Source: a bacterium (GTDB lineage Bacteria; JAJVIF01). Taken from it: a stretch of 64,000 bases of DNA. The notes under the pieces are model-generated. The model was given only the letters and a program-made list of their open reading frames with translations. It was not told where the DNA came from and did not search any database. This document shows, in pieces, positions 1 through 64,000 of this stretch (the stretch's first letter is position 1; every line of letters begins with the position of its first letter). The stretch lies in contig JAJVIF010000001.1 in assembly GCA_022072165.1 (NCBI GenBank), positions 1,816,575-1,880,574 on the forward strand. Reading direction: 5' to 3'. A program made the translations under genes and the position numbers.

Positions 1-284
1 CCGATCGCCTCGGCAGTCCGGATCGGATGGAGCTCCGCCTCCAGCGATTCCCCCGCACTGACCTGTAGTTCGTACATCCCGATCATCCCCGCGCCCGCTT
101 TCATCGTGCCGGCGAATTCATGGGTGATCTGCGGATCAAGCGACGGGATCACCGGCGACTCGGGGACCGACGCCGGCGCGGCCGGTGTCGTGCCGCCTCC
201 CGAGTTACAGGCTGCCAGCAGCAGGGCCAGTCCGGAGACCAGCCAGCCAGTGCGCAGGGTGACGAGCGAATGTTGCGAGCCCAT
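1..284 (-). CDS. lipoprotein, N-terminal part (runs off left edge)
   Basis: On the minus strand the frame opens with ATG at 284 and stays open to base 1, so only the first 94 or so residues are in the window. The start is basic to neutral, followed by a hydrophobic stretch ending in the lipobox LLAAC (Cys about residue 30), then a Gly/Thr/Pro/Ala-rich linker typical of an exported lipoprotein. The stop of the next gene upstream (288) lies only 3 bases before this ATG, so the two are probably cotranscribed and translationally coupled. The mature portion visible here (ending in a segment with EAELHPIRTAEAIG) matches no family I recognise. The lipoprotein call is firm; the function is unknown. 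Confidence 0.75.
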   Translation of the reverse strand, partial: MGSQHSLVTLRTGWLVSGLALLLAACNSGGGTTPAAPASVPESPVIPSLDPQITHEFAGTMKAGAGMIGMYELQVSAGESLEAELHPIRTAEAI

Positions 285-287
285 GGA

Positions 288-2888
288 TCAGGGTTCCTCC
301 ACGATTGCGATGCGATCGACGCGCCAGCCGCGGCTGATGCGGTAACTGGGAGAAGACGGGAGCAGAGCTTCCAGATTCTGGTTGCAGCCCAGGCACGGCG
401 GCCCGACCAGGTTGCTGCAACCGGTGTTGACGTTAGATTTAGAGCGGAAGTGGAGTTCCAGATAGATCTCCTGCGTCGCCCAGGGGGTCAGGTCGAACCG
501 CGAGTTGATCCAGGTCGGCGCGGCAGCGTTGGTACTCCACCCCCCCGATGCTGCGCCATTCACCACGACCGGTTCTTTGTTAGATACCGTGCTGTCATAG
601 CTCACTGCACAAAAGCCCTTGTCGGTGCCGGCAGTCCAGTTGGTCAGACACCAGTTCGGAACCTGCGTATTCAGAATGTTAAAGCCGATAGCGTTCTCAA
701 AGGTCCGCCAGAAGGGATGCGTCACGCTGCTCTGCTGCGCCGGAATGGGATCCAGACGCACCGGTGGTCCGGTGGGGACCCCACCCGGCGCGGGCTGCAC
801 AAAAAGCGCGGCCCCGTCATACCCAAACCAGCGACCCGGTTGCGGCAGGCCGTTGACCCAGAACGAGAGGTCGAACTGGAACCAGTGATGCAGGTCGAGA
901 TAGAAGGACTGGCTGGTGGACGGCAGGGCGATGAGCGGAGTCCGGATCGCCTGCCGGACGTGGGTGTAGTACCGCTGATCGATACCCGCAGCAGAAGTGG
1001 ACCCACTCTCTTCCAGCGCCCGACTCGTCGTGTTCCCGGGGTACGCCGGATTCCCGATCCCCGCTACTAACCCCCAGGTCGTATTCGCCGGAAGCACGCT
1101 GTTACAGGCCGCTGGAGGGGCCTGCAAGAAGCCATTGGTCCCCAGCAGCGTGAAGCCGAGGCTGCTCAGGGAGTCCGCAGGATTTTCAAAGTCCCAGACC
1201 GGCAGGGTGGAGGGCGGCGACACGGTGAGGGTGTCGAAATCGATGGCGCTCAGCGCTGGCGCGCCGTTGTCGGTCACCCGCATCGCGACATGCACGGTCA
1301 GCGCTCCCGGCCCCGGATTCGTAAAGGACTGACTCACCGGCACGCCGGTGGTGTTGCTGGCATCGGGGGTGAAATCGAGGGGCATTCCGGGGTCGTAGTC
1401 GAAGTCGTACTCGAAGAGTGTGATCAGCCCATCAGGATCGAGAGTCCCGGGACCCGGCTGGAACTGAACCGACGCGCCACTCGCCGGTGTCAGCGTTGAG
1501 GACATTAGATCCGCGATCGGTGCCTGGTTGCTGCTCGCTGACACAGACAGCGACACCGCGGCATAGGTGGCGTAGTCATCAAACGCGGGCGTCGAAAGAT
1601 CCCGGTTCAGCGCCACCGGCCCGCTGCTGTTCTCCAGGTCATCCACCACCCGCACAATCGCCAGATAGTCGCCGGCCGCCGCGTTCAGCTGATTCGTGAT
1701 GGAAAACAGATAGGTGAAGGGATCCCCCGGTACGCCGCTGCCGGTTCGCAGCGACCCCGGCTGAGTGATTGGGGCACTCAGCAGGCCGGGGACATGCAGC
1801 ATCACCTGCCGGACATCACTGGCGGCAGGCAGCGCATTGAGCGGACTGGCCGAGGGATCAAAGCCGGGGTCCGCCACAGTCGCCCCCTGCCAGTCATAGA
1901 CCTCCACCTGCAGCAGCGCATCGCTCAGCGGCTGCCCCGCCACCAGATTGTTGGTCAGCAGGGCGGTCTCAACTTTCCAGGCTTCCGCCCGACTGAAGAG
2001 GGGCAGGAAGTACTTCGGTGTGAGGCGAGTCGCCCGGACTGCCGACTGCCCATACGCCACATCCACCGCCAGCAGCACCGAAATCGCAGGTGCCCCTGGA
2101 GTGAGCCGCAAGGAGAGCGTACTGGCCGCCCGGGGATCGCTCGCGGCCCCGCCCATCGGGAAGACATTGAAGCCCCGGGGCGCATCGACATCGTTCCAGC
2201 CCGTGGGAGCGGCGGCGGAGGCGTTGGGCGAGGTGTGGTCTTCCCACAGCACGATGTACGGCTTCAGGTTGGTGGCATCCGGGGTCCAGAGCCCCTGCAG
2301 CGCCAGGAAGTCTTCCAGCGCACCATCGAAAAAGGACGTGTAACCGTCGGCGTTCGCGACCAGCCCGGCGCTGATGACCGCATCAGGGGTCCCGGTGATG
2401 CCCACCGGCAGCCCCGGCACACTCAGGGGGGTCGCCGTATCCCCCGCCACGATCAGCCGGGCATCGAACACATGGAGGTCTTTGCGCGCGACCAGACTCG
2501 GGAAGGGATGCGCCATCGTGATGCCGACATCGAGCAGGTCCGGTCCCTGGAGGGAGAGCCCCGTAATCTGCAGGCAGTCGCGACAGGGCGACGAGCGCAG
2601 GAAGTCCGAGATATCGACATCGAACGTATCCCCAATGGCTCCCGCGACCCGCTCCGGCTCCAGTTGCGCCACCGGCGACCCCGGCAGCCCCTCGATCCGG
2701 AGGCGCGTCACACCCAGCAGCCCCGCCGGTGATGCCGATTCCATCGCGGCTGTCGGCAATGGCGCAGGACTGGTCGCCGTTGCAGGTGCCTGGCCCCCCT
2801 CCGGCGCACTACACCCAGCCCCCCACATCAGGAGACTGAGAGCAAGGATGCTGGGGCCCACAAGCCCGGTCCGATGGAACGATGACAT
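288..2888 (-). CDS. large PKD/Ig-like lipoprotein with shared N-terminal module
   Basis: 866 aa from the ATG at 2888. The frame extends 22 codons further upstream, but only this start gives a proper signal peptide with lipobox MWGAGC. Residues about 60-330 hold a module seen in three other lipoproteins of the window: a strand ending GDTFDVDISDFL, a CRDCLQIT motif, then a TMAHPFP (HPF) motif and a long beta-rich stretch including NADGYTS. A PKD-like section follows (NQAPIADLMS, TLDPDGLITLFEYDFDYDPG). The C-terminal 300 residues are Trp/Asn-rich and look like a carbohydrate- or ligand-binding beta-sandwich, with a CxxC-type cluster near the end (GPPCLGCNQN). Expected location is the outer membrane or periplasm. 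Substrate unknown. Confidence 0.7.
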   Translation of the reverse strand: MSSFHRTGLVGPSILALSLLMWGAGCSAPEGGQAPATATSPAPLPTAAMESASPAGLLGVTRLRIEGLPGSPVAQLEPERVAGAIGDTFDVDISDFLRSSPCRDCLQITGLSLQGPDLLDVGITMAHPFPSLVARKDLHVFDARLIVAGDTATPLSVPGLPVGITGTPDAVISAGLVANADGYTSFFDGALEDFLALQGLWTPDATNLKPYIVLWEDHTSPNASAAAPTGWNDVDAPRGFNVFPMGGAASDPRAASTLSLRLTPGAPAISVLLAVDVAYGQSAVRATRLTPKYFLPLFSRAEAWKVETALLTNNLVAGQPLSDALLQVEVYDWQGATVADPGFDPSASPLNALPAASDVRQVMLHVPGLLSAPITQPGSLRTGSGVPGDPFTYLFSITNQLNAAAGDYLAIVRVVDDLENSSGPVALNRDLSTPAFDDYATYAAVSLSVSASSNQAPIADLMSSTLTPASGASVQFQPGPGTLDPDGLITLFEYDFDYDPGMPLDFTPDASNTTGVPVSQSFTNPGPGALTVHVAMRVTDNGAPALSAIDFDTLTVSPPSTLPVWDFENPADSLSSLGFTLLGTNGFLQAPPAACNSVLPANTTWGLVAGIGNPAYPGNTTSRALEESGSTSAAGIDQRYYTHVRQAIRTPLIALPSTSQSFYLDLHHWFQFDLSFWVNGLPQPGRWFGYDGAALFVQPAPGGVPTGPPVRLDPIPAQQSSVTHPFWRTFENAIGFNILNTQVPNWCLTNWTAGTDKGFCAVSYDSTVSNKEPVVVNGAASGGWSTNAAAPTWINSRFDLTPWATQEIYLELHFRSKSNVNTGCSNLVGPPCLGCNQNLEALLPSSPSYRISRGWRVDRIAIVEEP

Positions 2889-3060
2889 AGCGATCAGCTC
2901 CGATGACGATGGCGTCAGAAGCGTCGTGGTAAGGCGACACCCGACGGCATCCATGCCGTGGGAATCAACGGGCGGGGTAACGGAGTCGACGAGATTCTAC
3001 CACTAATCAAAACATGACTGGCCTCGTGGCAGCAGCCCCATCGGCTGCGGGAAACCCTGA

Positions 3061-3125
3061 CGGCTGCGGAAAGAGCCCCCGGTCGCTTCGCGACCACCCC
3101 CGCAAGCGGGGGGGGACCCTTGATC
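3061..3125 (-). repeat. GC-rich intergenic hairpin module, copy A
   Basis: Read on the minus strand this is a run of Cs and the palindrome CCCGCTTGCGGG, then GGTCGCGAAGCGACC, then GGGGGCTCTTTCCGCAGCCG. The same order of elements recurs at about 54723-54790 and 58291-58352 on the plus strand. It is non-coding and consists almost wholly of hairpins. Confidence 0.6.
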
Positions 3126-3168
3126 TGGTGGGTCGACCGGGGTGTCGACTTCCAAATCGATGGGAGGA

Positions 3169-3400
3169 CCAGGCCTTTGGCCTGGTCGATTCGCGCACTA
3201 GCGGAGCGGCGCAGCACGCCACGCCGCTACGTTCTATTCATGATTTTCCCGGTCGACACGACTGATCAGCTCCTTCCCCACATAGGCCCCCGTCAACGCA
3301 CTGATCAGCACCAGCGGTAGCGGCGTGGCGTGCGGCGCCGCTTTCTTGTGTGCGCCCACCTCCGCCCTTTCCGGAGGCCAGGGCTAAAGACCTGAGCTCC
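3169..3400. repeat. inverted palindrome doublet (REPIN-like), copy 1
   Basis: The left arm is the palindrome CCAGGCCTTTGGCCTGG (3169-3185). The right arm is a degenerate AGGGCTAAAGACCTGAG (3379-3395). Compared with the other arms in this window, TCTTTAGA is replaced by CCTTTGG with the pairing kept, as expected for a structure under selection. The arms are about 210 bp apart, wider than in other copies. It lies in the gap between two minus-strand genes. Confidence 0.5.
3190..3350 (-). repeat. intergenic repeat shared with 54445-54610
   Basis: The minus strand here and the plus strand at 54445-54610 share blocks in the same order: GCCACGCCGCTACCGCTGGT, GATCAGTGC, ATGTGGGGA, GTGTCGACCGGGAAAA, CATGAA, then ACGTAGCGGCGTGGC. 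The conservation is nucleotide-level with indels between blocks, so it is a dispersed DNA element or a duplicated gene remnant. Confidence 0.55.
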
Positions 3401-3470
3401 GATCGTGACGCAGGCGCTGTCGACCAACAGCGCCGTTGAGCAGAAATGCGCCGATAGCGGCCCCGTGCAT
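3234..3470 (-). pseudogene. possible small two-helix membrane protein interrupted by a palindrome
   Basis: From ATG 3470 a 28-codon ORF (starting MHGAAIGAFLLNGAVG) ends at TAG 3384-3386, which lies inside the right-hand palindrome of the repeat doublet. The same frame stays open beyond it and can restart at GTG 3359 to give a 41-aa peptide with a hydrophobic segment (TPLPLVLISALTGAYVG) ending at TAG 3234. Read through, the two would make a peptide of about 78 aa with two membrane segments. It starts 15 bases after the smr stop. The C-terminal half overlaps the repeat shared with 54445-54610, so it may be repeat sequence rather than a gene. Low certainty. Confidence 0.25.
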
Positions 3471-3484
3471 CGGAGACTTGCACC

Positions 3485-4195
3485 TCACCCGCCCCGGGGA
3501 CCGCCGCGACCGGGGCGCGGCAGAGGCGGTACCCCGGTCGCCTCACTCAGCCCCTGCGCTTCTTTGGCGAGATCCGCGAGTTCCGCAGCGTAGGGACGCG
3601 CCATCGCCGCGCTCTCCGGCCCGGCCTCCCCCTGCGGACGCCCCCCCTTGGGGAGCCGTCGCGGTGCCCTGGCCGGCGGTGTCCCCTCCGCGATCCGCTG
3701 CCGGACCACCGCCCGCGCCAGTTCCTCGATCGTCGCGAACTGCGCAGGTTGCAGCCGCGCTTCCCCATCGATGAGGGGCAGCGGGACATCCGGCGACTGC
3801 ACCGGGGGAGTCGCGAGTTGCTGGCGCAACTGCTCCTGGAGCGTTTCGAATGGGCGGGTCCGGAGGGCGAATTTGTGGTCGGCATCGGAGAGAACCCGCG
3901 CCGCACGACGTCCCCGGGGGAGCTTGGCCAGTGTCACGCCGTTGTTCGCCGCCAGTACATAGAAGTCGAGCACCAGTCCCTGCTGTTTGTACTCGTCCAG
4001 CAGCTGTGCCACCAGATGTCGCAGCTTGCCCTCGCCCTTGCCGTGGATGATCTCGACCTCGCCGCTGCCCGATGCGAGCTGATCGAGCAGAAAGCAGCGG
4101 GTGGCGTGCAGAGCGGCCGCCACGTCGCCGCCGCTGTCGTGACAGTAGAGGTGGAGATCAATGTGCGGCAGCTCGGGTTGTTCAGGGAGTCCCAT
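3485..4195 (-). CDS. Smr-domain protein
   Basis: 236 aa. Residues about 10-90 form a Small MutS-Related domain, with the IDLHLYC motif (the LDxH box) near the N-terminus and IIHGKGEGKLRHLV, the family HGxGxG loop, about 45 residues on. Smr domains are nucleases or nucleic-acid binders; stand-alone versions act on RNA or branched DNA. The remaining 140 residues are Pro/Arg/Gly-rich and probably disordered. The gene overlaps the end of miaB by 14 bases (ATG inside the last miaB codons), implying translational coupling. No MutS2 ATPase is attached, so this is a stand-alone Smr protein. Confidence 0.8.
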   Translation of the reverse strand: MGLPEQPELPHIDLHLYCHDSGGDVAAALHATRCFLLDQLASGSGEVEIIHGKGEGKLRHLVAQLLDEYKQQGLVLDFYVLAANNGVTLAKLPRGRRAARVLSDADHKFALRTRPFETLQEQLRQQLATPPVQSPDVPLPLIDGEARLQPAQFATIEELARAVVRQRIAEGTPPARAPRRLPKGGRPQGEAGPESAAMARPYAAELADLAKEAQGLSEATGVPPLPRPGRGGPRGG

Positions 4196-5633
4196 GGAGT
4201 GTTCCCGTCAGCGTTCTGAGGTTCCCGCCGGTGATGGTCACCTCCACCACCCGACCCAGCAACGCCCCGATCTCCCCGGCGAAGACCACGACATCCTCTT
4301 CCTTCGACCGCGCCACCACCTGCCCCGCTTCCCGCTGCGCAGCCCCCTCCACCAGCACCGGCATCCTGGTCCCCACCAGGGCTCGATGCTTCGACAACGT
4401 GATGCCGTTGCAGACCTCGATAAGGCGCGCTAACCGCTCCTTCTTCTCGCCTTCGGTGAGCGTGTCGGGCCAGTGGTCATCGGCGTAGGTGCCAGGACGA
4501 GTCGTGTAGTAAAAGGTGAACGCCTTGTCGAACTGCAACTCTTCGCAGGCCGCGAGGGTCCGCTCAAACTGCGCCTCCGACTCGCCGACAAAGCCCGTGA
4601 TGAGGTCGGTGGAGATCCGGGCATCCGGCATCGCCTCCCGGATCCACCCGATTTTCTCCCGGTACTGCTCGTAGGTGTACCGGCGTCCCATGCGACGCAG
4701 AACCTCGTTATCCCCCGCCTGCAGCGGCAGATGAAAGTACCGGGTCACATTCGGCAGCCCCGCGATAGCGTCCACGGTCTCGCGAGTCAGATCATGCGGA
4801 TGGCTCGTGAGGAACTTGAACCAGGTGTTGGGATAGCAGGTCGCGACCTCCCCCAGTAATTCCCGGAAGTGATGATCCCCCCGGGTCTGCGGGGTCCCCC
4901 CTTCCCGCACCGGACGATCCTTGCCGTAATCGAGAATGCTCTGCCCCAACAGCGTGATGACCTTCGCGCCATCCTGCATGAGATACCGCTCGATCTGTCC
5001 GCGAATCTGCTCGATCGGATACGAGAAATTGCCGCCCCGGGCGAAGGGGACAATGCAGAAGGTGCACATCTTTTCGCACCCCCGCATGACATTCACGAAC
5101 CGCTGGCGGTCCCCCTGGGCATAGACCCCATGCACTGCCCGACCGGTGACCTCGGTCAGATACGCCCCATCTGCCGCGAACTCGCTGGCGACTTCCACCC
5201 GATGGGCGTCGGGCCAGAGGCGGACCAGCTCGACATCGAAGGCCTCCATGCCATCGGGACTCAGGGCGAAGGCGATGCTCGGGAAGCGCGCCTGGATGGA
5301 GTCCCGGACCTGGTTCGTCAGGCATCCCACCAGCCCCACATGGAGGGGGGGGCGTTTGCGCGAGGCGCGACGTCGCGCCAGGCTGTCGAGCTGCCCCAGG
5401 TAGCTGAAGGCCTTTTCCTCGGCCTTCTCCCGGACCGTGCAGGTATTGACCAGCACCAGGTCCGCATCTTTGGGGTCCCCGGTCGGCTCGAAGCCCCGGG
5501 CTTCCAGGATGTCCGCCATCCCCGCGGAGTCCGCAAGGTTCATCTGGCAGCCGAAGGTCTTGAGGTGATAGCGACGCGCCCGGGGAGCATCGGAGACCGG
5601 GGGGAGGTGCCCGGTCAGGAGGGAGGAGGTCAT
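4182..5633 (-). CDS. miaB: tRNA-2-methylthio-N6-dimethylallyladenosine synthase MiaB
   Basis: 483 aa, normal family length. It adds the methylthio group to i6A37 of tRNAs reading UNN codons, using radical SAM chemistry with two [4Fe-4S] clusters. The N-terminal UPF0004 domain carries the three auxiliary-cluster cysteines (FGCQMN, VNTCTVREKAEEKAF, VGLVGCLTNQ). The radical SAM domain follows with CEKMCTFCIVPFARG (CxxxCxxC), then the conserved HLPLQAGDNEVLRRMGRRYT and TDLITGFVGE segments. A C-terminal TRAM domain (PVLVEGAAQREAGQVVARSK) binds tRNA. Start is ATG 5633. It is followed by smr, which overlaps it. All hallmark residues are present. Confidence 0.95.
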   Translation of the reverse strand: MTSSLLTGHLPPVSDAPRARRYHLKTFGCQMNLADSAGMADILEARGFEPTGDPKDADLVLVNTCTVREKAEEKAFSYLGQLDSLARRRASRKRPPLHVGLVGCLTNQVRDSIQARFPSIAFALSPDGMEAFDVELVRLWPDAHRVEVASEFAADGAYLTEVTGRAVHGVYAQGDRQRFVNVMRGCEKMCTFCIVPFARGGNFSYPIEQIRGQIERYLMQDGAKVITLLGQSILDYGKDRPVREGGTPQTRGDHHFRELLGEVATCYPNTWFKFLTSHPHDLTRETVDAIAGLPNVTRYFHLPLQAGDNEVLRRMGRRYTYEQYREKIGWIREAMPDARISTDLITGFVGESEAQFERTLAACEELQFDKAFTFYYTTRPGTYADDHWPDTLTEGEKKERLARLIEVCNGITLSKHRALVGTRMPVLVEGAAQREAGQVVARSKEEDVVVFAGEIGALLGRVVEVTITGGNLRTLTGTLHGTP

Positions 5634-5820
5634 GGTCGGGGTGGCCAGGAGATCGGGATTTGCCGGTATACGTCCGGATGATCCCCCGCCTGCCCCGATT
5701 GTACCGGGTCGACGCGGCTTTGAGAGTCGAGGGGCGGACTGACGATGGCGCTATCGACCGCCAGCGGACTGGCATCTAATGGTCCTGACAGCGCACGCAG
5801 GTCGCTGTCAGGAGCAGTTC

Positions 5821-6474
5821 ATGGCCACGACCTTCAGCCCGACGCAGACTCCCCGGATCCAGGACGCCCAGGCGCTGTCCCTCGCCCGCATCGCGGCCAC
5901 CGCCACCCTCGGCGACCAGCTCGGCCTCTCCGGCGCGCTCAGTGTCGCGGAGTACGCTGGCTACGGCCCCGACGCCCTCTACGAATCCCTGCTGACGCTG
6001 CTTCCGTATATGGGCTATCCGCGGACTGTCCATGCCCTCGTCAGCTTCCAGCAGCTCCATCCGACCTTTATCGCAGAGCGGGGCGGGACCCCGACCGAGC
6101 CCTGGTCGAGCCACGCCGGTGTCATCTGGCCGGACCGGGGGCAGGCGATCTTCAGTCTCCTGTGGGGGGCTGGCGCGCAACAGCGATCCCGGCTGAACGA
6201 ACTCTCCCCCGAACTGGCCGACTGGCTCGTACACGGCATCTATGGCCGCATCTTCGGACGTCCGGGGCTGACCCTGCTCGAGCGGGAACTGCTGGTCATC
6301 GGGTGTCTGCTGGCGCTGGGGAGTGTGAAGGAGCTCGGGACCCATCGACGCGCCCTGCTGCTCCAGGGAGGGCACGAGGGGTTACTCGACCTGATGCTGG
6401 AGGACTTGCAGACGGTGTTACCGGCGGGGATGTATGTGCAGGCAACCGACGCCCTGGCGCGTCTGCGGAGCTAG
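5821..6474 (+). CDS. carboxymuconolactone decarboxylase (AhpD-like) family protein
   Basis: 217 aa from ATG 5821, chosen over the upstream in-frame start at 5779 because CAGGAGC sits just before it. Two helical repeats of the CMD fold are visible: LLTLLPYMGYPRTVHALVS (about residues 60-80), and LTLLERELLVIGCLLALG in the second half. The classical CxxC redox pair of AhpD is absent, so disulfide reductase activity is unlikely; the protein fits the CMD-like group of unknown substrate. It stands alone between miaB (divergent) and the lipoprotein array (convergent). Ends with TAG. Confidence 0.75.
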   Translation: MATTFSPTQTPRIQDAQALSLARIAATATLGDQLGLSGALSVAEYAGYGPDALYESLLTLLPYMGYPRTVHALVSFQQLHPTFIAERGGTPTEPWSSHAGVIWPDRGQAIFSLLWGAGAQQRSRLNELSPELADWLVHGIYGRIFGRPGLTLLERELLVIGCLLALGSVKELGTHRRALLLQGGHEGLLDLMLEDLQTVLPAGMYVQATDALARLRS

Positions 6475-6502
6475 CCGCTAAAGCGCGTTGGGTACTGGAA
6501 GA

Positions 6503-7019
6503 TCAATAGCTGCCGTCTGAAAAGGCGACATAGAGTTCTTCGTCGGCATCCAGACCCTGATACCACGCCACGAAGAGGTGCTGCTTGGGCAGGATGGCCA
6601 GGGACGGGCCGTCGCCATAGATGGTGCCGGGGATGGGTGCCAGCGCCCAGCCGCCGCTGGCCAGGGACATCCGGGGATTAGTGGTGAGTTGCCGCCAGAT
6701 TTCGATTCTGCTATAGCCAAATCGCACCCCGATCAGGCGGCCTCCCAGTTCCGTACAGAAGTCGCCTGCACCGGTGGTAATCGCAGGAGGTGGAAAGTGC
6801 CCCAGAAACTCGGGTTCAAAGTTAGAGCGATAGCCTGGCACCGGATCGGGACTTGAGAACCATACCGCCTGATCCCCACTCCCACCTTCTGGTCGCATGC
6901 TGTACTGGGTGGTGATGAGCCGCCAGTGTCCCCCCAGTCGAAGGAGAGAAGCCGCTCCCACTACGCCGGTTCCTCCAATTCGGGTGATAGGCCCCCAGTC
7001 GCTCTCGGCCAGGGGGGGG
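6503..7019 (-). pseudogene. L1 lipoprotein, C-terminal part after a frameshift
   Basis: This frame carries the C-terminal 170 or so residues expected for lipoprotein L1, from LAESDWGPITRI to the terminal DGSY that L2 and L3 also have. It is joined to the N-terminal part by a run of nine C (minus strand; G9 at 7012-7020). With eight C the join reads PPLAESDW, matching PPLADADW in L2 and L3, and the repaired protein would be 605 aa against 603 and 602 for its paralogs. The gene is therefore either phase-variable or inactivated, or the extra base is a sequencing error. Confidence 0.7.
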
Positions 7020-8321
7020 GAGGGTTTCGGTTCGGGTAAGAAAGAAACCCGGCCCAAAGGGATGCCCCCCGGCAAAGAGGAGCGACAGCCCATCCTCATC
7101 GAGCCGGAGCTGAGCGACGTTATCTGCGGTGTAGGGATGGCTGGTCAGGGCATACCCCGTCCAGGAGGAGGGGCCGCTTGGTGCAAAGCCAGCGCAGTAG
7201 CTCAGCACCACTTTGTAGGAGCCATAAATCGGATCATTACTTCTGGAAACGTAGCTATATAGGAGTCCCAGGTCTGGCAGCGCCACAACTGCGCCCCCCT
7301 CGAACTCGCCGGCTTGCACCAGGGTCGTCTCCCAGTCGGCCTCCTCGGTAGGCGGAAAGACACTGGTGCGGGAGAGATAAGTCCCCTTCCCCGCGGAGGC
7401 AGCACTGGTCCCCATTGACAGCAGGAACAGGCTGCCCTCGGTCACAGTAATCCCGGCTTTTGTGTGGCCGGCGGCGATCCGGGAAATCTGCCAGTCACTG
7501 GCCGACTGCGGGTCCTCATTCAGGGCGAGCGCGAGGTAAACCCCATCCGGCCGGTCCATGATGAGGCCGGGCAGCCCGCGCCAGACAAACGTATCCGGTC
7601 GCGGCCCCACAATCTCAAATGATGGCCGGTTCAGCAGGGAGGGGCCCAAGGACATCACCCGCCAGGAAGGGGCGACGGGAGGATCGATCCGGAAGCTGAA
7701 GGGCTGCACCGCCGTAAAGTTCTCGTTGCGGAGCTCGACGATCCCCTCATAGATCCCGACCTCCCCCAGCGTGACGGTCGGGGACAGTTCCTCACTGGTC
7801 GCGACATCGGTGCCGCCGCTGAAAGTCCAGGTCGCCTCCGTGGCGGTGCCTGTATGCTCCGCAGCGAAGGTGACCGTCCCCGCCGGCTTCCCCGCCGGGT
7901 CGGACGGGGTCACCCCGGTGATCACAATCACCCCGGTCTCGATGTCGTAGCTGAACGACGCCAGCGCCAGCGCTTGCCCATCGGTGACGGTCAGCCCCCC
8001 GGTAAAACTCCCGGCGGTGGTCAGGCTGACGGTCGGCGACTCCTCGCCAGACGTCGCGGGCGTCACTCCGCCGCTGAAGGTCCAGGCATAGGTCAGCGGC
8101 TGGCCGGAGGAGGAATCGACCTGCGCGGCAAACTCCACACTCCCCCCTTCTGCGCCAATAGTCCCCGAGGGCGTAATCCCCTGAATGTCAATCATGTGCG
8201 GGCCTCGCTGCCCCCGGCATCCGGCCAGCATCCCCAGCACCAGACAGAGCAGCACCAGCGGCAGCCGTCGTAAGGGGGGCATCGACCCGATCCCGGTCCA
8301 TAGTGCAGTACTCCAGCGCAT
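6822..8321 (-). CDS. PKD-domain lipoprotein L1, N-terminal part (frameshifted)
   Basis: Start is ATG 8321 with AGGAGG a few bases upstream; the longer frame to 8384 lacks such a site. The signal peptide ends in lipobox GMLAGC. Two PKD-like Ig domains follow (ITPSGTIGAEGGSVEFAAQV with YAWTFSGG; then ATWTFSGG), ending at PPVAPSWRVM near residue 235. The rest is a repeat-rich beta structure that may be a propeller. Bases 7762-8339 look identical to 15262-15839 in L3. The true frame is lost at the C9 tract (7012-7020) and runs on to a spurious stop at 6822. It is the last gene of the L3-G2-L2-G1-L1 array. Confidence 0.7.
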   Translation of the reverse strand: MRWSTALWTGIGSMPPLRRLPLVLLCLVLGMLAGCRGQRGPHMIDIQGITPSGTIGAEGGSVEFAAQVDSSSGQPLTYAWTFSGGVTPATSGEESPTVSLTTAGSFTGGLTVTDGQALALASFSYDIETGVIVITGVTPSDPAGKPAGTVTFAAEHTGTATEATWTFSGGTDVATSEELSPTVTLGEVGIYEGIVELRNENFTAVQPFSFRIDPPVAPSWRVMSLGPSLLNRPSFEIVGPRPDTFVWRGLPGLIMDRPDGVYLALALNEDPQSASDWQISRIAAGHTKAGITVTEGSLFLLSMGTSAASAGKGTYLSRTSVFPPTEEADWETTLVQAGEFEGGAVVALPDLGLLYSYVSRSNDPIYGSYKVVLSYCAGFAPSGPSSWTGYALTSHPYTADNVAQLRLDEDGLSLLFAGGHPFGPGFFLTRTETLPPPGRERLGAYHPNWRNRRSGSGFSPSTGGTLAAHHHPVQHATRRWEWGSGGMVLKSRSGARLSL

Positions 8322-8390
8322 GGCGTCCTCCTGTTGAACCATTGTCTCATAGATTGGACGACCGGGCTTAGCGCTGGGCAGCACTCGTGG

Positions 8391-10220
8391 CTACGGCGCG
8401 ACTTTCGGCTCCCGCTTGAAGAGGCCGAATCGCTCCCCTGGGATGGTGACTGTCACAGACCCTTCATAGGCCAGGAGATCCGGGTAGTCGGGGTCCACTG
8501 CGCCAAACTTGTAAGGCCTGAAAATCTGATCTTCTGTCCCTATTTTAGACACTACTTCATTAAATTCAAAAGTGACATTCACAGGACCCGTGGAACGATT
8601 ACAGATGAACAGCAAGACCTCCTCCGTCTTGGTGTATGTCAGCAAGATAGCCAGAATGTCACCCTCGGGGACACCGTCAGGAACCGTAACCTTGTACGTT
8701 TCCCGCCAAGTCGCCCCATTTTGGAACATTCGCAGGTCCGAGTAGTCCGATATCTCCTGCGCCAAAGGCCAGTACCGCTCCTGCAGGCGCTGGCTGGAGG
8801 CGTGATACTGCGCGAAGACCGGGAATCCTTCGCTGCGATAAAAAAGGGCCAGCCACGCGAAGAACCGGAGTTCATCAGGCTCCGGCATACGTCGGGCTCG
8901 GGACTCATCGACTTCAATGTAGCTGGGTCCCACTTCGGGGTTGACGAGACGTGTGATGGGGGGGTTGGGGGCAGGTGTCGTAGTCCAGCCAGGGGGAGCT
9001 GCATCACTGTGATCAAAGGGATGCCCGAAGGCCTGGACCCAAAGGCCAGCAAAGCGATACAGCGTGTCTGCAATCGGAATCCGGCCTGTATGCGGGTAAC
9101 GCCTCTGATTCAATTCCTGCCGGAGTAGCAGGAAATTGTCATGCACCTGTCGGACATCCTGCTTGAGGGTAGTGGTTTCAGAGATCCGCAAGATGTCATC
9201 TGTTTCAGTATCCGTGTAGCCTGCAGATTTCACCTCTGAGCGTAAATTGTAAGGAGCAACTTCCATCTCATGATTAACGCGCTTGTAGGGGTACTTATCA
9301 TACAGATGGATGTCCGCAAAATCGCGAATCTGGAAATAGGTGAACCACTTCTCGGGTGGAACAAAATTAGTGGCCTGTTGGAGACGACGCTCGGCGCGTA
9401 TTTCAAAAAGTCTATTGGAATAGGTCACCAGCACAGGCAGCAAGAGTTCCCATTGTCGCTCCTCATCGACGAGGGCGGCAAACTCGGGATCATTGCCAGT
9501 GGCCATGCGCCATTCCCGCTCATACTGGCGAATCTTGTTGCGTACTTCCAAAATTCTCAGCGGATAGTCCTTTTCTTTCCAGTATTCCTCCCTTTCAAAA
9601 AGCTCTGGCTCATCCACAGAGTACCAGCCGACCAGTCGATCCCCGAGGACTTCCAGTGTGTCCGCAATTACCCCTGCGAAGTTCTCTTCTGCATCGGTTT
9701 CGCTCCCTTCATCGACAACATCCCACTGCAGCAGGTACCGAATATCCCGCTCGGGCAGCACGGCGATCACTTTGGTTTCCGGTGCCAGGTAGTTATCCCG
9801 GTAGTACTCCAGAAAGAGCCGATACCCATCTTCGAGGGTGAAGGGAAACAGGGTGAGATCATCCTGACCGCGATCCGATCCATCACTCCGCTTTCCACTC
9901 CTTGGGGGAGCTTTGGGGGAGCGCTTCAGGCCTTGAGTCGACAGCACGACAACCCGAAATCCTGGTTTCCCAGGGGCTGGGTCCGGGAAATTCGGCTGGC
10001 TGGCCTCGGTTTCGGTTTCATTCCGTCCATACCCCTCAAAGGGGGCGGGGGGATGGGGGGGAGGTGTTGGGGGGAAGAACGACGGTGGCGGATCCGGCAA
10101 CGACCAGGGGAGAATCGTATCCCACATGGCGATCATCGGGATCCCCTCCTTATCTTTAAGCTGCTCTTTCCAGTTCCCCAGGCGCCAGGCGCCGGGGCGG
10201 GCAAGTCTGGTTGTTGTCAT
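8391..10220 (-). CDS. G1: glycoside-hydrolase-like TIM-barrel protein, unknown substrate
   Basis: 609 aa from ATG 10220, preceded by AAGGAG. No signal peptide is visible. After a Trp-rich N-terminus (IAMWDTILPWSLPDP) and a Pro-rich linker, the body contains LVGWYSVDEPELF (DEP motif, about residue 190) and IRDFADIHLYDKYPY (about residue 310). That pairing resembles the barrel strands of clan-A glycoside hydrolases such as beta-galactosidase relatives. The last 130 residues resemble the C-terminal beta-sandwich of such enzymes (VLLFICNRSTGPVNVTFEF, ending IPGERFGLFKREP). It lies between L1 and L2 and is probably cotranscribed with them. The enzymatic assignment is inference from motif layout; no family name can be given. 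Confidence 0.5.
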   Translation of the reverse strand: MTTTRLARPGAWRLGNWKEQLKDKEGIPMIAMWDTILPWSLPDPPPSFFPPTPPPHPPAPFEGYGRNETETEASQPNFPDPAPGKPGFRVVVLSTQGLKRSPKAPPRSGKRSDGSDRGQDDLTLFPFTLEDGYRLFLEYYRDNYLAPETKVIAVLPERDIRYLLQWDVVDEGSETDAEENFAGVIADTLEVLGDRLVGWYSVDEPELFEREEYWKEKDYPLRILEVRNKIRQYEREWRMATGNDPEFAALVDEERQWELLLPVLVTYSNRLFEIRAERRLQQATNFVPPEKWFTYFQIRDFADIHLYDKYPYKRVNHEMEVAPYNLRSEVKSAGYTDTETDDILRISETTTLKQDVRQVHDNFLLLRQELNQRRYPHTGRIPIADTLYRFAGLWVQAFGHPFDHSDAAPPGWTTTPAPNPPITRLVNPEVGPSYIEVDESRARRMPEPDELRFFAWLALFYRSEGFPVFAQYHASSQRLQERYWPLAQEISDYSDLRMFQNGATWRETYKVTVPDGVPEGDILAILLTYTKTEEVLLFICNRSTGPVNVTFEFNEVVSKIGTEDQIFRPYKFGAVDPDYPDLLAYEGSVTVTIPGERFGLFKREPKVAP

Positions 10221-10274
10221 CGATCCAGGGCTCCTTGAGTTCGACACCTCTGCGCCATCAGGAGGCAGGGGAGA

Positions 10275-12086
10275 TCAATAGCTGCCATCAGAGATGGCGA
10301 TGGTAATCGCTTCGTCGGGGGGACCATGCCAGGCGCCAAAGATCCGCCCATCGGGCAGGAGGGCCAGCGCGAAATCCCCGCCCCCTTCGGGGTGAATGGG
10401 GGTCTGCACCCACCCCCCTGCGAGGGTAGGATCGGCAGTCACCTGCCGCCAGAGGACGGGGCCGTTGTCTGACCTGCTGATCCCGATGCCCCGCCCCTCC
10501 AGCACCTCACAGGTCCGGCTCATGCGGAAACCGGTCCGCGGAGCTTTTAACAACAGGGTGTAACCGACCGGGCCCTCGTAGTCTGGCGCTGGCCCTGTCG
10601 TACTGTGCAGTGAGGTACCTGTCCCATAGACACCACCTGTTGCCCCCTGCATCGAGCTCACTACCCGCCAGCGTCGGTCCAACAGCAGGATAGATCCCGT
10701 CGTCGAATGCATACTCTCTATCCCATCATTGCCACCTGCATCGACGAACGACCCCCAGTCCGCGTCGGCCAGAGGAGGCACCTGGGTGGCGCGGGTCAGA
10801 TAGCGGCTGTTGATGGCATCGATCAGGGCCATCAGCGTCCCGCTCGCTTCATGGAAGAGGAGCTGACTGACCCCCGTGGATGTTTTCGGGAAACTCTCCA
10901 GGGCATGCCCCTGCCAGGACCCGGGGCCTGTCGGCGCAAAGCCATCGCAAAAGGCCACCACCGGGCGCCACTTGTTGTACTGGCTGAGAGTCGCATTCAT
11001 AGAGCTATAGCCAACCAGCAGTCCCACCCCCGGCAGGCTGGTCAGGCAGGCCCACTGGATCGCGACTTCGGGGTCTATAGAGGTCGTATCCCAGTCGGCT
11101 TCCCCCGCCGGTTCCTGGAGAGTTGTGGTGGAGAGACACAACCCTTTCGTTGTTGGCGAGTCACCAAAGGTCAGGACATGAAGGCTGTCCGGGGTCGTCG
11201 CCACGATCCGGGTCCCCAGGATCGTCTGCCCCTCGACGATGCGGGAAATCTGCCAGTCCGCCACCGATTGCGGGTCCCCGTGCAGGGCCAGCGCCAGATA
11301 GACGCCATCGTCCCGGGTGAACACCACCCCTGGCCGCTCTCCCCAGACAAAGGCGGCGGGGCCGGGCCACATCCAGGAGAGAGTCGGCCCACTCCCTGTC
11401 GAGGCCGGAGCGACCAGCATCACCCGCCAGGAGGGGGCGACGGGGGGATCGATCCGGAAGCTGAAGGGCTGCACCGCCGTATAGTTCTCGTTGCGGAGCT
11501 CGACGATCCCCTCATAGATCCCGACCTCCCCCAGCGTGACGGTCGGGGTCAGCTCCTCGCTGGTCGCGACATCGGTACCGCCGCTGAAAGTCCAGGTCGC
11601 CTCCGTGGCGGTGCCTGTATGGTCCGCTGCGAAGGTGACCGTCCCCGCCGGCTTCCCCGCCGGGTCGGACGGGGTCACGCCGGTGATCACAATCACCCCG
11701 GTCTCGATGTCGTAGCTGAACGACGCCAGCGCCAGCGCCTGCCCATCGGTAACGGTCAGCCCGCCCGTAAAGCTCCCGGCGGTGGTCAGGCTGACGGTCG
11801 GCGACTCCTCGCCAGACGTCGCGGGCGTCACTCCGCCGCTGAAGGTCCAGGCATAGGTCAGCGGCTGGCCGGAGGAGGAATCGACCTGCGCGGCAAACTC
11901 CACACTCCCCCCTTCTGCGCCAAGAGTCCCCGAGGGCGTAATCCCCTGAATGTCAATCATGTGCGGGCCTCGCTGCCCCCGACATCCGGCCAGCATCCCC
12001 AGCACCAGACAGAGCAGCACCAGCGGCAGCCGTCGTAAGGGGGGCATCGACCCGATCCCGGTCCATAGTGCAGTACTCCAGCGCAT
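10275..12086 (-). CDS. PKD-domain lipoprotein L2
   Basis: 603 aa, intact. ATG 12086 has the same AGGAGG leader as L1 and L3. Lipobox GMLAGC, then two PKD-like domains nearly identical to those of L1 and L3, ending at SWRVM. The C-terminal 370 residues are its own: repeating units such as DGVYLALALHGDPQSVADW and PGVGLLVGYSS suggest a propeller or sialidase-like fold, ending in ISDGSY. The conserved half is presumably the envelope anchor and stalk, the variable half the recognition part. Expected location is the cell surface or periplasm. It follows G2 and precedes G1. Function unknown. Confidence 0.7.
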   Translation of the reverse strand: MRWSTALWTGIGSMPPLRRLPLVLLCLVLGMLAGCRGQRGPHMIDIQGITPSGTLGAEGGSVEFAAQVDSSSGQPLTYAWTFSGGVTPATSGEESPTVSLTTAGSFTGGLTVTDGQALALASFSYDIETGVIVITGVTPSDPAGKPAGTVTFAADHTGTATEATWTFSGGTDVATSEELTPTVTLGEVGIYEGIVELRNENYTAVQPFSFRIDPPVAPSWRVMLVAPASTGSGPTLSWMWPGPAAFVWGERPGVVFTRDDGVYLALALHGDPQSVADWQISRIVEGQTILGTRIVATTPDSLHVLTFGDSPTTKGLCLSTTTLQEPAGEADWDTTSIDPEVAIQWACLTSLPGVGLLVGYSSMNATLSQYNKWRPVVAFCDGFAPTGPGSWQGHALESFPKTSTGVSQLLFHEASGTLMALIDAINSRYLTRATQVPPLADADWGSFVDAGGNDGIESMHSTTGSILLLDRRWRVVSSMQGATGGVYGTGTSLHSTTGPAPDYEGPVGYTLLLKAPRTGFRMSRTCEVLEGRGIGISRSDNGPVLWRQVTADPTLAGGWVQTPIHPEGGGDFALALLPDGRIFGAWHGPPDEAITIAISDGSY

Positions 12087-12155
12087 GGCGTCCTCCTGTC
12101 ACCCTATTGTCGCATCGATCGGACGACTTCGGTAAAGCCATGCAGGAGCGAGCGT

Positions 12156-12701
12156 CTACGGAACGAAAGGCTCCAACTTAAACATGGCAATCCGCTCCCC
12201 GGGGAGGGAAATAGACCCTGCCGCTTGCAACTGAAACGCCAGGAGGACCGGTAAGTCCTCGGAGTCCACCACCGCCTCCCCGAATCTGTACGGGCGGAAG
12301 ACCTGGGCTGCTCCATCTTTAAATCCGATCTCGTCTTTGAATTCAAACCGAATATTTGTTTTTGCCGGGCCTCCCTTACGGTTGTAGACAAACAGCCATA
12401 CTTCACTGAGAGGATTTGGATATCCTGGCGGTTTAGTATACGTTACAACCTTCGCGAAAATATCCGGATCCCCGGCTGGATCAAAGCTATATAGCCCTTC
12501 CCATGTGGCCAAATCATGATACACTCGCAGATCAGAGAAACGATCAATTTCCTGTGCAACAGGCAAAAATCGTTCCTGCAATCGCTGGCTGGAAACATGA
12601 AACTGTGCAAAGACAGGAAACCCTTCGCTGCGGTTAAAGAGTGCGAACCATGCGAAAAATCGCAGCTCATCGGCCGAGGGCAAGCGCCTCCCGCGCATCA
12701 T
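12156..12701 (-). pseudogene. G2 C-terminal part, downstream of an in-frame amber codon
   Basis: In the same frame as the 12804-13961 ORF and separated from it by TAG at 12804-12806. The bases between the TAG and this ATG (12701) still encode residues aligning with G1 (ASGYPFDHNAASPDW against AFGHPFDHSDAAPPGW), so the original gene was continuous. This part holds LPSADELRFFAWFALFNRSEGFPVFAQ and the C-terminal beta-sandwich ending LPGERIAMFKLEP. Separate translation from 12701 is possible, but no clear ribosome site was seen. Confidence 0.6.
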
Positions 12702-12803
12702 ATGTACTTCCGTTTTCTCTGGGTTCGTCAGCGGAGGATTGGGAGCCGGTGTCGTTCTCCAGTCTGGAGAGGCTGCATTATGATCGAACGGGTAGCCACT
12801 CGC

Positions 12804-13961
12804 CTAGGCCCAGAGACCTGCATAGCGATAGGCACTGTCCCCCATGCTGATCTTACCCGACGCGGGATAGCGATATTGGTTCAGTTCGCGTCGCAACAAC
12901 GCGAAGTTGTTGTGCACCTCATTGACATTCTGCCGCAGCGTTGTAAACACTGAATTATTCAGGATCTCGTCAGCCTTCGCCGGCGTTAGGCCAGAATCGA
13001 GCAATTGTCGCCTCAAATTTGGTGCGGGTTCATCCACCCAGCTGGTCTTATACGGATACTCATCATACAAATGAATGTCCGCAAATTCACGTCCCAGGAA
13101 GAAGGTGAAGCGCAGCTCGGGTGGGACATTGCGTTCAGCCTGCTGAGTCCACCGATCATTTCTCATTGTAAATATACGGGCGGAGTAGGTAACGATGACA
13201 GGCAGCAGTAGCTCCATCTGTCTGTCATAGGACGGGATGGCCGCAAACCCCGGATCATTGCCGGGGGTTGTCCGCCATGCCCATTCATACTGGCGAATAT
13301 ACTGGCGAACTTCCTGAACTCGCACAATCTTTTCCTTATAATATTCAGTTCTGTCAAACAGTTCCGGCTCATCCACAGAGTACCAGCCCACCAACTGATC
13401 CCCAAGGACCTCCAGCGTGTCTTCGATTACCCCTTTGAAGTTCGCTTTTGCATCGCTCTCGTTCCCAAACTTCTCCCACTCCAGCAGGTAGCGAATATCC
13501 CGCTCGGGCAGCACGACGACCACATAAGTCTTGGGGTCCAGGTAATTATCCCGGTAATACTCCAGAAAGAGCCGATACCCATTGGGGAGCGTGAAAGGAA
13601 AGTGGACGGTATCATCCTTGCCGCGATCCACTCCATCTCGTTTCCCACTTCGGGGAGGCGCCACCGCTGAGCGCTTCAAGCCTTGCGTCGACAGCACCAC
13701 GACCCGAAAACCCTGTTCCCCGGTGGCTGGGACCGGGAAGTTCGGCTGGCTGGCTTCGGTTTCGGTTTCATTCCGCTCATAGCCCTCAAAGGGGGCGGGG
13801 GGAGGCGATGGCGGGAAGAACGGCGGTACCGGATCCGGCAACGACCAGGGGAGAATCGTATCCCACACTGCGAGCATTGGAATTCCGATCTTGCCCTCGA
13901 TGCGATGCTTCCAGTTCCCCAGGCGCCAGGCGCCGGGGCGGGTCGGTTCTGGTAATGTCAT
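12804..13961 (-). CDS. G2: glycoside-hydrolase-like protein, N-terminal part, ends at a premature TAG
   Basis: 385 aa from ATG 13961, preceded by GGGAGGA. A paralog of G1 with the same landmarks: WDTILPWSLPDP, a Pro-rich linker, LVGWYSVDEPELF and GREFADIHLYDEYPY. It stops at RYAGLWA followed by TAG, where G1 reads RFAGLWVQAFG; the stop replaces the Gln codon of G1 (CAG to TAG is one change). The truncated product would lack the last third of the barrel and the beta-sandwich, so it is probably inactive unless the amber codon is read through. TAG is an ordinary stop elsewhere in the window. Confidence 0.6.
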   Translation of the reverse strand: MTLPEPTRPGAWRLGNWKHRIEGKIGIPMLAVWDTILPWSLPDPVPPFFPPSPPPAPFEGYERNETETEASQPNFPVPATGEQGFRVVVLSTQGLKRSAVAPPRSGKRDGVDRGKDDTVHFPFTLPNGYRLFLEYYRDNYLDPKTYVVVVLPERDIRYLLEWEKFGNESDAKANFKGVIEDTLEVLGDQLVGWYSVDEPELFDRTEYYKEKIVRVQEVRQYIRQYEWAWRTTPGNDPGFAAIPSYDRQMELLLPVIVTYSARIFTMRNDRWTQQAERNVPPELRFTFFLGREFADIHLYDEYPYKTSWVDEPAPNLRRQLLDSGLTPAKADEILNNSVFTTLRQNVNEVHNNFALLRRELNQYRYPASGKISMGDSAYRYAGLWA

Positions 13962-14012
13962 CTCTGTAGTCCTCCCGTGGTTTACAACCTCACAGCTAAC
14001 CCGGTGGTGGGA

Positions 14013-15821
14013 TCAGTAACTCCCATCGGAGATCGCGACGCTGAGCGCTCCAAGGGGGGGGCCGTACCACGCGCAGAAGATGCGCCCATCCGGCAGGATA
14101 GCCAGGGAGCTATCAGCTCCACCGACCGGATGAATCGGTTCCCGCTTCCAGCCTTCGACGAACGTGGGATCGGCCGTCACCTGTCGCCAGAGGACCGGGC
14201 CGCTGCCTGAGCTGCTGATCCCGATGCCCCGCCCTTCCAGCACCTCACAGGTTCGGCTCATGCGGAAACCGGTGAATGGGTCTCGGAGCAGCAGCAAGGG
14301 CTCAAAGGGCGCGTCGTAATCCGGCGCGGCGGCAGTGCAGCTGTTGAGCACCGAGGTTTTGACATACTCACCGGCGTATGTATCACTCGTGCTCGAGATC
14401 ACCCGCCAGTGCTTCGCGAGATGCAGGATGGAACCTGTGGAGGTGTGGATAATGTCTATGCCATCACTGCTGGCAGCTCTGACGAAGGCCTCCCAGTCCG
14501 CGTCGGCCAGAGGAGGCACCTGGGTGGCACGGGCCAGATAACGGCTGCTCCCTGCATCGACCAGGGCCATCAACATCCCGCTTTCTTCCTGAAAAAGCAA
14601 CTGGCTGATCCCTGTCGCCAGCACGGGAAAACTCGCTATCTCATGCCCCTGCCAGGACCCGGGGCCCGACGGTGCAAAGCCATCACAAAAAGCCACCACC
14701 GGGCGCCACTTGTTGTACTGGCTGAGATCCGCATTCTTAGAGCTGTAGCCAACCAGCAGTCCCACCCCTGGCAGGCTGGTCAGGCAGGCCCACTGGTCTT
14801 CGACGGCAGGATCAATGGAGGTCGTACTCCAGTCGGCTTCCCCCGCCGGTTCCTGGACAGTCGTGGTGGAGAGATACAACACGTCCGTCGTCGGCGAGTC
14901 ACCAAAGGTCAGGACATGAAGGCTGTCCGGCGTCGTCGCCACGATCCGGGTCCCCAGGATCGTATGCCCCTCGACGATGCGGGAAATCTGCCAGTCCGCC
15001 ACTGTTTGAGGGTCCCCGTGCAGGGCCAGCGCCAGATAGACGCCATCTTCCCGTGTAAAGACCACGCCCGGCCGCTCCCCCCAGACAAAGGCGGCAGTGC
15101 CCGGCTCAAGCCATGAAAAGATGGGGAGCTCCGCGTATGCCGGACCCAGCAGCATCACCCGCCAGGAAGGGGCGACGGGAGGATCGATCCGGAAGCTGAA
15201 GGGCTGCACCGCCGTATAGTGGTCATTCCGGAGCTCGACCGTCCCCTCATAGATCCCGACTTCCCCCAGCGTGACGGTCGGGGACAGTTCCTCACTGGTC
15301 GCGACATCGGTGCCGCCGCTGAAAGTCCAGGTCGCCTCCGTGGCGGTGCCTGTATGCTCCGCAGCGAAGGTGACCGTCCCCGCCGGCTTCCCCGCCGGGT
15401 CGGACGGGGTCACCCCGGTGATCACAATCACCCCGGTCTCGATGTCGTAGCTGAACGACGCCAGCGCCAGCGCTTGCCCATCGGTGACGGTCAGCCCCCC
15501 GGTAAAACTCCCGGCGGTGGTCAGGCTGACGGTCGGCGACTCCTCGCCAGACGTCGCGGGCGTCACTCCGCCGCTGAAGGTCCAGGCATAGGTCAGCGGC
15601 TGGCCGGAGGAGGAATCGACCTGCGCGGCAAACTCCACACTCCCCCCTTCTGCGCCAATAGTCCCCGAGGGCGTAATCCCCTGAATGTCAATCATGTGCG
15701 GGCCTCGCTGCCCCCGGCATCCGGCCAGCATCCCCAGCACCAGACAGAGCAGCACCAGCGGCAGCCGTCGTAAGGGGGGCATCGACCCGATCCCGGTCCA
15801 TAGTGCAGTACTCCAGCGCAT
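14013..15821 (-). CDS. PKD-domain lipoprotein L3
   Basis: 602 aa, intact, and the first gene of the array in the direction of transcription. ATG 15821 has AGGAGG upstream. Lipobox GMLAGC, two PKD-like domains identical or nearly so to L1, then a C-terminal half closer to L2 than to L1 (DGVYLALALHGDPQTVADW, RMSRTCEVLEGRGIGIS) ending ISDGSY. The mosaic pattern, with 5' end like L1 and 3' half like L2, indicates recombination among copies. A T9 run and GC-poor sequence upstream (about 15860-15950) may carry the array promoter, but no clear -35/-10 pair was found. Confidence 0.7.
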   Translation of the reverse strand: MRWSTALWTGIGSMPPLRRLPLVLLCLVLGMLAGCRGQRGPHMIDIQGITPSGTIGAEGGSVEFAAQVDSSSGQPLTYAWTFSGGVTPATSGEESPTVSLTTAGSFTGGLTVTDGQALALASFSYDIETGVIVITGVTPSDPAGKPAGTVTFAAEHTGTATEATWTFSGGTDVATSEELSPTVTLGEVGIYEGTVELRNDHYTAVQPFSFRIDPPVAPSWRVMLLGPAYAELPIFSWLEPGTAAFVWGERPGVVFTREDGVYLALALHGDPQTVADWQISRIVEGHTILGTRIVATTPDSLHVLTFGDSPTTDVLYLSTTTVQEPAGEADWSTTSIDPAVEDQWACLTSLPGVGLLVGYSSKNADLSQYNKWRPVVAFCDGFAPSGPGSWQGHEIASFPVLATGISQLLFQEESGMLMALVDAGSSRYLARATQVPPLADADWEAFVRAASSDGIDIIHTSTGSILHLAKHWRVISSTSDTYAGEYVKTSVLNSCTAAAPDYDAPFEPLLLLRDPFTGFRMSRTCEVLEGRGIGISSSGSGPVLWRQVTADPTFVEGWKREPIHPVGGADSSLAILPDGRIFCAWYGPPLGALSVAISDGSY

Positions 15822-16045
15822 GGCGTCCTCCTGTTGAACTCCGGTCACCTGTACGCCTCAGTTTACGATACTTTTTTTTTCGAGGTGTCAAGGGGGGGAT
15901 GGAGCCCGTTTTCTGATTCTCTCATCATTTGTTTATCGCCCAGCTTTTCGCTCTGCTTCTCGCCCAGACTCTTGCCCGCCCGGTGCCGGCCCCGGGGGAG
16001 CCAGCGGCGCTGCTAGACTCCGGGAGGCGAAGGGGGGCGGAGCCG

Positions 16046-17383
16046 GTGGCATCAGAGCACGGAACCATAGCGACCCCGCCGCCAGCATCCACCACGAGCG
16101 CTGCCAGAGCCCCAGTCTCCCCCCTGACTGCCCTCCGCTATCCCGATTACCGGACCCTCTGGTGGGGGGCTCTCGCCTCGAATCACGGCAACTGGATTCA
16201 GACAGTCGCGCAGGGCCAGCTGGTGTATGCGCTGTCGGGCTCGACGGCGGTCCTGGGGTGGGTGGCCTTCGCCACCCAGATTCCGATGGTCTGCCTGACC
16301 CTCATTGGCGGGGTCCTCGCGGACCGTCTGGAGCGCCGCAGGATGCTCCAGGTGACGCAGTCGGTGCTCACCACGACCTCACTTCTTCTGACGCTCCTGA
16401 CATTTACGGGGCAGATCCAGATCTGGCACATCCTGGTACTGGTGGCCATCAACGGGATGATGGTGGGGATCAACATCCCGACTTTCCAGTCGTTCCTCGG
16501 CGACCTGGTGCCCCGGGAGATCCGGGGACCCGCGATTGCCCTGAACAGCGCGCAGTTTCATACGTCGCGGTCCCTGGGTCCGGTGATCGCGGGGCTCATT
16601 TTTTTAACGCTGCATGATCCCCCTGGGGTCTATCGCAGCTATGCCCTCTGCTTCGCGCTGAACACCCTGAGCTTTGGGGCGCTGCTGGGGGCGCTCCACA
16701 GCATCCAGTACCGTCCGGACCACCTGGAGCCCCTCAGTACGCAATGGCTGCTGGAAGTCCGGCGCTTTCGGGAGGGGATTGCGGAAGCGTGGCGGTACAT
16801 CAAATCGAGTCTGCCGGTCACGATCCTGCTGCTGCTGACCGCCCTGAGCGCGTACTGTGGAATGCCGCTGCTGGCGCTCCTGCCGGCGTATGCCGCCGAA
16901 ACGATCACGCCTTTTCACAGTGGGGCGAGTCCCGGGGCGATCCAGAGTCACCTGATGACGGCAGCAGGGGCAGGGTCGGTGGTGGGAGCGCTGTGGGGCG
17001 CGACCCGGCTCCAGCGGATCGGCCCGCAACTGGGGATCGTCATCAGCTGCGCGGGCTATGCGGTGTCGAACATCGCGCTGGGGCAGGTGGTCGCGGAACC
17101 GGTCGCGTGGGGCTGGATGGTGGTGAATGGATTCTTCGCGACCTGCAACGCCGTCCAGATCAACACGCGGCTGCAGGTCCGGGTGCCGGATGAATTGCGC
17201 GGACGGCTCATGGCGGTCTATTCCCTCTGCTTCACCCTCGCGATGGCGCTGGGGAATCTGGCCTCGGGGTACCTCGCCCGTGGGGAACGGGTCCCCCAGA
17301 CCCTGACCCTCAACGGGTCGGTCTATCTGCTGGTGCTGGGGCTGGTGGTGCTCTTTGGGTGGCGACGCTGGACCCGGTCCTGA
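16046..17383 (+). CDS. MFS transporter (EntS-like, MFS_3 family)
   Basis: 445 aa from GTG 16046, preceded by a purine-rich GGGGGGCGGAG. The frame runs further up to 15929, but that N-terminus looks non-coding. About 12 transmembrane segments. The loop motif LADRLERRRMLQVTQ between TM2 and TM3 is the MFS signature, and NIPTFQSFLGDLVPRE with LNSAQFHTSRSLGPVIAG is typical of the enterobactin-exporter-like MFS_3 group. The inner-membrane export substrate is unknown; siderophores, drugs or other small molecules are possible. TAGACT at 16014-16019 is a plausible -10 box. It is followed 53 bases later by an unrelated small gene. Confidence 0.8.
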   Translation: MASEHGTIATPPPASTTSAARAPVSPLTALRYPDYRTLWWGALASNHGNWIQTVAQGQLVYALSGSTAVLGWVAFATQIPMVCLTLIGGVLADRLERRRMLQVTQSVLTTTSLLLTLLTFTGQIQIWHILVLVAINGMMVGINIPTFQSFLGDLVPREIRGPAIALNSAQFHTSRSLGPVIAGLIFLTLHDPPGVYRSYALCFALNTLSFGALLGALHSIQYRPDHLEPLSTQWLLEVRRFREGIAEAWRYIKSSLPVTILLLLTALSAYCGMPLLALLPAYAAETITPFHSGASPGAIQSHLMTAAGAGSVVGALWGATRLQRIGPQLGIVISCAGYAVSNIALGQVVAEPVAWGWMVVNGFFATCNAVQINTRLQVRVPDELRGRLMAVYSLCFTLAMALGNLASGYLARGERVPQTLTLNGSVYLLVLGLVVLFGWRRWTRS

Positions 17384-17436
17384 AGTCGCCCGCGCTATAC
17401 TCCCTTCCCGGCTGGCCTGCGGGTCGGCATCGCACC

Positions 17437-18111
17437 ATGAAAAAGCGTCTCCTCACTGCCGCCGACTTCAGCCCGGAACCTCCTGCCAGCATCGATCTGG
17501 ACAGCGTGATTCTGTCCCCCAGCGCCCGGATGCTTGCGGAGCGCCTCGGCATCCCGTTCCACAAAGGGGGGAAGCCCCTCGATGCGAGTGCGCCAGGGTC
17601 CGGGAAAGTGGGGGGTTCGGGAGCCGGGGATTACACCCTGGTCCGTCCGGCCTTCACTCCCTCCGGGCAGGTCCCCCGCTTTGGGAACCCGACGCATCAG
17701 CAGCAGGCACCCCTGCACGGCAGCAAGGCCTGGCGGGAAGCCCATGGTCCGGAGCTGGAGCGGGTCCGGCAACTCGTGCGGGATCGCCTGGGACCCGGTG
17801 CAAGCCAGCAGGAGATCGAACGGGGAGTCGCACAGGTGATGGAGCGCCTGCCCGCAACCCCGCCGACCAGTGGCGGGTCAGGGAGCGGACGCCCGGTCGG
17901 GGATCCGTTAGCGCCGGGGGGGGCCTCCCCTTTCGCGCCACCCCCGCCGGGGGGCGTCCCGACCACGACTCCCATGATCCATAGCGGTGAAGGGGCTGTG
18001 ACCTATCGCGGCAACGCCGGGGAAGTCCACATCATCCTGTCACCGGCGAGCAAGAGTTACCTGATCCGGGTCCAGCACGGCATCGCCAAAATCACGGAGT
18101 TGCCGGAGTAA
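17437..18111 (+). CDS. hypothetical protein with EutQ/EutT-like N-terminal segment
   Basis: 224 aa from ATG 17437; TATACT at 17396-17401 may be its -10 box. The first 45 residues (KKRLLTAADF, then ILSPSARMLAERLGI) resemble the short "TPAAR..A...GI" segment found at the start of EutQ, EutT and similar proteins, but the rest does not. The middle has one helical part (SKAWREAHGPELERVRQLVR, then ERGVAQVMERL), then a Pro/Gly-rich linker and a C-terminal EVHIILSPASKSYLIRVQHG. It is 6 bases upstream of the ACT-domain gene and likely cotranscribed. Function unknown; the N-terminal similarity is weak. Confidence 0.45.
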   Translation: MKKRLLTAADFSPEPPASIDLDSVILSPSARMLAERLGIPFHKGGKPLDASAPGSGKVGGSGAGDYTLVRPAFTPSGQVPRFGNPTHQQQAPLHGSKAWREAHGPELERVRQLVRDRLGPGASQQEIERGVAQVMERLPATPPTSGGSGSGRPVGDPLAPGGASPFAPPPPGGVPTTTPMIHSGEGAVTYRGNAGEVHIILSPASKSYLIRVQHGIAKITELPE

Positions 18112-18117
18112 TCGCTC

Positions 18118-18426
18118 ATGGCCGATCCCTTCCCCTCGCCGCTTCCTGCGCAGCGCAACGCCGCCATCCTGACCGCCATCGGCCTGGATGGTCCGGGGAT
18201 TCTGGCGCGTCTGACCGGGCGCGTCGCGGCGCTGGGCGGCAATGTCCTGGACCTGCAGCAGACCCTGATCGGACGCTATTTCGCGATCACGATGCTGGTG
18301 GATCTGGCCCCGGCGCGACTCGATTTCACGGCCTTTCGTGATGATCTGGTCCGTGAGGGCGAGACGCTGGGGGTGCGGGTCCTGATCGCCCATGAAGAGG
18401 CGTTCCGCGCCATGCACCGGGTCTGA
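18118..18426 (+). CDS. ACT-domain protein
   Basis: 102 aa. A single ACT domain occupies most of the protein: AAILTAIGLDGPGILARLTG at the start gives the first strand and the Gly-rich ligand-binding turn, followed by GGNVLDLQQTLIGRYFAITMLVDL. This matches the UPF0237/GcvR-like class of stand-alone ACT proteins, which bind amino acids and may regulate metabolism. No catalytic domain is attached. It follows the 17437 gene after 6 bases, and is followed by a repeat doublet that separates it from the convergent lptC-like gene. Confidence 0.8.
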   Translation: MADPFPSPLPAQRNAAILTAIGLDGPGILARLTGRVAALGGNVLDLQQTLIGRYFAITMLVDLAPARLDFTAFRDDLVREGETLGVRVLIAHEEAFRAMHRV

Positions 18427-18442
18427 TACTCCAACCCGGAGG

Positions 18443-18573
18443 CCGGATCTTTAGACCCGGAACGATCAGATGCTCCTGCTCCATGCGGAGTTCTGCGATT
18501 CGCATCGGCGCTCGGTGCACTCCGGTTGGGGCGTCACCCGACGGATTGGTACGAACCAGGTCTAAAGACCTGG
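18443..18573. repeat. inverted palindrome doublet (REPIN-like), copy 2
   Basis: Left arm CCGGATCTTTAGACCCGG (18443-18460), right arm CCAGGTCTAAAGACCTGG (18556-18573). The arms have opposite polarity (CTTTAG versus CTAAAG) and are 113 bp apart start to start. It sits between the ends of two convergent genes. Confidence 0.65.
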
Positions 18574-18591
18574 TGTCCGGAAGTCCGCTCG

Positions 18592-19242
18592 TCAGGCTCC
18601 CGGCCCCTGGATTTCTACACCGCCGGTCAGGTCGTACTTCGCGGTCCCATCAGCGACAAACGTCACCACCAGTCGTTGTGCGGAAACCCGCAATCCCGAC
18701 CGTTCCACCAGCAGCGGCGAGCCGGTCAGTTCCAGTTGCTCCGTGAGTCCGTTCCAGAAGGCCGAATCGGCGGTGAAGTGCTCGCTGCCATCGGCGTTCC
18801 GTCCCTCGATGGGACCAGCCAGCGATAGCCTGACATTCCCCGCCTGATGCATCTCACCGGACGGCGCTTGCTCCAGGGTCCCCCGCGCGGCAGTGATGAC
18901 AAAATTGCGAGTGGCGGGATAGAGCACGATAGTCGGATGATCGAAGGTGGTGGTGCTTTCGATGCCGCCAGCGGTCTTGGGGACCCGGAGTTGCCAGCGG
19001 ACCGCGCTGGTGTCGGGGTCCAGCGACTGGATCCGGACTTCCGTGGCGATGAGGGCGGTCCCTACCGGATCATCCGATTCCACTTTCGCCCGGTCCGGGG
19101 GTGCGACCGCCGGATTGCTCGCGACCACGGCGTAGGTCACATAGCCAATCAGTCCAGCCATCACGCCCCATCCCAGGATGTACCCCAGCTCCGGAAAGCG
19201 GGATCGAACCGGGGCAGTCTCGGGAGTGGCGGCCTGGGTCAT
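18592..19242 (-). CDS. lptC: LptC-like lipopolysaccharide export protein
   Basis: 216 aa from ATG 19242 (the frame extends to 19296 without a better start). One N-terminal membrane anchor (LGYILGWGVMAGLIGYVTYA), then a periplasmic beta-jellyroll region of LptC/OstA type: TTTFDHPTIVLYPATRNFVI, AARGTLEQAPSGEMHQAGNV, and FTADSAFWNGLTEQLELTGS with LTGGVEIQGPG at the end. LptC couples the inner-membrane LptBFG ATPase to the LptA bridge. Its presence points to a diderm envelope. No lptA, lptB, lptF or lptG is next to it. The divergent neighbour (19307) starts 64 bases away. Confidence 0.7.
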   Translation of the reverse strand: MTQAATPETAPVRSRFPELGYILGWGVMAGLIGYVTYAVVASNPAVAPPDRAKVESDDPVGTALIATEVRIQSLDPDTSAVRWQLRVPKTAGGIESTTTFDHPTIVLYPATRNFVITAARGTLEQAPSGEMHQAGNVRLSLAGPIEGRNADGSEHFTADSAFWNGLTEQLELTGSPLLVERSGLRVSAQRLVVTFVADGTAKYDLTGGVEIQGPGA

Positions 19243-19306
19243 GCTGATCGGTATCGTGCCACAGCCTGTACACTGGCGACGCTGTGCGCTGTACACTCCC
19301 CTCTCG

Positions 19307-20122
19307 ATGACCCGGCCTCTTCCTGACCGATTCCAGCAGGCGATGATGCTCGCTGCAGGCGCGGCCCTCGGCTACCTGACCCTCCTCGACTGGTTCGGCA
19401 TCTGGTTCCACGTCCCCTGGCAGCGCTATCCGTTCATGCTGATCGGGGCGGTCCTCGTCTGGGCGGCCTATCGGGGCATCGCCAGCGACCCCCACATCTC
19501 ACGTCCGACTCAACAGGGCCTCTGGTGGGGCCTGCTGGGTTTCGCCGGTGGTTATGCCCTACAGGTGGTCTATCTCTGGAACCGGGCGGGGGCGATGCTC
19601 CCCCGGTCGATTCTTCCCGAAACACCCCAATTGCAGCTTTATGGCAAAGCGCTTCTGGGCGCAGATGAGGCGACGGTGGTCCGGATGACCGCCAGTGGAC
19701 TGACCAGCGAGGCGCGCTGGGCGAGTCTGCTGCTCGTGATCACGCTGGTGTTGCTGTTGCTCATACTCGCCCGGGCAGGAGCATGGCATCTGGACGTGGC
19801 ATTGCGACGCGCCGCTGATCCTGATACGGCGAGTCGACGGACCCACTTCCTGCAGCAACAGCGCTGGACGCTCCTGTGGGTCATGCTCCTGGTGGGGGGC
19901 GTCACGCTGCTTCTGGGATGCGATCCGCGTCCGATGGATTTCGCAGAGGGTCTCGCGCTGTCGTGGGCGCAGCAGCATGGTGCAATATTCGGATTCCTCG
20001 CGGGCTACAGCATCGCATCGCGACGTCGCCCCCCCATCGCGCCCACACCCCGTCGGACCCGGCAGCCGATCCCCCATCCGGTGCGGACTCCGGGGCTGCC
20101 CGGACGTTCGGCCCTCGTTTGA
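19307..20122 (+). CDS. polytopic membrane protein of unknown function
   Basis: 271 aa from ATG 19307. The frame is open further upstream but would overlap the divergent lptC start. About six hydrophobic segments: two near the N-terminus (MMLAAGAALGYLTLL; YPFMLIGAVLVWAAYRGIA), one around residue 75 (LWWGLLGFAGGYALQVVYLW), one near 150 (LLLVITLVLLLLILA), and two in the last 90 residues (WVMLLVGGVTLLLG; IFGFLAGYSIAS). A basic Pro/Arg tail follows. No family motif recognised. The gene may share a control region with the lptC-like gene, hinting at an envelope role. Confidence 0.6.
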   Translation: MTRPLPDRFQQAMMLAAGAALGYLTLLDWFGIWFHVPWQRYPFMLIGAVLVWAAYRGIASDPHISRPTQQGLWWGLLGFAGGYALQVVYLWNRAGAMLPRSILPETPQLQLYGKALLGADEATVVRMTASGLTSEARWASLLLVITLVLLLLILARAGAWHLDVALRRAADPDTASRRTHFLQQQRWTLLWVMLLVGGVTLLLGCDPRPMDFAEGLALSWAQQHGAIFGFLAGYSIASRRRPPIAPTPRRTRQPIPHPVRTPGLPGRSALV

Positions 20123-20250
20123 AAATGCCTCAGAGCATGGAGTAGACTTGCACTATCCCTGTCCCTCCTCCGGACGGTGCCGCTTTGTGGGCTACCGAAT
20201 GGTGGAGGGGGAGTGGCAGACTCCGCGATCGGAACCGGCAACGCACGTCC

Positions 20251-20811
20251 ATGGCCGACGTTTCCTCATCGACAACGCTGCACTGCACGGTGGGCATCGA
20301 GCTCCCCGGTGGGCAATTGCGCCCCTTTCTGGAGTACGGGACCCTGTTCCCGACCCCCCAGGAGCGTGTGCGGCTGGTGTCGAAGCTCCGGGAGCGGAAT
20401 CGGCTGGAGCTGCGGGTTTTGGCCAGGCTCAACGGGCAGCCTGCGGTCTGTCTCGGGTCCGCGCGTCTGAGTAACATCCGGCTCAATGCCCAGGGTGAAG
20501 CTCAGTTACTGGTCAGTATGCAAAGCGACTCGCCCGAGTTCGCGGAGCTGCAGATTCAGGATGAACTGGGGAAGGGGGAAGTCATCGCGACTTTCCGTCT
20601 CCCTCAGGAAACGTCTGCTGATGGAGTGCCAGTCGTGGCCGCTCCCCGGGTCCCGGGGTCAGAGGCCATCGACAAGCTCCTGGAGCGCGTGAGCGCTCTG
20701 GAGCACGAACTGGAGCTTCGTTATCAGGACGATGTCAGGCCAGGGGGCAATGGTGCCCAGGACACTTCCCGTCATGGTGCGGGAGCCGAGGATGCCGGTC
20801 ACAATCTGTAG
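20251..20811 (+). CDS. stand-alone Hsp70 (DnaK) substrate-binding-domain-like protein
   Basis: 186 aa from ATG 20251. TAGACT at 20143-20148 may be the -10 box. Residues about 10-115 follow the layout of the DnaK beta-sandwich substrate-binding domain: TVGIELPGGQLRPFLEYGTL aligns with the GIET.GG....LI..NT strand pair, FPTPQERVRLVSKLRERN with IPTK.s..FsTa.dnQ, then LELRVLARLNGQP and LGSARLSNIRLNAQGEAQLL. There is no nucleotide-binding domain. A short helix (AIDKLLERVSALEHELELRY) follows and the tail is Gly/Asp-rich. The two genes downstream encode coiled-coil proteins. Role as a holdase or adaptor is inference. Confidence 0.6.
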   Translation: MADVSSSTTLHCTVGIELPGGQLRPFLEYGTLFPTPQERVRLVSKLRERNRLELRVLARLNGQPAVCLGSARLSNIRLNAQGEAQLLVSMQSDSPEFAELQIQDELGKGEVIATFRLPQETSADGVPVVAAPRVPGSEAIDKLLERVSALEHELELRYQDDVRPGGNGAQDTSRHGAGAEDAGHNL

Positions 20812-20889
20812 CCGGTTGCTGGCTGGAGGGATCCGGCCATTAGCGAGCCCCATCAGGGCCATTGTTGACTCAGGAGAGGACGTCGCTGC

Positions 20890-21639
20890 ATGACGACCGT
20901 CGAAGAACTGACCCGGGCACTTCAGGAAACCCGTCGTGAACTCGAGGATGCCCGGCAGCGCAATACCCTGCTGGAACAGGAACTCGAGCGCCTTAAGGGG
21001 CGTGCTGGAGGCGGACTTTCCGCAGGTCCGCAACTGGCCCCACTCACCGCGCCTTCGCTGGCGGCCTCGCCCCTCGGAGCCCCGTCGCTGGGCAGGCCGA
21101 TGGCCCCTCTCGGCAGCACGGCTGCCGCGGAGAGTGAGTCGGCAGTCCCCGATCTTTCCGCGCCGCTCATGGATGGCGGCTCCGATGCGGAGCTGGATGA
21201 GGTCCGACGGCAGCTCGAGGAACTGACCAAAGAGAAACACGATGTCGAGCAGCGCAAGTGGACGATCGACAAAGAGAACATCGCCCTCAAGGAGCAGCTG
21301 AACAAGCTCAAGGTCCAGGGGCAGAACAATCAGAAGATCATTGAAGAGCAGGTCGAGAAGTCGGACCGCAAGGAAAACCAGAACTTCAAGACTCGTCTGG
21401 AACTCACGGACCTGCGCAAGGGTCTCAGCCTGGCCAAGGGCGAGCGGGAGAAGCAGGAAGCCGCCAACACTGCCCTGCACAAAGAGTGTCTGGAGCTGGA
21501 AGCCGAGATCCTCCACTACCGGGCTCTGGTCGATGTCGAAACCCAGCGCAAGGACATCATCCAGTCCGAACTCAATCGCCAGCAGGACATCCTGGGGCAG
21601 TACCAGAGTGGGTTCCTCGCCCGCTTCTACGATAAGTAA
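20890..21639 (+). CDS. coiled-coil protein (operon with the SBD-like protein)
   Basis: 249 aa, cytoplasmic, with ATG 20890 preceded by AGGAGAGGACG. The N-terminal helix (TVEELTRALQETRRELEDAR, ending near residue 40) is followed by a Gly/Ala/Pro-rich linker of about 60 residues. A long heptad-rich coiled coil then runs from about residue 105 to 240 (LDEVRRQLEELTKEKHDVEQ; KENQNFKTRLELTDLRKGLS). It ends LARFYDK. No enzymatic motif. It lies between the Hsp70-SBD-like gene and a second coiled-coil gene, 41 bases before the latter, so the three probably form one complex or pathway. Confidence 0.6.
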   Translation: MTTVEELTRALQETRRELEDARQRNTLLEQELERLKGRAGGGLSAGPQLAPLTAPSLAASPLGAPSLGRPMAPLGSTAAAESESAVPDLSAPLMDGGSDAELDEVRRQLEELTKEKHDVEQRKWTIDKENIALKEQLNKLKVQGQNNQKIIEEQVEKSDRKENQNFKTRLELTDLRKGLSLAKGEREKQEAANTALHKECLELEAEILHYRALVDVETQRKDIIQSELNRQQDILGQYQSGFLARFYDK

Positions 21640-21680
21640 CCCGCTTCAGTACACCTTTCGTCACCGGAGAGTCGCGTCCC

Positions 21681-22526
21681 ATGTCCATGGATCCCCGCCA
21701 GCGCCAGAAAGAAATCCTCCGCATGAAGCGGGAGATTGAGTTGATTCAGGCGTCCATCGAGAAAAACTCCCAGGCTGCAGGGCAGAAGCAGTCGGAAAAC
21801 AAGCAACTGGAAGACGCCATCCGGGGGCAGGAGGCCGAGAACGACAAGCTCGGCGGGCGGGTCGAGGAACTGGAGGGGCAGATTGTCGAACTCGATGAGG
21901 AATTCCGCGACAATCAGATGACTGCCACCCGGCTGCGACGGGAAATCAAAGCCGAGGAAAACAACCTGAAGATTCTGGTGTACATCGGCACCGGCAAGCG
22001 GGATCGCGACATCTTCGACTCGATCATCGAGGAACTCCCGGCCGACTCCCCCTATCGCGGCGCGGTCAAGCAGGAGAATCTGGAGACTCGTCAGGCCCGC
22101 CTGAAGAATCATCTGGCGGACCTGGAAAACCACCTGAAGGATCTCCGTCGCAACTGCAACGATCTGGAACTGAAGCTGCGCCGCAGCGAGGCCAAGATCG
22201 AGGAGATTCAGAAGCACCCGATGTCGAAGCCAGTAACGGCGAAAATCGAGAAGCAGCAGCGGCTCGACCGGCAGGAGCGCGAAGCCAAGGGCATCAAAGA
22301 GCGGACCATGGCGGAACGTCTGCACGAGCTCGAGGGGATCAGGATTTTGTCGTCAGCGGAGTATCTGCAGCAGCTGGTGGAGAAGGAAGGGACCGGTCCG
22401 CTGGGTGCGGTCTCCGGGCAGTCCGGCCAGAGTGTCGCGGCAGCGCCGGAGGAGGCGCCTGCAACGGCACCTGCCGCCTCCGCCAACGCCGATGCCGGGG
22501 GCTCGGGCCTCGACCTGAGCTTCTAG
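21681..22526 (+). CDS. coiled-coil protein, second in the SBD operon
   Basis: 281 aa from ATG 21681 (MSMDPRQRQKEILRMKREIE). It is nearly all charged alpha-helix: heptads over about residues 5-85, a short non-helical part (LKILVYIGTGKRDRDIFDSI, residues about 95-115), and a second coiled coil from 135 to 215. The last 50 residues are Ala/Pro/Gly-rich and likely disordered. No known domain recognised. Its position after the Hsp70-SBD-like gene and another coiled-coil gene suggests a structural or scaffold role. Ends with TAG just before a repeat doublet. Confidence 0.6.
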   Translation: MSMDPRQRQKEILRMKREIELIQASIEKNSQAAGQKQSENKQLEDAIRGQEAENDKLGGRVEELEGQIVELDEEFRDNQMTATRLRREIKAEENNLKILVYIGTGKRDRDIFDSIIEELPADSPYRGAVKQENLETRQARLKNHLADLENHLKDLRRNCNDLELKLRRSEAKIEEIQKHPMSKPVTAKIEKQQRLDRQEREAKGIKERTMAERLHELEGIRILSSAEYLQQLVEKEGTGPLGAVSGQSGQSVAAAPEEAPATAPAASANADAGGSGLDLSF

Positions 22527-22544
22527 TCGCCTTGAGTCCGGACA

Positions 22545-22677
22545 CCAGGTCTTTAGACCTGGGCTGTCCAGGTACGACGCCTCCTGCATCAACCATCGCG
22601 CGCTAGCTGCTGCTCGTCACACGAAGGTACGTTTCGGCGAGCGGAGCGTCCTCGACGCGCCGGGTCTAAAGACCCGG
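22545..22677. repeat. inverted palindrome doublet (REPIN-like), copy 3
   Basis: Left arm CCAGGTCTTTAGACCTGG (22545-22562), a perfect 18-bp palindrome. Right arm CCGGGTCTAAAGACCCGG (22660-22677), also perfect, with the A-T pair at position 3 changed to G-C on both sides. The arms are 115 bp apart with opposite polarity. It is located between the coiled-coil operon and ispE. Confidence 0.7.
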
Positions 22678-22744
22678 CCCCCGATGTCTCCCTCTTTAGT
22701 CATGGACCATCTCGTTGCTTCCCGACTGCTACTATCCCAGCGCG

Positions 22745-23656
22745 ATGGAGCCCCCGACACCTCCCACTGCACTCCGACTGCGGGCCTGTGCGAAGGTCAA
22801 CTTCTATCTCCGCATCCTCGGAACACGGCCCGATGGCTACCACAACCTCGCCACCCTCTTCCAGGCCATCGAGCTCGCCGACACCCTGGAGTTCACCCTG
22901 GAAAAGGGACGCGACCAGATCCATCTCTGGAGCACCCAGCCGGATTTCCCTGATGGCCCCGGCAATCTCATTCATCAGGCCTGGCGTCTGCTGCTGGATC
23001 GGTATCCCAGCCGGATCGCGTCACCTGGACTCCGCTGTCGCATCGACAAGGTCATCCCCATGCAGGCGGGCCTCGGCGGTGGCTCCGCCGATGCTGCGGC
23101 GACACTGGTCGCGCTGAATCACCTCTGGCAACTCGGACTCGCGCAACCGGAGCTCCGGGACCTCGCATTGGAACTCGGGAGCGATGTCCCCTTCCCCCTC
23201 ATTGGGGGGACTGCCTTCGGCACCGGACGTGGCGAAGCCCTCAGCTCGCTCTCGCCCATCCCGACTACCCATCTCCTCCTGCTGCTCCCCCCCTCCGGCT
23301 GCAGCACAGCGGCAGCCTTCGGCTGGTGGGATGCCGCCCACCCGCAGCCTGAAGAATCTCCCAGCCTTACGGAGTTGCAGCAGCTCTGGTCCACCGCGAT
23401 TGAGCAGGGGACCTGGCCGCAGTTTCTGCATAACGACTTCGAGGATCTGATCTGCAGTCGCCATCCGGACATCGCGGCGGTCCGGGATGCCCTCCGGAAT
23501 CGGGGACTCCCGACCGTGCTGACCGGGTCCGGCAGCGCGCTGGTAGGCGTCTGTGCCAGCTACGATGAAGCCACCGCCATCGCCCAGGCCTGGGTCCCGG
23601 TCGCTGGGGAGCGCCTCATCCTGACCGCAACCCGCTCAGGTCCCGGCATCTGGTAG
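22745..23656 (+). CDS. ispE: 4-diphosphocytidyl-2-C-methyl-D-erythritol kinase IspE
   Basis: 303 aa from ATG 22745. It phosphorylates CDP-methylerythritol in the MEP route to isoprenoids. GHMP-kinase signatures are clear: ACAKVNFYLRILGTRPDGYH near the N-terminus, the ATP-binding loop PMQAGLGGGSADAAA about residue 100, LGSDVPFPLIGGTAFGTGRG in the middle, and the C-terminal LTGSGSALVGVCA. TTGCTT at 22715 and TACTAT about 8 bases further on could form a promoter very close to the start. It is followed by an NTP-transferase gene, a common pairing around isoprenoid or nucleotide-sugar genes. Ends with TAG. Confidence 0.93.
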   Translation: MEPPTPPTALRLRACAKVNFYLRILGTRPDGYHNLATLFQAIELADTLEFTLEKGRDQIHLWSTQPDFPDGPGNLIHQAWRLLLDRYPSRIASPGLRCRIDKVIPMQAGLGGGSADAAATLVALNHLWQLGLAQPELRDLALELGSDVPFPLIGGTAFGTGRGEALSSLSPIPTTHLLLLLPPSGCSTAAAFGWWDAAHPQPEESPSLTELQQLWSTAIEQGTWPQFLHNDFEDLICSRHPDIAAVRDALRNRGLPTVLTGSGSALVGVCASYDEATAIAQAWVPVAGERLILTATRSGPGIW

Positions 23657-23715
23657 CCCGTGTTTGATCGACGCTGCAAAGGGCTACGAGTCGCGCTACG
23701 ATTCCGGCACCATCC

Positions 23716-24546
23716 ATGCCCGGCACCCGTATTCCCCTTCCCGATCTGGAGTGTCCCGCCTTTGCCGCACTCCTGCTGGCGGGTGGTGCGACCCCACCAG
23801 ACCTGCTCCCTTTGGGCGCTCCCGAGCGGGCGATGATTCCCCTGCTGGATCGTCCGCTGGCGACCTATGCCCTGACCGCGCTTGAGCGCTGCTCCGCCAT
23901 CGATGCCATTACGCTATTGGGACCGCCCGCCACTGCCAGCCTGGCGCAGAGCCCTCGGGTCACCTGGGTTGCTGATACTGGCACCATGCTGGGCAATCTC
24001 ATGGCAGGACTCACAGCCCTGGCCGACCGCGAGTGGGTTCTGATTGTCGGGTGCGATTCGCCGCTCATCACGAGCGAGATCTGCGAAAACCTCCTGGCAG
24101 AGTGCGCGCAGGCCGAAGCGGACATCTACTACCCCATCGTGCCGAAAGATGTTCTCGAAAGGAAGTACCCCGGCGGCAAGCGGACCTGGGTCACCCTGCG
24201 GGAAGGGACCTACACCGGCGGCAATCTCTTCTTAGTCCGACCCTCTGCCATCCTGAACAATCGGCAGTTGTTCGAGCGGGTCCTGGCGGCCCGCAAAAAT
24301 CCTCTGGCGCTGGCAGGCATTTTCGGACTCCCCTTCATCGCCAAGTTGCTGCTGAAGCACCTGGCGATTGGCGAACTGGAACAGCGCGCTGCCACGTTGC
24401 TCAAGGCGCAGGTCCAGGCGGTGGTGGTGCCGCATCCGGAAATCGGCATCGACCTTGATAAAGCCGCCGATCATGCCCAACTCACGGCGATTCTTCAGAA
24501 GAAACAAGAAAAGAAAACCGGATTTTTTGCGTCGTTGCCAGCCTGA
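23716..24546 (+). CDS. MobA-like NTP transferase family protein
   Basis: 276 aa. The GT-A nucleotidyltransferase fold is indicated by AALLLAGG at the N-terminus (a short form of the LAGGxGxRMG loop, lacking its usual GxRMG end), MIPLLDRPLATYALTALERC, and VLIVGCDSPLITSEICENLL, where Asp binds metal. YTGGNLFLVRPSAI is a further conserved patch. The nucleotide and acceptor cannot be told from sequence. It starts 59 bases after ispE. It is too divergent in the signature loop to call IspD, although an IspD-like step would fit the neighbourhood. Confidence 0.65.
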   Translation: MPGTRIPLPDLECPAFAALLLAGGATPPDLLPLGAPERAMIPLLDRPLATYALTALERCSAIDAITLLGPPATASLAQSPRVTWVADTGTMLGNLMAGLTALADREWVLIVGCDSPLITSEICENLLAECAQAEADIYYPIVPKDVLERKYPGGKRTWVTLREGTYTGGNLFLVRPSAILNNRQLFERVLAARKNPLALAGIFGLPFIAKLLLKHLAIGELEQRAATLLKAQVQAVVVPHPEIGIDLDKAADHAQLTAILQKKQEKKTGFFASLPA

Positions 24547-24655
24547 GCCCTGTGAACGGCGGATTTTTGACCGCACTCGGGAACATGCGAGTCCGTAGGA
24601 CGTCACACCCGCAGTCATCGATTTCATCCACGCGACCGCGTGACAGGAGTCTTCC

Positions 24656-24913
24656 ATGAAGCAGTCCAATCTGAGAGTACGCACCCTGGCCAGTGTCATG
24701 ACGCTGCTCTTCACGCTCGGCGTGGCTGGTGCTGCGCTGGCAGCGCCGGTGCAGGGCGCCGATTCTTCTCGTCCAGGAGTGACCTGTGACAAGGATGGAA
24801 AGGGCGACTCCAAAGACGGCAAGAAGGGCAAAGAGGGGAAGAAGGGGAAGAAAGGCAAAAAGGGGAAAGGCAAAGGGAAGAATGGCAACGGCGGCGGGCA
24901 GGGGGGTCGCTAG
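24656..24913 (+). CDS. small exported Lys/Gly-rich protein
   Basis: 85 aa with ATG 24656. A clear Sec signal peptide (LRVRTLASVMTLLFTLGVAG, then ALAAP cleavage site near residue 30) precedes a mature part of about 55 residues. The last 35 are almost only Lys and Gly (repeats of GKKGK, ending NGNGGGQGGR). Such a polycation would bind anionic polymers such as nucleic acids, LPS or polysaccharide; that is inference. Single gene, followed by a strong hairpin terminator at 24950-24977. No homolog family recognised. The low complexity means database hits would be unreliable. Confidence 0.6.
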   Translation: MKQSNLRVRTLASVMTLLFTLGVAGAALAAPVQGADSSRPGVTCDKDGKGDSKDGKKGKEGKKGKKGKKGKGKGKNGNGGGQGGR

Positions 24914-24949
24914 TCACCGACTTGCCAGTCCAACAGTCGTGTGAGCGAA

Positions 24950-24977
24950 GCAGCAGCCCGGACTTCCGGGCTGCTGC
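24950..24977 (+). terminator. hairpin terminator
   Basis: A 12-bp perfect stem (GCAGCAGCCCGG / CCGGGCTGCTGC) with an ACTT loop lies 37 bases after the Lys/Gly-rich gene. The following sequence has only a weak T content. Confidence 0.65.
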
Positions 24978-25069
24978 GTGCTTATCGGACGTACAGGCTT
25001 TCAACCCGACACCTGCAGCAGGAGTCGCATAATGATGTGAGGTACTACGACCGACCCGGAGGTGCGCCG

Positions 25070-25840
25070 ATGCAACACGCTGGACCATCCCTGCTGCTCA
25101 CCACGTTGCTACTGGGGGCGTTGATCTTCCCCGCCGGCGCTGATGAACCAGCGCCCGATGAATCCTTCAGCCTGGGAGTCCTGCGGGCGAATCCCCAGGC
25201 GGATCGCTCACCAATCGATGTGGTGAAGCCTCCGACTGTCATCCGCAAGAAGGACTACGCCCTGGTGATGCAGAGCAGTCCGGCGACCATCCAGGTGGCG
25301 GAGCCATTCACCATCGACCTGCAGCTCCAGACTCCGAATGAAACTGGCCCCCTCGTCCTGGAGCCGGGGACCCAGCCCGCGCTGATTCTGTTGCAGCGTC
25401 GCGGCAATTGCGGGCTGTATGCGCCGATTTCGCAGTCTACCGATGGGACTTCCCTCCCAAGCCCCCTGCTGCTCCCTTATTCAGGCGGCTATGAAGCCTA
25501 TGTCCGGTTCCAGCCTGCTGGACTCACTCCGGTCATTGAGCGCATTCCAGTCTTCGTGGAAGGGGTCGCTGAAATCGGTCGCGACATCACCGCCTTCCCC
25601 CGTCCCAAAGAGAGCTGGAAACTGATGCCGCAGTTCACCGCCGAAGTGAATCAGCGCGTGGGAGCCGCACGTCACACCGGACCGGTCGCGATTTATCCCA
25701 CCGATGCCCCGGCTCCCTGGGGAGCCCTCTATCTGATCACCGACACTCCCACCAGCCAGCTCCTGCCCCAAGCCGACGCGCCACAGCCCGAGGTGCAGTG
25801 GAGCGCGACAAATGTCACAGTGCTCGTAAAAATGCCGTAA
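25070..25840 (+). CDS. exported protein of unknown function
   Basis: 256 aa from ATG 25070, chosen over the longer frame because GGAGGTG lies 6 bases upstream and the signal peptide then starts correctly (AGPSLLLTTLLLGALIFPAG, cleavage after ADE). The mature part looks beta-rich, with TIQVAEPFTIDLQLQTPNET typical of an Ig-like or transglutaminase-associated fold, and a long FRIPV/FVEGVAE segment in the middle. No catalytic motif. It stands upstream of the two Cys-rich genes on the same strand and has no cysteine cluster itself. Probably periplasmic. Confidence 0.5.
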   Translation: MQHAGPSLLLTTLLLGALIFPAGADEPAPDESFSLGVLRANPQADRSPIDVVKPPTVIRKKDYALVMQSSPATIQVAEPFTIDLQLQTPNETGPLVLEPGTQPALILLQRRGNCGLYAPISQSTDGTSLPSPLLLPYSGGYEAYVRFQPAGLTPVIERIPVFVEGVAEIGRDITAFPRPKESWKLMPQFTAEVNQRVGAARHTGPVAIYPTDAPAPWGALYLITDTPTSQLLPQADAPQPEVQWSATNVTVLVKMP

Positions 25841-25882
25841 TCCTGCGCCGCGTTAAGGCGGACCGCACCACTGGATGGCACA

Positions 25883-26314
25883 ATGTGGCGCATGTTCCGC
25901 CGACACCCATCGCGAGGAGCGCTGGTCAGCATGATGCTGGCTGCTTTCTTCATGGCGGTGCAGAGTGTCGTGTTGTTGCGGACTGCGGATCTCTCAGCGG
26001 AATGCCGCTGTTGTCAGATCCAGGTTGCGAACTTCAGCAGCGACACCATCGATGCAACATCCGTGACCTGTTGTGTCGCTGAAAGTGCCGTCGGACTGGC
26101 TTCAGAGTCAGCCGGGAGCGAGGTGCCAGCAGAGCGCGGCGCATGTCAGTGCGACCAGCCCTGCTGTGCGGTCCCGCCAGGTGTGCCTCTGGCGATGCTG
26201 CCACCCGTAATGGGCTTTACGGTCGGGCTCCCGATGTCCGATGACATTCATACCGGCGATCTATGCCTTCCCGCCTGGTCCGTTTCTGTGCCTCACGGCC
26301 CTCCCCGAAGTTGA
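25883..26314 (+). CDS. Cys-rich exported or membrane-anchored small protein
   Basis: 143 aa from ATG 25883. Basic start (MWRMFRRHPSRG) then a hydrophobic segment (ALVSMMLAAFFMAVQSVVLL) that is a signal peptide or anchor. The mature part has cysteine clusters ECRCCQIQV, VTCCVAE and GACQCDQPCCAVPP, seven to nine Cys within 90 residues, resembling metal sites. It immediately precedes the far more Cys-rich protein at 26395; its stop codon lies within an inverted repeat that continues into the leader of that gene. The two are likely functionally linked, perhaps in metal binding. Confidence 0.55.
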   Translation: MWRMFRRHPSRGALVSMMLAAFFMAVQSVVLLRTADLSAECRCCQIQVANFSSDTIDATSVTCCVAESAVGLASESAGSEVPAERGACQCDQPCCAVPPGVPLAMLPPVMGFTVGLPMSDDIHTGDLCLPAWSVSVPHGPPRS

Positions 26315-26375
26315 TGGACTGTCACGGTCGCTTTCCTTTCGTGTAGCGCGAAGTCTGTCTCTTTCATCAACTTCG
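26306..26375 (+). promoter_or_regulatory. 11-bp inverted repeat in the leader of the Cys-rich gene
   Basis: CGAAGTTGATG (26306-26316) and CATCAACTTCG (26365-26375) are perfect inverted copies separated by 48 bases. The left arm overlaps the stop codon of the upstream gene and the right arm ends 19 bases before the ATG at 26395. As RNA it could form a closing stem just ahead of the ribosome site GAGGTT, so it may be a leader control element or the binding sites of a dimeric protein. Confidence 0.4.
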
Positions 26376-26394
26376 AAAACGAGGTTAATCCACC

Positions 26395-26913
26395 ATGTGG
26401 ACCTCTCTGTTTGCTGACTCGGCGCGTCTGGCTCTGACTGCCTTCTGCGCCTGCTTTCTGATCGCGGGTACCACTGCCTGGGCCGCGCCGCAAGCCGCCG
26501 ATGCCTCCTGCACCGCAGCCTGCTGCGACCTGTGCGCCTGTGATGCCTGCGACTGCTGTCCCGCCGAGGACTGCTGCGCGGCTGGCACCTGCTGCGAGAA
26601 CGGCGACTGTTGCGCCGATGGAGCCTGTGCCTGCGAGGCGTGTGAGTGCGCCTCCGCCTGCTGCTCCGTTGCTGGCTGCTGCGCGGCTGGCACCTGCTGC
26701 GAGAACGGCGACTGTTGCGCCGATGGAGCCTGTGCCTGCGAAGCGTGCGAATGCGTCACCTGCGCGTGCGATGCCTGCGACTGCTCCACCGGCTGCTGCG
26801 CCAAAGACGCCTGCTGTGCCGATGGTGGGTGCTGTGCCGATGGCACCTGCTGCGAGAGTGGCGACTGCTGTGCGGATGGTGCCTGCACCTGCGAAGGATG
26901 CGCCTGCGCCTAA
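26395..26913 (+). CDS. ultra-cysteine-rich exported repeat protein (metallothionein-like composition)
   Basis: 172 aa. Signal peptide (SARLALTAFCACFLIAGTTA, then WAAPQA) and a mature chain of about 135 residues containing 48 Cys, mostly as CC and CxC pairs: CCDLCACDACDCC, CCAAGTCCENGDCC, ADGACACEACEC. The unit CCAAGTCCENGDCCADGACA is repeated twice with 66 identical bases and a third time in diverged form (CCADGTCCESGDCC). Other residues are mainly Ala, Gly, Asp and Glu. This composition suits a soft-metal or cluster store, or a disulfide-knotted wall protein. No metallothionein signature can be asserted. Followed by a terminator, then by the Rrf2-SUF region. Confidence 0.65.
   Translation: MWTSLFADSARLALTAFCACFLIAGTTAWAAPQAADASCTAACCDLCACDACDCCPAEDCCAAGTCCENGDCCADGACACEACECASACCSVAGCCAAGTCCENGDCCADGACACEACECVTCACDACDCSTGCCAKDACCADGGCCADGTCCESGDCCADGACTCEGCACA
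26571..26741 (+). repeat. internal direct repeat of the Cys-rich gene
   Basis: Bases 26571-26636 and 26676-26741 are identical (66 bp) with a period of 105 bp (35 codons). Conservation of synonymous sites implies recent unit duplication or conversion. Confidence 0.8.
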
Positions 26914-26938
26914 GCTGCGCACCTGCTGAATCTTCCTG

Positions 26939-26970
26939 GCAGCCCGGCACTGGTCGGGCTGCTCTGTTTT
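26939..26970 (+). terminator. intrinsic terminator
   Basis: An 8-bp stem GCAGCCCG / CGGGCTGC with an 8-nt loop, followed by TCTGTTTT, lies 26 bases after the Cys-rich gene. Confidence 0.75.
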
Positions 26971-27065
26971 GTGTCGCGACTCGCCGCTCCCCCTCTGTTG
27001 ACCTCCAGTTCAGGGGAGTCCGCTGGCTTGTGCAGCCACCCGGACCGTGGTACCTTCCCAATTGC

Positions 27066-27080
27066 GGACCAAATTGGTCC
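27066..27080. promoter_or_regulatory. candidate Rrf2 operator
   Basis: Perfect palindrome GGACCAA-A-TTGGTCC, 25 bases ahead of the GTG start of the Rrf2 gene and its AAGGAGGG ribosome site. Its position suits autoregulation of the suf operon by the Fe-S-sensing Rrf2 protein. That link is inference. Confidence 0.45.
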
Positions 27081-27105
27081 TCTTTCAGGAAGGAGGGCAC
27101 CACAG

Positions 27106-27585
27106 GTGCTCCGGCTGACGAAAAGCGCTGACTATGGGCTGGTGCTGCTGACCCATCTGGCGCAGCAGCCCGAGGCGAGTCTGGCGAATGCCAGGGGGCT
27201 GGCGGATGCGACCCGCCTCCCCGCACCGATGGTGACCAAAATCCTGAAGCAGCTGGTCCTGGCGCGGATCCTGGATGCGCGTCGTGGGGTCGGCGGCGGC
27301 TATGTCCTGGCGCGACCGGCTAGTCGGATCACAGTCGCCGAGATCCTGGAAGCGCTGGAAGGCCCCCTCGCCCTCACCGAGTGCAGCGAGCCTTCCGGGG
27401 AAGGCGAAGGGTGCGAGCGGGTCGGGTTCTGTCAGGTCCGCGAACACACGCAGCTGATCAACGACACCATCTGGCGGGCCCTGGGGGAGATCACCCTGGC
27501 CGACCTGACACGTCCGGCCAGTCGGGAGCTGTTCCAGCTCGGTCCACCACTGCCGTCACGCATCGCAGCGACTCCGGTGCGCTAA
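27106..27585 (+). CDS. Rrf2-family regulator of the SUF operon
   Basis: 159 aa from GTG 27106; AAGGAGGG upstream decides this start over the open frame from 26971. Winged-helix Rrf2 domain: [20 protein letters not shown], the recognition helix region [17 protein letters not shown], then the wing [17 protein letters not shown]. Three cysteines in [20 protein letters not shown] are spaced as in IscR/SufR-type [2Fe-2S] sensors, so it should read Fe-S status. It opens the suf operon (57 bases before sufB). The N-terminal [10 protein letters not shown] resembles the SUF-specific regulator subgroup. Confidence 0.85.
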
Positions 27586-27641
27586 GCCACCGGCCATCCG
27601 ACAGAGGCACGAGAGAGACTACCGAAGGCAACGAGGCAGCC

Positions 27642-29090
27642 ATGACCACCCCGGCCAATCCAACTCTGGAGCAGCTGACCCAGCAGGACTACAAGTACGG
27701 CTTCGTCACAGATATCGAAGCCGAGCAGCTCCCGCCGGGACTGAATGAAGATGTTGTCCGTCACATCTCCGCCATTAAGGGGGAGCCGGACTGGCTGACC
27801 GAATGGCGACTCAAAGCGTTTCGCCATTGGCAGACCATGACCGATCCGGGCTGGGCGAAAGTGGCATACCCGCCCATCGACTTCCAGGCCATCAGCTACT
27901 ACTCCGCCCCGAAGCAGATGCCGAAGATCGAGAGCCTGGATGAACTCGACCCGGTCCTGCTGGAGACCTACAGTAAGCTCGGGATCTCCCTGTTGGAACA
28001 GCAGCGGCTGCATGGCATCGCCGTGGATGCGGTCTTTGATTCGGTGTCTGTGGCCACCACGTACAAGGACAAACTCGGCGAACTCGGCATCATCTTTTGT
28101 TCCTTTTCGGAAGCCGTACGCGAGCATCCCGAGCTGATTCGGCAGTATCTCGGGAGTGTCGTGCCCGCTACCGACAACTTCTACGCTGCGCTGAATTCGG
28201 CGGTCTTCAGCGATGGCTCCTTTGTGTACATCCCCAAGGGTGTCCGCTGTCCGATGGAACTCTCGACCTACTTCCGGATCAACGCCTCGGAAACCGGCCA
28301 GTTCGAGCGAACCCTGATCATCGCCGATGAGGGAGCGTATGTGTCGTATCTGGAAGGCTGTACGGCTCCCATGCGGGATGAGAACCAGTTGCATGCGGCG
28401 GTGGTGGAACTGGTCGCCCTCACCGATGGCCAGATCAAGTACTCCACCGTGCAGAACTGGTATCCCGGCGACAAAGAGGGTGTCGGCGGCATCTACAACT
28501 TCGTCACGAAGCGGGGCATCTGCAAAGGACCCCGGAGCAAAATTTCCTGGACCCAGGTCGAGACCGGCTCCGCCATCACCTGGAAATACCCCAGCTGCAT
28601 CCTGCAGGGGGATGACTCGGTCGGGGAGTTTTATTCGGTCGCACTGGCCAACAACTATCAGCAGGCCGATACCGGGACCAAGATGATTCACATTGGCAAG
28701 CGGACCCGGTCCACCATCATCTCCAAAGGGATCAGCGCCGGTCACGGGCAGAACACCTACCGTGGCCAGGTCAAGATCATGAAGAGCGCGATTGGGGCCC
28801 GCAATTACTCCCAGTGCGACTCCCTGCTCATGGGCGACAAGTGCGGTGCACATACGTTCCCGTACATCGAAGCCCGGACCCCCACCGCGCACATCGAGCA
28901 TGAAGCGACCACCTCGAAGATCAGCGAGGATCAGCTCTTCTATTGCCGTCAGCGGGGTCTGAGCACCGAAGACGCCATCAACCTGATCGTGAACGGCTTT
29001 GCCAAGGAAGTCCTGCGCGAGCTCCCGATGGAGTTCGCAGTTGAAGCCCAGAACCTGCTGGGAGTGAGCCTGGAAGGCTCGGTCGGCTGA
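27642..29090 (+). CDS. sufB: Fe-S cluster assembly scaffold SufB
   Basis: 482 aa from ATG 27642; the frame is open to 27381 inside the Rrf2 gene but only this start fits the family ([20 protein letters not shown]). SufB is the main scaffold of the SufBC2D complex. Conserved parts: KHRxx-free N-terminus, [20 protein letters not shown], the [20 protein letters not shown] segment, [20 protein letters not shown], and [20 protein letters not shown] with the C-terminal Cys. It is followed by sufC after 71 bases. Cytoplasmic. Confidence 0.95.
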
Positions 29091-29161
29091 AACCTGCCAC
29101 CTCTCCAGACTGCCAGACACGCACGCACACGAGAGACCGAGGAAGAGACGAGGCACGCACG

Positions 29162-29944
29162 ATGACCGCACTACTGGAAGTCCATGACCTCCATGCCCGG
29201 GTGGAGGATGGCCGGGAAATCCTCAGAGGCTTTTCGCTGACCGTCCAGCCCGGCGAAGTCCACGCCATCATGGGACCCAACGGTTCCGGCAAGAGCACCC
29301 TCGCGCATGTCCTCGCGGGCAAAGAGGGCTATGAGATCACCGCTGGTACGGTGCAGTACAAGGGGCAGGACCTGCTGTCACTGGACCCGGAAGTCCGCGC
29401 GCGCTTCGGACTCTTCCTGGCGTTTCAGTACCCGGTGGAGCTTCCGGGGGTTAACAACACCTACTTCCTCAAGGCCGCCCTCAACGCCCAGCGCAAAGAG
29501 CGGGGACTGGAAGAGCTCGATGCGGTGGACTTCCTCAAGCTCGTGAAGGCGAAGCTGCAGCTGGTTGAGATGAATCAGGCCTTCTTGCAGCGACCTGTGA
29601 ATGAGGGCTTCTCCGGCGGCGAAAAGAAGCGCAACGAGATTTTGCAGATGGCGGTCCTGGAGCCCGACCTGGCGATCCTCGATGAGACCGACTCCGGCCT
29701 CGACATCGATGCCCTGCGGATTGTCGCCGGGGGCGTCAACGCCCTGAGGAGCCCCGAGCGCTCCGCCATCGTCATCACGCATTACCAGCGACTCCTCGAC
29801 TACATCGTCCCGGACTTTGTCCATGTCCTCTTCGGTGGTCGCATCGTCAAGAGCGGCACGAAAGACCTGGCGCTCGAACTCGAAGAGCGGGGCTATGGCT
29901 GGATCGAGAGTGAAGTCCAGGCCGCCGGGACGGTGTCGGCATGA
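29162..29944 (+). CDS. sufC: Fe-S cluster assembly ATPase SufC
   Basis: 260 aa ABC-type ATPase. Walker A IMGPNGSGKSTLAHVLAG (about residue 38), signature region NEGFSGGEKKRNEILQMAVL, Walker B LAILDETDSGLDIDALR and the switch His in AIVITHYQRLLDYI. SufC dimerises on SufB-SufD and powers cluster assembly. Its stop overlaps the sufD start (ATGA), giving translational coupling. Confidence 0.95.
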   Translation: MTALLEVHDLHARVEDGREILRGFSLTVQPGEVHAIMGPNGSGKSTLAHVLAGKEGYEITAGTVQYKGQDLLSLDPEVRARFGLFLAFQYPVELPGVNNTYFLKAALNAQRKERGLEELDAVDFLKLVKAKLQLVEMNQAFLQRPVNEGFSGGEKKRNEILQMAVLEPDLAILDETDSGLDIDALRIVAGGVNALRSPERSAIVITHYQRLLDYIVPDFVHVLFGGRIVKSGTKDLALELEERGYGWIESEVQAAGTVSA

Positions 29945-31311
29945 CCAGCACTCTGGTAGCTCCCCTGCCTCCCCAAGAAGCGGCACTGCTGGCGCAGGTG
30001 GAACAGGTCGGTGCCCGACTGGCCCAGGAGCCCGCCTGGTTGCAGGGACGACGCAGCGCGGCACGATCGCTCCTTGCCGAGCGGGGCCTTCCGACGACCC
30101 GGGATGAAGCCTGGCGGTACACCAACATCAAATCGCTCCTCGCCCAAAGCTATCAGCTGTCAGGTGAGGGGACTGTCACCACTGAGCAGCTGGCGGCGTA
30201 TCGCCTCCCCGGTGCGACAGTCCTGATCTTCGTCAACGGACGCTTTGCACCAGCCCTCAGCGACAGTCTGGTGCTTCCTGATGGGTGCGGCTATGGCTCC
30301 CTCGATGCCTCGATTCAGACCGTCCCGGAGCGCTGGGAGTCACTCCTGACCCGACAACCGGTCGGGGAGATGCAGGCCTTCGAGGCCCTCACCGAAGCGG
30401 GGTGGGAGGGTGGAGCCTTTCTGTGGCTCGCTGCAGGTGTCGAGCTGGAGCAGCCGCTACAGATCATTCATGTGCTGGCGGGAGAGGGAGTCGCCCTGCT
30501 GAATCTCCCCCGGACCGCGCTGGTCCTGGAAGCTGGAGCAAAGGCGACCGTCATTCAGACCGCTGCGGGTCTCGCCACCGGTCCGCGCCTGCATTGCAGC
30601 CTGACCGAGATCCATCTGTCTGAGGGTGCGACCCTGGACCACTACTACATTCAGCGTCAGCGGAGCAATGCCGCCGCAATCGGGACCATCCGGACCTGGC
30701 AAGAATCAGGCAGCCGGTATGACTGCGACAGCGTGACCCTCGGTGGCGCGCTGATCCGGACCAGTCTGCAGGTCACGCTGCAGGGTCCGGGGGCTGACTG
30801 CGAACTCAACGGCCTCTATCTGCTGGATGGAGATCGCCATTCAGACCTGGTGACCCTGGTCGACCACGCGGCACCCCATACGACTTCCCGGCAGCGTTTT
30901 AAGGGGATCCTGGCGGATCAGTCGCATGGTGTCTTCACCGGGAAGGTGATTGTCCGCCCCGATGCGCAGAAGATCAGCGCGGAACAGTCGAATCCGAATC
31001 TGCTGTTGAGCGACGAGGCGACCATCAACTCGCAGCCGCAGCTGGAGATCTATGCCGATGATGTGAAGTGCTCCCATGGCGCGACCATTGGCCAGCTGGA
31101 GGAGGACGCCCTCTTCTATCTGCGAAGCCGGGGCATCGGGATGGAAGCTGCCCGCGCGATTCTGACCTATGCCTTCGCGGCGGATGTGCTTGCCAACTTC
31201 GCGCATCCCGGACTGCGGCAGCAGCTCGGCACGCTGCTGGTCGGCGAGCTGATCCAGGGGACACCGCCGGAGGATCTGGTGCAGATGCTGGCTGCGGAGG
31301 CGCTCGCATGA
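29941..31311 (+). CDS. sufD: Fe-S cluster assembly protein SufD
   Basis: 456 aa. A SufB paralog that forms the SufBC2D heterocomplex and helps iron entry. The N-terminal helical part has GLPTTRDEAWRYTNIKSLLA, typical of SufD. The beta-helix core carries NGLYLLDGDRHSDLVTLVDH, HTTSRQRFKGILADQSHGVF and KISAEQSNPNLLLSDEATIN, and the C-terminal CSHGATIGQLEEDALFYLRS contains the conserved Cys-x-His. Overlaps sufC by 4 bases and sufS by 4 bases. Confidence 0.95.
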   Translation: MTSTLVAPLPPQEAALLAQVEQVGARLAQEPAWLQGRRSAARSLLAERGLPTTRDEAWRYTNIKSLLAQSYQLSGEGTVTTEQLAAYRLPGATVLIFVNGRFAPALSDSLVLPDGCGYGSLDASIQTVPERWESLLTRQPVGEMQAFEALTEAGWEGGAFLWLAAGVELEQPLQIIHVLAGEGVALLNLPRTALVLEAGAKATVIQTAAGLATGPRLHCSLTEIHLSEGATLDHYYIQRQRSNAAAIGTIRTWQESGSRYDCDSVTLGGALIRTSLQVTLQGPGADCELNGLYLLDGDRHSDLVTLVDHAAPHTTSRQRFKGILADQSHGVFTGKVIVRPDAQKISAEQSNPNLLLSDEATINSQPQLEIYADDVKCSHGATIGQLEEDALFYLRSRGIGMEAARAILTYAFAADVLANFAHPGLRQQLGTLLVGELIQGTPPEDLVQMLAAEALA

Positions 31312-32564
31312 GTTCCGTCACCTCATCGGAGCCGACCGTCGGAGCGTATGACGTCGCCGCGATCCGGGCATCCTTTCCCATCCTGGACCAGACGATCCAC
31401 GGTCAGCCCCTGATTTATCTCGACAACGGCGCGACCACCCAAAAGCCCCTGGCCGTGATCGAGGCCCTCGCACATTACTACCGGGCGGACAACGCCAACG
31501 TGCATCGGGGCGTTCATACCCTCAGTCAGCGGGCGACCGCCGGCTACGAAGGGGCGCGGGAGGCGGTCCGACGATTCATTAATGCGCCGGGAGTCGAGTC
31601 GGTGATCTTCACCCGGGGGACCACCGAGAGCATCAATCTGGTCGCCCAGAGCTATGCACGCCCCCGTCTGCAGCCCGGCGACGAAATCCTCATCAGCTGG
31701 CTGGAGCATCACTCCAACATCGTCCCGTGGCAACTGGTGTGTGAGCAGACCGGGACCACCCTAAAGGTCGCTCCCATCGATGAGAACGGGGCGATTGATC
31801 AGGCCGCGTTCCGGGCGTTGTTGTCAGAACGGACCCGGCTGGTGGCGATCTCCCATATCTCCAACGCACTGGGCACAGTTAACCCGGTGGCAGACATGAT
31901 TCGCGACGCCCATGCCGCCGGCGCGGTCGTACTCATCGATGGAGCGCAGGCGGTGGCGCATCAGGGGGTCGATGTCCAGGCCCTCGATGCCGATTTCTAT
32001 GCCTTCTCCAGTCATAAGCTCTATGGCCCCACCGGTCTCGGGGTTCTCTATGGACGGGCAGACCTGCTGGAAGCCATGCCTCCCTGGCAGGGAGGCGGCG
32101 ACATGATCGCCTCAGTCACCTTCGAGCAGACCACCTGGAATGCCCTGCCGTACAAGTACGAAGCGGGGACACCCCCAATCGCGGCGGCCATCGGACTCCA
32201 TGCAGCCCTCGACTGGATTGACAGCGTGGGGCTCAGCGCGATCGCGGCTCACGAGGCCACGCTGCTGGAAGCCGGAACCGCCCTACTGCAGGAGCTGGCG
32301 GGAGTCCGGATCATTGGGACTGCGACGGACAAAGCCGCGATTCTGTCCTTTGTCATTGAGGGGGTCCATCCGCACGATGCGGGTACGCTCCTCGATCAGC
32401 TCGGCATCGCCATTCGCGCAGGACATCATTGCGCCCAGCCGGTGATGGATCGCTTCGGCATCCCCGCCACCGTACGGGCCTCTGTAGCCGCCTACAACAC
32501 CACCGCTGAACTGGAAGCCCTCGTCGCCGGCATCCGCAAAGTCCAGGGGGTCTTTGGCGTATGA
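31308..32564 (+). CDS. sufS: cysteine desulfurase SufS
   Basis: 418 aa from ATG 31308, overlapping the sufD stop. PLP enzyme that removes sulfur from cysteine for cluster building. Class V aminotransferase features: IYLDNGATTQKPLAVIEALA near the N-terminus, ISHISNALGTVNPVADMI, the PLP lysine in FSSHKLYGPTGLGVLYG, and the catalytic cysteine in RAGHHCAQPVMDRFGI. The short Cys loop identifies it as a group II (SufS) enzyme, which works with SufU. Overlaps sufU by 4 bases. Confidence 0.95.
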   Translation: MSSVTSSEPTVGAYDVAAIRASFPILDQTIHGQPLIYLDNGATTQKPLAVIEALAHYYRADNANVHRGVHTLSQRATAGYEGAREAVRRFINAPGVESVIFTRGTTESINLVAQSYARPRLQPGDEILISWLEHHSNIVPWQLVCEQTGTTLKVAPIDENGAIDQAAFRALLSERTRLVAISHISNALGTVNPVADMIRDAHAAGAVVLIDGAQAVAHQGVDVQALDADFYAFSSHKLYGPTGLGVLYGRADLLEAMPPWQGGGDMIASVTFEQTTWNALPYKYEAGTPPIAAAIGLHAALDWIDSVGLSAIAAHEATLLEAGTALLQELAGVRIIGTATDKAAILSFVIEGVHPHDAGTLLDQLGIAIRAGHHCAQPVMDRFGIPATVRASVAAYNTTAELEALVAGIRKVQGVFGV

Positions 32565-33013
32565 GTCTCTTCGGCGATCTCTATCAGGACCTGATCCAGG
32601 ACCACAACCGCCACCCCCGCAACTACCGGGTGATGGAAGGTCCTCATGTGGAAGTCGTGGGACATAACCCCCTGTGTGGCGACAAGCTGACCCTCTATGT
32701 CCGGCTGGAGGGGGATCGCATCGCCGACATCAGCTTCCAGGGGTCCGGCTGCGCGATCTCGCAGTCGTCGGCCTCGATGATGACCGAACGCCTCAAGGGG
32801 CTGGATCGCCCTGCGGCTGAGGCGCTGTTCGCGAAGTTTCACGCCCTCGTCACCGGGGCGGAGGTCGATGTCGAGACTGATCCGGCCCTTGAAAAATTGG
32901 AAGCCTTTGCGGGGGTCGCCGAGTTCCCCGCACGGGTGAAGTGCGCCAGCCTCGCCTGGCATACCCTCCGCAACGCCCTCGATGGGAAAGGGGAACTGGT
33001 CTCGACCGAATAG
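32561..33013 (+). CDS. sufU: SufU, sulfur acceptor / Fe-S scaffold-like protein
   Basis: 150 aa. IscU-fold protein of the SufU type. The three conserved cysteines appear in GHNPLCGDKL, QGSGCAISQSSASMM and ARVKCASLAWHTL. The insertion between the second and third (about 20 residues longer than in IscU) is the SufU hallmark. It receives persulfide sulfur from SufS. Overlaps sufS by 4 bases; stop is TAG; sufT follows after 18 bases. Confidence 0.93.
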   Translation: MSLFGDLYQDLIQDHNRHPRNYRVMEGPHVEVVGHNPLCGDKLTLYVRLEGDRIADISFQGSGCAISQSSASMMTERLKGLDRPAAEALFAKFHALVTGAEVDVETDPALEKLEAFAGVAEFPARVKCASLAWHTLRNALDGKGELVSTE

Positions 33014-33031
33014 GTCCGGATCCTACGCGCT

Positions 33032-33358
33032 ATGGTCACTACCGGGTTCAACAAACTCCTCCTCGAAGCGAAGACGGTGGAAGCCCTCCGGACCGTCTTC
33101 GACCCCGAGATTCCCGTCAACATCTACGACCTGGGGCTCATCTACGGCATCCTCATCGATGATGAGCAGCGGGTGCAGGTACGCATGACCCTCACCTCCC
33201 CGACCTGTCCTGTGGCGGGAACACTCCCCATCGAGGTCGAGAACAAGGTGCGTGAGATTGAAGGTGTCGCGGACGCTGCGGTCGAGCTGGTCTGGGATCC
33301 CCCCTGGGGGCCCGACATGATGAGCGAAGAGGCGAAACTCTCACTGAATCTCTTCTGA
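33032..33358 (+). CDS. sufT: SufT / MIP18 (DUF59) family Fe-S maturation factor
   Basis: 108 aa. The DUF59 domain covers nearly all of it: [20 protein letters not shown] carries the DPEIP signature, and [20 protein letters not shown] the conserved Cys and Pro. C-terminal [18 protein letters not shown] is typical of SufT/PaaD-like proteins. It helps deliver clusters to client proteins. Last gene of the suf operon; a hairpin follows at 33393-33410. Confidence 0.9.
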
Positions 33359-33392
33359 GCCGCCGCTTCCCGGCGTTTGTCAGCCAGCTGCC

Positions 33393-33410
33393 GCCTCCCT
33401 TCGGGGAGGC
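33393..33410 (+). terminator. hairpin after the suf operon
   Basis: 7-bp stem GCCTCCC / GGGAGGC around a TTCG tetraloop, 34 bases after sufT. Only a modest T-rich tail follows (TGTCTCAATT). Confidence 0.6.
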
Positions 33411-33456
33411 TGTCTCAATTATGGGCACCTTCGCATCCTTAAAATCGTTCATATCG

Positions 33457-33484
33457 TTGCTTTCATGCAAAACGCTGGTAGACT
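33457..33484 (+). promoter_or_regulatory. predicted promoter of the first FAS1 gene
   Basis: TTGCTT (33457-33462), a 16-base spacer, then TAGACT (33479-33484), 55 bases before the ATG at 33540. The sequence around it is unusually AT-rich for this window. Similar TATACT or TAGACT boxes precede several other genes. Confidence 0.4.
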
Positions 33485-33539
33485 CCCTCCCGTAACTCAG
33501 CGACGACCACTTCGTCTTCGCAGGTCTGGAGGAATCGAC

Positions 33540-34511
33540 ATGACTCGACTGATGCCCGTACTTTCAACCCTGACACTCGCTGCAGTGGCCCTGCTCATCG
33601 CTCCGTCAGCGGAAGCCGGTGACACCTGCACTGCCGACAAGGACACATCGGCCAAGGCTGGCTCGGCCTGCACCGCCACGCTCCAGGCGGTCCCGGCGTC
33701 CCGCGACCTGCCCAACATCGTGGCGGTGGCGCAGAGTGCGGGGTCCTTCTCGACCCTCCTCGCGGCAGCGGAAGCGGCCGGACTCGTGGAGGCCCTGAGT
33801 GGTCCGGGTCCGATCACGGTGTTTGCCCCCACCGATGAGGCCTTCGCGAAGCTCCCGGCCGGGACAGTCGAAGCGCTCCTGCAGGACAAGGCAAAGCTGA
33901 CCAGCATCCTCACCTATCACGTGGTGGCGGGCAGTATGCCGGCGGCCAAGGTGGTTCAGCAGGTCAACCTCCCCTCGCTGCAGGGGACCGATCTGCTGAT
34001 CAGCAAGACGGCCAACGGGGTCAGCATCGGTGGCGCGGGGATCGTGCAGACCGACATCCAGGCGTCGAACGGCATCATCCATGTCATCGACTCGGTGATG
34101 CTGCCGCCGACGCAGGACATCGTGGCGACTGCCATCGGCGCGGGCGACTTCTCAACGCTGGTGGCCGCTGTGAAGGCGGCGGGCCTGGTCGAGACCCTCC
34201 AGGGGCCGGGGCCCTTCACGGTCTTTGCGCCAACGGATGCCGCTTTCGCGAAGCTCCCGAAGGGGACAGTCGAGACGCTGCTGCAGGACATCCCGACCCT
34301 CACAGGCATCCTCACCTACCACGTCATTCCCGGCAGCACCTACGCTGGCAGCCTGAGCAATGGCCTCACCGCCACCACGGTCCAGGGGACTGATGTGACC
34401 TTCGACCTGACCAACGGTGCGCGGATCAACAACGCACAGATCGTCGTCACGGACATCCAGTGCACCAATGGTGTCATCCATGTGATCGACACCGTCATTC
34501 TTCCGGAATAG
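33540..34511 (+). CDS. exported protein with two fasciclin (FAS1) domains
   Basis: 323 aa from ATG 33540, preceded by GGAGGAATCGAC; the frame is open to 33465 but this start gives the signal peptide ([20 protein letters not shown]). Each FAS1 domain has the H1 and H2 boxes: domain 1 with [20 protein letters not shown] and [12 protein letters not shown], domain 2 with [20 protein letters not shown] and [11 protein letters not shown]; both end in a [16 protein letters not shown] strand. FAS1 domains mediate adhesion or protein-protein contacts at the surface. No lipobox, so secreted or periplasmic. A paralog with a lipobox follows. Confidence 0.9.
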
Positions 34512-34531
34512 CAGCGCTATCCGCAGTTTAC

Positions 34532-34565
34532 GGAGGGGCAGACACCGGGGGGAGTCTGCCCCTCC
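34532..34565 (+). terminator. hairpin between the two FAS1 genes
   Basis: 12-bp perfect stem GGAGGGGCAGAC / GTCTGCCCCTCC with a 10-nt loop. It separates the two FAS1 genes, so the second probably has its own promoter. Confidence 0.65.
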
Positions 34566-34642
34566 CGAAGACCTGTTCGCTTTTGCCAGTCCTGTTTCAC
34601 TCTGCTTTACCGACTTTGCACGACGACGGAGTAGATCCCCAC

Positions 34643-35536
34643 ATGACACGCACTGCCATCCTGCCCACCCTGTTACTGACTGTGACACTCGCAGGGTCCT
34701 CGCTGCTCGCGGGCTGCGACAACAGCGAAGAGACCCAGTCCGCCCTGGAGTTCCTGCGGGCCCAGGGGTTCACGACCCTCGCGACCGCCATTGACGCGGC
34801 CGATCTGGAAGGAGCCCTGGACGGCTCCAGCCTCCTCACAGTCTTTGCCCCGACCAACGCCGCCTTTGAAGCGCTGCCGCCGGGCACTCTCGACAGCCTG
34901 CTGGCGAATCCCACGGCCCTGCGGAGTGTGTTGCGCTATCACATCGTGGGTAGCAACCTGAACGCGACCCAGGTCCTGAGCAACAGTTCGCTGGTGACGC
35001 TGAACGGCGAACGGATTAACGTCAGCCAGGCGGGTGGCAACGCCTTCATCAATGCCTCCCGCATCAGCCAGACCAATGTCGCGGCGGACTTCGGGACCAT
35101 TCATGTCCTGAACCAGGTGCTGCTGCCTCCGGCGGGCGACATCGTGCAGACCGCAGCGGCAGACAGCCGTTTCGACACGCTCGTCACGGCCGTCACTGCC
35201 GCTGGCCTGGTCGACACCCTGAAGGGAGCCGGTCCCTTCACGGTCTTCGCGCCGACCGATGATGCCTTCGCGGCCCTGCCCGTGGGCACCCTCGATGGCC
35301 TCCTGGCCGATATCCCGGCTCTCACCGGCGTCCTGACCTACCACGTCGTGCCGTCCAGAGTTTTCTCCCATCAGCTCACTAACGGCCTGACCGCAGGGAC
35401 CGTTCAGGGCGCGAATGTCACCTTCGATCTCACCAGTGGCGTGAAAGTGAATGGTGTGAACATCGTGATCACCGACATCGTCTGCAGCAACGGCGTGATT
35501 CATGTGATCGATGCCGTGCTGCTCCCCCCGAGTTAG
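34643..35536 (+). CDS. lipoprotein with two fasciclin (FAS1) domains
   Basis: 297 aa from ATG 34643. Signal peptide with lipobox SLLAGC, then two FAS1 domains: SLLTVFAPTNAAFEALPPGT and LRYHIVGSNL in the first, [20 protein letters not shown] and LTYHVVPSRV in the second; both end in an IHVL/IHVID strand. About half the residues match the secreted paralog at 33540, so this is a tandem duplication in which one copy became membrane anchored. Likely an envelope adhesion or scaffold protein. A terminator follows. Confidence 0.9.
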   Translation: MTRTAILPTLLLTVTLAGSSLLAGCDNSEETQSALEFLRAQGFTTLATAIDAADLEGALDGSSLLTVFAPTNAAFEALPPGTLDSLLANPTALRSVLRYHIVGSNLNATQVLSNSSLVTLNGERINVSQAGGNAFINASRISQTNVAADFGTIHVLNQVLLPPAGDIVQTAAADSRFDTLVTAVTAAGLVDTLKGAGPFTVFAPTDDAFAALPVGTLDGLLADIPALTGVLTYHVVPSRVFSHQLTNGLTAGTVQGANVTFDLTSGVKVNGVNIVITDIVCSNGVIHVIDAVLLPPS

Positions 35537-35592
35537 CGCGGACTCAGACGCCAGTTTTGTCGACCATCAACATAGTGGCGTGACAGCACCGG

Positions 35593-35610
35593 GCCGGGGT
35601 CCTCCCCGGC
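35593..35610 (+). terminator. hairpin terminator after the FAS1 lipoprotein
   Basis: 7-bp stem GCCGGGG / CCCCGGC with a TCCT loop, followed by a pyrimidine-rich TCGTTCCATTCTT. Confidence 0.6.
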
Positions 35611-35776
35611 TCGTTCCATTCTTCCCGACTCCGTCAGTGACTTCGGTCAAATCAGCCTCGCGGACGCCCGTCGCCTGTGACCTGGCTCACCCCTGCGATG
35701 CTTCGGACTCCTCAGAATGCTGGATGAGGAGCGGCTTTGCGGGCTCCTGATGCAGCGACTCCAGAGGCGGCTCAAC

Positions 35777-36859
35777 ATGCAGGTCTTGTCCTACCAGGTG
35801 GTGACTCCATCCGCCCCGATGGTCTGGACACCTCGTGAGGAAACCCCGGGTCCCCGTGAGGTCCTGGTGGCCGTGGAAGGATGTGGGGTTTGCCACACTG
35901 ATCTGGGATTCTTCTATGACGGGGTCCCGACCCGGCACCCCTTTCCGTTGACGCTGGGCCATGAGGTGAGCGGTCGCGTCGTGGCGACCGGCCCTGGCGC
36001 GGAAGTCTGGCTGAATGAGGCGGTCATCGTGCCAGCCGTAATTCCCTGCGGGACCTGTCCGGCCTGTCGGGCAGGACGCGGCACGGTCTGCCCGCAGCAG
36101 GTCTTCCCCGGCAGCGACCTCCATGGCGGATTCGGGACCCATCTGCGCGTCCCGGCACATGGCCTTTGCCCGGTCCCTGATCTGAATGATCCCCTGACGA
36201 ATCCTGCCGGACTGACGTTGGCAGATCTCTCAGTCATAGCTGATGCTGTCTCCACGCCCTATCAGGCCATTGTCCGAAGCGAACTGCAGCCCGGCGACCT
36301 GGCGATCTTCATCGGCGCTGGTGGCATTGGAGGGTTCGGGGTCCAGTTGGCAGCTGCGATGGGCGCACATGTGATTGCCATCGATGTGAATGAGCGGCGG
36401 CTGTCGCTGATGGCGGAGCATGGCGCTACTCTGGGACTGCGGGCAGATGCACTCGACTTCAAGGCGTTGCGGCAGGCTGTCCAGCATCAGGCCTCACTGC
36501 TTGAGGTGCCGTCCTGGCGGACCGTCATCTTCGAAACCTCCGGGACCGCAAAGGGCCAGGAACTGGCATTCGGGCTCCTGGGACATGGCAGTACGTTGAT
36601 GGTGGTTGGGTTTACCAGCGACAAGGTGCAGGTGCGCCTCTCGAATCTCATGGCTTTTGATGCCCGGGCGATGGGGAACTGGGGCTGCCTTCCGGAGCAC
36701 TACCCCGCCGTGCTGCAGCTCGTCCTCTCCGGAGCCGTGCAACTCCGGCCGTTTGTGGAGCATCACCCGCTGAGCGCGATCAACGACATTTTTCCCGCCC
36801 TGCATGAACGACGCATTACCCGCCGCGTGATTCTTCAGCCTGCCGGAGGTACCGCATGA
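35777..36859 (+). CDS. had: 6-hydroxycyclohex-1-ene-1-carbonyl-CoA dehydrogenase
   Basis: 360 aa from ATG 35777 (an alternative start at 35717 would add 20 residues). Zinc-dependent medium-chain alcohol dehydrogenase: catalytic zinc site GCGVCHTDLGFF and GHEVSGRVVATG, structural zinc lobe CGTCPACRAGRGTVC, and Rossmann loop GAGGIGGFGVQLAAAMG. In anaerobic benzoyl-CoA degradation it oxidises the hydroxyl formed by Dch to the 6-oxo compound with NAD+. The specific substrate is inferred from its place directly before oah, dch and bcrCBAD. It overlaps oah by 4 bases and opens the operon. Confidence 0.88.
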   Translation: MQVLSYQVVTPSAPMVWTPREETPGPREVLVAVEGCGVCHTDLGFFYDGVPTRHPFPLTLGHEVSGRVVATGPGAEVWLNEAVIVPAVIPCGTCPACRAGRGTVCPQQVFPGSDLHGGFGTHLRVPAHGLCPVPDLNDPLTNPAGLTLADLSVIADAVSTPYQAIVRSELQPGDLAIFIGAGGIGGFGVQLAAAMGAHVIAIDVNERRLSLMAEHGATLGLRADALDFKALRQAVQHQASLLEVPSWRTVIFETSGTAKGQELAFGLLGHGSTLMVVGFTSDKVQVRLSNLMAFDARAMGNWGCLPEHYPAVLQLVLSGAVQLRPFVEHHPLSAINDIFPALHERRITRRVILQPAGGTA

Positions 36860-37995
36860 CTCTCAAAGATCACACGCTGGCAGCGTCGCCAGCGCAGTCG
36901 GGTGTGCTGTACGAAGAACGTCCGCTCACCACACTGGATGGAGCCTCCCATCCGGTGCTGCATACAGTGTGGATCACGCTGGACAACCCCAGCCAGCTCA
37001 ACAGCTACACCACCGATATGGTGAAGAGCGTTATTCTCGGGATGCGACGCGCCTCCGCCGACCGGGCCGCGGTAGCCGTCGTTTTTACGGGGACTGGCAC
37101 GCAGGCGTTTTGCACCGGGGGCAACACCAAGGAGTACGCGGAGTACTACGCCGGTCGCCCTGAGGAGTACCGCCAGTACATGCGGCTCTTCAACGACATG
37201 GTGAGCAGCATCCTGATGTGCGACAAGCCCGTCATTTGTCGTGTCAACGGGATGCGGCTGGCGGGAGGGCAGGAAATTGGGATGGCCTGTGATTTTTCGG
37301 TCGCCCAGGACCTGGCCCTCTTTGGGCAGGCGGGGCCGCGTCATGGTTCAGCCCCGGACGGCGGGTCCACCGACTTTCTTCCGCTCTTTGTCGGCATTGA
37401 GGCCGCAATGGAAAGCTGTACGCTCTGCGAGCCCTGGAGCGCCCACAAAGCCATGCAGCTGGGGTTACTGACCAACATCACCCCAGCCCTCCGTGTGGGC
37501 GACACCTGGCATCCCAATCCCCTGGTCATCACCGATCAACTGCTCGATGCCTATGGGCGTCCGGTCCTCGGTACCCCCAAGTCTGGCGAGGCCCGGGATG
37601 CCGGAAAGTCGCTTTTGCAGTCAGGAACCCTCGATCTGACCCTCCTCGATGAAGCCGTGGAGCAGCTCATCTGGAAGCTCGCCAACACGATGCCCGGCTG
37701 CCTGAGCAAAACGATCGAGAGTGTCAGAAAGCACAAGCTGGAGCACTGGGACCGCAACAAAGAAAGCAATCGCGCCTGGCTCGCGCTAAACATGATGACT
37801 GAAGGGCGCGCTGGTTTCCGGGCCTTCAATGAGGGCACCAAGGCCTGTCGGGAAGCTGACTTTCTCCTGATCCGTCAGCGCATCGCGGAAGGGGTAGGCT
37901 GGAACGATGCGCTGACCGCGGAAGCCCTGGCGAAGGTTCACGCTTCTGCCAATGGGCAGCTGCAGTCCTCCTGGAACGAGGCCAGCGGCCAATGA
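36856..37995 (+). CDS. oah: 6-oxocyclohex-1-ene-1-carbonyl-CoA hydrolase
   Basis: 379 aa, longer than an ordinary crotonase as expected for Oah. It hydrates and opens the ring of 6-oxocyclohexene-carbonyl-CoA to give 3-hydroxypimelyl-CoA. Crotonase-fold segments: DNPSQLNSYTTDMVKSVILG, TGTQAFCTGGNTKEYAEYYA (oxyanion-hole region, characteristic of Oah), NGMRLAGGQEIGMACDFSVA and GPRHGSAPDGGSTDFLPLFV. Stop and start overlaps of 4 bases on both sides tie it to had and dch. Confidence 0.93.
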   Translation: MTLKDHTLAASPAQSGVLYEERPLTTLDGASHPVLHTVWITLDNPSQLNSYTTDMVKSVILGMRRASADRAAVAVVFTGTGTQAFCTGGNTKEYAEYYAGRPEEYRQYMRLFNDMVSSILMCDKPVICRVNGMRLAGGQEIGMACDFSVAQDLALFGQAGPRHGSAPDGGSTDFLPLFVGIEAAMESCTLCEPWSAHKAMQLGLLTNITPALRVGDTWHPNPLVITDQLLDAYGRPVLGTPKSGEARDAGKSLLQSGTLDLTLLDEAVEQLIWKLANTMPGCLSKTIESVRKHKLEHWDRNKESNRAWLALNMMTEGRAGFRAFNEGTKACREADFLLIRQRIAEGVGWNDALTAEALAKVHASANGQLQSSWNEASGQ

Positions 37996-38774
37996 CCACC
38001 GCCGCCACCCTGGACCCGGTCCATCTCGACCTTCAGCACGAAGGCGCACTGGCCGTCGTGACGTTGTCAGGACCGCCCGGCAATGTCCTCGATCTTCCAA
38101 TGATGCAGGCGCTGTCGACCACCCTGACAGCACTGAGCGCCCAGCCTGCCCTGCGGGCCGTGGTCCTCACCGGCGCGGGGAAGCACTTTTCTTTTGGAGC
38201 CAGCGTACCGGAGCATCTGCCAGAGCGTGTCGGCACCATGCTGCCGAGTTTTCACCAGCTGATGCTGCAGGTGCTGAAGTTTCCGGTGCCGGTCATGGCC
38301 GCGATCCGGGGGGCCTGCCTGGGTGGTGGGCTGGAGCTGGCACTGGTTTGCCACCGGATCGTGGGAACTGCGGAGTGCCGACTGGGGCAGCCGGAAATCA
38401 CGCTCGGCGTCTTTGCACCGGTCGCATCCGTACTCCTCGCCTCCCGGATTGGACAGGCCCGGGCGGAGGATCTCTGTCTCACCGGCCGTGTCATTGAGGC
38501 GCCAACCGCCCTCGCCTGGGGACTGCTTGACGACGTCACCGATGATCCGGTCGCCGCCTCGATTGACTGGGCTGTCGCCCACTACCTCCCCCGCTCAGCG
38601 GTCGCTCTGCGTCATGCCATGCGGGCGCTCCGCTGGCAGCTGATTCAGCAGATGCAGCAGCTCTTGCCGCTGCTGGAACATGCCTACCTCAACGAACTCA
38701 TGGCCACGGCTGATGCCACCGAGGGGTTGCAGGCGTTTCTGGAAAAGCGATCCCCACTCTGGAGGCATGAATGA
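37992..38774 (+). CDS. dch: cyclohexa-1,5-diene-1-carbonyl-CoA hydratase
   Basis: 260 aa crotonase-family enzyme. It adds water to the dienoyl-CoA made by benzoyl-CoA reductase. Segments: GPPGNVLDLPMMQALSTTL, TGAGKHFSFGASVPEHLPER (oxyanion hole), AAIRGACLGGGLELALVCHR and LGQPEITLGVFAPVASVLL. Assignment to Dch rather than a generic hydratase rests on the SFGASVPEH pattern and on its position between oah and bcrC. Overlaps both neighbours by 4 bases. Confidence 0.9.
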   Translation: MTTAATLDPVHLDLQHEGALAVVTLSGPPGNVLDLPMMQALSTTLTALSAQPALRAVVLTGAGKHFSFGASVPEHLPERVGTMLPSFHQLMLQVLKFPVPVMAAIRGACLGGGLELALVCHRIVGTAECRLGQPEITLGVFAPVASVLLASRIGQARAEDLCLTGRVIEAPTALAWGLLDDVTDDPVAASIDWAVAHYLPRSAVALRHAMRALRWQLIQQMQQLLPLLEHAYLNELMATADATEGLQAFLEKRSPLWRHE

Positions 38775-39958
38775 GTACTGCAGCCCCCCCGCTGTCGGCC
38801 CGACAGCAGTTTTTGCGACGAGCCGAGGACTGTTACCGCGATTACTCCCTGCAGAGCGTGCAGGACTGGAAGGCGGCAACCGGAGGCCTCGCCATCGGCT
38901 ACATGCCGATCTACATCCCGCGGGAGTTACTGCATTCCCAGGGTGTCCTGCCCGTGGGACTCATGGGGGGGGGCGATGACCTGGAGATCATCCGTGGGGA
39001 TGCCTACTACCAGTCTTACATCTGCCACATTCCCCGCAGCACGATTGAACTGGGGCTCAATGGCTCGCTGGATCCCCTGGATGGCATGCTCTTCCCCGCG
39101 ATCTGCGATGTGATCCGCAATCTCTCGGGGATGTGGAAGCTCCTCTTCCCCGACAAGTTTGCGATGTACCTCGATGTCCCGCAGGATTTTCACAGGCTAC
39201 GCGGTGGTCGGTTCTGGCGCCAGGAACTGGAGCAGTTGGCGTCGCAACTGACCGCCTGTGGCGCTCGCCCCTATGACCCGGATGCCCTGCGGGAAAGCCT
39301 CGCGCTCTACAACACCAATCGCCGACTGGTGCAAGCTCTCTACGACCTGCGTATCAGGGAGCCATGGCGAGTGCCTACCAGCGAGTTGTATCCACTGCTG
39401 CGCGCAGGCATGGTCCTGCCAGTTGAAACTTTTACCTCGTGGCTTGAAGAGTTTTATCAGCTTCTGCTGGCCGATGACACCTGCCGTCCGATGGATCAGG
39501 CACGGGTGCTGCTCACGGGATCCTTCTGCGAGCAGCCACCCCTGGGGCTCATCCGGACTCTCGAGAGGGCGGGGTGCTACATCGTGGATGACGACTTCGC
39601 GATCATCCATCGCTGGCTGCAGCATGACATCCCCCTGGAGGGAGATCCGCTGGAGAATCTGGCGAATGCGTTTCTCGAGGATGCGATGGCCAGTCCGACA
39701 CGCTACATCGACGAAGCGGTGAAGGGTGCCGAATTGGTGCAGCGGGTCCAGGCGAGTCGTGCGGAGGGGGTCCTCTTCTGTGCGCCCAGCTTTTGTGATC
39801 CGGCTCTGCTTGATCAGCCAATGACAGTCGCCGCGATTGAAGCAGCCGGCATCCCCTGGACCGCGTTTAAGTACAGCGAAAACACCGGGCAGTTTCAGGT
39901 GATCCGGGAGCAGGCCGGCACCTTTGCTGATGCCCTCAAACTCTGGAGCGGACACTGA
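38771..39958 (+). CDS. bcrC: benzoyl-CoA reductase gamma subunit (BcrC/BzdN)
   Basis: 395 aa, of the HgdB/2-hydroxyglutaryl-CoA dehydratase family. With BcrB it forms the substrate-reducing half of class I benzoyl-CoA reductase and holds Fe-S clusters. Family traits: IGYMPIYIPRELLHSQGVLP near the N-terminus, DAYYQSYICHIPRSTIE and LFPAICDVIRNLSGM (cysteine ligands), then SFCEQPPLGLIRTLERAGCY and LFCAPSFCDPALLDQPMTVA. Length and gene order match bcrCBAD of Thauera and bzdNOPQ of Azoarcus. It overlaps dch by 4 bases. Confidence 0.9.
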   Translation: MSTAAPPLSARQQFLRRAEDCYRDYSLQSVQDWKAATGGLAIGYMPIYIPRELLHSQGVLPVGLMGGGDDLEIIRGDAYYQSYICHIPRSTIELGLNGSLDPLDGMLFPAICDVIRNLSGMWKLLFPDKFAMYLDVPQDFHRLRGGRFWRQELEQLASQLTACGARPYDPDALRESLALYNTNRRLVQALYDLRIREPWRVPTSELYPLLRAGMVLPVETFTSWLEEFYQLLLADDTCRPMDQARVLLTGSFCEQPPLGLIRTLERAGCYIVDDDFAIIHRWLQHDIPLEGDPLENLANAFLEDAMASPTRYIDEAVKGAELVQRVQASRAEGVLFCAPSFCDPALLDQPMTVAAIEAAGIPWTAFKYSENTGQFQVIREQAGTFADALKLWSGH

Positions 39959-39962
39959 CACC

Positions 39963-41246
39963 ATGAGCACTTCCCCACCCGTCGTGCAGAAGGACTCCAG
40001 CCAGATTCGCCAGAAGGAGATGATTGCGGCGCACTTCCATCGTCTGGCGCTCTCCCCGGAGACCGGCGAGAACAACGTGTACACCTTCGTCCCCGGCAAT
40101 CTGACCGAGCTCATCCGGGCCTTTGATCTGCTGCCGGTCCTGCCGGAAATCAATGCGCTGCAGTCAGGGATGCGGGGGAAGAGTCGCGAGTACATCGCGC
40201 TGGCGGAAAAAGCTGGCCACTCCGAAGATGTCTGCACCTATGTGAAGTGCGATCTGGGCATGATGAAGTCCGGCAACATCGGGCCCACCGGCGAGCGGCT
40301 GCCCGACCCCGACCTCCTGCTGCTCTCCTACACCGGCTGCTTCACTTTCCTCAAGTGGTTCGAGATTCTGCAGCAGGAATACAAAGCCCCCGTGGTGATG
40401 CTCCATGTCCCCTATCAGGGCGATGGAACCATCACCCCTCACATGCGGGACTATGTGGTGGAGCAGCTCCGGGACAAAGTGATTCCTGCCCTCGAAGAGA
40501 TCTCAGGGCAAGCCTATGATGAAGCCAAACTGAAAGGCCTCCTCGCCAGGTCCCGCCAGGCGGAGGACGATCTGGTCTGGGTCCTCCAGTCCGCCCGCCA
40601 TCGCCCCTCGCCCATCGATGCCTACTTTGGGGCGGTCTACTACGTCGGCCCCATCTTCAGTGCCTTTCGGGGTACTGAAGAAGCGGTCGGCTATTACCGT
40701 GCCCTGCGGGAAGAAGTCGAAGAGCGCATGGCTGCCGGTCTGGGACCGGTGACACCGGAAGGACAGCTGGCGGAAGAGCGTTATCGGGTGGTAGTGGAGG
40801 GTCCGCCAAACTGGACCAGCTTCCGTGAGTTCTGGCAGATGTTCGTCGATGAAGGTGCGGTGGTGGTCGCCTCCACCTACACCAAAGTCGGTGGCACCTA
40901 TGACTTTGGTTTCCGCCACGATCCGGAGCACCCGCTGGAGACCCTCGCTGATTACTGTCTGGGGTGCTACACGAATCTCAACTTTCCCAGTCGCATCGAC
41001 ATGCTCTGCCGGTACATCGAGGAATACCAGGCCGATGGATTTCTCATTAACTCCGTGAAGAGCTGTAACTCCTTCAGCGCGGGACAGTTACTCATTCTGC
41101 GGGAGGTGGAGCGACGCACCGGCCGGCCCGGCGGCTTCATTGAAAGTGACCTGGTCGACCCCCGGTACTTCTCTCCCGCCAATATCAAGAACCGGCTGGA
41201 GTCGTACTTCCAGATGCTGGACCAAAAGCGGAGCGGAGGTCACTGA
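39963..41246 (+). CDS. bcrB: benzoyl-CoA reductase beta subunit (BcrB/BzdO)
   Basis: 427 aa from ATG 39963; the frame opens upstream inside bcrC but this start follows the bcrC stop directly. HgdB-family: EDVCTYVKCDLGMMKSGNIG, LLLLSYTGCFTFLKWFEILQ, and LINSVKSCNSFSAGQLLILR contribute the cysteines expected for the catalytic half. VKVGGTYDFGFRHDPE-type and RPGGFIESDLVDPRYFSPAN segments match BcrB. It pairs with BcrC; the two receive electrons from BcrA-BcrD. Its stop overlaps the bcrA start by one base (TGATG). Confidence 0.92.
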   Translation: MSTSPPVVQKDSSQIRQKEMIAAHFHRLALSPETGENNVYTFVPGNLTELIRAFDLLPVLPEINALQSGMRGKSREYIALAEKAGHSEDVCTYVKCDLGMMKSGNIGPTGERLPDPDLLLLSYTGCFTFLKWFEILQQEYKAPVVMLHVPYQGDGTITPHMRDYVVEQLRDKVIPALEEISGQAYDEAKLKGLLARSRQAEDDLVWVLQSARHRPSPIDAYFGAVYYVGPIFSAFRGTEEAVGYYRALREEVEERMAAGLGPVTPEGQLAEERYRVVVEGPPNWTSFREFWQMFVDEGAVVVASTYTKVGGTYDFGFRHDPEHPLETLADYCLGCYTNLNFPSRIDMLCRYIEEYQADGFLINSVKSCNSFSAGQLLILREVERRTGRPGGFIESDLVDPRYFSPANIKNRLESYFQMLDQKRSGGH

Positions 41247-42520
41247 TGGACTACTGTGTCGGCATTGACCTCGGCTCCACGACGACAAAAGCGGTCGTGA
41301 TAGCTGATACCGGGGCGATCCTCGGACGGGGGATCACCAACAGTCGCTCCAGCTATGACGCGGCGTGTCAGGTCGCACTCACTGAAGCACTGATCAACAC
41401 CCGCTTCGGTCTGATCAAAGAGGGTCTGCCACCCTCAGCCCTTGCCGAACTCGACACCTTCGAATTGGCGTTTCGCCAGGCGCAGTATCGACAGCAGCTC
41501 GACCTGCTCCGAACCACGCTTCATCAGGTCTGTACCGACCTGCAACTGGATGCCGTCTACCACGGCGCTATCGACTCCATCCTGGAGCAAATGGAAGCCG
41601 AAGCCCCTGCCCTCTATGCCCCCGGAGCCAGCCGCAAGAGCGACTTCTTCCGGGACCTCGGAGGAAGCCGATATCTGCAGCTCGCTGAGCGCATCGCACG
41701 GCAGACGCAGCTCCCCTACGACCTGCTCGTTGGGCTCTTCGACAAAGCAATTCTGCTGGTCGAGAACACGGTGGATGCCGCGGCGGAGTTTGGGCCGCTG
41801 TCGGCGATGGCACTCTCTTTGGTTCCGGACGCCTCAGAGGCATTGCGACGGGAAGTCGACCGGGTCGCGGCGCTGGAGCTCGTCCAGGAGGCGAGTGTCG
41901 GGACAGGCTATGGCCGGCAAAAGCTCCCGTTCCCGGAAAAGCAGATTCGTTCTGAGATTCTGTGTCACGGTCTCGGGGCACATGCCATGTTTCCCGGCAC
42001 CCGGACGGTCCTCGACATCGGCGGACAGGACACCAAAGCCATCCAGGTCGATGAGGCGGGCATCGTCACCAGCTTTCAGATGAACGACCGCTGTGCCGCA
42101 GGCTGCGGACGCTATCTCGGTTACATCGCCGATGAGATGAACCTGGGCCTGCATGAGCTTGGCCCGATCGCCGAGGCTTCGCGCAGGCCTGTCCGGATCA
42201 ACTCCACCTGCACGGTGTTCGCGGGGGCGGAATTGCGTGAGCGGCTCTCCCTGGGTGAGGAGCGCGAGGACATCCTCGCCGGATTGCATCGCGCCATCAT
42301 CCTGCGAGCACTCTCACTCCTTGCCCGGTCCGGCGGAGTCGAGGATGAGTTCACTTTTACCGGTGGAGTCGCCCGCAATCCTGCCGCCGTGAAAGCCCTT
42401 CGCCAGTTGATCGAGGACAACTACGGGTCCCGGCAGATGAACATCTCGCCGGACTCCATCTACACCGGAGCGCTGGGGGCAGCCCTGTTCGCGCTTCGCA
42501 GCACCGCGCAGGCGGCCTGA
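41246..42520 (+). CDS. bcrA: benzoyl-CoA reductase alpha subunit (BcrA/BzdP), ATP-dependent
   Basis: 424 aa. ASKHA-type ATPase of the HgdC family that drives electrons to the catalytic half with ATP. Phosphate loop YCVGIDLGSTTTKAVVIADT at the N-terminus, second phosphate motif VLDIGGQDTKAIQVDE near residue 260, then NDRCAAGCGRYLGYIADEMN and NSTCTVFAGAELRERLSLGE, which bear the cysteines for the [4Fe-4S] cluster shared with BcrD. A middle insertion of about 170 residues (residues 60-230) separates it from the smaller BcrD and is typical of BcrA. Confidence 0.93.
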   Translation: MDYCVGIDLGSTTTKAVVIADTGAILGRGITNSRSSYDAACQVALTEALINTRFGLIKEGLPPSALAELDTFELAFRQAQYRQQLDLLRTTLHQVCTDLQLDAVYHGAIDSILEQMEAEAPALYAPGASRKSDFFRDLGGSRYLQLAERIARQTQLPYDLLVGLFDKAILLVENTVDAAAEFGPLSAMALSLVPDASEALRREVDRVAALELVQEASVGTGYGRQKLPFPEKQIRSEILCHGLGAHAMFPGTRTVLDIGGQDTKAIQVDEAGIVTSFQMNDRCAAGCGRYLGYIADEMNLGLHELGPIAEASRRPVRINSTCTVFAGAELRERLSLGEEREDILAGLHRAIILRALSLLARSGGVEDEFTFTGGVARNPAAVKALRQLIEDNYGSRQMNISPDSIYTGALGAALFALRSTAQAA

Positions 42521-42540
42521 CAACAGGGGGCATTCCGCAC

Positions 42541-43398
42541 ATGACTCTGAGCGAACAGCCGGTGATCAGCGTCGGCTTCGATGTGGGGACTTCGACTGTC
42601 AAACTCGCAGTCATCCGTGAAACGGGTCCGGGTGAAATCACCCTGCTGCATCAGGCGACCGAGCGCACTCGACGTCGCAATCCATCGGAGGTCGCCGCCG
42701 GACTCTTCGATGTCGGACTCGAGAGCCTGGGCCTGAAAGCTGCAGATCTGGCGTATGTCGCGACCACGGGTGAAGGCGAAGTCGTGGAGTTCCGCACCGG
42801 GCATTTTTATGGCATGACCACCCACGCCCGCGGCGGGCTCTTCCTCGAACCGGAAGCCTGCGCCATCATCGATATCGGCGCACTCCATACCCGGGCAGTG
42901 CTGATGGACTCGCAGGCGAAAGTCCTGGGGTATCGCATGACCAGCCAGTGCGCCTCCGGGAGTGGCCAGTTCCTGGAAAACATCAGCCGGTACCTCGGTG
43001 TCACCATTGATGAGATCGGTCCCCTCTCATTGACAGCCGACAAGCCCGAAGTCTCCAGTTCGATTTGTGCCGTCCTGGCGGAGACTGATGTGATCAACCT
43101 GGTCTCACAGGGCATCAGCATTCCTAGCATCCTCAAGGGGATTCACTTGTCAATGGCCCAGCGTTACGTCCGGCTCCTGACCAGCGCCCGGGCACAGGGT
43201 GTCGTGCTGGTCACCGGTGGACTCGCCTACGATGTCGGGCTCATGGCCACCTTGCGGGAAGCGGCCGCCGAGCAGCAGGCACCGCTGGAGTTCCGGACTC
43301 ACCCGCAATCCATCCTGGCGGGCGCGATCGGGGCTGCGATCTGGGGTGCCTACCGGGCCCGCAAACTCGCACTGGAACCAACCGGAGTCGCGGCATGA
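42541..43398 (+). CDS. bcrD: benzoyl-CoA reductase delta subunit (BcrD/BzdQ), ATP-dependent
   Basis: 285 aa. Second ASKHA subunit; with BcrA it makes the ATPase/electron-activating half. Phosphate loop SVGFDVGTSTVKLAVIRETG, then IIDIGALHTRAVLMDSQAKV, and cluster cysteines in MTSQCASGSGQFLENISRYL and SSSICAVLAETDVINLVSQG. C-terminal LVTGGLAYDVGLMATLREAA completes the adenosine site. All four subunits of a class I (ATP-dependent, O2-sensitive) enzyme are thus present. No ferredoxin gene adjoins. Overlaps the SDR gene by 4 bases. Confidence 0.93.
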   Translation: MTLSEQPVISVGFDVGTSTVKLAVIRETGPGEITLLHQATERTRRRNPSEVAAGLFDVGLESLGLKAADLAYVATTGEGEVVEFRTGHFYGMTTHARGGLFLEPEACAIIDIGALHTRAVLMDSQAKVLGYRMTSQCASGSGQFLENISRYLGVTIDEIGPLSLTADKPEVSSSICAVLAETDVINLVSQGISIPSILKGIHLSMAQRYVRLLTSARAQGVVLVTGGLAYDVGLMATLREAAAEQQAPLEFRTHPQSILAGAIGAAIWGAYRARKLALEPTGVAA

Positions 43399-44129
43399 AA
43401 ACTGACGCCGCCCCCTGGACCTTCGCCGGTCAACGGATGTTGGTGATCGGCGGCGGCGGAGGCATTGGGCAGACCATTTGTGCCGGCCTGCTGGCGGCGG
43501 GAGCCGAGGTCTGGTGTCTGGATCATCCTGCCGTATCCGTGCCTGCGGGCACGCAGCCACTCCCCTGTGATCTGGCCGATCCTGCAGCGATTCACGCGGC
43601 GTTGGGCACGCTTGCCGCTTCCACCGCGCACCTCGATGGACTGATCCACGCGGCAGGGATCACCCGCGATGGCGTCCTCTGGAAGCTGACACCCGATGAC
43701 TGGTCCAGCGTGATGCGCGTAAATCTCGACTCCGCCTACCACGCCCTGCACGCCGCGCTGCCGCTCCTGCGTCTGAGCCCACAGGGACGGGTAGTCCTAA
43801 TCACCTCCATCAATGGGGAGCGGGGCAAGCGCGGACAATCGAACTACGCCGCCAGCAAAGCGGGACTCATCGGCCTGGCGCGGTCGCTGGCACGCGAGGT
43901 CGGTCCGCTGGGAATCCGGGTGAACTGTGTCGCCCCGGGGTTCATCAAGACTCCACTCACGGCTTCCCTGCCGGAAGCAGTCCGCGACGCGGCCATTGCG
44001 GAGACCGCCCTGGGCCGACTCGGCGAGCCCGCCGATGTCGCTCATGCGGTTCTCTTTCTCCTTTCTGCATACAGCCGCCACATTACGGGGCAGGTGCTCC
44101 GGGTCGATGGCGGACAGCTGATGGCGTGA
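43395..44129 (+). CDS. short-chain dehydrogenase/reductase
   Basis: 244 aa classical SDR. Cofactor loop VIGGGGGIGQTICAGLLAAG, the NNAG equivalent HAAGITRDGVLWKL, catalytic Ser in LITSINGERGKRGQS and YAASK. C-terminal GQVLRVDGGQLMA. It is fused to the benzoyl-CoA operon by a 4-base overlap with bcrD, so it probably acts on a CoA intermediate downstream, perhaps as a 3-hydroxyacyl-CoA dehydrogenase of the pimelyl-CoA branch; the exact substrate is inference. FabG-like sequence alone does not decide. Confidence 0.8.
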   Translation: MKTDAAPWTFAGQRMLVIGGGGGIGQTICAGLLAAGAEVWCLDHPAVSVPAGTQPLPCDLADPAAIHAALGTLAASTAHLDGLIHAAGITRDGVLWKLTPDDWSSVMRVNLDSAYHALHAALPLLRLSPQGRVVLITSINGERGKRGQSNYAASKAGLIGLARSLAREVGPLGIRVNCVAPGFIKTPLTASLPEAVRDAAIAETALGRLGEPADVAHAVLFLLSAYSRHITGQVLRVDGGQLMA

Positions 44130-44150
44130 CCCCGCCAGAAGGATCGCCCC

Positions 44151-44645
44151 ATGACTTCCCCCAGCACCACCACAATTCCGGTCGTACGCCGTCTTCGCCC
44201 GGATGATCTGGACGCGGTGATCGCCCTCGACGCCAAAGTCACGGGTCGTCGACGTGAGGAGTTCTTTCGGCAAAAGCTCCGCGCTGCACTGGCCGAGACG
44301 GGCATCGAGGTTTCTCTCGCCGCGGAATCCGATGGACTTTTCACCGGATTCCTGCTGGCCCGGGTCTACTACGGCGAATTTGGACTGCTGGAAAAGGTGG
44401 CAGTGCTTGACACCATCGGCGTCCATCCCGATTTCCGGCATCAGGGGGTCGGTCATGCGCTGATGCGGCAGCTCTATGCCAATCTGGCGGCGTTGGGGAT
44501 CCCGCAACTCCAGACGGAAGTTGGGTGGTCGGACATCGGGCTCATGTCGTTCTTCCAGCAGGAGGGATTCGCCCCAGCCCCGCGCTTTTGCCTGGACCGT
44601 CTTATCGATCCCACGAAGCTGGAGCAAATGCGCGACGATCTTTGA
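44151..44645 (+). CDS. GNAT-family N-acetyltransferase
   Basis: 164 aa. GNAT fold: RRLRPDDLDAVIALDAKVTG at the start, the core strand VAVLDTIGVHPDFRHQGVGH with the acetyl-CoA loop (Q/RxxGxG/A as RHQGVG), then ALMRQLYANLAALGIPQLQT and FFQQEGFAPAPRF. Last gene of the benzoyl-CoA operon, 21 bases after the SDR. Acetyltransferases are found beside aromatic-degradation clusters in other bacteria and may modify CoA ligases. A protein-acetylation role here is a guess. It converges on the STAND gene. Confidence 0.8.
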   Translation: MTSPSTTTIPVVRRLRPDDLDAVIALDAKVTGRRREEFFRQKLRAALAETGIEVSLAAESDGLFTGFLLARVYYGEFGLLEKVAVLDTIGVHPDFRHQGVGHALMRQLYANLAALGIPQLQTEVGWSDIGLMSFFQQEGFAPAPRFCLDRLIDPTKLEQMRDDL

Positions 44646-44669
44646 GCGTGCTCAGCCGCAGTCGTGGAG

Positions 44670-47190
44670 CTAGCTCTGCTCCAGCGTTGCACGGATTTCT
44701 GCCATCAGGGTCCGATCCATCGTCGTTTCAGGATGATCCTCCCCCAGGACCCGTACTTTTGCAGGCAACGAAACTTCCAGAATCGCCAGCGCGCTGCCGG
44801 AGTCCCCTAGCGCATGGAGGACCGATGCCAGACTGTAAAGACTCCGCAATGTCGATGGATGCTCCTCGCCCAGCACTCGTCGCTGGACACTCAACACCTG
44901 TTCGTAATGCTCCCGTGCCGCCTCATACGCCTGCTGGCCGTAGTAGACACTTGCGAGGTTACTCCGGCTGTTGAGCGTCCCGGGATGCTCAGCGCCCAGC
45001 ACATGGGTACGTCGCGACACCACGTCTTCATACGCTGCCTGTGATGCTTCCCAGGCCCCCTGACGTTTGAGCACGAGGGCCAGATTGTGGTGCAGCACCA
45101 GGGTTTCCGGATGGTCCTCACCCAGGGCGGATGTGAACGCTGCTGCGAGCTCTCCAAAGATGGCTCCGGCAGTTTCAAGATCCCCCAGATTCAGACTGAG
45201 CACACCGAGGGTGTTACGGGCCTGCAGCGACTCCCGGTGGGTCGCGCCATGCTCGGCGATCCGGCTGCGAAAAACGTCCTCTGCCAGCGGCAGCGCATCG
45301 GCATGTTTCCCCTGACGCAACAGCGTAATGGCGAGGGCGTGTTCGGCATCGGTCGTGATGGAGTGGGTCGCCCCCAGGGTCGCGCTGGCCAGGGCGAGGG
45401 CTTCCCTGAGTTGCGCTTCCGCCGCGACCGGCTCGCCTGCTGCCTGTGCTGCCTGGCCAGTCCGCACTTGTGTGCGCAACACTTCGGCATCCTCGGGTGA
45501 AGCCGTGGCCTGACGGTCCTGTAGCAGCGACTGCCAGAGCTGATAGCTCTCCCGGACTCGCCCCAGTCGCCCCCACAGATCAGCCTGCAGCTCCCGCAAA
45601 GCCAGCGTCCCGGATGCGGTCGGGCCGTGCACGGCTTCCACAAGAGCCACTGCCCGCTCCGCATTCGACTGGGCGGCACTGTACTGCCCCTGAGCTACCC
45701 GGAGCTGTGTCAGCCAGTGGAGCAACACCAGCTGATCCGTCGCTGCCAGTCCCGGTCGCCCCGACAGCACTTCGGCATGTGGTGCAAGCACATTGCTGGC
45801 TGCCCAATGGGCAGGCTGCTCCGGCGGCAGGGTGTCGAGGACCTGCCGCAGCGCAGCGACAGCGAAGGGCAGGGTGTCGCTCGCCTCCGGCAGCCGTCGC
45901 AGGAAGTCAGCGAACAGTGGCTGGAGGCGACCAAAGACCTGTCCTGCACCACCGGTGACGATCGAACGGGCGACCAGCGCAACCCGGTTCCGGGGACCCG
46001 CCATATCTGTCCCCACGGCATCAATCAGTCGGGTTGGGAGATCGGCCTCCGCAAAATACGAGAGCGTACCCGCCAATTGACGGGCCCCATCGGGGAGCTT
46101 GTCGAGACTCGCAAGGAAGGTCGCTCCCAGCCCCCGAAGCGCCCCGGTCGGCATCAGTTCTTCAACAATGCTGATCGCTTCATCGAGGACCGGCGCGACC
46201 CCAGCGGTGCGCTGACTCTCCAGAAAGGCCGCCGGGGTCAGCACCTGGGTGGCGAAACAGCGATTGAGCAGCTCCAGGGCCAGGGGCCAGTCCCCGACAG
46301 TCGCAGCGACCCCGTTCCAGTCTTCGGCGGTCGCGCTCTCTTCAGGCAGCTCATCCTGCAGACAGCGGATTGCTTCCGGACGATCGAGGCGACCGACTTC
46401 CAGATTGATGAGGAGCGGCATCTGTCGCGACCGGCTGGTGATGATGGTCGCGATATGCGCCGACCCGGCCGGACACCAGTCCGGGGCGGTGAGTCCTGGG
46501 GTCCCTGGGACAGGCTCCGGCAACTGGTCGATGACCCAGAGCAGACATTGCTGGGTGAAACGACGTTCCAGTTCTTCCCGCAGTCGGGACTCCAGCGAGA
46601 TGCCCGCGGCGTGCATATCGGCCAGCGATGGCACCCGCTCTTCCAGTCGTTGCAGGATGGCGTAGAGCTGCTGCTCCCGGGTCGCAGGCTGCGAGGCATC
46701 GACCCACACGACGCCTCCTGGGAAAAACTCCTCGGCATAACGCCAGACAAACTCCAGCGCGAGGCGCGACTTCCCGCTCCCCGGCGCGCCGACCAGGGCG
46801 ACCGACTGCTGCCCCTCCACGGAGACCAGCCGACGCAGCATGTCCGCGAGCATCCGGGCCCGGCCATAAAACTCCGCCCGGGGCATCGACGGGACGCCGA
46901 CCATGGGGCGGTCGTCCAGAGGACGCCGACGCATGGGCATGATGGCGACATCCCGCATCTGCTCCCGCAGCTCGCTGGTGCGGCCTTCGCCCAGCAAGTC
47001 ACGCATCGGCTGCGTGACCGGTCGCTGCAGACGCTGTCTGACCAGCCGCTCGATGGTCTCGATTTCAGTGGCCTGGGGCCAGTGGATCGAAGAGAGATCC
47101 GGGGGGAGCCACCGTACGACCTCCCGGTGGCGCGACGGGTCCGCTGGCAGCACGATCACCAGGTGCTCGATGCCGCGACGCTCGCCGGGG
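44670..47190 (-). CDS. STAND ATPase with TPR repeats (main part of a frameshifted TIR-STAND-TPR protein)
   Basis: This frame carries everything after the N-terminal half of a TIR domain. It first completes the TIR (GIEHLVIVLPADPSRHREVV). After a linker comes an NB-ARC/STAND nucleotide-binding module with Walker A VALVGAPGSGKSRLALEFVW and Walker B-like CLLWVIDQLPEPV, then helical sensor regions. From about the middle onward there are kinesin-light-chain-like TPR units (LGEDHPETLVLHHNLALVLK, LGAEHPGTLNSRSNLASVYY, LGEEHPSTLRSLYSLASVLH). TPR is the likely sensor, STAND the switch, TIR the NAD-cleaving or signalling effector. The frame starts only at the indel near 47187-47191; an upstream start at 47330 belongs to a different frame of the TIR. 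Confidence 0.7.
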
Positions 47191-47451
47191 GAAAAGCCGC
47201 AGTGGTTCAGTCGCAATCGCCCATTCAATCTGACAAAAGGGGCTCCACCAGTACTCCGGATCCAGAAAGCAGACCACGACCGATGACGCCATTTCCGCTT
47301 CGAAGAGAGCTGCCGGAAAGGCCTCGCCATGCAGCAGGACCGTCCGATCCAGGAAGGCGAGGTCGGGGCCGAGCCGCTGATACACCTCTTCCACCTGCGG
47401 GGTGTCGCCCCGCCGGCAGTACGAGATGAAGATGGGCTGGCTGGTATCCAT
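47065..47451 (-). CDS. TIR-domain N-terminal fragment (frameshifted from the STAND gene)
   Basis: From ATG 47451 (TTG 47454 also possible). It opens with the TIR box QPIFISYCRRGDTPQVEEVY and continues FLDRTVLLHGEAFPAALFEA to SSVVVCFLDPEYWWSPFCQI and EWAIATEPLRLFP, then passes into nonsense and stops at 47065. Removing one C from the C5 run (G5 at 47187-47191 on the plus strand) joins LFP to GERRGIEHLVIVLP in the main frame, giving one 926-aa protein. Either a real inactivating or phase-variable change, or a homopolymer error. Confidence 0.65.
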   Translation of the reverse strand: MDTSQPIFISYCRRGDTPQVEEVYQRLGPDLAFLDRTVLLHGEAFPAALFEAEMASSVVVCFLDPEYWWSPFCQIEWAIATEPLRLFPRRASRHRAPGDRAASGPVAPPGGRTVAPPGSLFDPLAPGH

Positions 47452-47495
47452 CAAAGCAAGGTACCAAGGGCATTTGCAGGGCTCCGCCGCCGGAA

Positions 47496-49210
47496 CTACC
47501 AGGTCCCGTCGGGCTTGTAGACCACCAGGAAGGCTTCGGTCGAACCAGCCCCCGGCGACTTGGGCAGGATCCGTCCCAGCGACTGATTGACTACTACATT
47601 GCTTGTAGTTTCCCCGACTGAGATGACCCAGCCATCAGCATCTGCCACGACGCCACCCATGACTGTTGTAGCTCCAGCCACAGAGATCAGCTGCTCCCAG
47701 GCGGGTGCTCCGGACGATCGCTCGTACGCAATGACATAGCCATCCCAGATACCTGTTGGATTGCGCAGGCCGGAGCCAAAGTTGGTGCTGCTGTCGAATC
47801 GTCCAGAGACATAGATCTTGTCGGCCGTGGGGCTGACATCAAGGTCGATGAAGCCACTGGCCGAAGTGTTCGCCACAGCTCCAGGAAACGTCCGCTGGAA
47901 AACGTTGGTAAAGGTTGGTGTGACCGCGATGAGGAACGGAGTCAGCTCTCCCAGAACTCCAGCACCGATGCCGGTCACAGAAGCCCCATCGAACGAGCCG
48001 GTGATCCAGATCTCTGGTACTCCACCATTGATGCCTCCGGCGGCACTGTCCACGACCAGCGCATGAGGGTAGATGTTCCCGACCACAGGGTAGTCACGAC
48101 CCAGAGTCGGGGTGCCCAGCACATTGATCTGCCCCAGGAACATGTGCAGGCGCGAAATGGGCGCCGTGTACGGCGATCCCCCGCATGGCGATCCCCCATT
48201 ACACCAGTCCACTTCTCTGGTGTACGCCCCAACAAAGTGCGTGACACCGGCGGTATCCACATCCAGTGCAAAGACGAGTTGCTCACCCGGACTGCCGAAG
48301 ACGGCGCTGTCGTTGATGATCCGATCCGTGATGTAAGTGCCGTTCGTCGTGTTGATGCGTGTGATGAATCCGTCCCACCCGGTAACAGGGGTTGAAGTCC
48401 TGACTCCCCCTCCGAAGTTGACACTGCCGAGAAATCCACCAGCCAGCAGCAGGTGTTCACCTTCGACTGGTCGCATGAGCGTGGCATCTTTTAGCAGGAC
48501 GCGCCCCGATGGTGCAGTCACAACATAGGCATCGCCCCAGATGTTCTGCCCTGTGAAACCATTCAGTTTGAGGGCAAAAGCGTTTTCATCTGTGGGGTGA
48601 TCATGACTGGTGCCACCATTGTTGAAAGTTGTCGTGCCGACAAACATTCCGGCAATCAGAACATTCTCCTGACTGTCGATCTGGACCTCGGTCACCATGA
48701 TGAACGCACCCTGGCTTGCTGCTGGGCATCGGAGCTGCAGAGTTCCGAGGCTGAGTACTCCCGTGAACGTGCCTCCGATGTACATGTTTGACTGGCTGTC
48801 GATCGCCAGGGTTTGCATCGAGACATTGAACCTCGACGCAACATTGCTGGTACCACCCTCCTGCATATCAAAGTTTGTCGCGAAGCCCGACCCCTCCTCA
48901 CCCGCATTCAGACGGAACGTGAACGACCCCGGGGTCCCTGGACTCGCTACGCCATCGTCGCGATACTCATAGGGCACGGTCCGGGTTTCCGGAACGTTCG
49001 TCAGGTTGTCATACGCGATGGGACAATCGAAAAAGACGATCGGTGTGCCATTGACCCGTTGCCAGCCTTCCCCGGTGTCGCCAAAGTCCCCGTCATTGTT
49101 CCAGTTGAACCGTACTTCCACCTGCCGATCAGGGGCCGAGGCCGGTACCGCAAAATGCCGGGGCGCAGCGATCCGACGACCCCTGGCTGGATCCAGCGCA
49201 ACGAGTCTGG
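47496..49210 (-). CDS. beta-propeller C-terminal part of a frameshifted lipoprotein
   Basis: This frame holds the second half of the lipoprotein whose start is at 51070. It continues from PRLVALDPARGRRIAAPRHF through a Trp-rich Ig-like strand (QVEVRFNWNNDGDFGDTGEG) into SBBP-type beta-propeller repeats: TLAIDSQSNMYIGGTFTGVL, VQIDSQENVLIAGMFVGTTT, VDTAGVTHFVGAYTREVDWC and similar, ending KPDGTW. The shift into this frame occurs near 49205-49220 (GGGATTTC on the plus strand). The first internal Met of the frame is at 49121, so without repair this part would have no leader. Confidence 0.6.
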
Positions 49211-51070
49211 GATTTCAAGGAAGAGCGTTTCGCCGGTGGTGGGGTTGTAAGTCCCACTCGGCGGATCAACCTGGTAGGAGAACTGTTTGGTGGCTGTTCC
49301 CTGCGGTGTATCGACCCGGACTGACCCCTCGTAAATCCCAGGTGTCCCGGGGTACTCCACAGTCGGGGCGATCTGGTTGGGGCTGCCGCCGCCCGAAATG
49401 ATGGGGGCCCCGGCACCAAAGTTCCAGACATAGTTCAGCGGGCTTGGCGGCACGTTCAGTGCCCCGACTTCCCAGGTATCGGTTCCAAACGTCTCGCCCC
49501 CGTCATCACAGGGCGAGGAATAGATTGAGGGCTCACCAAAGTTGGGTGTCGGCGGGACCGTGACCTCGATCTTCACAATCTGGTAGGTCGATTCCAGCGC
49601 TGCCGGACCCGGCTGCGGCGGACTGGTCGGCTGTAGCCCGAAGTGGTAGCCGCTGTCGGCATCATTCCGCTGCTCGTTGTCAGTCACCTGCACCAGCCCG
49701 TAGTAACTCCCGGGCACCAGAGTCGATCCGGCAGCATAGCCATCGATGATCTGGTACTTCAGTTCGCTCCCGGGCAGGCCATAGCGCTCCCCGGTATAAA
49801 TCGCTTCCTGTCCGAGCTGCTGCTGGGTGCCTCCAACCTTCGTGAACTCGGTGTTGGTGAAGAGTCCTGCGGGGACCGAGAACTCTACCCGGGGCATCGT
49901 GGTTTCGGTGAAATTACCTGCCAGTGCGATTTTCCCGACATTACTCTCAGTCCCCAGGGTCGCTCCATCCGCGACGGTTCCGGTGGCGAGCCGGTCCCAG
50001 TCCCGCAGTTCCACTTCCTTGGCATCGCAGCGATCCGTCAGCGTCACGACCTGTAACGGCGCAGGCTCGCTGATCTTCGCGATGTCCAGCGCAGCGTGCG
50101 GCAGCCGGTAGGCGAAATCGAGGGCAGTCCCGCCAGCCCGGGGAAGCCGATTGGACTTGCGAGTGGTCGCCGATGGTGGACTCCCTGGCCCCCGGGGGTC
50201 GCTGTACTGAATCACCAGCGCTGCTTTCAGCGAGTAGTTTCCACTATTAGCCGCGATCGCTGCAGCCGAGAGCGTGAATGTGTTCCGAATCTGTTGCCCC
50301 TGATGGACATAGTCGAACCCGGTCCACCCGTTGTTCACGCCGCCGGGTCCGGCGATGTTGCTTTGATCCCAGCCCCGGCCATTGAGGTTGTAGTTCCCCA
50401 TCGGATTGCCACCGTTGGAGATCCCGATACGGTTGTCCTTCAGCTCATCAGCGAGCAACACATAGGGAAACGTATTCGCATTGGGGATCGGAGTGGCCAG
50501 GAGTCCGCCCGCCTTGATGTAGCCATCGCTCTCCACGACCACTGTCGGATCCAGCGTGACGCTGCCACCGAAGAACGACTGCACCTGCCCATGCACCAGC
50601 AGGAGGAGACGCCCGGTGTACCCCAGGTCAGCCCGGTTTGTGAAGCCATTGGGAGTGCCATTCAGGTCCGATGGTGCGGGAAAGGGATGCGCGTGCGTGA
50701 ACTCCACTGCCAGGTCGCCCGTTGCGGTCCGGGCCAACCCCACAATCTGCAGCGAGTTCTGATTCGTAAAGGGCGCGATATCGAGATCGAACAACTCTCC
50801 CTGGGCGGTCGTCCGGAAGGGGAGCGGTGTCGCGCTCCCCAGCATCGCGACCCCATCGAGCGCGACATCGAAAAGGGCCACGATCGCTTCCTTGCCCTGC
50901 GACAGCCGGGTTTCGGGGGCCGCAATCACCAGCTCACCATGACCCGCGCCAGGTGTCATGGGTCCACCCTGGCCGCAACCCGCCAGCAGCGCCAGTCCCA
51001 GGATCAGACCCAAAGCGATAGGCTGCGTCCTGAGATGGCGAAGTGACTGACGATTGTTACGTCCCGTCAT
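49001..51070 (-). CDS. lipoprotein with shared N-terminal module and PKD domain (frameshifted)
   Basis: From ATG 51070 (the TTG at 51100 would precede a less natural signal). Lipobox LALLAGC. The shared module follows: ELFDLDIAPFTNQNSLQIVG, a THAHPFPAP HPF motif, LGYTGRLLLLVHGQVQSFFG, and NGWTGFDYVHQGQQIRNTFT, closely matching the lipoprotein at 54881. A PKD-like domain (NYVWNFGAGAPIISGGGSPN) leads to the point near 49205-49220 where a missing base sends the frame to a spurious stop at 49001. Adding one base restores a 1,191-aa protein ending at 47496. Surface or periplasmic. Confidence 0.65.
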   Translation of the reverse strand: MTGRNNRQSLRHLRTQPIALGLILGLALLAGCGQGGPMTPGAGHGELVIAAPETRLSQGKEAIVALFDVALDGVAMLGSATPLPFRTTAQGELFDLDIAPFTNQNSLQIVGLARTATGDLAVEFTHAHPFPAPSDLNGTPNGFTNRADLGYTGRLLLLVHGQVQSFFGGSVTLDPTVVVESDGYIKAGGLLATPIPNANTFPYVLLADELKDNRIGISNGGNPMGNYNLNGRGWDQSNIAGPGGVNNGWTGFDYVHQGQQIRNTFTLSAAAIAANSGNYSLKAALVIQYSDPRGPGSPPSATTRKSNRLPRAGGTALDFAYRLPHAALDIAKISEPAPLQVVTLTDRCDAKEVELRDWDRLATGTVADGATLGTESNVGKIALAGNFTETTMPRVEFSVPAGLFTNTEFTKVGGTQQQLGQEAIYTGERYGLPGSELKYQIIDGYAAGSTLVPGSYYGLVQVTDNEQRNDADSGYHFGLQPTSPPQPGPAALESTYQIVKIEVTVPPTPNFGEPSIYSSPCDDGGETFGTDTWEVGALNVPPSPLNYVWNFGAGAPIISGGGSPNQIAPTVEYPGTPGIYEGSVRVDTPQGTATKQFSYQVDPPSGTYNPTTGETLFLEIPDSLRWIQPGVVGSLRPGILRYRPRPLIGRWKYGSTGTMTGTLATPGKAGNGSMAHRSSFSIVPSRMTT

Positions 51071-51129
51071 AAGTGCGGATATGTGAAACACCCCGGGCAA
51101 GATGGAGGGCTCGACGTAGTGAGGCTCCC

Positions 51130-51135
51130 AGTATA
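51130..51135 (-). promoter_or_regulatory. possible -10 box of the lipoprotein gene
   Basis: TATACT on the minus strand, 60 bases before the ATG at 51070, inside an AT-rich 60-bp patch (about 51135-51190). No convincing -35 hexamer at the right distance. Confidence 0.3.
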
Positions 51136-51193
51136 GCGCGCAGCATTAAAACTAGCTATTGAAGGTTTCGAAATTGACACAAAGTTAATGCTA

Positions 51194-52207
51194 TCACCGA
51201 CCCAGCAGCCCCAGAACTTCCCGTCGCACTCCCTCGACTTCCACCGCGCTCTGCGGTCTCTCCAGCACTGGCAGACAGGCTTCCCGCAGCGACTGCTCGT
51301 TTTGCCACGCGCGACGGATCCCTCGCAGCATCGCGATTCGCTCCCGTGGCGACGCCACCTCGCCGTTGAGTCCCGAGGCGAGTGTCACCAGCATCGGGTC
51401 GCGCTGGTCGGCTGACAGCAGGCAACGCGCGATGTCCAGCTCCAGCCAGAGCGCCTCGCCAATGCTCAGGTTTCGGGAGGTCATCACCTCCGGGACATCG
51501 GGGAGCGAGGGAGCAGCCCTCAGGAGCCCCCAGAGGGCTTCCTGTGCAGGTGCCCTGACGCTGAAAAGGGGATCGGACAACAACGGACGCAACACTTCCA
51601 CACCCGCGCCCTCCCCGATACGCCCCAACGCCACCGCGCCGGAGCGTCGGACCCGTTCATCATCATGGTCGAGCAGCGCGGCGATCTGCGGCACCAGATG
51701 TGCGATACCAGCACCGCGACGCCCGATGGCATCCAGCAATGACGGCAGCACCTGGACATCGCCCTCCAGAGTGAGTCGTGCTTCCAGGGCTGGCAACACG
51801 GCTGCATCGTCCAGCTCACCCAGGCTGGTGAGAATGCGCTGACGCATCACCGGATCGGGATCCCCAAGATGGGGGAGGAGATACGGCACCGCAGGGACGC
51901 CGATACCACGGATGATTTCCTCAAGCGTCACGCGATGTCGCACGTTGGTGGAGGCATACCAGGTCGGGACCAGTGATGCCAGGACGGCCGGTCCCAGTGC
52001 GATGAGTCGGGCTTTCGCATCATCTTTCACGGCTTCGTAGGGGGGGAGCCAGGACCCGCACTGCACGAAAAGCCGGTCGTAGTACGCCTCCGCACTCTCC
52101 CCCGCCAGCTGCTCCAGCCCTACGACCACATCATTCCCCGGACGCGCTTCCAGCGGCGCGATGCCGACCACGACCAGCAGCCACAGGATGACAAGGGCGC
52201 GTGGCAT
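51194..52207 (-). CDS. exported HEAT-repeat protein
   Basis: 337 aa with a signal peptide (ALVILWLLVVVGIAPLEA). HEAT-like helical pairs begin near residue 75 and repeat every 30-35 residues: VPAVPYLLPHLGDPDPVMRQ, LVPQIAALLDHDDERVRRSG, LRPLLSDPLFSVRAPAQEAL. Such arrays bind proteins. The ATG shares its bases with the stop of the preceding gene (52207), so the two are translationally coupled and probably work together outside the cytoplasm. No enzymatic motif. Function unknown. Confidence 0.7.
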   Translation of the reverse strand: MPRALVILWLLVVVGIAPLEARPGNDVVVGLEQLAGESAEAYYDRLFVQCGSWLPPYEAVKDDAKARLIALGPAVLASLVPTWYASTNVRHRVTLEEIIRGIGVPAVPYLLPHLGDPDPVMRQRILTSLGELDDAAVLPALEARLTLEGDVQVLPSLLDAIGRRGAGIAHLVPQIAALLDHDDERVRRSGAVALGRIGEGAGVEVLRPLLSDPLFSVRAPAQEALWGLLRAAPSLPDVPEVMTSRNLSIGEALWLELDIARCLLSADQRDPMLVTLASGLNGEVASPRERIAMLRGIRRAWQNEQSLREACLPVLERPQSAVEVEGVRREVLGLLGR

Positions 52208-54138
52208 CAGCGGGTCGCTCCTGATGTACCGGAAACAGAGATGAATTTCACGGGGGCCAGTTCTTCGGGGGCGTCGGTGTCATATCCCATTCCCCAGCGC
52301 GACGAGGTCCAGAGGAGCCTATCGCCATGACCGGAGATGCTGTAGGTGTCTTTGCCCGCCAGATCGAGGAGAATCCCCAGCGACCCGAAGTCCCGCCGGG
52401 GATTGCCATACCCCTGGTTGTTATCGGGATTCCGCACCAGCCATGCATCATCCCCCGCCAGATCGATCGCCAGCCCCAGACCGTTCGCATTCCCTGCGCC
52501 CTGCGACAGATCATTGGCGGTCATGTAATCCCGTCCTGCGACTTCCAGGAAGAGCCCGACTCCCAGGTCGTGACCGTTCCCCTGCAGGTTCGCCCAGCCG
52601 TTGTAATGATCGATGCCCGCGATATCGATCAGGCAGCCTGCCGCCAGATGGATGCCGGCCCCCTGGCCATACTGCAGGCACTGGTACCAGTCGTGCCCCC
52701 CCTTGTCGAGGAGCATCCCGAGGGCGTACCAGTACCCCACCCCCTGGCCGTAGACCTCGACGTTGTAAAAATCATTCCCTGCGAAGTCGCCGAGGAAGGC
52801 GATGCCGCCGCTGGCGGTCGGACGGAGTCCGAAGGCGCAGCCCTGCGACAGACTCAGCCAGTGTTCAGGCCACCGGGGGTAATCCTGATGAGCGCCCCCC
52901 GCCCAGTACCGGTCATCGCCGGCATGGTCGAGGCAGAGGCCGAGACCGCCGGTGAGTGCAGCCCCCTGGCCGTAGAGAGTCGCGCTGTAGTTGTCATCGC
53001 CGCCGCCGTCATCCGACCACCCGATGCCGAACAGCCCGGCCCCCTGCGTGAAGTCGCCGCCGTCATAGAGGTCGCGACCTTCCCCCACATCGACCCGCAT
53101 CCCGACTCCCAGGATCGCGGCCCCCTGCGACACGGCGCTGGTGCGATAGACATCATCGCCGGACTGATCCCACACCAGCGACACGCTCCCCAACGCACCA
53201 CCGCACGCGCCGGGCGACATCCCGCGATAGGTGTCATGGCCCGAGAGGTCGAGGATCCAGTGCCCCAGAGCGCTCTCGCCGACCCGGACCGGCGCAAAGT
53301 GATAGGTGTCATCCCCCGCAAGATCGAGAATCACCATGCCCTGACGGACTTCATGAACATCATCCTCCTCGCTTCCGACCACCACTTCCCAGCCCGATTG
53401 CCGCAACGCATCCACCAGGGAGTTCTGCCACGGGCACGGACGTGCACTCATCTGCTCCAGGGTGGTCGCATAAGCGCTGGTGTACGCCGCTAATGTCAGG
53501 CTCTCCTGCAGGAATCGCGCCCACGACTCGCCCTGCTGATCCTGCTGGATGGCCTCCCAGAGCGCCAATGCCCCATCGATGAGCGACTCCTCGTCATAGG
53601 GCCCACTCGCGGCATCCTCGGATGCCAGCGCCAGGAGCTGGTCGAGTAACTGGCGATCCTGCTGCGACATCACCGCCCGCAGGGGCTCGTGGGCGGTCCG
53701 GACCCGATCAAACTGCGCCGCCAGTTGCTGCGGCATCGAGTCCAAATCGGGAAGCGTAGGCGGGGGCGACAGAGGCGCGAGATCAAGCTGCGATGTAAGG
53801 AAGTCCCACCCCGCAGTACTCACGAGGGTCGCCGCCACATCCGGCGAATCCAGCAACTGGCCGTAGGCCCAGGTGATGTCGTAACCGCTCAAGGGGTCGT
53901 GCAGGACCTGGTCTACCACCCGCAAGCGCCAGGGGTCTGGCACCGGGTTCTTCTGGAAGCCCAGGTCGTGTCGGGTGAGAAGTTGCGCTGCGAGGACGGT
54001 ATCGAGGGCATCGTAGGCGGCGGCTGGCAGGGGGGAGGCACGGGTCCAGGGGTCCTCCGGTGGCGGCATCTCATCGCTCACCGCTGGCATCAGCGGCAGC
54101 AACAGCAACAGTAGCGGGATGAGGGCGCAACGGGGCAC
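52207..54138 (-). CDS. exported DxxGxDxY-repeat protein
   Basis: 643 aa from GTG 54138, which gives a signal peptide (RCALIPLLLLLLPLMPAVSD); a TTG at 54180 would add 14 unlikely residues. Residues about 60-250 are helical. From about 270 on, roughly twelve units of about 30 residues repeat the pattern (L)DxxGxDxY...QGaG..gG: LDLAGDDTYHFAPVRVGESA, LDLSGHDTYRGMSPGACGGA, GEGRDLYDGGDFTQGAGLFG, LDHAGDDRYWAGG, LDKGGHDWYQCLQYGQGAGI, LDLAGKDTYSISG. The Asp/Gly/Asp spacing suggests a beta-solenoid with bound metal, distantly like RTX repeats. Coupled to the HEAT gene downstream. Confidence 0.65.
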   Translation of the reverse strand: MPRCALIPLLLLLLPLMPAVSDEMPPPEDPWTRASPLPAAAYDALDTVLAAQLLTRHDLGFQKNPVPDPWRLRVVDQVLHDPLSGYDITWAYGQLLDSPDVAATLVSTAGWDFLTSQLDLAPLSPPPTLPDLDSMPQQLAAQFDRVRTAHEPLRAVMSQQDRQLLDQLLALASEDAASGPYDEESLIDGALALWEAIQQDQQGESWARFLQESLTLAAYTSAYATTLEQMSARPCPWQNSLVDALRQSGWEVVVGSEEDDVHEVRQGMVILDLAGDDTYHFAPVRVGESALGHWILDLSGHDTYRGMSPGACGGALGSVSLVWDQSGDDVYRTSAVSQGAAILGVGMRVDVGEGRDLYDGGDFTQGAGLFGIGWSDDGGGDDNYSATLYGQGAALTGGLGLCLDHAGDDRYWAGGAHQDYPRWPEHWLSLSQGCAFGLRPTASGGIAFLGDFAGNDFYNVEVYGQGVGYWYALGMLLDKGGHDWYQCLQYGQGAGIHLAAGCLIDIAGIDHYNGWANLQGNGHDLGVGLFLEVAGRDYMTANDLSQGAGNANGLGLAIDLAGDDAWLVRNPDNNQGYGNPRRDFGSLGILLDLAGKDTYSISGHGDRLLWTSSRWGMGYDTDAPEELAPVKFISVSGTSGATR

Positions 54139-54247
54139 GTCGGGGATGATAGTCGAGTCGCGACACCCAGCAGAGAGCAACCCCCGGCGGCTGCGCAGAT
54201 ACCCGGTGAGCCGATGGTCGATGCAACGCTGGCGCCACGATCGGAGC

Positions 54248-54382
54248 CCAGGTCTTTAGACCCGGGACGCGAAATGCCTTCGCGATTTCGTAATTCACCT
54301 GGGCTTGAGGGACTTCAGTTCTCAACACGACAGCGCGAACTTTCGTACGGACCACACATCACGTCCCAGGTCTAAAGACCTG
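54248..54382. repeat. inverted palindrome doublet (REPIN-like), copy 4
   Basis: Left arm CCAGGTCTTTAGACCCGG (54248-54265), right arm CCAGGTCTAAAGACCTGG (54365-54382), 117 bp apart, opposite polarity. The part between them shares GGGACTTCAGT, CAACACGAC and ACCACACATCACG with the doublet at 57932-58213. Confidence 0.65.
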
Positions 54383-54444
54383 GTCTCCGGCGCATGGACC
54401 TTGTCCCCTTCCTACCTGACCAAGGTCGGGAGGGGGGGAGGAAG

Positions 54445-54790
54445 ATCAAAGCAGCGCAGCAAGCCACGCCGCTACCGCTGGTGAAGATCAGTGCATGCGA
54501 AGGGGTCCAATGTGGGGATGTTGCTGATGGATGGTGTCGACCGGGAAAAGCATGAACAGGACGTAGCGGCGTGGCTTGCTGCGCCGCTGATTTTCAAGGC
54601 TCCACCCCGGTCGCGACGAGGCGTCGCGGCCCCCACCGACGCGGGCGTCGGGGCACCGGGCGACCGGGGGTCGCCCCTCCGAGTCCATCCGCCATCCAGC
54701 ACTTCTGAACAGCATTCCCACTGGTGGGTCCCCCCCGCTTGCGGGGGTGGCGTCGCAGCCGCCGGGGGCTCTCCACGCAGCAACCGGGGG
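54445..54790 (+). repeat. compound GC-rich intergenic element, copy B
   Basis: Bases 54445-54610 match the minus strand at 3190-3350. Bases 54606-54690 (GCGACGAGGCGTCGCGGCCC, then CCGACGCGGGCGTCGG and GGGCGACCGGGGGTCGCCC) match 58003-58080. Bases 54723-54790 match the hairpin module at 3061-3125 and 58291-58352. The 742-bp gap between the genes at 54138 and 54881 holds this element, the doublet before it, and a terminator; I see no gene in it. Confidence 0.6.
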
Positions 54791-54810
54791 CTTTCTGCGC
54801 CGCTCTTCAC

Positions 54811-54848
54811 AAAAACTGAACGCCCCGATTGCGGGAGCAACCGGGGCG
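54811..54848 (-). terminator. intrinsic terminator of the lipoprotein gene
   Basis: On the minus strand CGCCCCGGTTGC and GCAATCGGGGCG form a 12-bp stem (one G-T pair) around TCCC, followed by TTCAGTTTTTG. It lies about 33 bases after the stop at 54881. Confidence 0.75.
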
Positions 54849-54880
54849 CCTGAAGTGGCTGTCACGATCGGTGTGCGAGG

Positions 54881-57700
54881 CTAGAAGAGCCCGGTGTCGC
54901 GATTCAGCTTCCAGAGGAAGACATCGTTCCCGCCACCGGAGACGAGGTTCAGGACATCGCCGGACGGATCGAAGTCGACCGTGCCGTTGAAGATGCCGGT
55001 GGCGATGGGGTTGCCCAGGGTGTCGACCGTGAGGCGATAGATGGCCTGATCGCCGCTCCCCTGCAGCAGGGCATCCCACTGATAGACGCCGCTTGCGTTG
55101 AGCTTCACCAGGGCCGCATCGCGACCGGAGGCCACCGGCTCGGTCCGGGGACCGCCGCCGAAGTCCACAACATCGTTCCAGTCGCCGCCGACATAAACCG
55201 CGCCGGTGATGGGATCGACCGCCATCGTGCGGACAAAGTCGCCCAGGGTGCCGCCAGCGGTCCAGTTCCAGAGAAAAGCACCGGCAGAGGTGAACTTCAC
55301 TGCGAAGAAGTCGGCATCACCATTGGACGTGCTCACCCCACTGCCAAGCGTGGCAGCAGACCGGTAGAAACCGCCGGTGACCGGACCGGTGGGGCTCACC
55401 CCGATGTGGTAGCACCAGTCGCTCTGGGGTCCGCCCATCTTGCGGGTCCACTGATGGGTGCCGGTCAGGGAATAGGCGGTCAGGAAGCCATCCCACTGGC
55501 CCAGGGAGCTTTCCGGTCCGCCACCAAAGTCGACTGTCCCGGCAAAGAGGCCTGCGACATAGACCTGGTTGCTGTTGGGGTCAAAGGCGATGCCCTGGCC
55601 CCCATCGGTGTTGTAGGTCGCGTTGCTGGTGCCAAAGCGTCCGGACCACATATGGGCTCCCGTGGACCCATTCAGCTTGAGGTTGAAACCATCGAAGCCC
55701 CCTGCCGAGGCATTGGAGACGCCGCCGGGGAAGGTGCAGTTGGTGCTGAAGTAGCCGGTGACATAGACATTCCCGGCGCTGTCGACCGCGAGGTCATACG
55801 GTTCAGTGGAGCCAGTGCCGGCGACATTGGAGCCGAAGGTATAGGTCCAGAGGAGCGCGCCGGCGGGGGTGTACTTTGAGACAAAGCCATCCACGAAGCC
55901 GTTGGAGTTGACCGTCCCGCCGCCGAAGTCTGTGGGACCCCTAAACCAGCCGGTCACGAAGATGTTGTCGCTGGCATCGACTCCCACCGCCCGGGCGCTC
56001 TCGCTGATGCCAGTGGTTGGTCCGCCAAAGACACGGTCCCACAGGAAGCCACCGCTGGGACTGAACTTCACGAGGAAGCAACTCCAGTCGGAGCCCCCGG
56101 CGGAGTAGGGGCCACCGCCGAAGTCGATAGAAGTCAGCCACTGCCCACACATGATGATGTTGCCAAGGGAATCGACCGCGAGGCCGCGCCCTTCATCGGA
56201 GCCCGACGCAGGCCAACTCAGGGCGAAGCCGTTGCTGCTCACGGGCACCTGGGCTTCCACCGTAAAGACCTGATAGGCGATGGGGCTCGGGATATCGCTG
56301 GTCAAAGGTGCCAGAGAGCCATCGAGTTCGACAATGAACAACGGGTCGGAGATGTTCGTCACCTCCGGATCGATGACGCGGACCAGGCCTGTGTAAATCC
56401 CGGCGGCGGCGGGTCCGGTGGGACCACTCTCGATGCTTTCGACATAGCAGAGGGGATCCCCGGGCCGTCCAGAGTCGGCCGCGACATCGCCCCCATAGGC
56501 GGAGTCGTCATCCAGCACCCCCGGCGCGAAGTCGGAGACAGCTGTCACATCGCCGATGACACCCGGCAGCGAGACACTCAGGGTCGGGAAACCGGCTTCC
56601 CCCACCGCAACCGTGGTGACATCGAGATCGCCCCCCAGGTCGCCGACACTGGTTTCAATCGCCCGGGCATCCCAGTCCACGACATGGAAGGCCAGGTCGC
56701 TGGCATCGAAGCTGCCGACTGTATAGATGTTGCTGCTCCCGAGGAACGTGACATGGGAGACATCCCAGGCACCGTGCGGCATCCGATAGGCGAAGCGCGT
56801 GGGGTCAGGAATCTGCGAGGGGAGGCGATTCGCCCGCTTCTCGCTGGAGGTCGCGCCCTGACGGGGATCGTTGTACTTCGCGATCACCGCGACATCGAGG
56901 CTGAAGCTTCCGGCTGCGGCGACAGCGGCTTTGTCGAGGAGCAGGGTGTTCCGAACCCGCTGGCCCTGATGCAGGATGCCGAAGCCGGTCCAGCCGTTGT
57001 TGTCGAAGCCGAGCTCGCCCCGGGTCCAGCCATCGTTGCCGAAATTGCCGGTGGGGTCACCGCCGTTGGAGACCCCGACCCGATTGCCATCGCTGCCGGC
57101 TTCATCCACGACATGCTGCACCGGGAAGAGATTGGCATTGAGACCGGTGGTGGTCACCAGGGCACCGGGATCCCAGTAGGAGTCGGCGTTCGTGACCAGA
57201 GAGGTATTCACCACGCGGTCGGTGAAGTAAGTGTTGCCGGTAGGGGTCGGCTGATCTGCCAGCAGGACCAGGGCGACCGCGACTCCCAAATCCGCCCGAT
57301 TCGCGGCGGTCGCGGTGCCATCGGGATTCGAGGGGGCGGCGAAGGGGTGCGCGAAGACGTAATCCACGGCGAGCGCACTGGCAGTCGCGCTGACTCCGGT
57401 CACCTTGAGAGAATTGGGGCGCAGGAAATTCGCGATGGGCAGGAGGTAGAGGTCATCGTTCGCCATCCCCGCCCGGTCGGCGATGAGGTCAGTGGTACCT
57501 GTCAGGGTGGCAGTGTCGATGGTGAGGCGGTAGAGGCCGAGGGCCGCCTGCAGGGAGTCTTCCTGCTGAAGAACCGCTCCGAGAGCGGCGGCCGGGGTGC
57601 CCGGAGTCCCATTGGTGGCGGTAGGTGGCAGGGCGGCGTGCTGACATCCGAGGGCCAGCAGAGCGAGGGCGGCAGTTCCGCCAGAGGCACGTCGCAGCAT
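54881..57700 (-). CDS. lipoprotein with shared N-terminal module and SBBP beta-propeller
   Basis: 939 aa from ATG 57700, preceded by AAGGAAGGA; the frame opens further up to 57910 without a signal. Lipobox ALLALGC. Shared module: DDLYLLPIANFLRPNSLKVT, VDYVFAHPFAAPS (HPF motif), NGWTGFGILHQGQRVRNTLL, very close to the gene at 51070. From about residue 510 SBBP repeats follow (VDSLGNIIMCGQWLTSIDFG, VDASDNIFVTGWFRGPTDFG, VDSAGNVYVTGYFSTNCTFP, VDPITGAVYVGGDWNDVVDF), about seven blades' worth. It is intact, so it shows what the frameshifted neighbour should look like. Terminator at 54811-54848. Confidence 0.75.
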   Translation of the reverse strand: MLRRASGGTAALALLALGCQHAALPPTATNGTPGTPAAALGAVLQQEDSLQAALGLYRLTIDTATLTGTTDLIADRAGMANDDLYLLPIANFLRPNSLKVTGVSATASALAVDYVFAHPFAAPSNPDGTATAANRADLGVAVALVLLADQPTPTGNTYFTDRVVNTSLVTNADSYWDPGALVTTTGLNANLFPVQHVVDEAGSDGNRVGVSNGGDPTGNFGNDGWTRGELGFDNNGWTGFGILHQGQRVRNTLLLDKAAVAAAGSFSLDVAVIAKYNDPRQGATSSEKRANRLPSQIPDPTRFAYRMPHGAWDVSHVTFLGSSNIYTVGSFDASDLAFHVVDWDARAIETSVGDLGGDLDVTTVAVGEAGFPTLSVSLPGVIGDVTAVSDFAPGVLDDDSAYGGDVAADSGRPGDPLCYVESIESGPTGPAAAGIYTGLVRVIDPEVTNISDPLFIVELDGSLAPLTSDIPSPIAYQVFTVEAQVPVSSNGFALSWPASGSDEGRGLAVDSLGNIIMCGQWLTSIDFGGGPYSAGGSDWSCFLVKFSPSGGFLWDRVFGGPTTGISESARAVGVDASDNIFVTGWFRGPTDFGGGTVNSNGFVDGFVSKYTPAGALLWTYTFGSNVAGTGSTEPYDLAVDSAGNVYVTGYFSTNCTFPGGVSNASAGGFDGFNLKLNGSTGAHMWSGRFGTSNATYNTDGGQGIAFDPNSNQVYVAGLFAGTVDFGGGPESSLGQWDGFLTAYSLTGTHQWTRKMGGPQSDWCYHIGVSPTGPVTGGFYRSAATLGSGVSTSNGDADFFAVKFTSAGAFLWNWTAGGTLGDFVRTMAVDPITGAVYVGGDWNDVVDFGGGPRTEPVASGRDAALVKLNASGVYQWDALLQGSGDQAIYRLTVDTLGNPIATGIFNGTVDFDPSGDVLNLVSGGGNDVFLWKLNRDTGLF

Positions 57701-57931
57701 GAGTCGAGTCCTTCCTTTTAGAGAGCGAGCTCGGGAGCGTGTCGCGAGCAGGAGTGTGAGCCAGAGAACTTCGATCGGGCTGGCGCTGGGAGTAGCAGGC
57801 TCTCCCCGGCTCCCAGCAGCAATGCTATCACTCAGCGGACGTGCGGCGTTGGGTTGCTGGACCTCGTAGAAGGACGGCAGCGCTGGCGTCGGATTTGTTT
57901 CGAAGTGCAACGAACTACGGCATTGCCGGAG

Positions 57932-58213
57932 CTCAGGTCTTTATGCCTGGGATGTACGAGCGCATTGGCTGCCGTTACGACGAAGTAGGTCCCCTTCCGC
58001 GACGAGGCGTCGCGGCCCCCACCGACGCGGGCGTCGGACCACCGGGCGACCGGGGGTCGCCCCTCCGGGTCCATCCCATCTCCAGCCATGTTTAGACAGC
58101 CCTCCGCTGGTGGGTCGACCTCCGGGTCGATGGGTCGGGGGACTTCAGTCCCCAACACGACAATACGTGAATCCGTATGAACCACACATCACGACCCGGG
58201 TCTGAAGACCAGG
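57932..58213. repeat. inverted palindrome doublet (REPIN-like), copy 5, degenerate
   Basis: Left arm CTCAGGTCTTTATGCCTGGG (57932-57951), right arm ACCCGGGTCTGAAGACCAGG (58194-58213). The arms are imperfect and 262 bp apart because a GC-rich module (58003-58080) sits between them. The inner side of the right arm shares ACCACACATCACG with copy 4. Confidence 0.5.
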
Positions 58214-58352
58214 GCTCCGGTACGGGCACGTTTGATGTCGAGGCGACGCGGCGCAAGCGCCGCGGTCCATCGGATACATCGAATCGACAATGTGGGTCCC
58301 CCCCCTGCTTGCGGAGGTGGTCGCGTAGCGACCGGGGGCTCTTCGCAGCCGC
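58003..58352 (+). repeat. compound GC-rich intergenic element, copy C
   Basis: 58003-58080 repeats 54606-54690 with only a few changes (both contain CCACCGACGCGGGCGTCGG and GACCGGGGGTCGCCCCTCCG). 58291-58352 repeats the hairpin module of 3061-3125 (GGTCGCGTAGCGACCGGGGG). The 659-bp gap between 57700 and 58360 contains only this element and doublet copy 5; no gene is visible. Confidence 0.6.
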
Positions 58353-58359
58353 CGTCCTC

Positions 58360-61302
58360 TTACGGACGCAGATCCGTCACCTGCCCCGACGCCAGCGTTT
58401 GCTGATAGGTCTTCTCCTGGAAGGCCCCCGGACGCTGTGGAGCATGGCAGCCCTGGCAGAAGCGGAGCTCGCCCCGTCCCAGATTCGTGTAGAACCGCTC
58501 GGTCACCATCACCTGCCCCGACGCGTTCACCACCTGCCAGGTGATGGGGCGGTCGGCCGGCAGCATCGCCGCGAAGGATCCATCGGACTGGACCGGGGCC
58601 TCGCCGAGATACTCATGCGGACGCACGATGTTGGTGGCATCGAAGGGGCTGTGCAGTCCGTGGTCGGTTGTCAGGATGCCCGCGAAGAACCGGACCTTGA
58701 ACCCTGGGGCCGGGAAGGGGATCGGCTGTGGGTCCTTGCTCTCCGGCTCCCGGGCATCTCGGAGGAAGACATTCGCGGCGGCCAGGATGCCCCAGTTTTT
58801 CGTGTTGTCTGCCACGACCGGCAGCGTGGCGGGCGACGGACGCGCCTTCAGTTCCAGGGGCATCCATTCCCAGACACCAGGCTCATTCACCAGGGTCCGT
58901 CGGGTACCGAAGCTGTCCACCACCACCAGGCGGAAGTCGGGATCATCGGTGTGCGACCCGTCGTCATACACCGTCCCGGGACTGTACGACGCCACGAAGC
59001 GGTTATCGGCAATCCGGATCGGCGTGCGGTAGCGCCCCGCAGGACTGGGACCATCCTGGGCCGCCTCGGGCTCCGTGCGATAGCTGGGGATCTCCACGTT
59101 GTCGTACTCCGCCGGGTCGAGCACGGAGATCACACCCGCGCCATAGGTCCGGCTGAAGGGGGTCGCGATCGCCAGCAGCTTGCCATCGGGAAGCTCGCTG
59201 TGGTCCATAAACGTGCGACGACTCCGTGTGAGATGCGATCCGTAGTAGAGGTCCGGTACGGTGCCATCGGGGTTCACCACCCACAGGGGCGACCCGTTGA
59301 CATCACTCATCCAGAAGTTCGCGGGGAAACCATAGGGCAGGTCCAGGGTCGGCATGTACTCCTTCTCGGAGTTCACCCGCAGGTTGTCCCACCGACGGAA
59401 CGAGATCCGGCCATCCTTGAGCACGACCGGCCAGTAGTCGCCGGAGGCGGAGTAGGTCAGCCGCTGCTGCTGATGTCCACTGGCGGACATCAGGTAGAGC
59501 TGCGGCGCGAGGCCCTCGTTGTAGGGGTCCCGCCAGCCATCGCGATCGGAGGAAAAGACCAGCCGCCCATCGGGCAGGAAGTCCGGATCAAAATCGTTGA
59601 ACGAGTTGCGTGACAGATTGGTGAGGCCTGTGCCATCGGGGTGCATGGTGTAAATCTGGAAGTTGGCGTCGCCGCCGCCGATCTTGGCACTGAACGCCAC
59701 GAGGGTCGCGTTGTAGTTCAGCACCGGCTTCCGGATGACCGCCCGGAAGAAGTTCGTGAGATTAGTCCGGGTGCCATCGGGGTCCAGCCGCCAGAGATTT
59801 CCGACCCCCTGGCCGCCATCGTTGACCCAGCCGAAGTTGCCCACCACATTCACGATCCCCCAGGAGCTCGGCTGCGGTGCCTGCGACACATAGAGCACCG
59901 GATTGGGCAGACTCGCGGCGGCGGTGGCATTGCTTTCCGCGACCGGCAGCGTGAGCGTGGTGTAGGTGGTGTAGTCCCGGATGTCGATGGGGGTGCCGCG
60001 AGTGAGCCCCGGGGGGAGCGGACGCGGGTCCGCGCCGGCGGTGGCGAGGTCATCGCGCGCCGCGATGAGCGCGGTATAGCTCCCGGCAGTCGCGCCCTGC
60101 GTGTTGGTGATGGTGAGGGGATAGACCAGGGGGTCAGCAGCAGTTCCCGACCCGCCCGCTGCGGTTTGCGCCTGCACGAGCGTGGACACGCCCGGCACGG
60201 TCACCATGACCCGTTTCACCTCGGATGCCGCCCGGACCTGCCCGGGATCGCTGGCGGGCCAGGAGTCGGCGACAGTCGCGCCTTGCTGCCAGTCCGCGAC
60301 CCGGACCTCGATGAGCGCGGTGCTCCCTTTGTCTCCCCCTTTGAGGTCGTTGGAGAGGATCGCGGCCTCGACACGCCAGGGCTCCTTGCGATGGAACTCC
60401 GGAAGGCGATATTGCGGATCACTGGCGCTCCCCGCCTGCCCGTAGGCGGCATCCACCACGAACACAAACGGCATCGTGCCTCCCCCCGGCGGCACCTGCA
60501 GCACCCAGGTCCGGGTCGCGTCCATCCCCAGCCCCAGGACATTGTGACCCGCAGGCGCGGAGGGATCGAACGCGGTCGCGCGGGGATCATCGAAGTACCG
60601 CAGGAAGGGATTCAGATTGCCGGCGATGTTTTTGGGCGCACCGAAAATCGCGGCATCCTCGGCGCGACCATCAAAGCGCGTGGTGTACCCATCGGCATTT
60701 GTCACCAGCGACACATTCCCCTGCACGAACTCCTCGCTCCCAATGGTCCCATCGCCATCGACATCGGCCGTGATGCCCCGGAACTCGGTCGTGCCCGGGA
60801 GGATCAGGATGCCCCGGACATCGAAGACCGCGAGGTCGAAGCGACCACTGTCGACCCCAAAGGGATGCCGCAGCCGGACATCGATTTCCAGTGTGTCCGC
60901 CGCGCCTTTGCGGACCGCGGTCACCTGCACACAGTCGCGACAGGGCTGGCGCGTGAAGAAGTCGGTGGCATCCAGGTCGTAGGTGTCGCCGAGGGCGAGG
61001 CCCAGACGCGGCAGCTGAGTCTCGATGGCCCCCGCATCAAAGTCGATGCGTCCGGCGAGCAGCCCCAGCGATCCCACGCCACTCTCACCGGGTGCGGCGA
61101 ATCCGGGCGGGAGAGGGTCGAGGAGACTCCCGGCGGGGGCGGGCTGGCCGGTACCGGGATTTTGCAGCGGTCCCCCACTCCCCTGGCAGCTCGCGAGGAG
61201 CCCCAGTGCAAGCAGGGTCGCGACGCCGGTGACAAGGGGGATGGGAGGCGCGCTACGCAGCGTGGTCGGGTGGGCGTGAGTGCACGAAGATCGACGGTCC
61301 AT
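58360..61302 (-). CDS. lipoprotein: shared module, TolB-like propeller and HzsA-like CxxCH domain
   Basis: 980 aa from ATG 61302, preceded by GCAGGAGGC. Lipobox LGLLASC. Residues about 60-400 are the shared module (LGDTYDLDATDFFTRQPCRD, VRLRHPFG with the HPF motif, FDVRGILILPG, NADGYTTRFDG). A TolB-like section follows (IYTMHPDGTGLTNLSRNSFN, then DFLPDGRLVFSSDRDG). The C-terminal 250 residues resemble the middle domain of hydrazine synthase subunit alpha (HzsA): VRPHEYLGEAPVQSDGSFAA, MLPADRPITWQVVNASGQVM, and a haem c site ELRFCQGCHAPQRPG. So a surface lipoprotein that may hold one c-type haem. Role in electron transfer is inference. Confidence 0.7.
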   Translation of the reverse strand: MDRRSSCTHAHPTTLRSAPPIPLVTGVATLLALGLLASCQGSGGPLQNPGTGQPAPAGSLLDPLPPGFAAPGESGVGSLGLLAGRIDFDAGAIETQLPRLGLALGDTYDLDATDFFTRQPCRDCVQVTAVRKGAADTLEIDVRLRHPFGVDSGRFDLAVFDVRGILILPGTTEFRGITADVDGDGTIGSEEFVQGNVSLVTNADGYTTRFDGRAEDAAIFGAPKNIAGNLNPFLRYFDDPRATAFDPSAPAGHNVLGLGMDATRTWVLQVPPGGGTMPFVFVVDAAYGQAGSASDPQYRLPEFHRKEPWRVEAAILSNDLKGGDKGSTALIEVRVADWQQGATVADSWPASDPGQVRAASEVKRVMVTVPGVSTLVQAQTAAGGSGTAADPLVYPLTITNTQGATAGSYTALIAARDDLATAGADPRPLPPGLTRGTPIDIRDYTTYTTLTLPVAESNATAAASLPNPVLYVSQAPQPSSWGIVNVVGNFGWVNDGGQGVGNLWRLDPDGTRTNLTNFFRAVIRKPVLNYNATLVAFSAKIGGGDANFQIYTMHPDGTGLTNLSRNSFNDFDPDFLPDGRLVFSSDRDGWRDPYNEGLAPQLYLMSASGHQQQRLTYSASGDYWPVVLKDGRISFRRWDNLRVNSEKEYMPTLDLPYGFPANFWMSDVNGSPLWVVNPDGTVPDLYYGSHLTRSRRTFMDHSELPDGKLLAIATPFSRTYGAGVISVLDPAEYDNVEIPSYRTEPEAAQDGPSPAGRYRTPIRIADNRFVASYSPGTVYDDGSHTDDPDFRLVVVDSFGTRRTLVNEPGVWEWMPLELKARPSPATLPVVADNTKNWGILAAANVFLRDAREPESKDPQPIPFPAPGFKVRFFAGILTTDHGLHSPFDATNIVRPHEYLGEAPVQSDGSFAAMLPADRPITWQVVNASGQVMVTERFYTNLGRGELRFCQGCHAPQRPGAFQEKTYQQTLASGQVTDLRP

Positions 61303-61435
61303 GGTGGCAGCCTCCTGCGGACGAAAGTCCGCGACTGCCATTAGGGTCCGGATTGGGTGCGCCGGTCGCTTGATCACCCTTTGTCGGTTCTGGCTTCTGA
61401 TCATGCGACTCCCGCAGCAGGCCCAGCCCTCGTCG

Positions 61436-62344
61436 CTACTCCCTGACACCGGCGACCGGCCTCCTGCGGACAGCCTCATACGGCTCGATGCGCAGCTGGC
61501 CGAGCCCGACGATCGTGCTCTTCCCCAGATGCAGCCACTCCGCGGCCGCCAGCAGGGGCCAGCAGGGTCCGGGCCCCGACGGCAGTTGCAGGTACCCGGT
61601 GACTCCCCAGAACTCGAGCTCCCGCGCCTGACGGGCCGAGTAGCGATGCAGGTCCAGTCGTGCTCCGACCCAGGGCTCTGCCGGTGTCGCCCGCGCGATC
61701 TCCAGCAGCTCAGGCTGGATCGCGGCCAGCGTCGCTTGTCCTTCCTCACTGAGCCGCGACCGCAGACGATGCATGATGCCAACGATGAGATCGGCATAGG
61801 TGGGCGTACTGATGAGCTTGCTATGTCGCAGCAACCGGAGCGGTGTAGGGAAGGTCAGCCGACAGGGCATCGACGCCGGATCCCCCTCCAGGGGCCACGC
61901 CACCTCCCCCAGACTCCAGGCCCGCGCAGGCGCGCCCAGCGCACCGACCTGGCGACCCGGACCGAGCGGACGAACCCCCCGCACCGTAAAGGACTCCCGG
62001 CGCTTCCCCAGCCCCATCCCGCACGCCCGATCCCAGGCCCGCAGGCAGACCGCATCGTGGGCGATCACGGATCCGCCAATCAGCAGCCACTCGATGGCCG
62101 GTGATTCCTGCGAGTCGGGGGGAGCTGGACGCAGGATGTACCCCGGCTGTCGGGTATGCGCCGGGCCGGTCCCCCCTTCAAACACCGTGTCATACGCCGC
62201 CCGGTCCAGGGCATGGAGGGCGGCCCCGAAGGTCCCCCGGATCATCGGCACCGTCGCCATCACCCCGGGCGTATGCAGCCAGAGGCGACGGGCACAGACC
62301 GGCAGGGGTGTCAGCAGATCGAGCAGCGTTGTGGCATCCACCAT
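61436..62344 (-). CDS. cas6: CRISPR pre-crRNA endoribonuclease Cas6
   Basis: 302 aa from ATG 62344 (MVDATTLLDLLTPLPVCARR); the frame extends to 62485 but would overlap the preceding gene and lacks Cas6-like sequence. The C-terminal RAMP domain is clear: VGARLDLHRYSARQARELEF, FWGVTGYLQLPSGPG, and the Gly-rich loop LHLGKSTIVGLGQLRIEPY. The N-terminal half has the Cas6 pattern RGTFGAALHALDRAAYDTVF and TPTYADLIVGIMHRLRSRLS. Cas6 cuts the repeat RNA to leave an 8-nt 5' handle. It sits downstream of the CARF gene on the same strand. Effector genes of a type I or III complex are not in the window. Confidence 0.88.
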   Translation of the reverse strand: MVDATTLLDLLTPLPVCARRLWLHTPGVMATVPMIRGTFGAALHALDRAAYDTVFEGGTGPAHTRQPGYILRPAPPDSQESPAIEWLLIGGSVIAHDAVCLRAWDRACGMGLGKRRESFTVRGVRPLGPGRQVGALGAPARAWSLGEVAWPLEGDPASMPCRLTFPTPLRLLRHSKLISTPTYADLIVGIMHRLRSRLSEEGQATLAAIQPELLEIARATPAEPWVGARLDLHRYSARQARELEFWGVTGYLQLPSGPGPCWPLLAAAEWLHLGKSTIVGLGQLRIEPYEAVRRRPVAGVRE

Positions 62345-62364
62345 AGAAGCGATTGTAGGCGGCC

Positions 62365-62847
62365 CTACAGCTTCAGCGCTGCCAGACGCCCCAGGGCTTC
62401 CTGACAGGCCGCGTCCCCCCGACCCGTCGTCTCCAGCAGCAAGGCGAGCTGCGCTTCCCCCAGCGTGTAGCGAAACCCGATCCATCCCGGTTCCGCCTCC
62501 AGCACCCGGCTCGCCTCCCCACTTTCCATCCGTTCGTCATACCGGACCTGATCAATCCAGGACTGCTCGCACAACTTGCCGACCACCCGTTCCCAGCCCT
62601 TGGGACGATGATGCTCCGTGGTCGAGAGGAGATTCTTCGCCTGCGGTGCCCGGTGGGAGGGAGGGAGCAATGCGCCGGACGGAGCTTCCCCCAGGAGTGC
62701 TTCCGCCACCAGGACGCCGGCGGCGTTGAGGTCCAGGTACGTTTCCCCATCCACCTCCACATCGGACACCAGATACTCCAGCCGCGGTTCTCTGCTCAGG
62801 AAGCTGCTCAGTTCCTTCCGCTTCCAGCACTTGCTCTCCTGGTCAGT
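62365..62847 (-). pseudogene. C-terminal effector-like part of the CARF gene, cut off by an in-frame TAG
   Basis: In the same frame as the CARF ORF and separated from it by one TAG (62848-62850). The reading frame is open for 26 codons before the first possible start, GTG 62769, and these codons look coding (KRKELSSFLSREPRLEYLVS). Then YLDLNAAGVLVAEALLGEAP may be a winged-helix part, and HHRPKGWERVVGKLCEQSWI with IGFRYTLGEAQLALLLETTG resembles the C-terminal RNase-like domain of some long APE2256-family proteins (RelE-like in Cami1). The domain name is inference. Separate translation from 62769 would lack the linker. Confidence 0.5.
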
Positions 62848-63432
62848 CTATGTGAGCTTGCGAAAGAACTCTTCATGCGGACGCATTCCCTCAACATCCC
62901 AGGTGACTGGCAGGGGCGGCAGGGTCAGCAGCTCCCGGTCACGCTCATGGATGTAGACCACCCCGACATGAGACAGTTGCCCCACCAGGGCCAGGTACGC
63001 CGACTCCACCTTAAACCCGCCGGTGGCGACGAGGATCGGCGTGCGGTGTCCCTGCTGCGCACGTTTGATTTCGTTGAGGGCGCTGACGACCAGAGCCCGC
63101 AGGCCATCCCGCAGGCGGCTTGATCCAAGATTCAGCGTCCCCAGCTGGGTTTCCGTGACCCGCCCCTCGCCCATGCCATGCTCCTGCACCAGCCAGGTGC
63201 GCAACTGCCGGGAAGCCAGCCGCCCGTCTGCAGAGTCGGAATGGAGCAGCGCCACGGAATCGTTCGCGGTTACACCATGCGCCAGGAGCGTGTTGAGCTC
63301 GGCCGACGCCACTTGCGGTGATTTCTGTCGAATGGCAGCCTGCAATGCTGCCGCTTGCGGGAGATCAGCGCCGGGTTTCCAGCCAGCGTTGGTCAGCAGC
63401 GAGGTGCCGACCGTGCAAATGTAATGGTGCAT
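62848..63432 (-). CDS. CARF-domain CRISPR accessory protein (APE2256/ring-nuclease family)
   Basis: 194 aa from ATG 63432, preceded by GGGAGG; the frame extends to 63483 without a ribosome site. CARF fold: HHYICTVGTSLLTNAGWKPG at the start (TVGTSLLTN is the family loop that binds cyclic oligoadenylate), LLHSDSADGRLASRQLRTWL, and ILVATGGFKVESAYLALVGQ, with the Lys of GGFK matching the key residue of Crn1 ring nucleases. It ends LT at TAG. It may act as a ring nuclease by itself, or as a sensor that has lost its C-terminal effector. Confidence 0.8.
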   Translation of the reverse strand: MHHYICTVGTSLLTNAGWKPGADLPQAAALQAAIRQKSPQVASAELNTLLAHGVTANDSVALLHSDSADGRLASRQLRTWLVQEHGMGEGRVTETQLGTLNLGSSRLRDGLRALVVSALNEIKRAQQGHRTPILVATGGFKVESAYLALVGQLSHVGVVYIHERDRELLTLPPLPVTWDVEGMRPHEEFFRKLT

Positions 63433-63531
63433 GGTGCCTCCCAGTGGCCGGTTTGCGGCGACGAATAGTCTTATACCTGACAAGGCAGTACCTGAGACAG
63501 CGAATGTAAGGGGCTCGATTCATCGCGCCCT

Positions 63532-63957
63532 GCCCCCATCGCCTCATTCGCTGATGGGGCAATGACAGAGTGGGCAGTGGGATACCCTTCGGAAGGTTAA
63601 TGATGGCTTCCCGTTTCAATCCCCTCACTGACGGGGCGGTAATTGAGACATTGCGCTACCCTTCCGCCAGCCACTCAGATCTACCTAGTGTTTCAATCCC
63701 CTCACTGACGGGGCGGTAATTGAGACCGATCAGGTACTTGGCACGAATTGCATTTGTTGCGAAGACGTTTCAATCCCCTCACTGACGGGGCGGTAATTGA
63801 GACTTTCAAACGTGGCCGCGGAAGATCCCTGAACGCGGAGGTGGTTTCAATCCCCTCACTGACGGGGCGGTAATTGAGACACAGATGAGCGACACCCTGA
63901 TGGTGAGGATCCTCATCCGGGTTTCAATCCCCTCACTGACGGGGCGGTAATTGAGAC
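63532..63957 (-). CRISPR. CRISPR array, five repeats plus a degenerate terminal repeat, continuing past the right edge
   Basis: Five identical 37-bp repeats start at 63613, 63690, 63767, 63844 and 63921, with four spacers of exactly 40 bp. On the plus strand each begins GTTTCAATCCCC and ends GGTAATTGAGAC. On the minus strand it ends GGGGATTGAAAC, so the canonical ATTGAAAC handle gives transcription leftward, towards the CARF and cas6 genes. A diverged repeat (about 63532-63570, ATCGCCTCATTCGCTGATGG) lies 42 bp to the left, as expected at the leader-distal end. The last 43 bases of the window are a spacer or array end. The leader should lie to the right. Confidence 0.95.
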
Positions 63958-64000
63958 TCCCCCATCGTCAGGGAGGGGGAAGCGGTCCGGCTGGCGTGGG

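Follow-up and report, generated by a model that had tools for sequence, protein, structure and literature searches.

Bacterial metallothioneins of the classical kind are small, and most of them reside in the cytoplasm, a location that is usual and not strict. Chlamydial cysteine-rich outer-membrane proteins and keratin-associated proteins are disulfide-linked structural proteins. The Pseudomonas metallothionein PmtA is surface-accessible without a signal peptide (PMC11237414), and Csp1 is a Tat-exported four-helix bundle, the core of which binds 13 Cu(I) per monomer (PMC7558416). Here we analyzed a gene for a Cys-array protein from a bacterium of the GTDB lineage JAJVIF01, in a sparsely sampled phylum. 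A limited and partial literature search gave no direct precedent for a metallothionein-like CC array that is both exported and this large. As judged from its sequence, the likeliest role of the protein is either the trapping of metals outside the cytoplasm or disulfide bonding. With its 48 cysteines in a unit that duplicates, such an exported protein would lend itself naturally to use as a modular metal trap or as a disulfide polymer.

Gene model and reading frame

The DNA read was a stretch of 64,000 nt, called the window (assembly GCA_022072165.1, contig JAJVIF010000001.1, positions 1,816,575-1,880,574 of the forward strand). The features of the locus, numbered by window position, are the following.

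25883-26314, plus strand: possible partner gene upstream, encoding a 143-aa exported protein (7% Cys; weak coding support)
26381-26385, plus strand: Shine-Dalgarno-like GAGGT, a 5-base match 9 nt before the ATG
26385-26888, minus strand: overlapping Gln/Ala/Ser-rich ORF, judged an antisense shadow of the repeats (ORF list, codon, GC and pN/pS analyses)
26395-26913, plus strand: Cys-array protein gene, 172 aa (ORF, codon, repeat-divergence and signal-peptide analyses)
26395-26484, plus strand: predicted Sec signal peptide MWTSLFADSARLALTAFCACFLIAGTTAWA, cut before APQA (rule-based test and sequence)
26545-26649, plus strand: 35-aa repeat copy 1 (repeat comparison)
26650-26754, plus strand: 35-aa repeat copy 2, 89% DNA identity to copy 1
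26803-26907, plus strand: 35-aa repeat copy 3, 71% DNA identity to copy 1
26938-26963, plus strand: intrinsic terminator, 11-pair stem and then a U-rich tail, ending the unit before rrf2

A sequence-only reading had described the ORF as an exported protein with a signal peptide and about 135 mature residues, over a third of them (48) cysteine, in CC and CxC pairs within a 35-residue repeat. Rule-based prediction agreed on the signal peptide, and the other figures held with a small correction of length. The ORF contains 50 Cys, 48 of which lie beyond the predicted cleavage site (between AWA and AP, residue 30). They make up 33.8% of a mature part of 142 aa, or 35.6% if its length is taken as 135. 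The repeat unit of 105 nt is present in three copies with the core CCx4CCx4CCx4CCx4CxCx2CxC. The mature part is strongly acidic, with 25 D/E, one Lys and no Arg, and His, Phe, Trp and Tyr are absent from it. Among all window ORFs of at least 80 aa the Cys fraction of this one is 0.29, compared with 0.11 for the runner-up. Across the genome the pattern CCx4CCx4CC has 7 occurrences, every one within this gene, and a reversed control gave none. Copies 1 and 2 appear recently duplicated because they are 89% identical, and the protein, which is probably disordered, seems to have grown by duplication of the 35-residue unit. AlphaFold2 did not fold the apo chain with confidence (pLDDT 51, pTM 0.27), a result that single-sequence runs often give anyway and that is expected if metals or disulfides order the chain.

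The Cys ORF looks like a genuine, if unusual, gene. Runs of TGC open frames in several registers. The main rival to be tested was a shadow of the minus ORF, because the two frames share a wobble position, the minus ORF has the more gene-like GC profile of the two and pattern scans often return shadow Cys frames. According to this rival the Cys ORF would not be protein-coding and would be the antisense shadow of the minus-strand ORF or of a non-coding repeat; repeats often yield spurious Cys-rich frames. GC content by codon position is coding-like for the minus ORF (0.75/0.54/0.75), whereas that of the Cys ORF (0.55/0.76/0.75) is typical of shadow frames. Conditional codon usage, however, preferred the plus frame. 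The Cys frame scored +0.171, inside the range that true genes cover (0.207, sd 0.094), and the minus frame 0.065; the gap between them ranks at the 10th percentile among true genes and, on the assumption that the Cys frame is a shadow, at the 99.6th. The +2 frame scored higher on this measure (0.328) and was rejected as coding frame: it does not span the gene, opening only at 26646, and it owes its score to CTG codons.

In place of a check of the frame across relatives, we compared the repeat copies within the gene, and this comparison supports the Cys frame. Between copies the Cys frame had a pN/pS of 0.28-0.31 and the minus frame one of 0.31-0.39; in each of the four remaining frames it was at least about 0.8. 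Amino-acid changes fell short of the number expected from random substitution (P = 0.045, 0.001 and 0.0005, one value for each pair of copies). By itself this test cannot tell apart two frames sharing a wobble position, and the low ratio of the minus frame also suits the shadow explanation. Against a shadow stand the signal peptide, which a simple rule assigned to the Cys ORF alone among 350 non-coding-like ORFs (180 kb of genome), the Shine-Dalgarno match, a stop codon two triplets ahead of the ATG in the same frame, the co-oriented neighbour genes and the plus-strand terminator. The minus ORF begins with GTG inside the repeat and lacks a visible ribosome-binding site. Taking the evidence together, we are confident that the plus-strand Cys ORF is the true frame and consider a shadow very improbable.

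Neighbourhood and the SUF operon

The gene had been linked to the adjacent Rrf2-SUF operon. Downstream of it come the terminator and then rrf2 (GTG at 27106), the product of which scores above the cutoff of the SUF regulator model. The Rrf2-type palindrome GGACCAAATTGGTCC at 27066-27080 sits before rrf2 only; its nearest other copy in the window, at 33003, has 3 mismatches, and there is no other. This palindrome is a candidate Rrf2 autoregulatory operator. Because it is confined to the region upstream of rrf2 and the terminator intervenes, co-regulation with SUF is not indicated, and we dropped the proposed link. SufB was not found in three related genomes at E 1e-20.

The preceding gene had been read as a second Cys-rich exported protein. 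This is plausible for the upstream 143-aa ORF, although its codon support is weak; the ORF weakly resembles (E 0.02) an exported protein of likewise 143 aa at another locus, L252. The latter protein contains CCC and heads a run (11182-14534 of L252) with a 352-aa exported protein, two lipoproteins, one of them DUF4920, and a MacB/FtsX permease, which is possibly a metal or redox envelope system. Three genes upstream of the Cys-array gene, 24656-24913 encodes an exported 85-aa Lys/Gly-rich low-complexity protein with a charge opposite to that of the acidic Cys protein. No gene in the immediate neighbourhood was recognised as metal resistance, and Rfam gave no element near the gene. Elsewhere in the window, the genes at 35717-43398 have, on inspection by eye, the look of a cluster for anaerobic degradation of aromatics (benzoyl-CoA reductase-type), with BadF/BadG-like ATPases among them, and several minus-strand ORFs in 6822-15848 have the stretch MRWSTALWTGIGSMPPLRRLPLVLL in common (repeated genes).

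Occurrence and look-alike arrays

The gene is single-copy in its genome. In the set searched, the order is represented by the host genome only and the phylum by four genomes, host included; the protein was absent from the three others. Pfam and NCBIfam, searched with E up to 1, gave no match, metallothionein models included, and a sequence search of solved structures gave none either. Scans of genomes and viral contigs with whole-protein peptide patterns returned no confirmed relative. A tblastn search against plasmids and phages found no relative, a result weakened by the low-complexity filter.

Bare CCx4 DNA patterns return mostly out-of-frame trinucleotide repeats and were dropped in favour of the more specific CCxxGxCCxDGxCxC, with which we scanned 84,980 species genomes and 2.9 million viral contigs. 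It matched 8 stretches in the genomes and 2 in the viral contigs. Judged in frame, two of the 8 genome matches are credible CCx4 arrays in plausible proteins, one from Planctomycetota (L259, exported) and one from Sutterella (L258, with no evident signal); the other six are, by eye, shadow or chance frames. Together with a phage protein (L257), these two have real-looking arrays of CCK(D/E)G(K/E) units. The phage protein of 113 aa (543-884 of a 178-kb contig) carries its CC pairs in CC(K/E)DG(K/E) repeats; it fell into no PHROGs or NCBIfam family, and Pfam gave nothing significant.

Homologues of the Planctomycetota protein occur in 3 of 101 other genomes of its order. Across the four genomes (L259/L310, L311, L312 and L313) the frame is conserved, the start is signal-peptide-like, array length varies and the C-terminal domain is conserved, with a weak LptD_N match below the cutoff (E 0.044); the family is unannotated. 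Like the Cys-array protein it combines a signal-peptide-like start with a CCx4CC array ending in CxC, and unlike it has Lys-rich linkers and the conserved C-terminal domain. We see no sign of common descent beyond the repeat pattern. An array profile run against 392 sampled Planctomycetota genomes found the array in one and no further one. The most economical reading is that CCx4 arrays grew independently and recurrently and do not form a single family. The scattered look-alikes suggest that Cys arrays arise repeatedly and escape annotation, being overlooked by low-complexity filters and family libraries.

Such a distribution would also suit a recently expanded low-complexity exported protein that has no particular biochemical function, or that serves as a passive store of sulfur or thiols. 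The occurrence in one genome only, the recent duplication of copies 1 and 2 and the sporadic similar arrays in Planctomycetota point in this direction. However, Cys positions are retained between the diverged repeat copies, substitutions favour synonymous sites, and cysteine is costly to synthesise. We regard this explanation as unlikely.

Possible roles: metal sink or disulfide polymer

Our best guess, held tentatively, is that the Cys-array protein traps metal by thiolates outside the cytoplasm. If expressed, it would be exported by Sec and its signal peptide removed. The CC and CxC thiols of the mature chain could then form thiolate clusters with soft metal ions such as Cu(I), Zn(II) and Cd(II), and these clusters, lying outside the cytoplasm, would form a high-capacity, metallothionein-like sink with a possibly protective role. 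Metal binding is favoured by the metallothionein-type CC/CxC spacing and the lack of aromatics and His in the mature part, and the frame-conserved exported CCx4 arrays in Planctomycetota lend it further support. It is weakened by the strong acidity of the chain, basic residues offsetting the thiolate charge in most metallothioneins, and by the lack of a match to metallothionein models or structures and of a recognised metal gene nearby.

A thiol-rich chain outside the cytoplasm can moreover be oxidised, and the genome encodes VKOR, which also weakens the case for metal. The protein could also be an exported structural protein, the intermolecular disulfides of which cross-link an envelope, surface or sheath layer. 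Fixed-spacing CC pairs, export and an acidic low-complexity chain are consistent with cross-linking, as is the disulfide-forming VKOR, which the host encodes with its Cys pairs and which was not found in the three other genomes of the phylum. The VKOR gene adjoins one for a multihaem CxxCH protein (1483-3383 of L269). On the other hand, the host genome gave no Thioredoxin_4 (DsbA-like) partner in a search that was positive in 9 of 14 control genomes. Predicted exported proteins with 1-10 Cys showed no bias to even numbers (24 even, 44 odd) and had less Cys than cytosolic ones (0.7% vs 1.3%), both counts covering 0.98 Mb of genome with crude start, signal and gene calls. We consider cross-linking a substantial possibility that ranks behind metal trapping.

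A bolder version of metal trapping, which we put forward as doubtful, is a secreted, highly acidic, modular metallothionein analogue with its own origin in this lineage, in which each 35-residue unit would add a metal-thiolate cluster. The arrays of Planctomycetota, Sutterella and a large phage would then be parallels of independent origin, and CCx4 cysteine arrays would have been invented recurrently as tunable metal sinks.

Overall, the protein resembles several described systems in part. Chlamydial OmcA/OmcB and keratin-associated proteins are likewise Cys-dense, exported or extracellular, and rich in CC pairs. Csp1 is a bacterial metal store that is also exported and Cys-rich (PMC7558416). 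Csp1 has a Tat signal and a four-helix bundle with Cys lining the core, whereas the Cys-array protein carries a Sec-type signal and CC repeats, and no fold is predicted for it: the N-terminus MWTSLFADSARLALTAF is without RR, the single-sequence model shows no confident fold (pLDDT 51), and neither solved structures, searched by sequence, nor Pfam gave a match. With metallothioneins in general it has in common high Cys in CC/CxC and few aromatics, in the absence of a curated model match, and its signal-peptide-like N-terminus predicts export in place of their usual cytoplasmic location. SmtA/BmtA, PmtA and MymT share its very high Cys content in CC/CxC-type spacing and its paucity of aromatics, but they are smaller (PmtA about 9 kDa) and have no classical signal peptide, whereas the Cys-array protein has a signal peptide, is acidic and is built from repeats.
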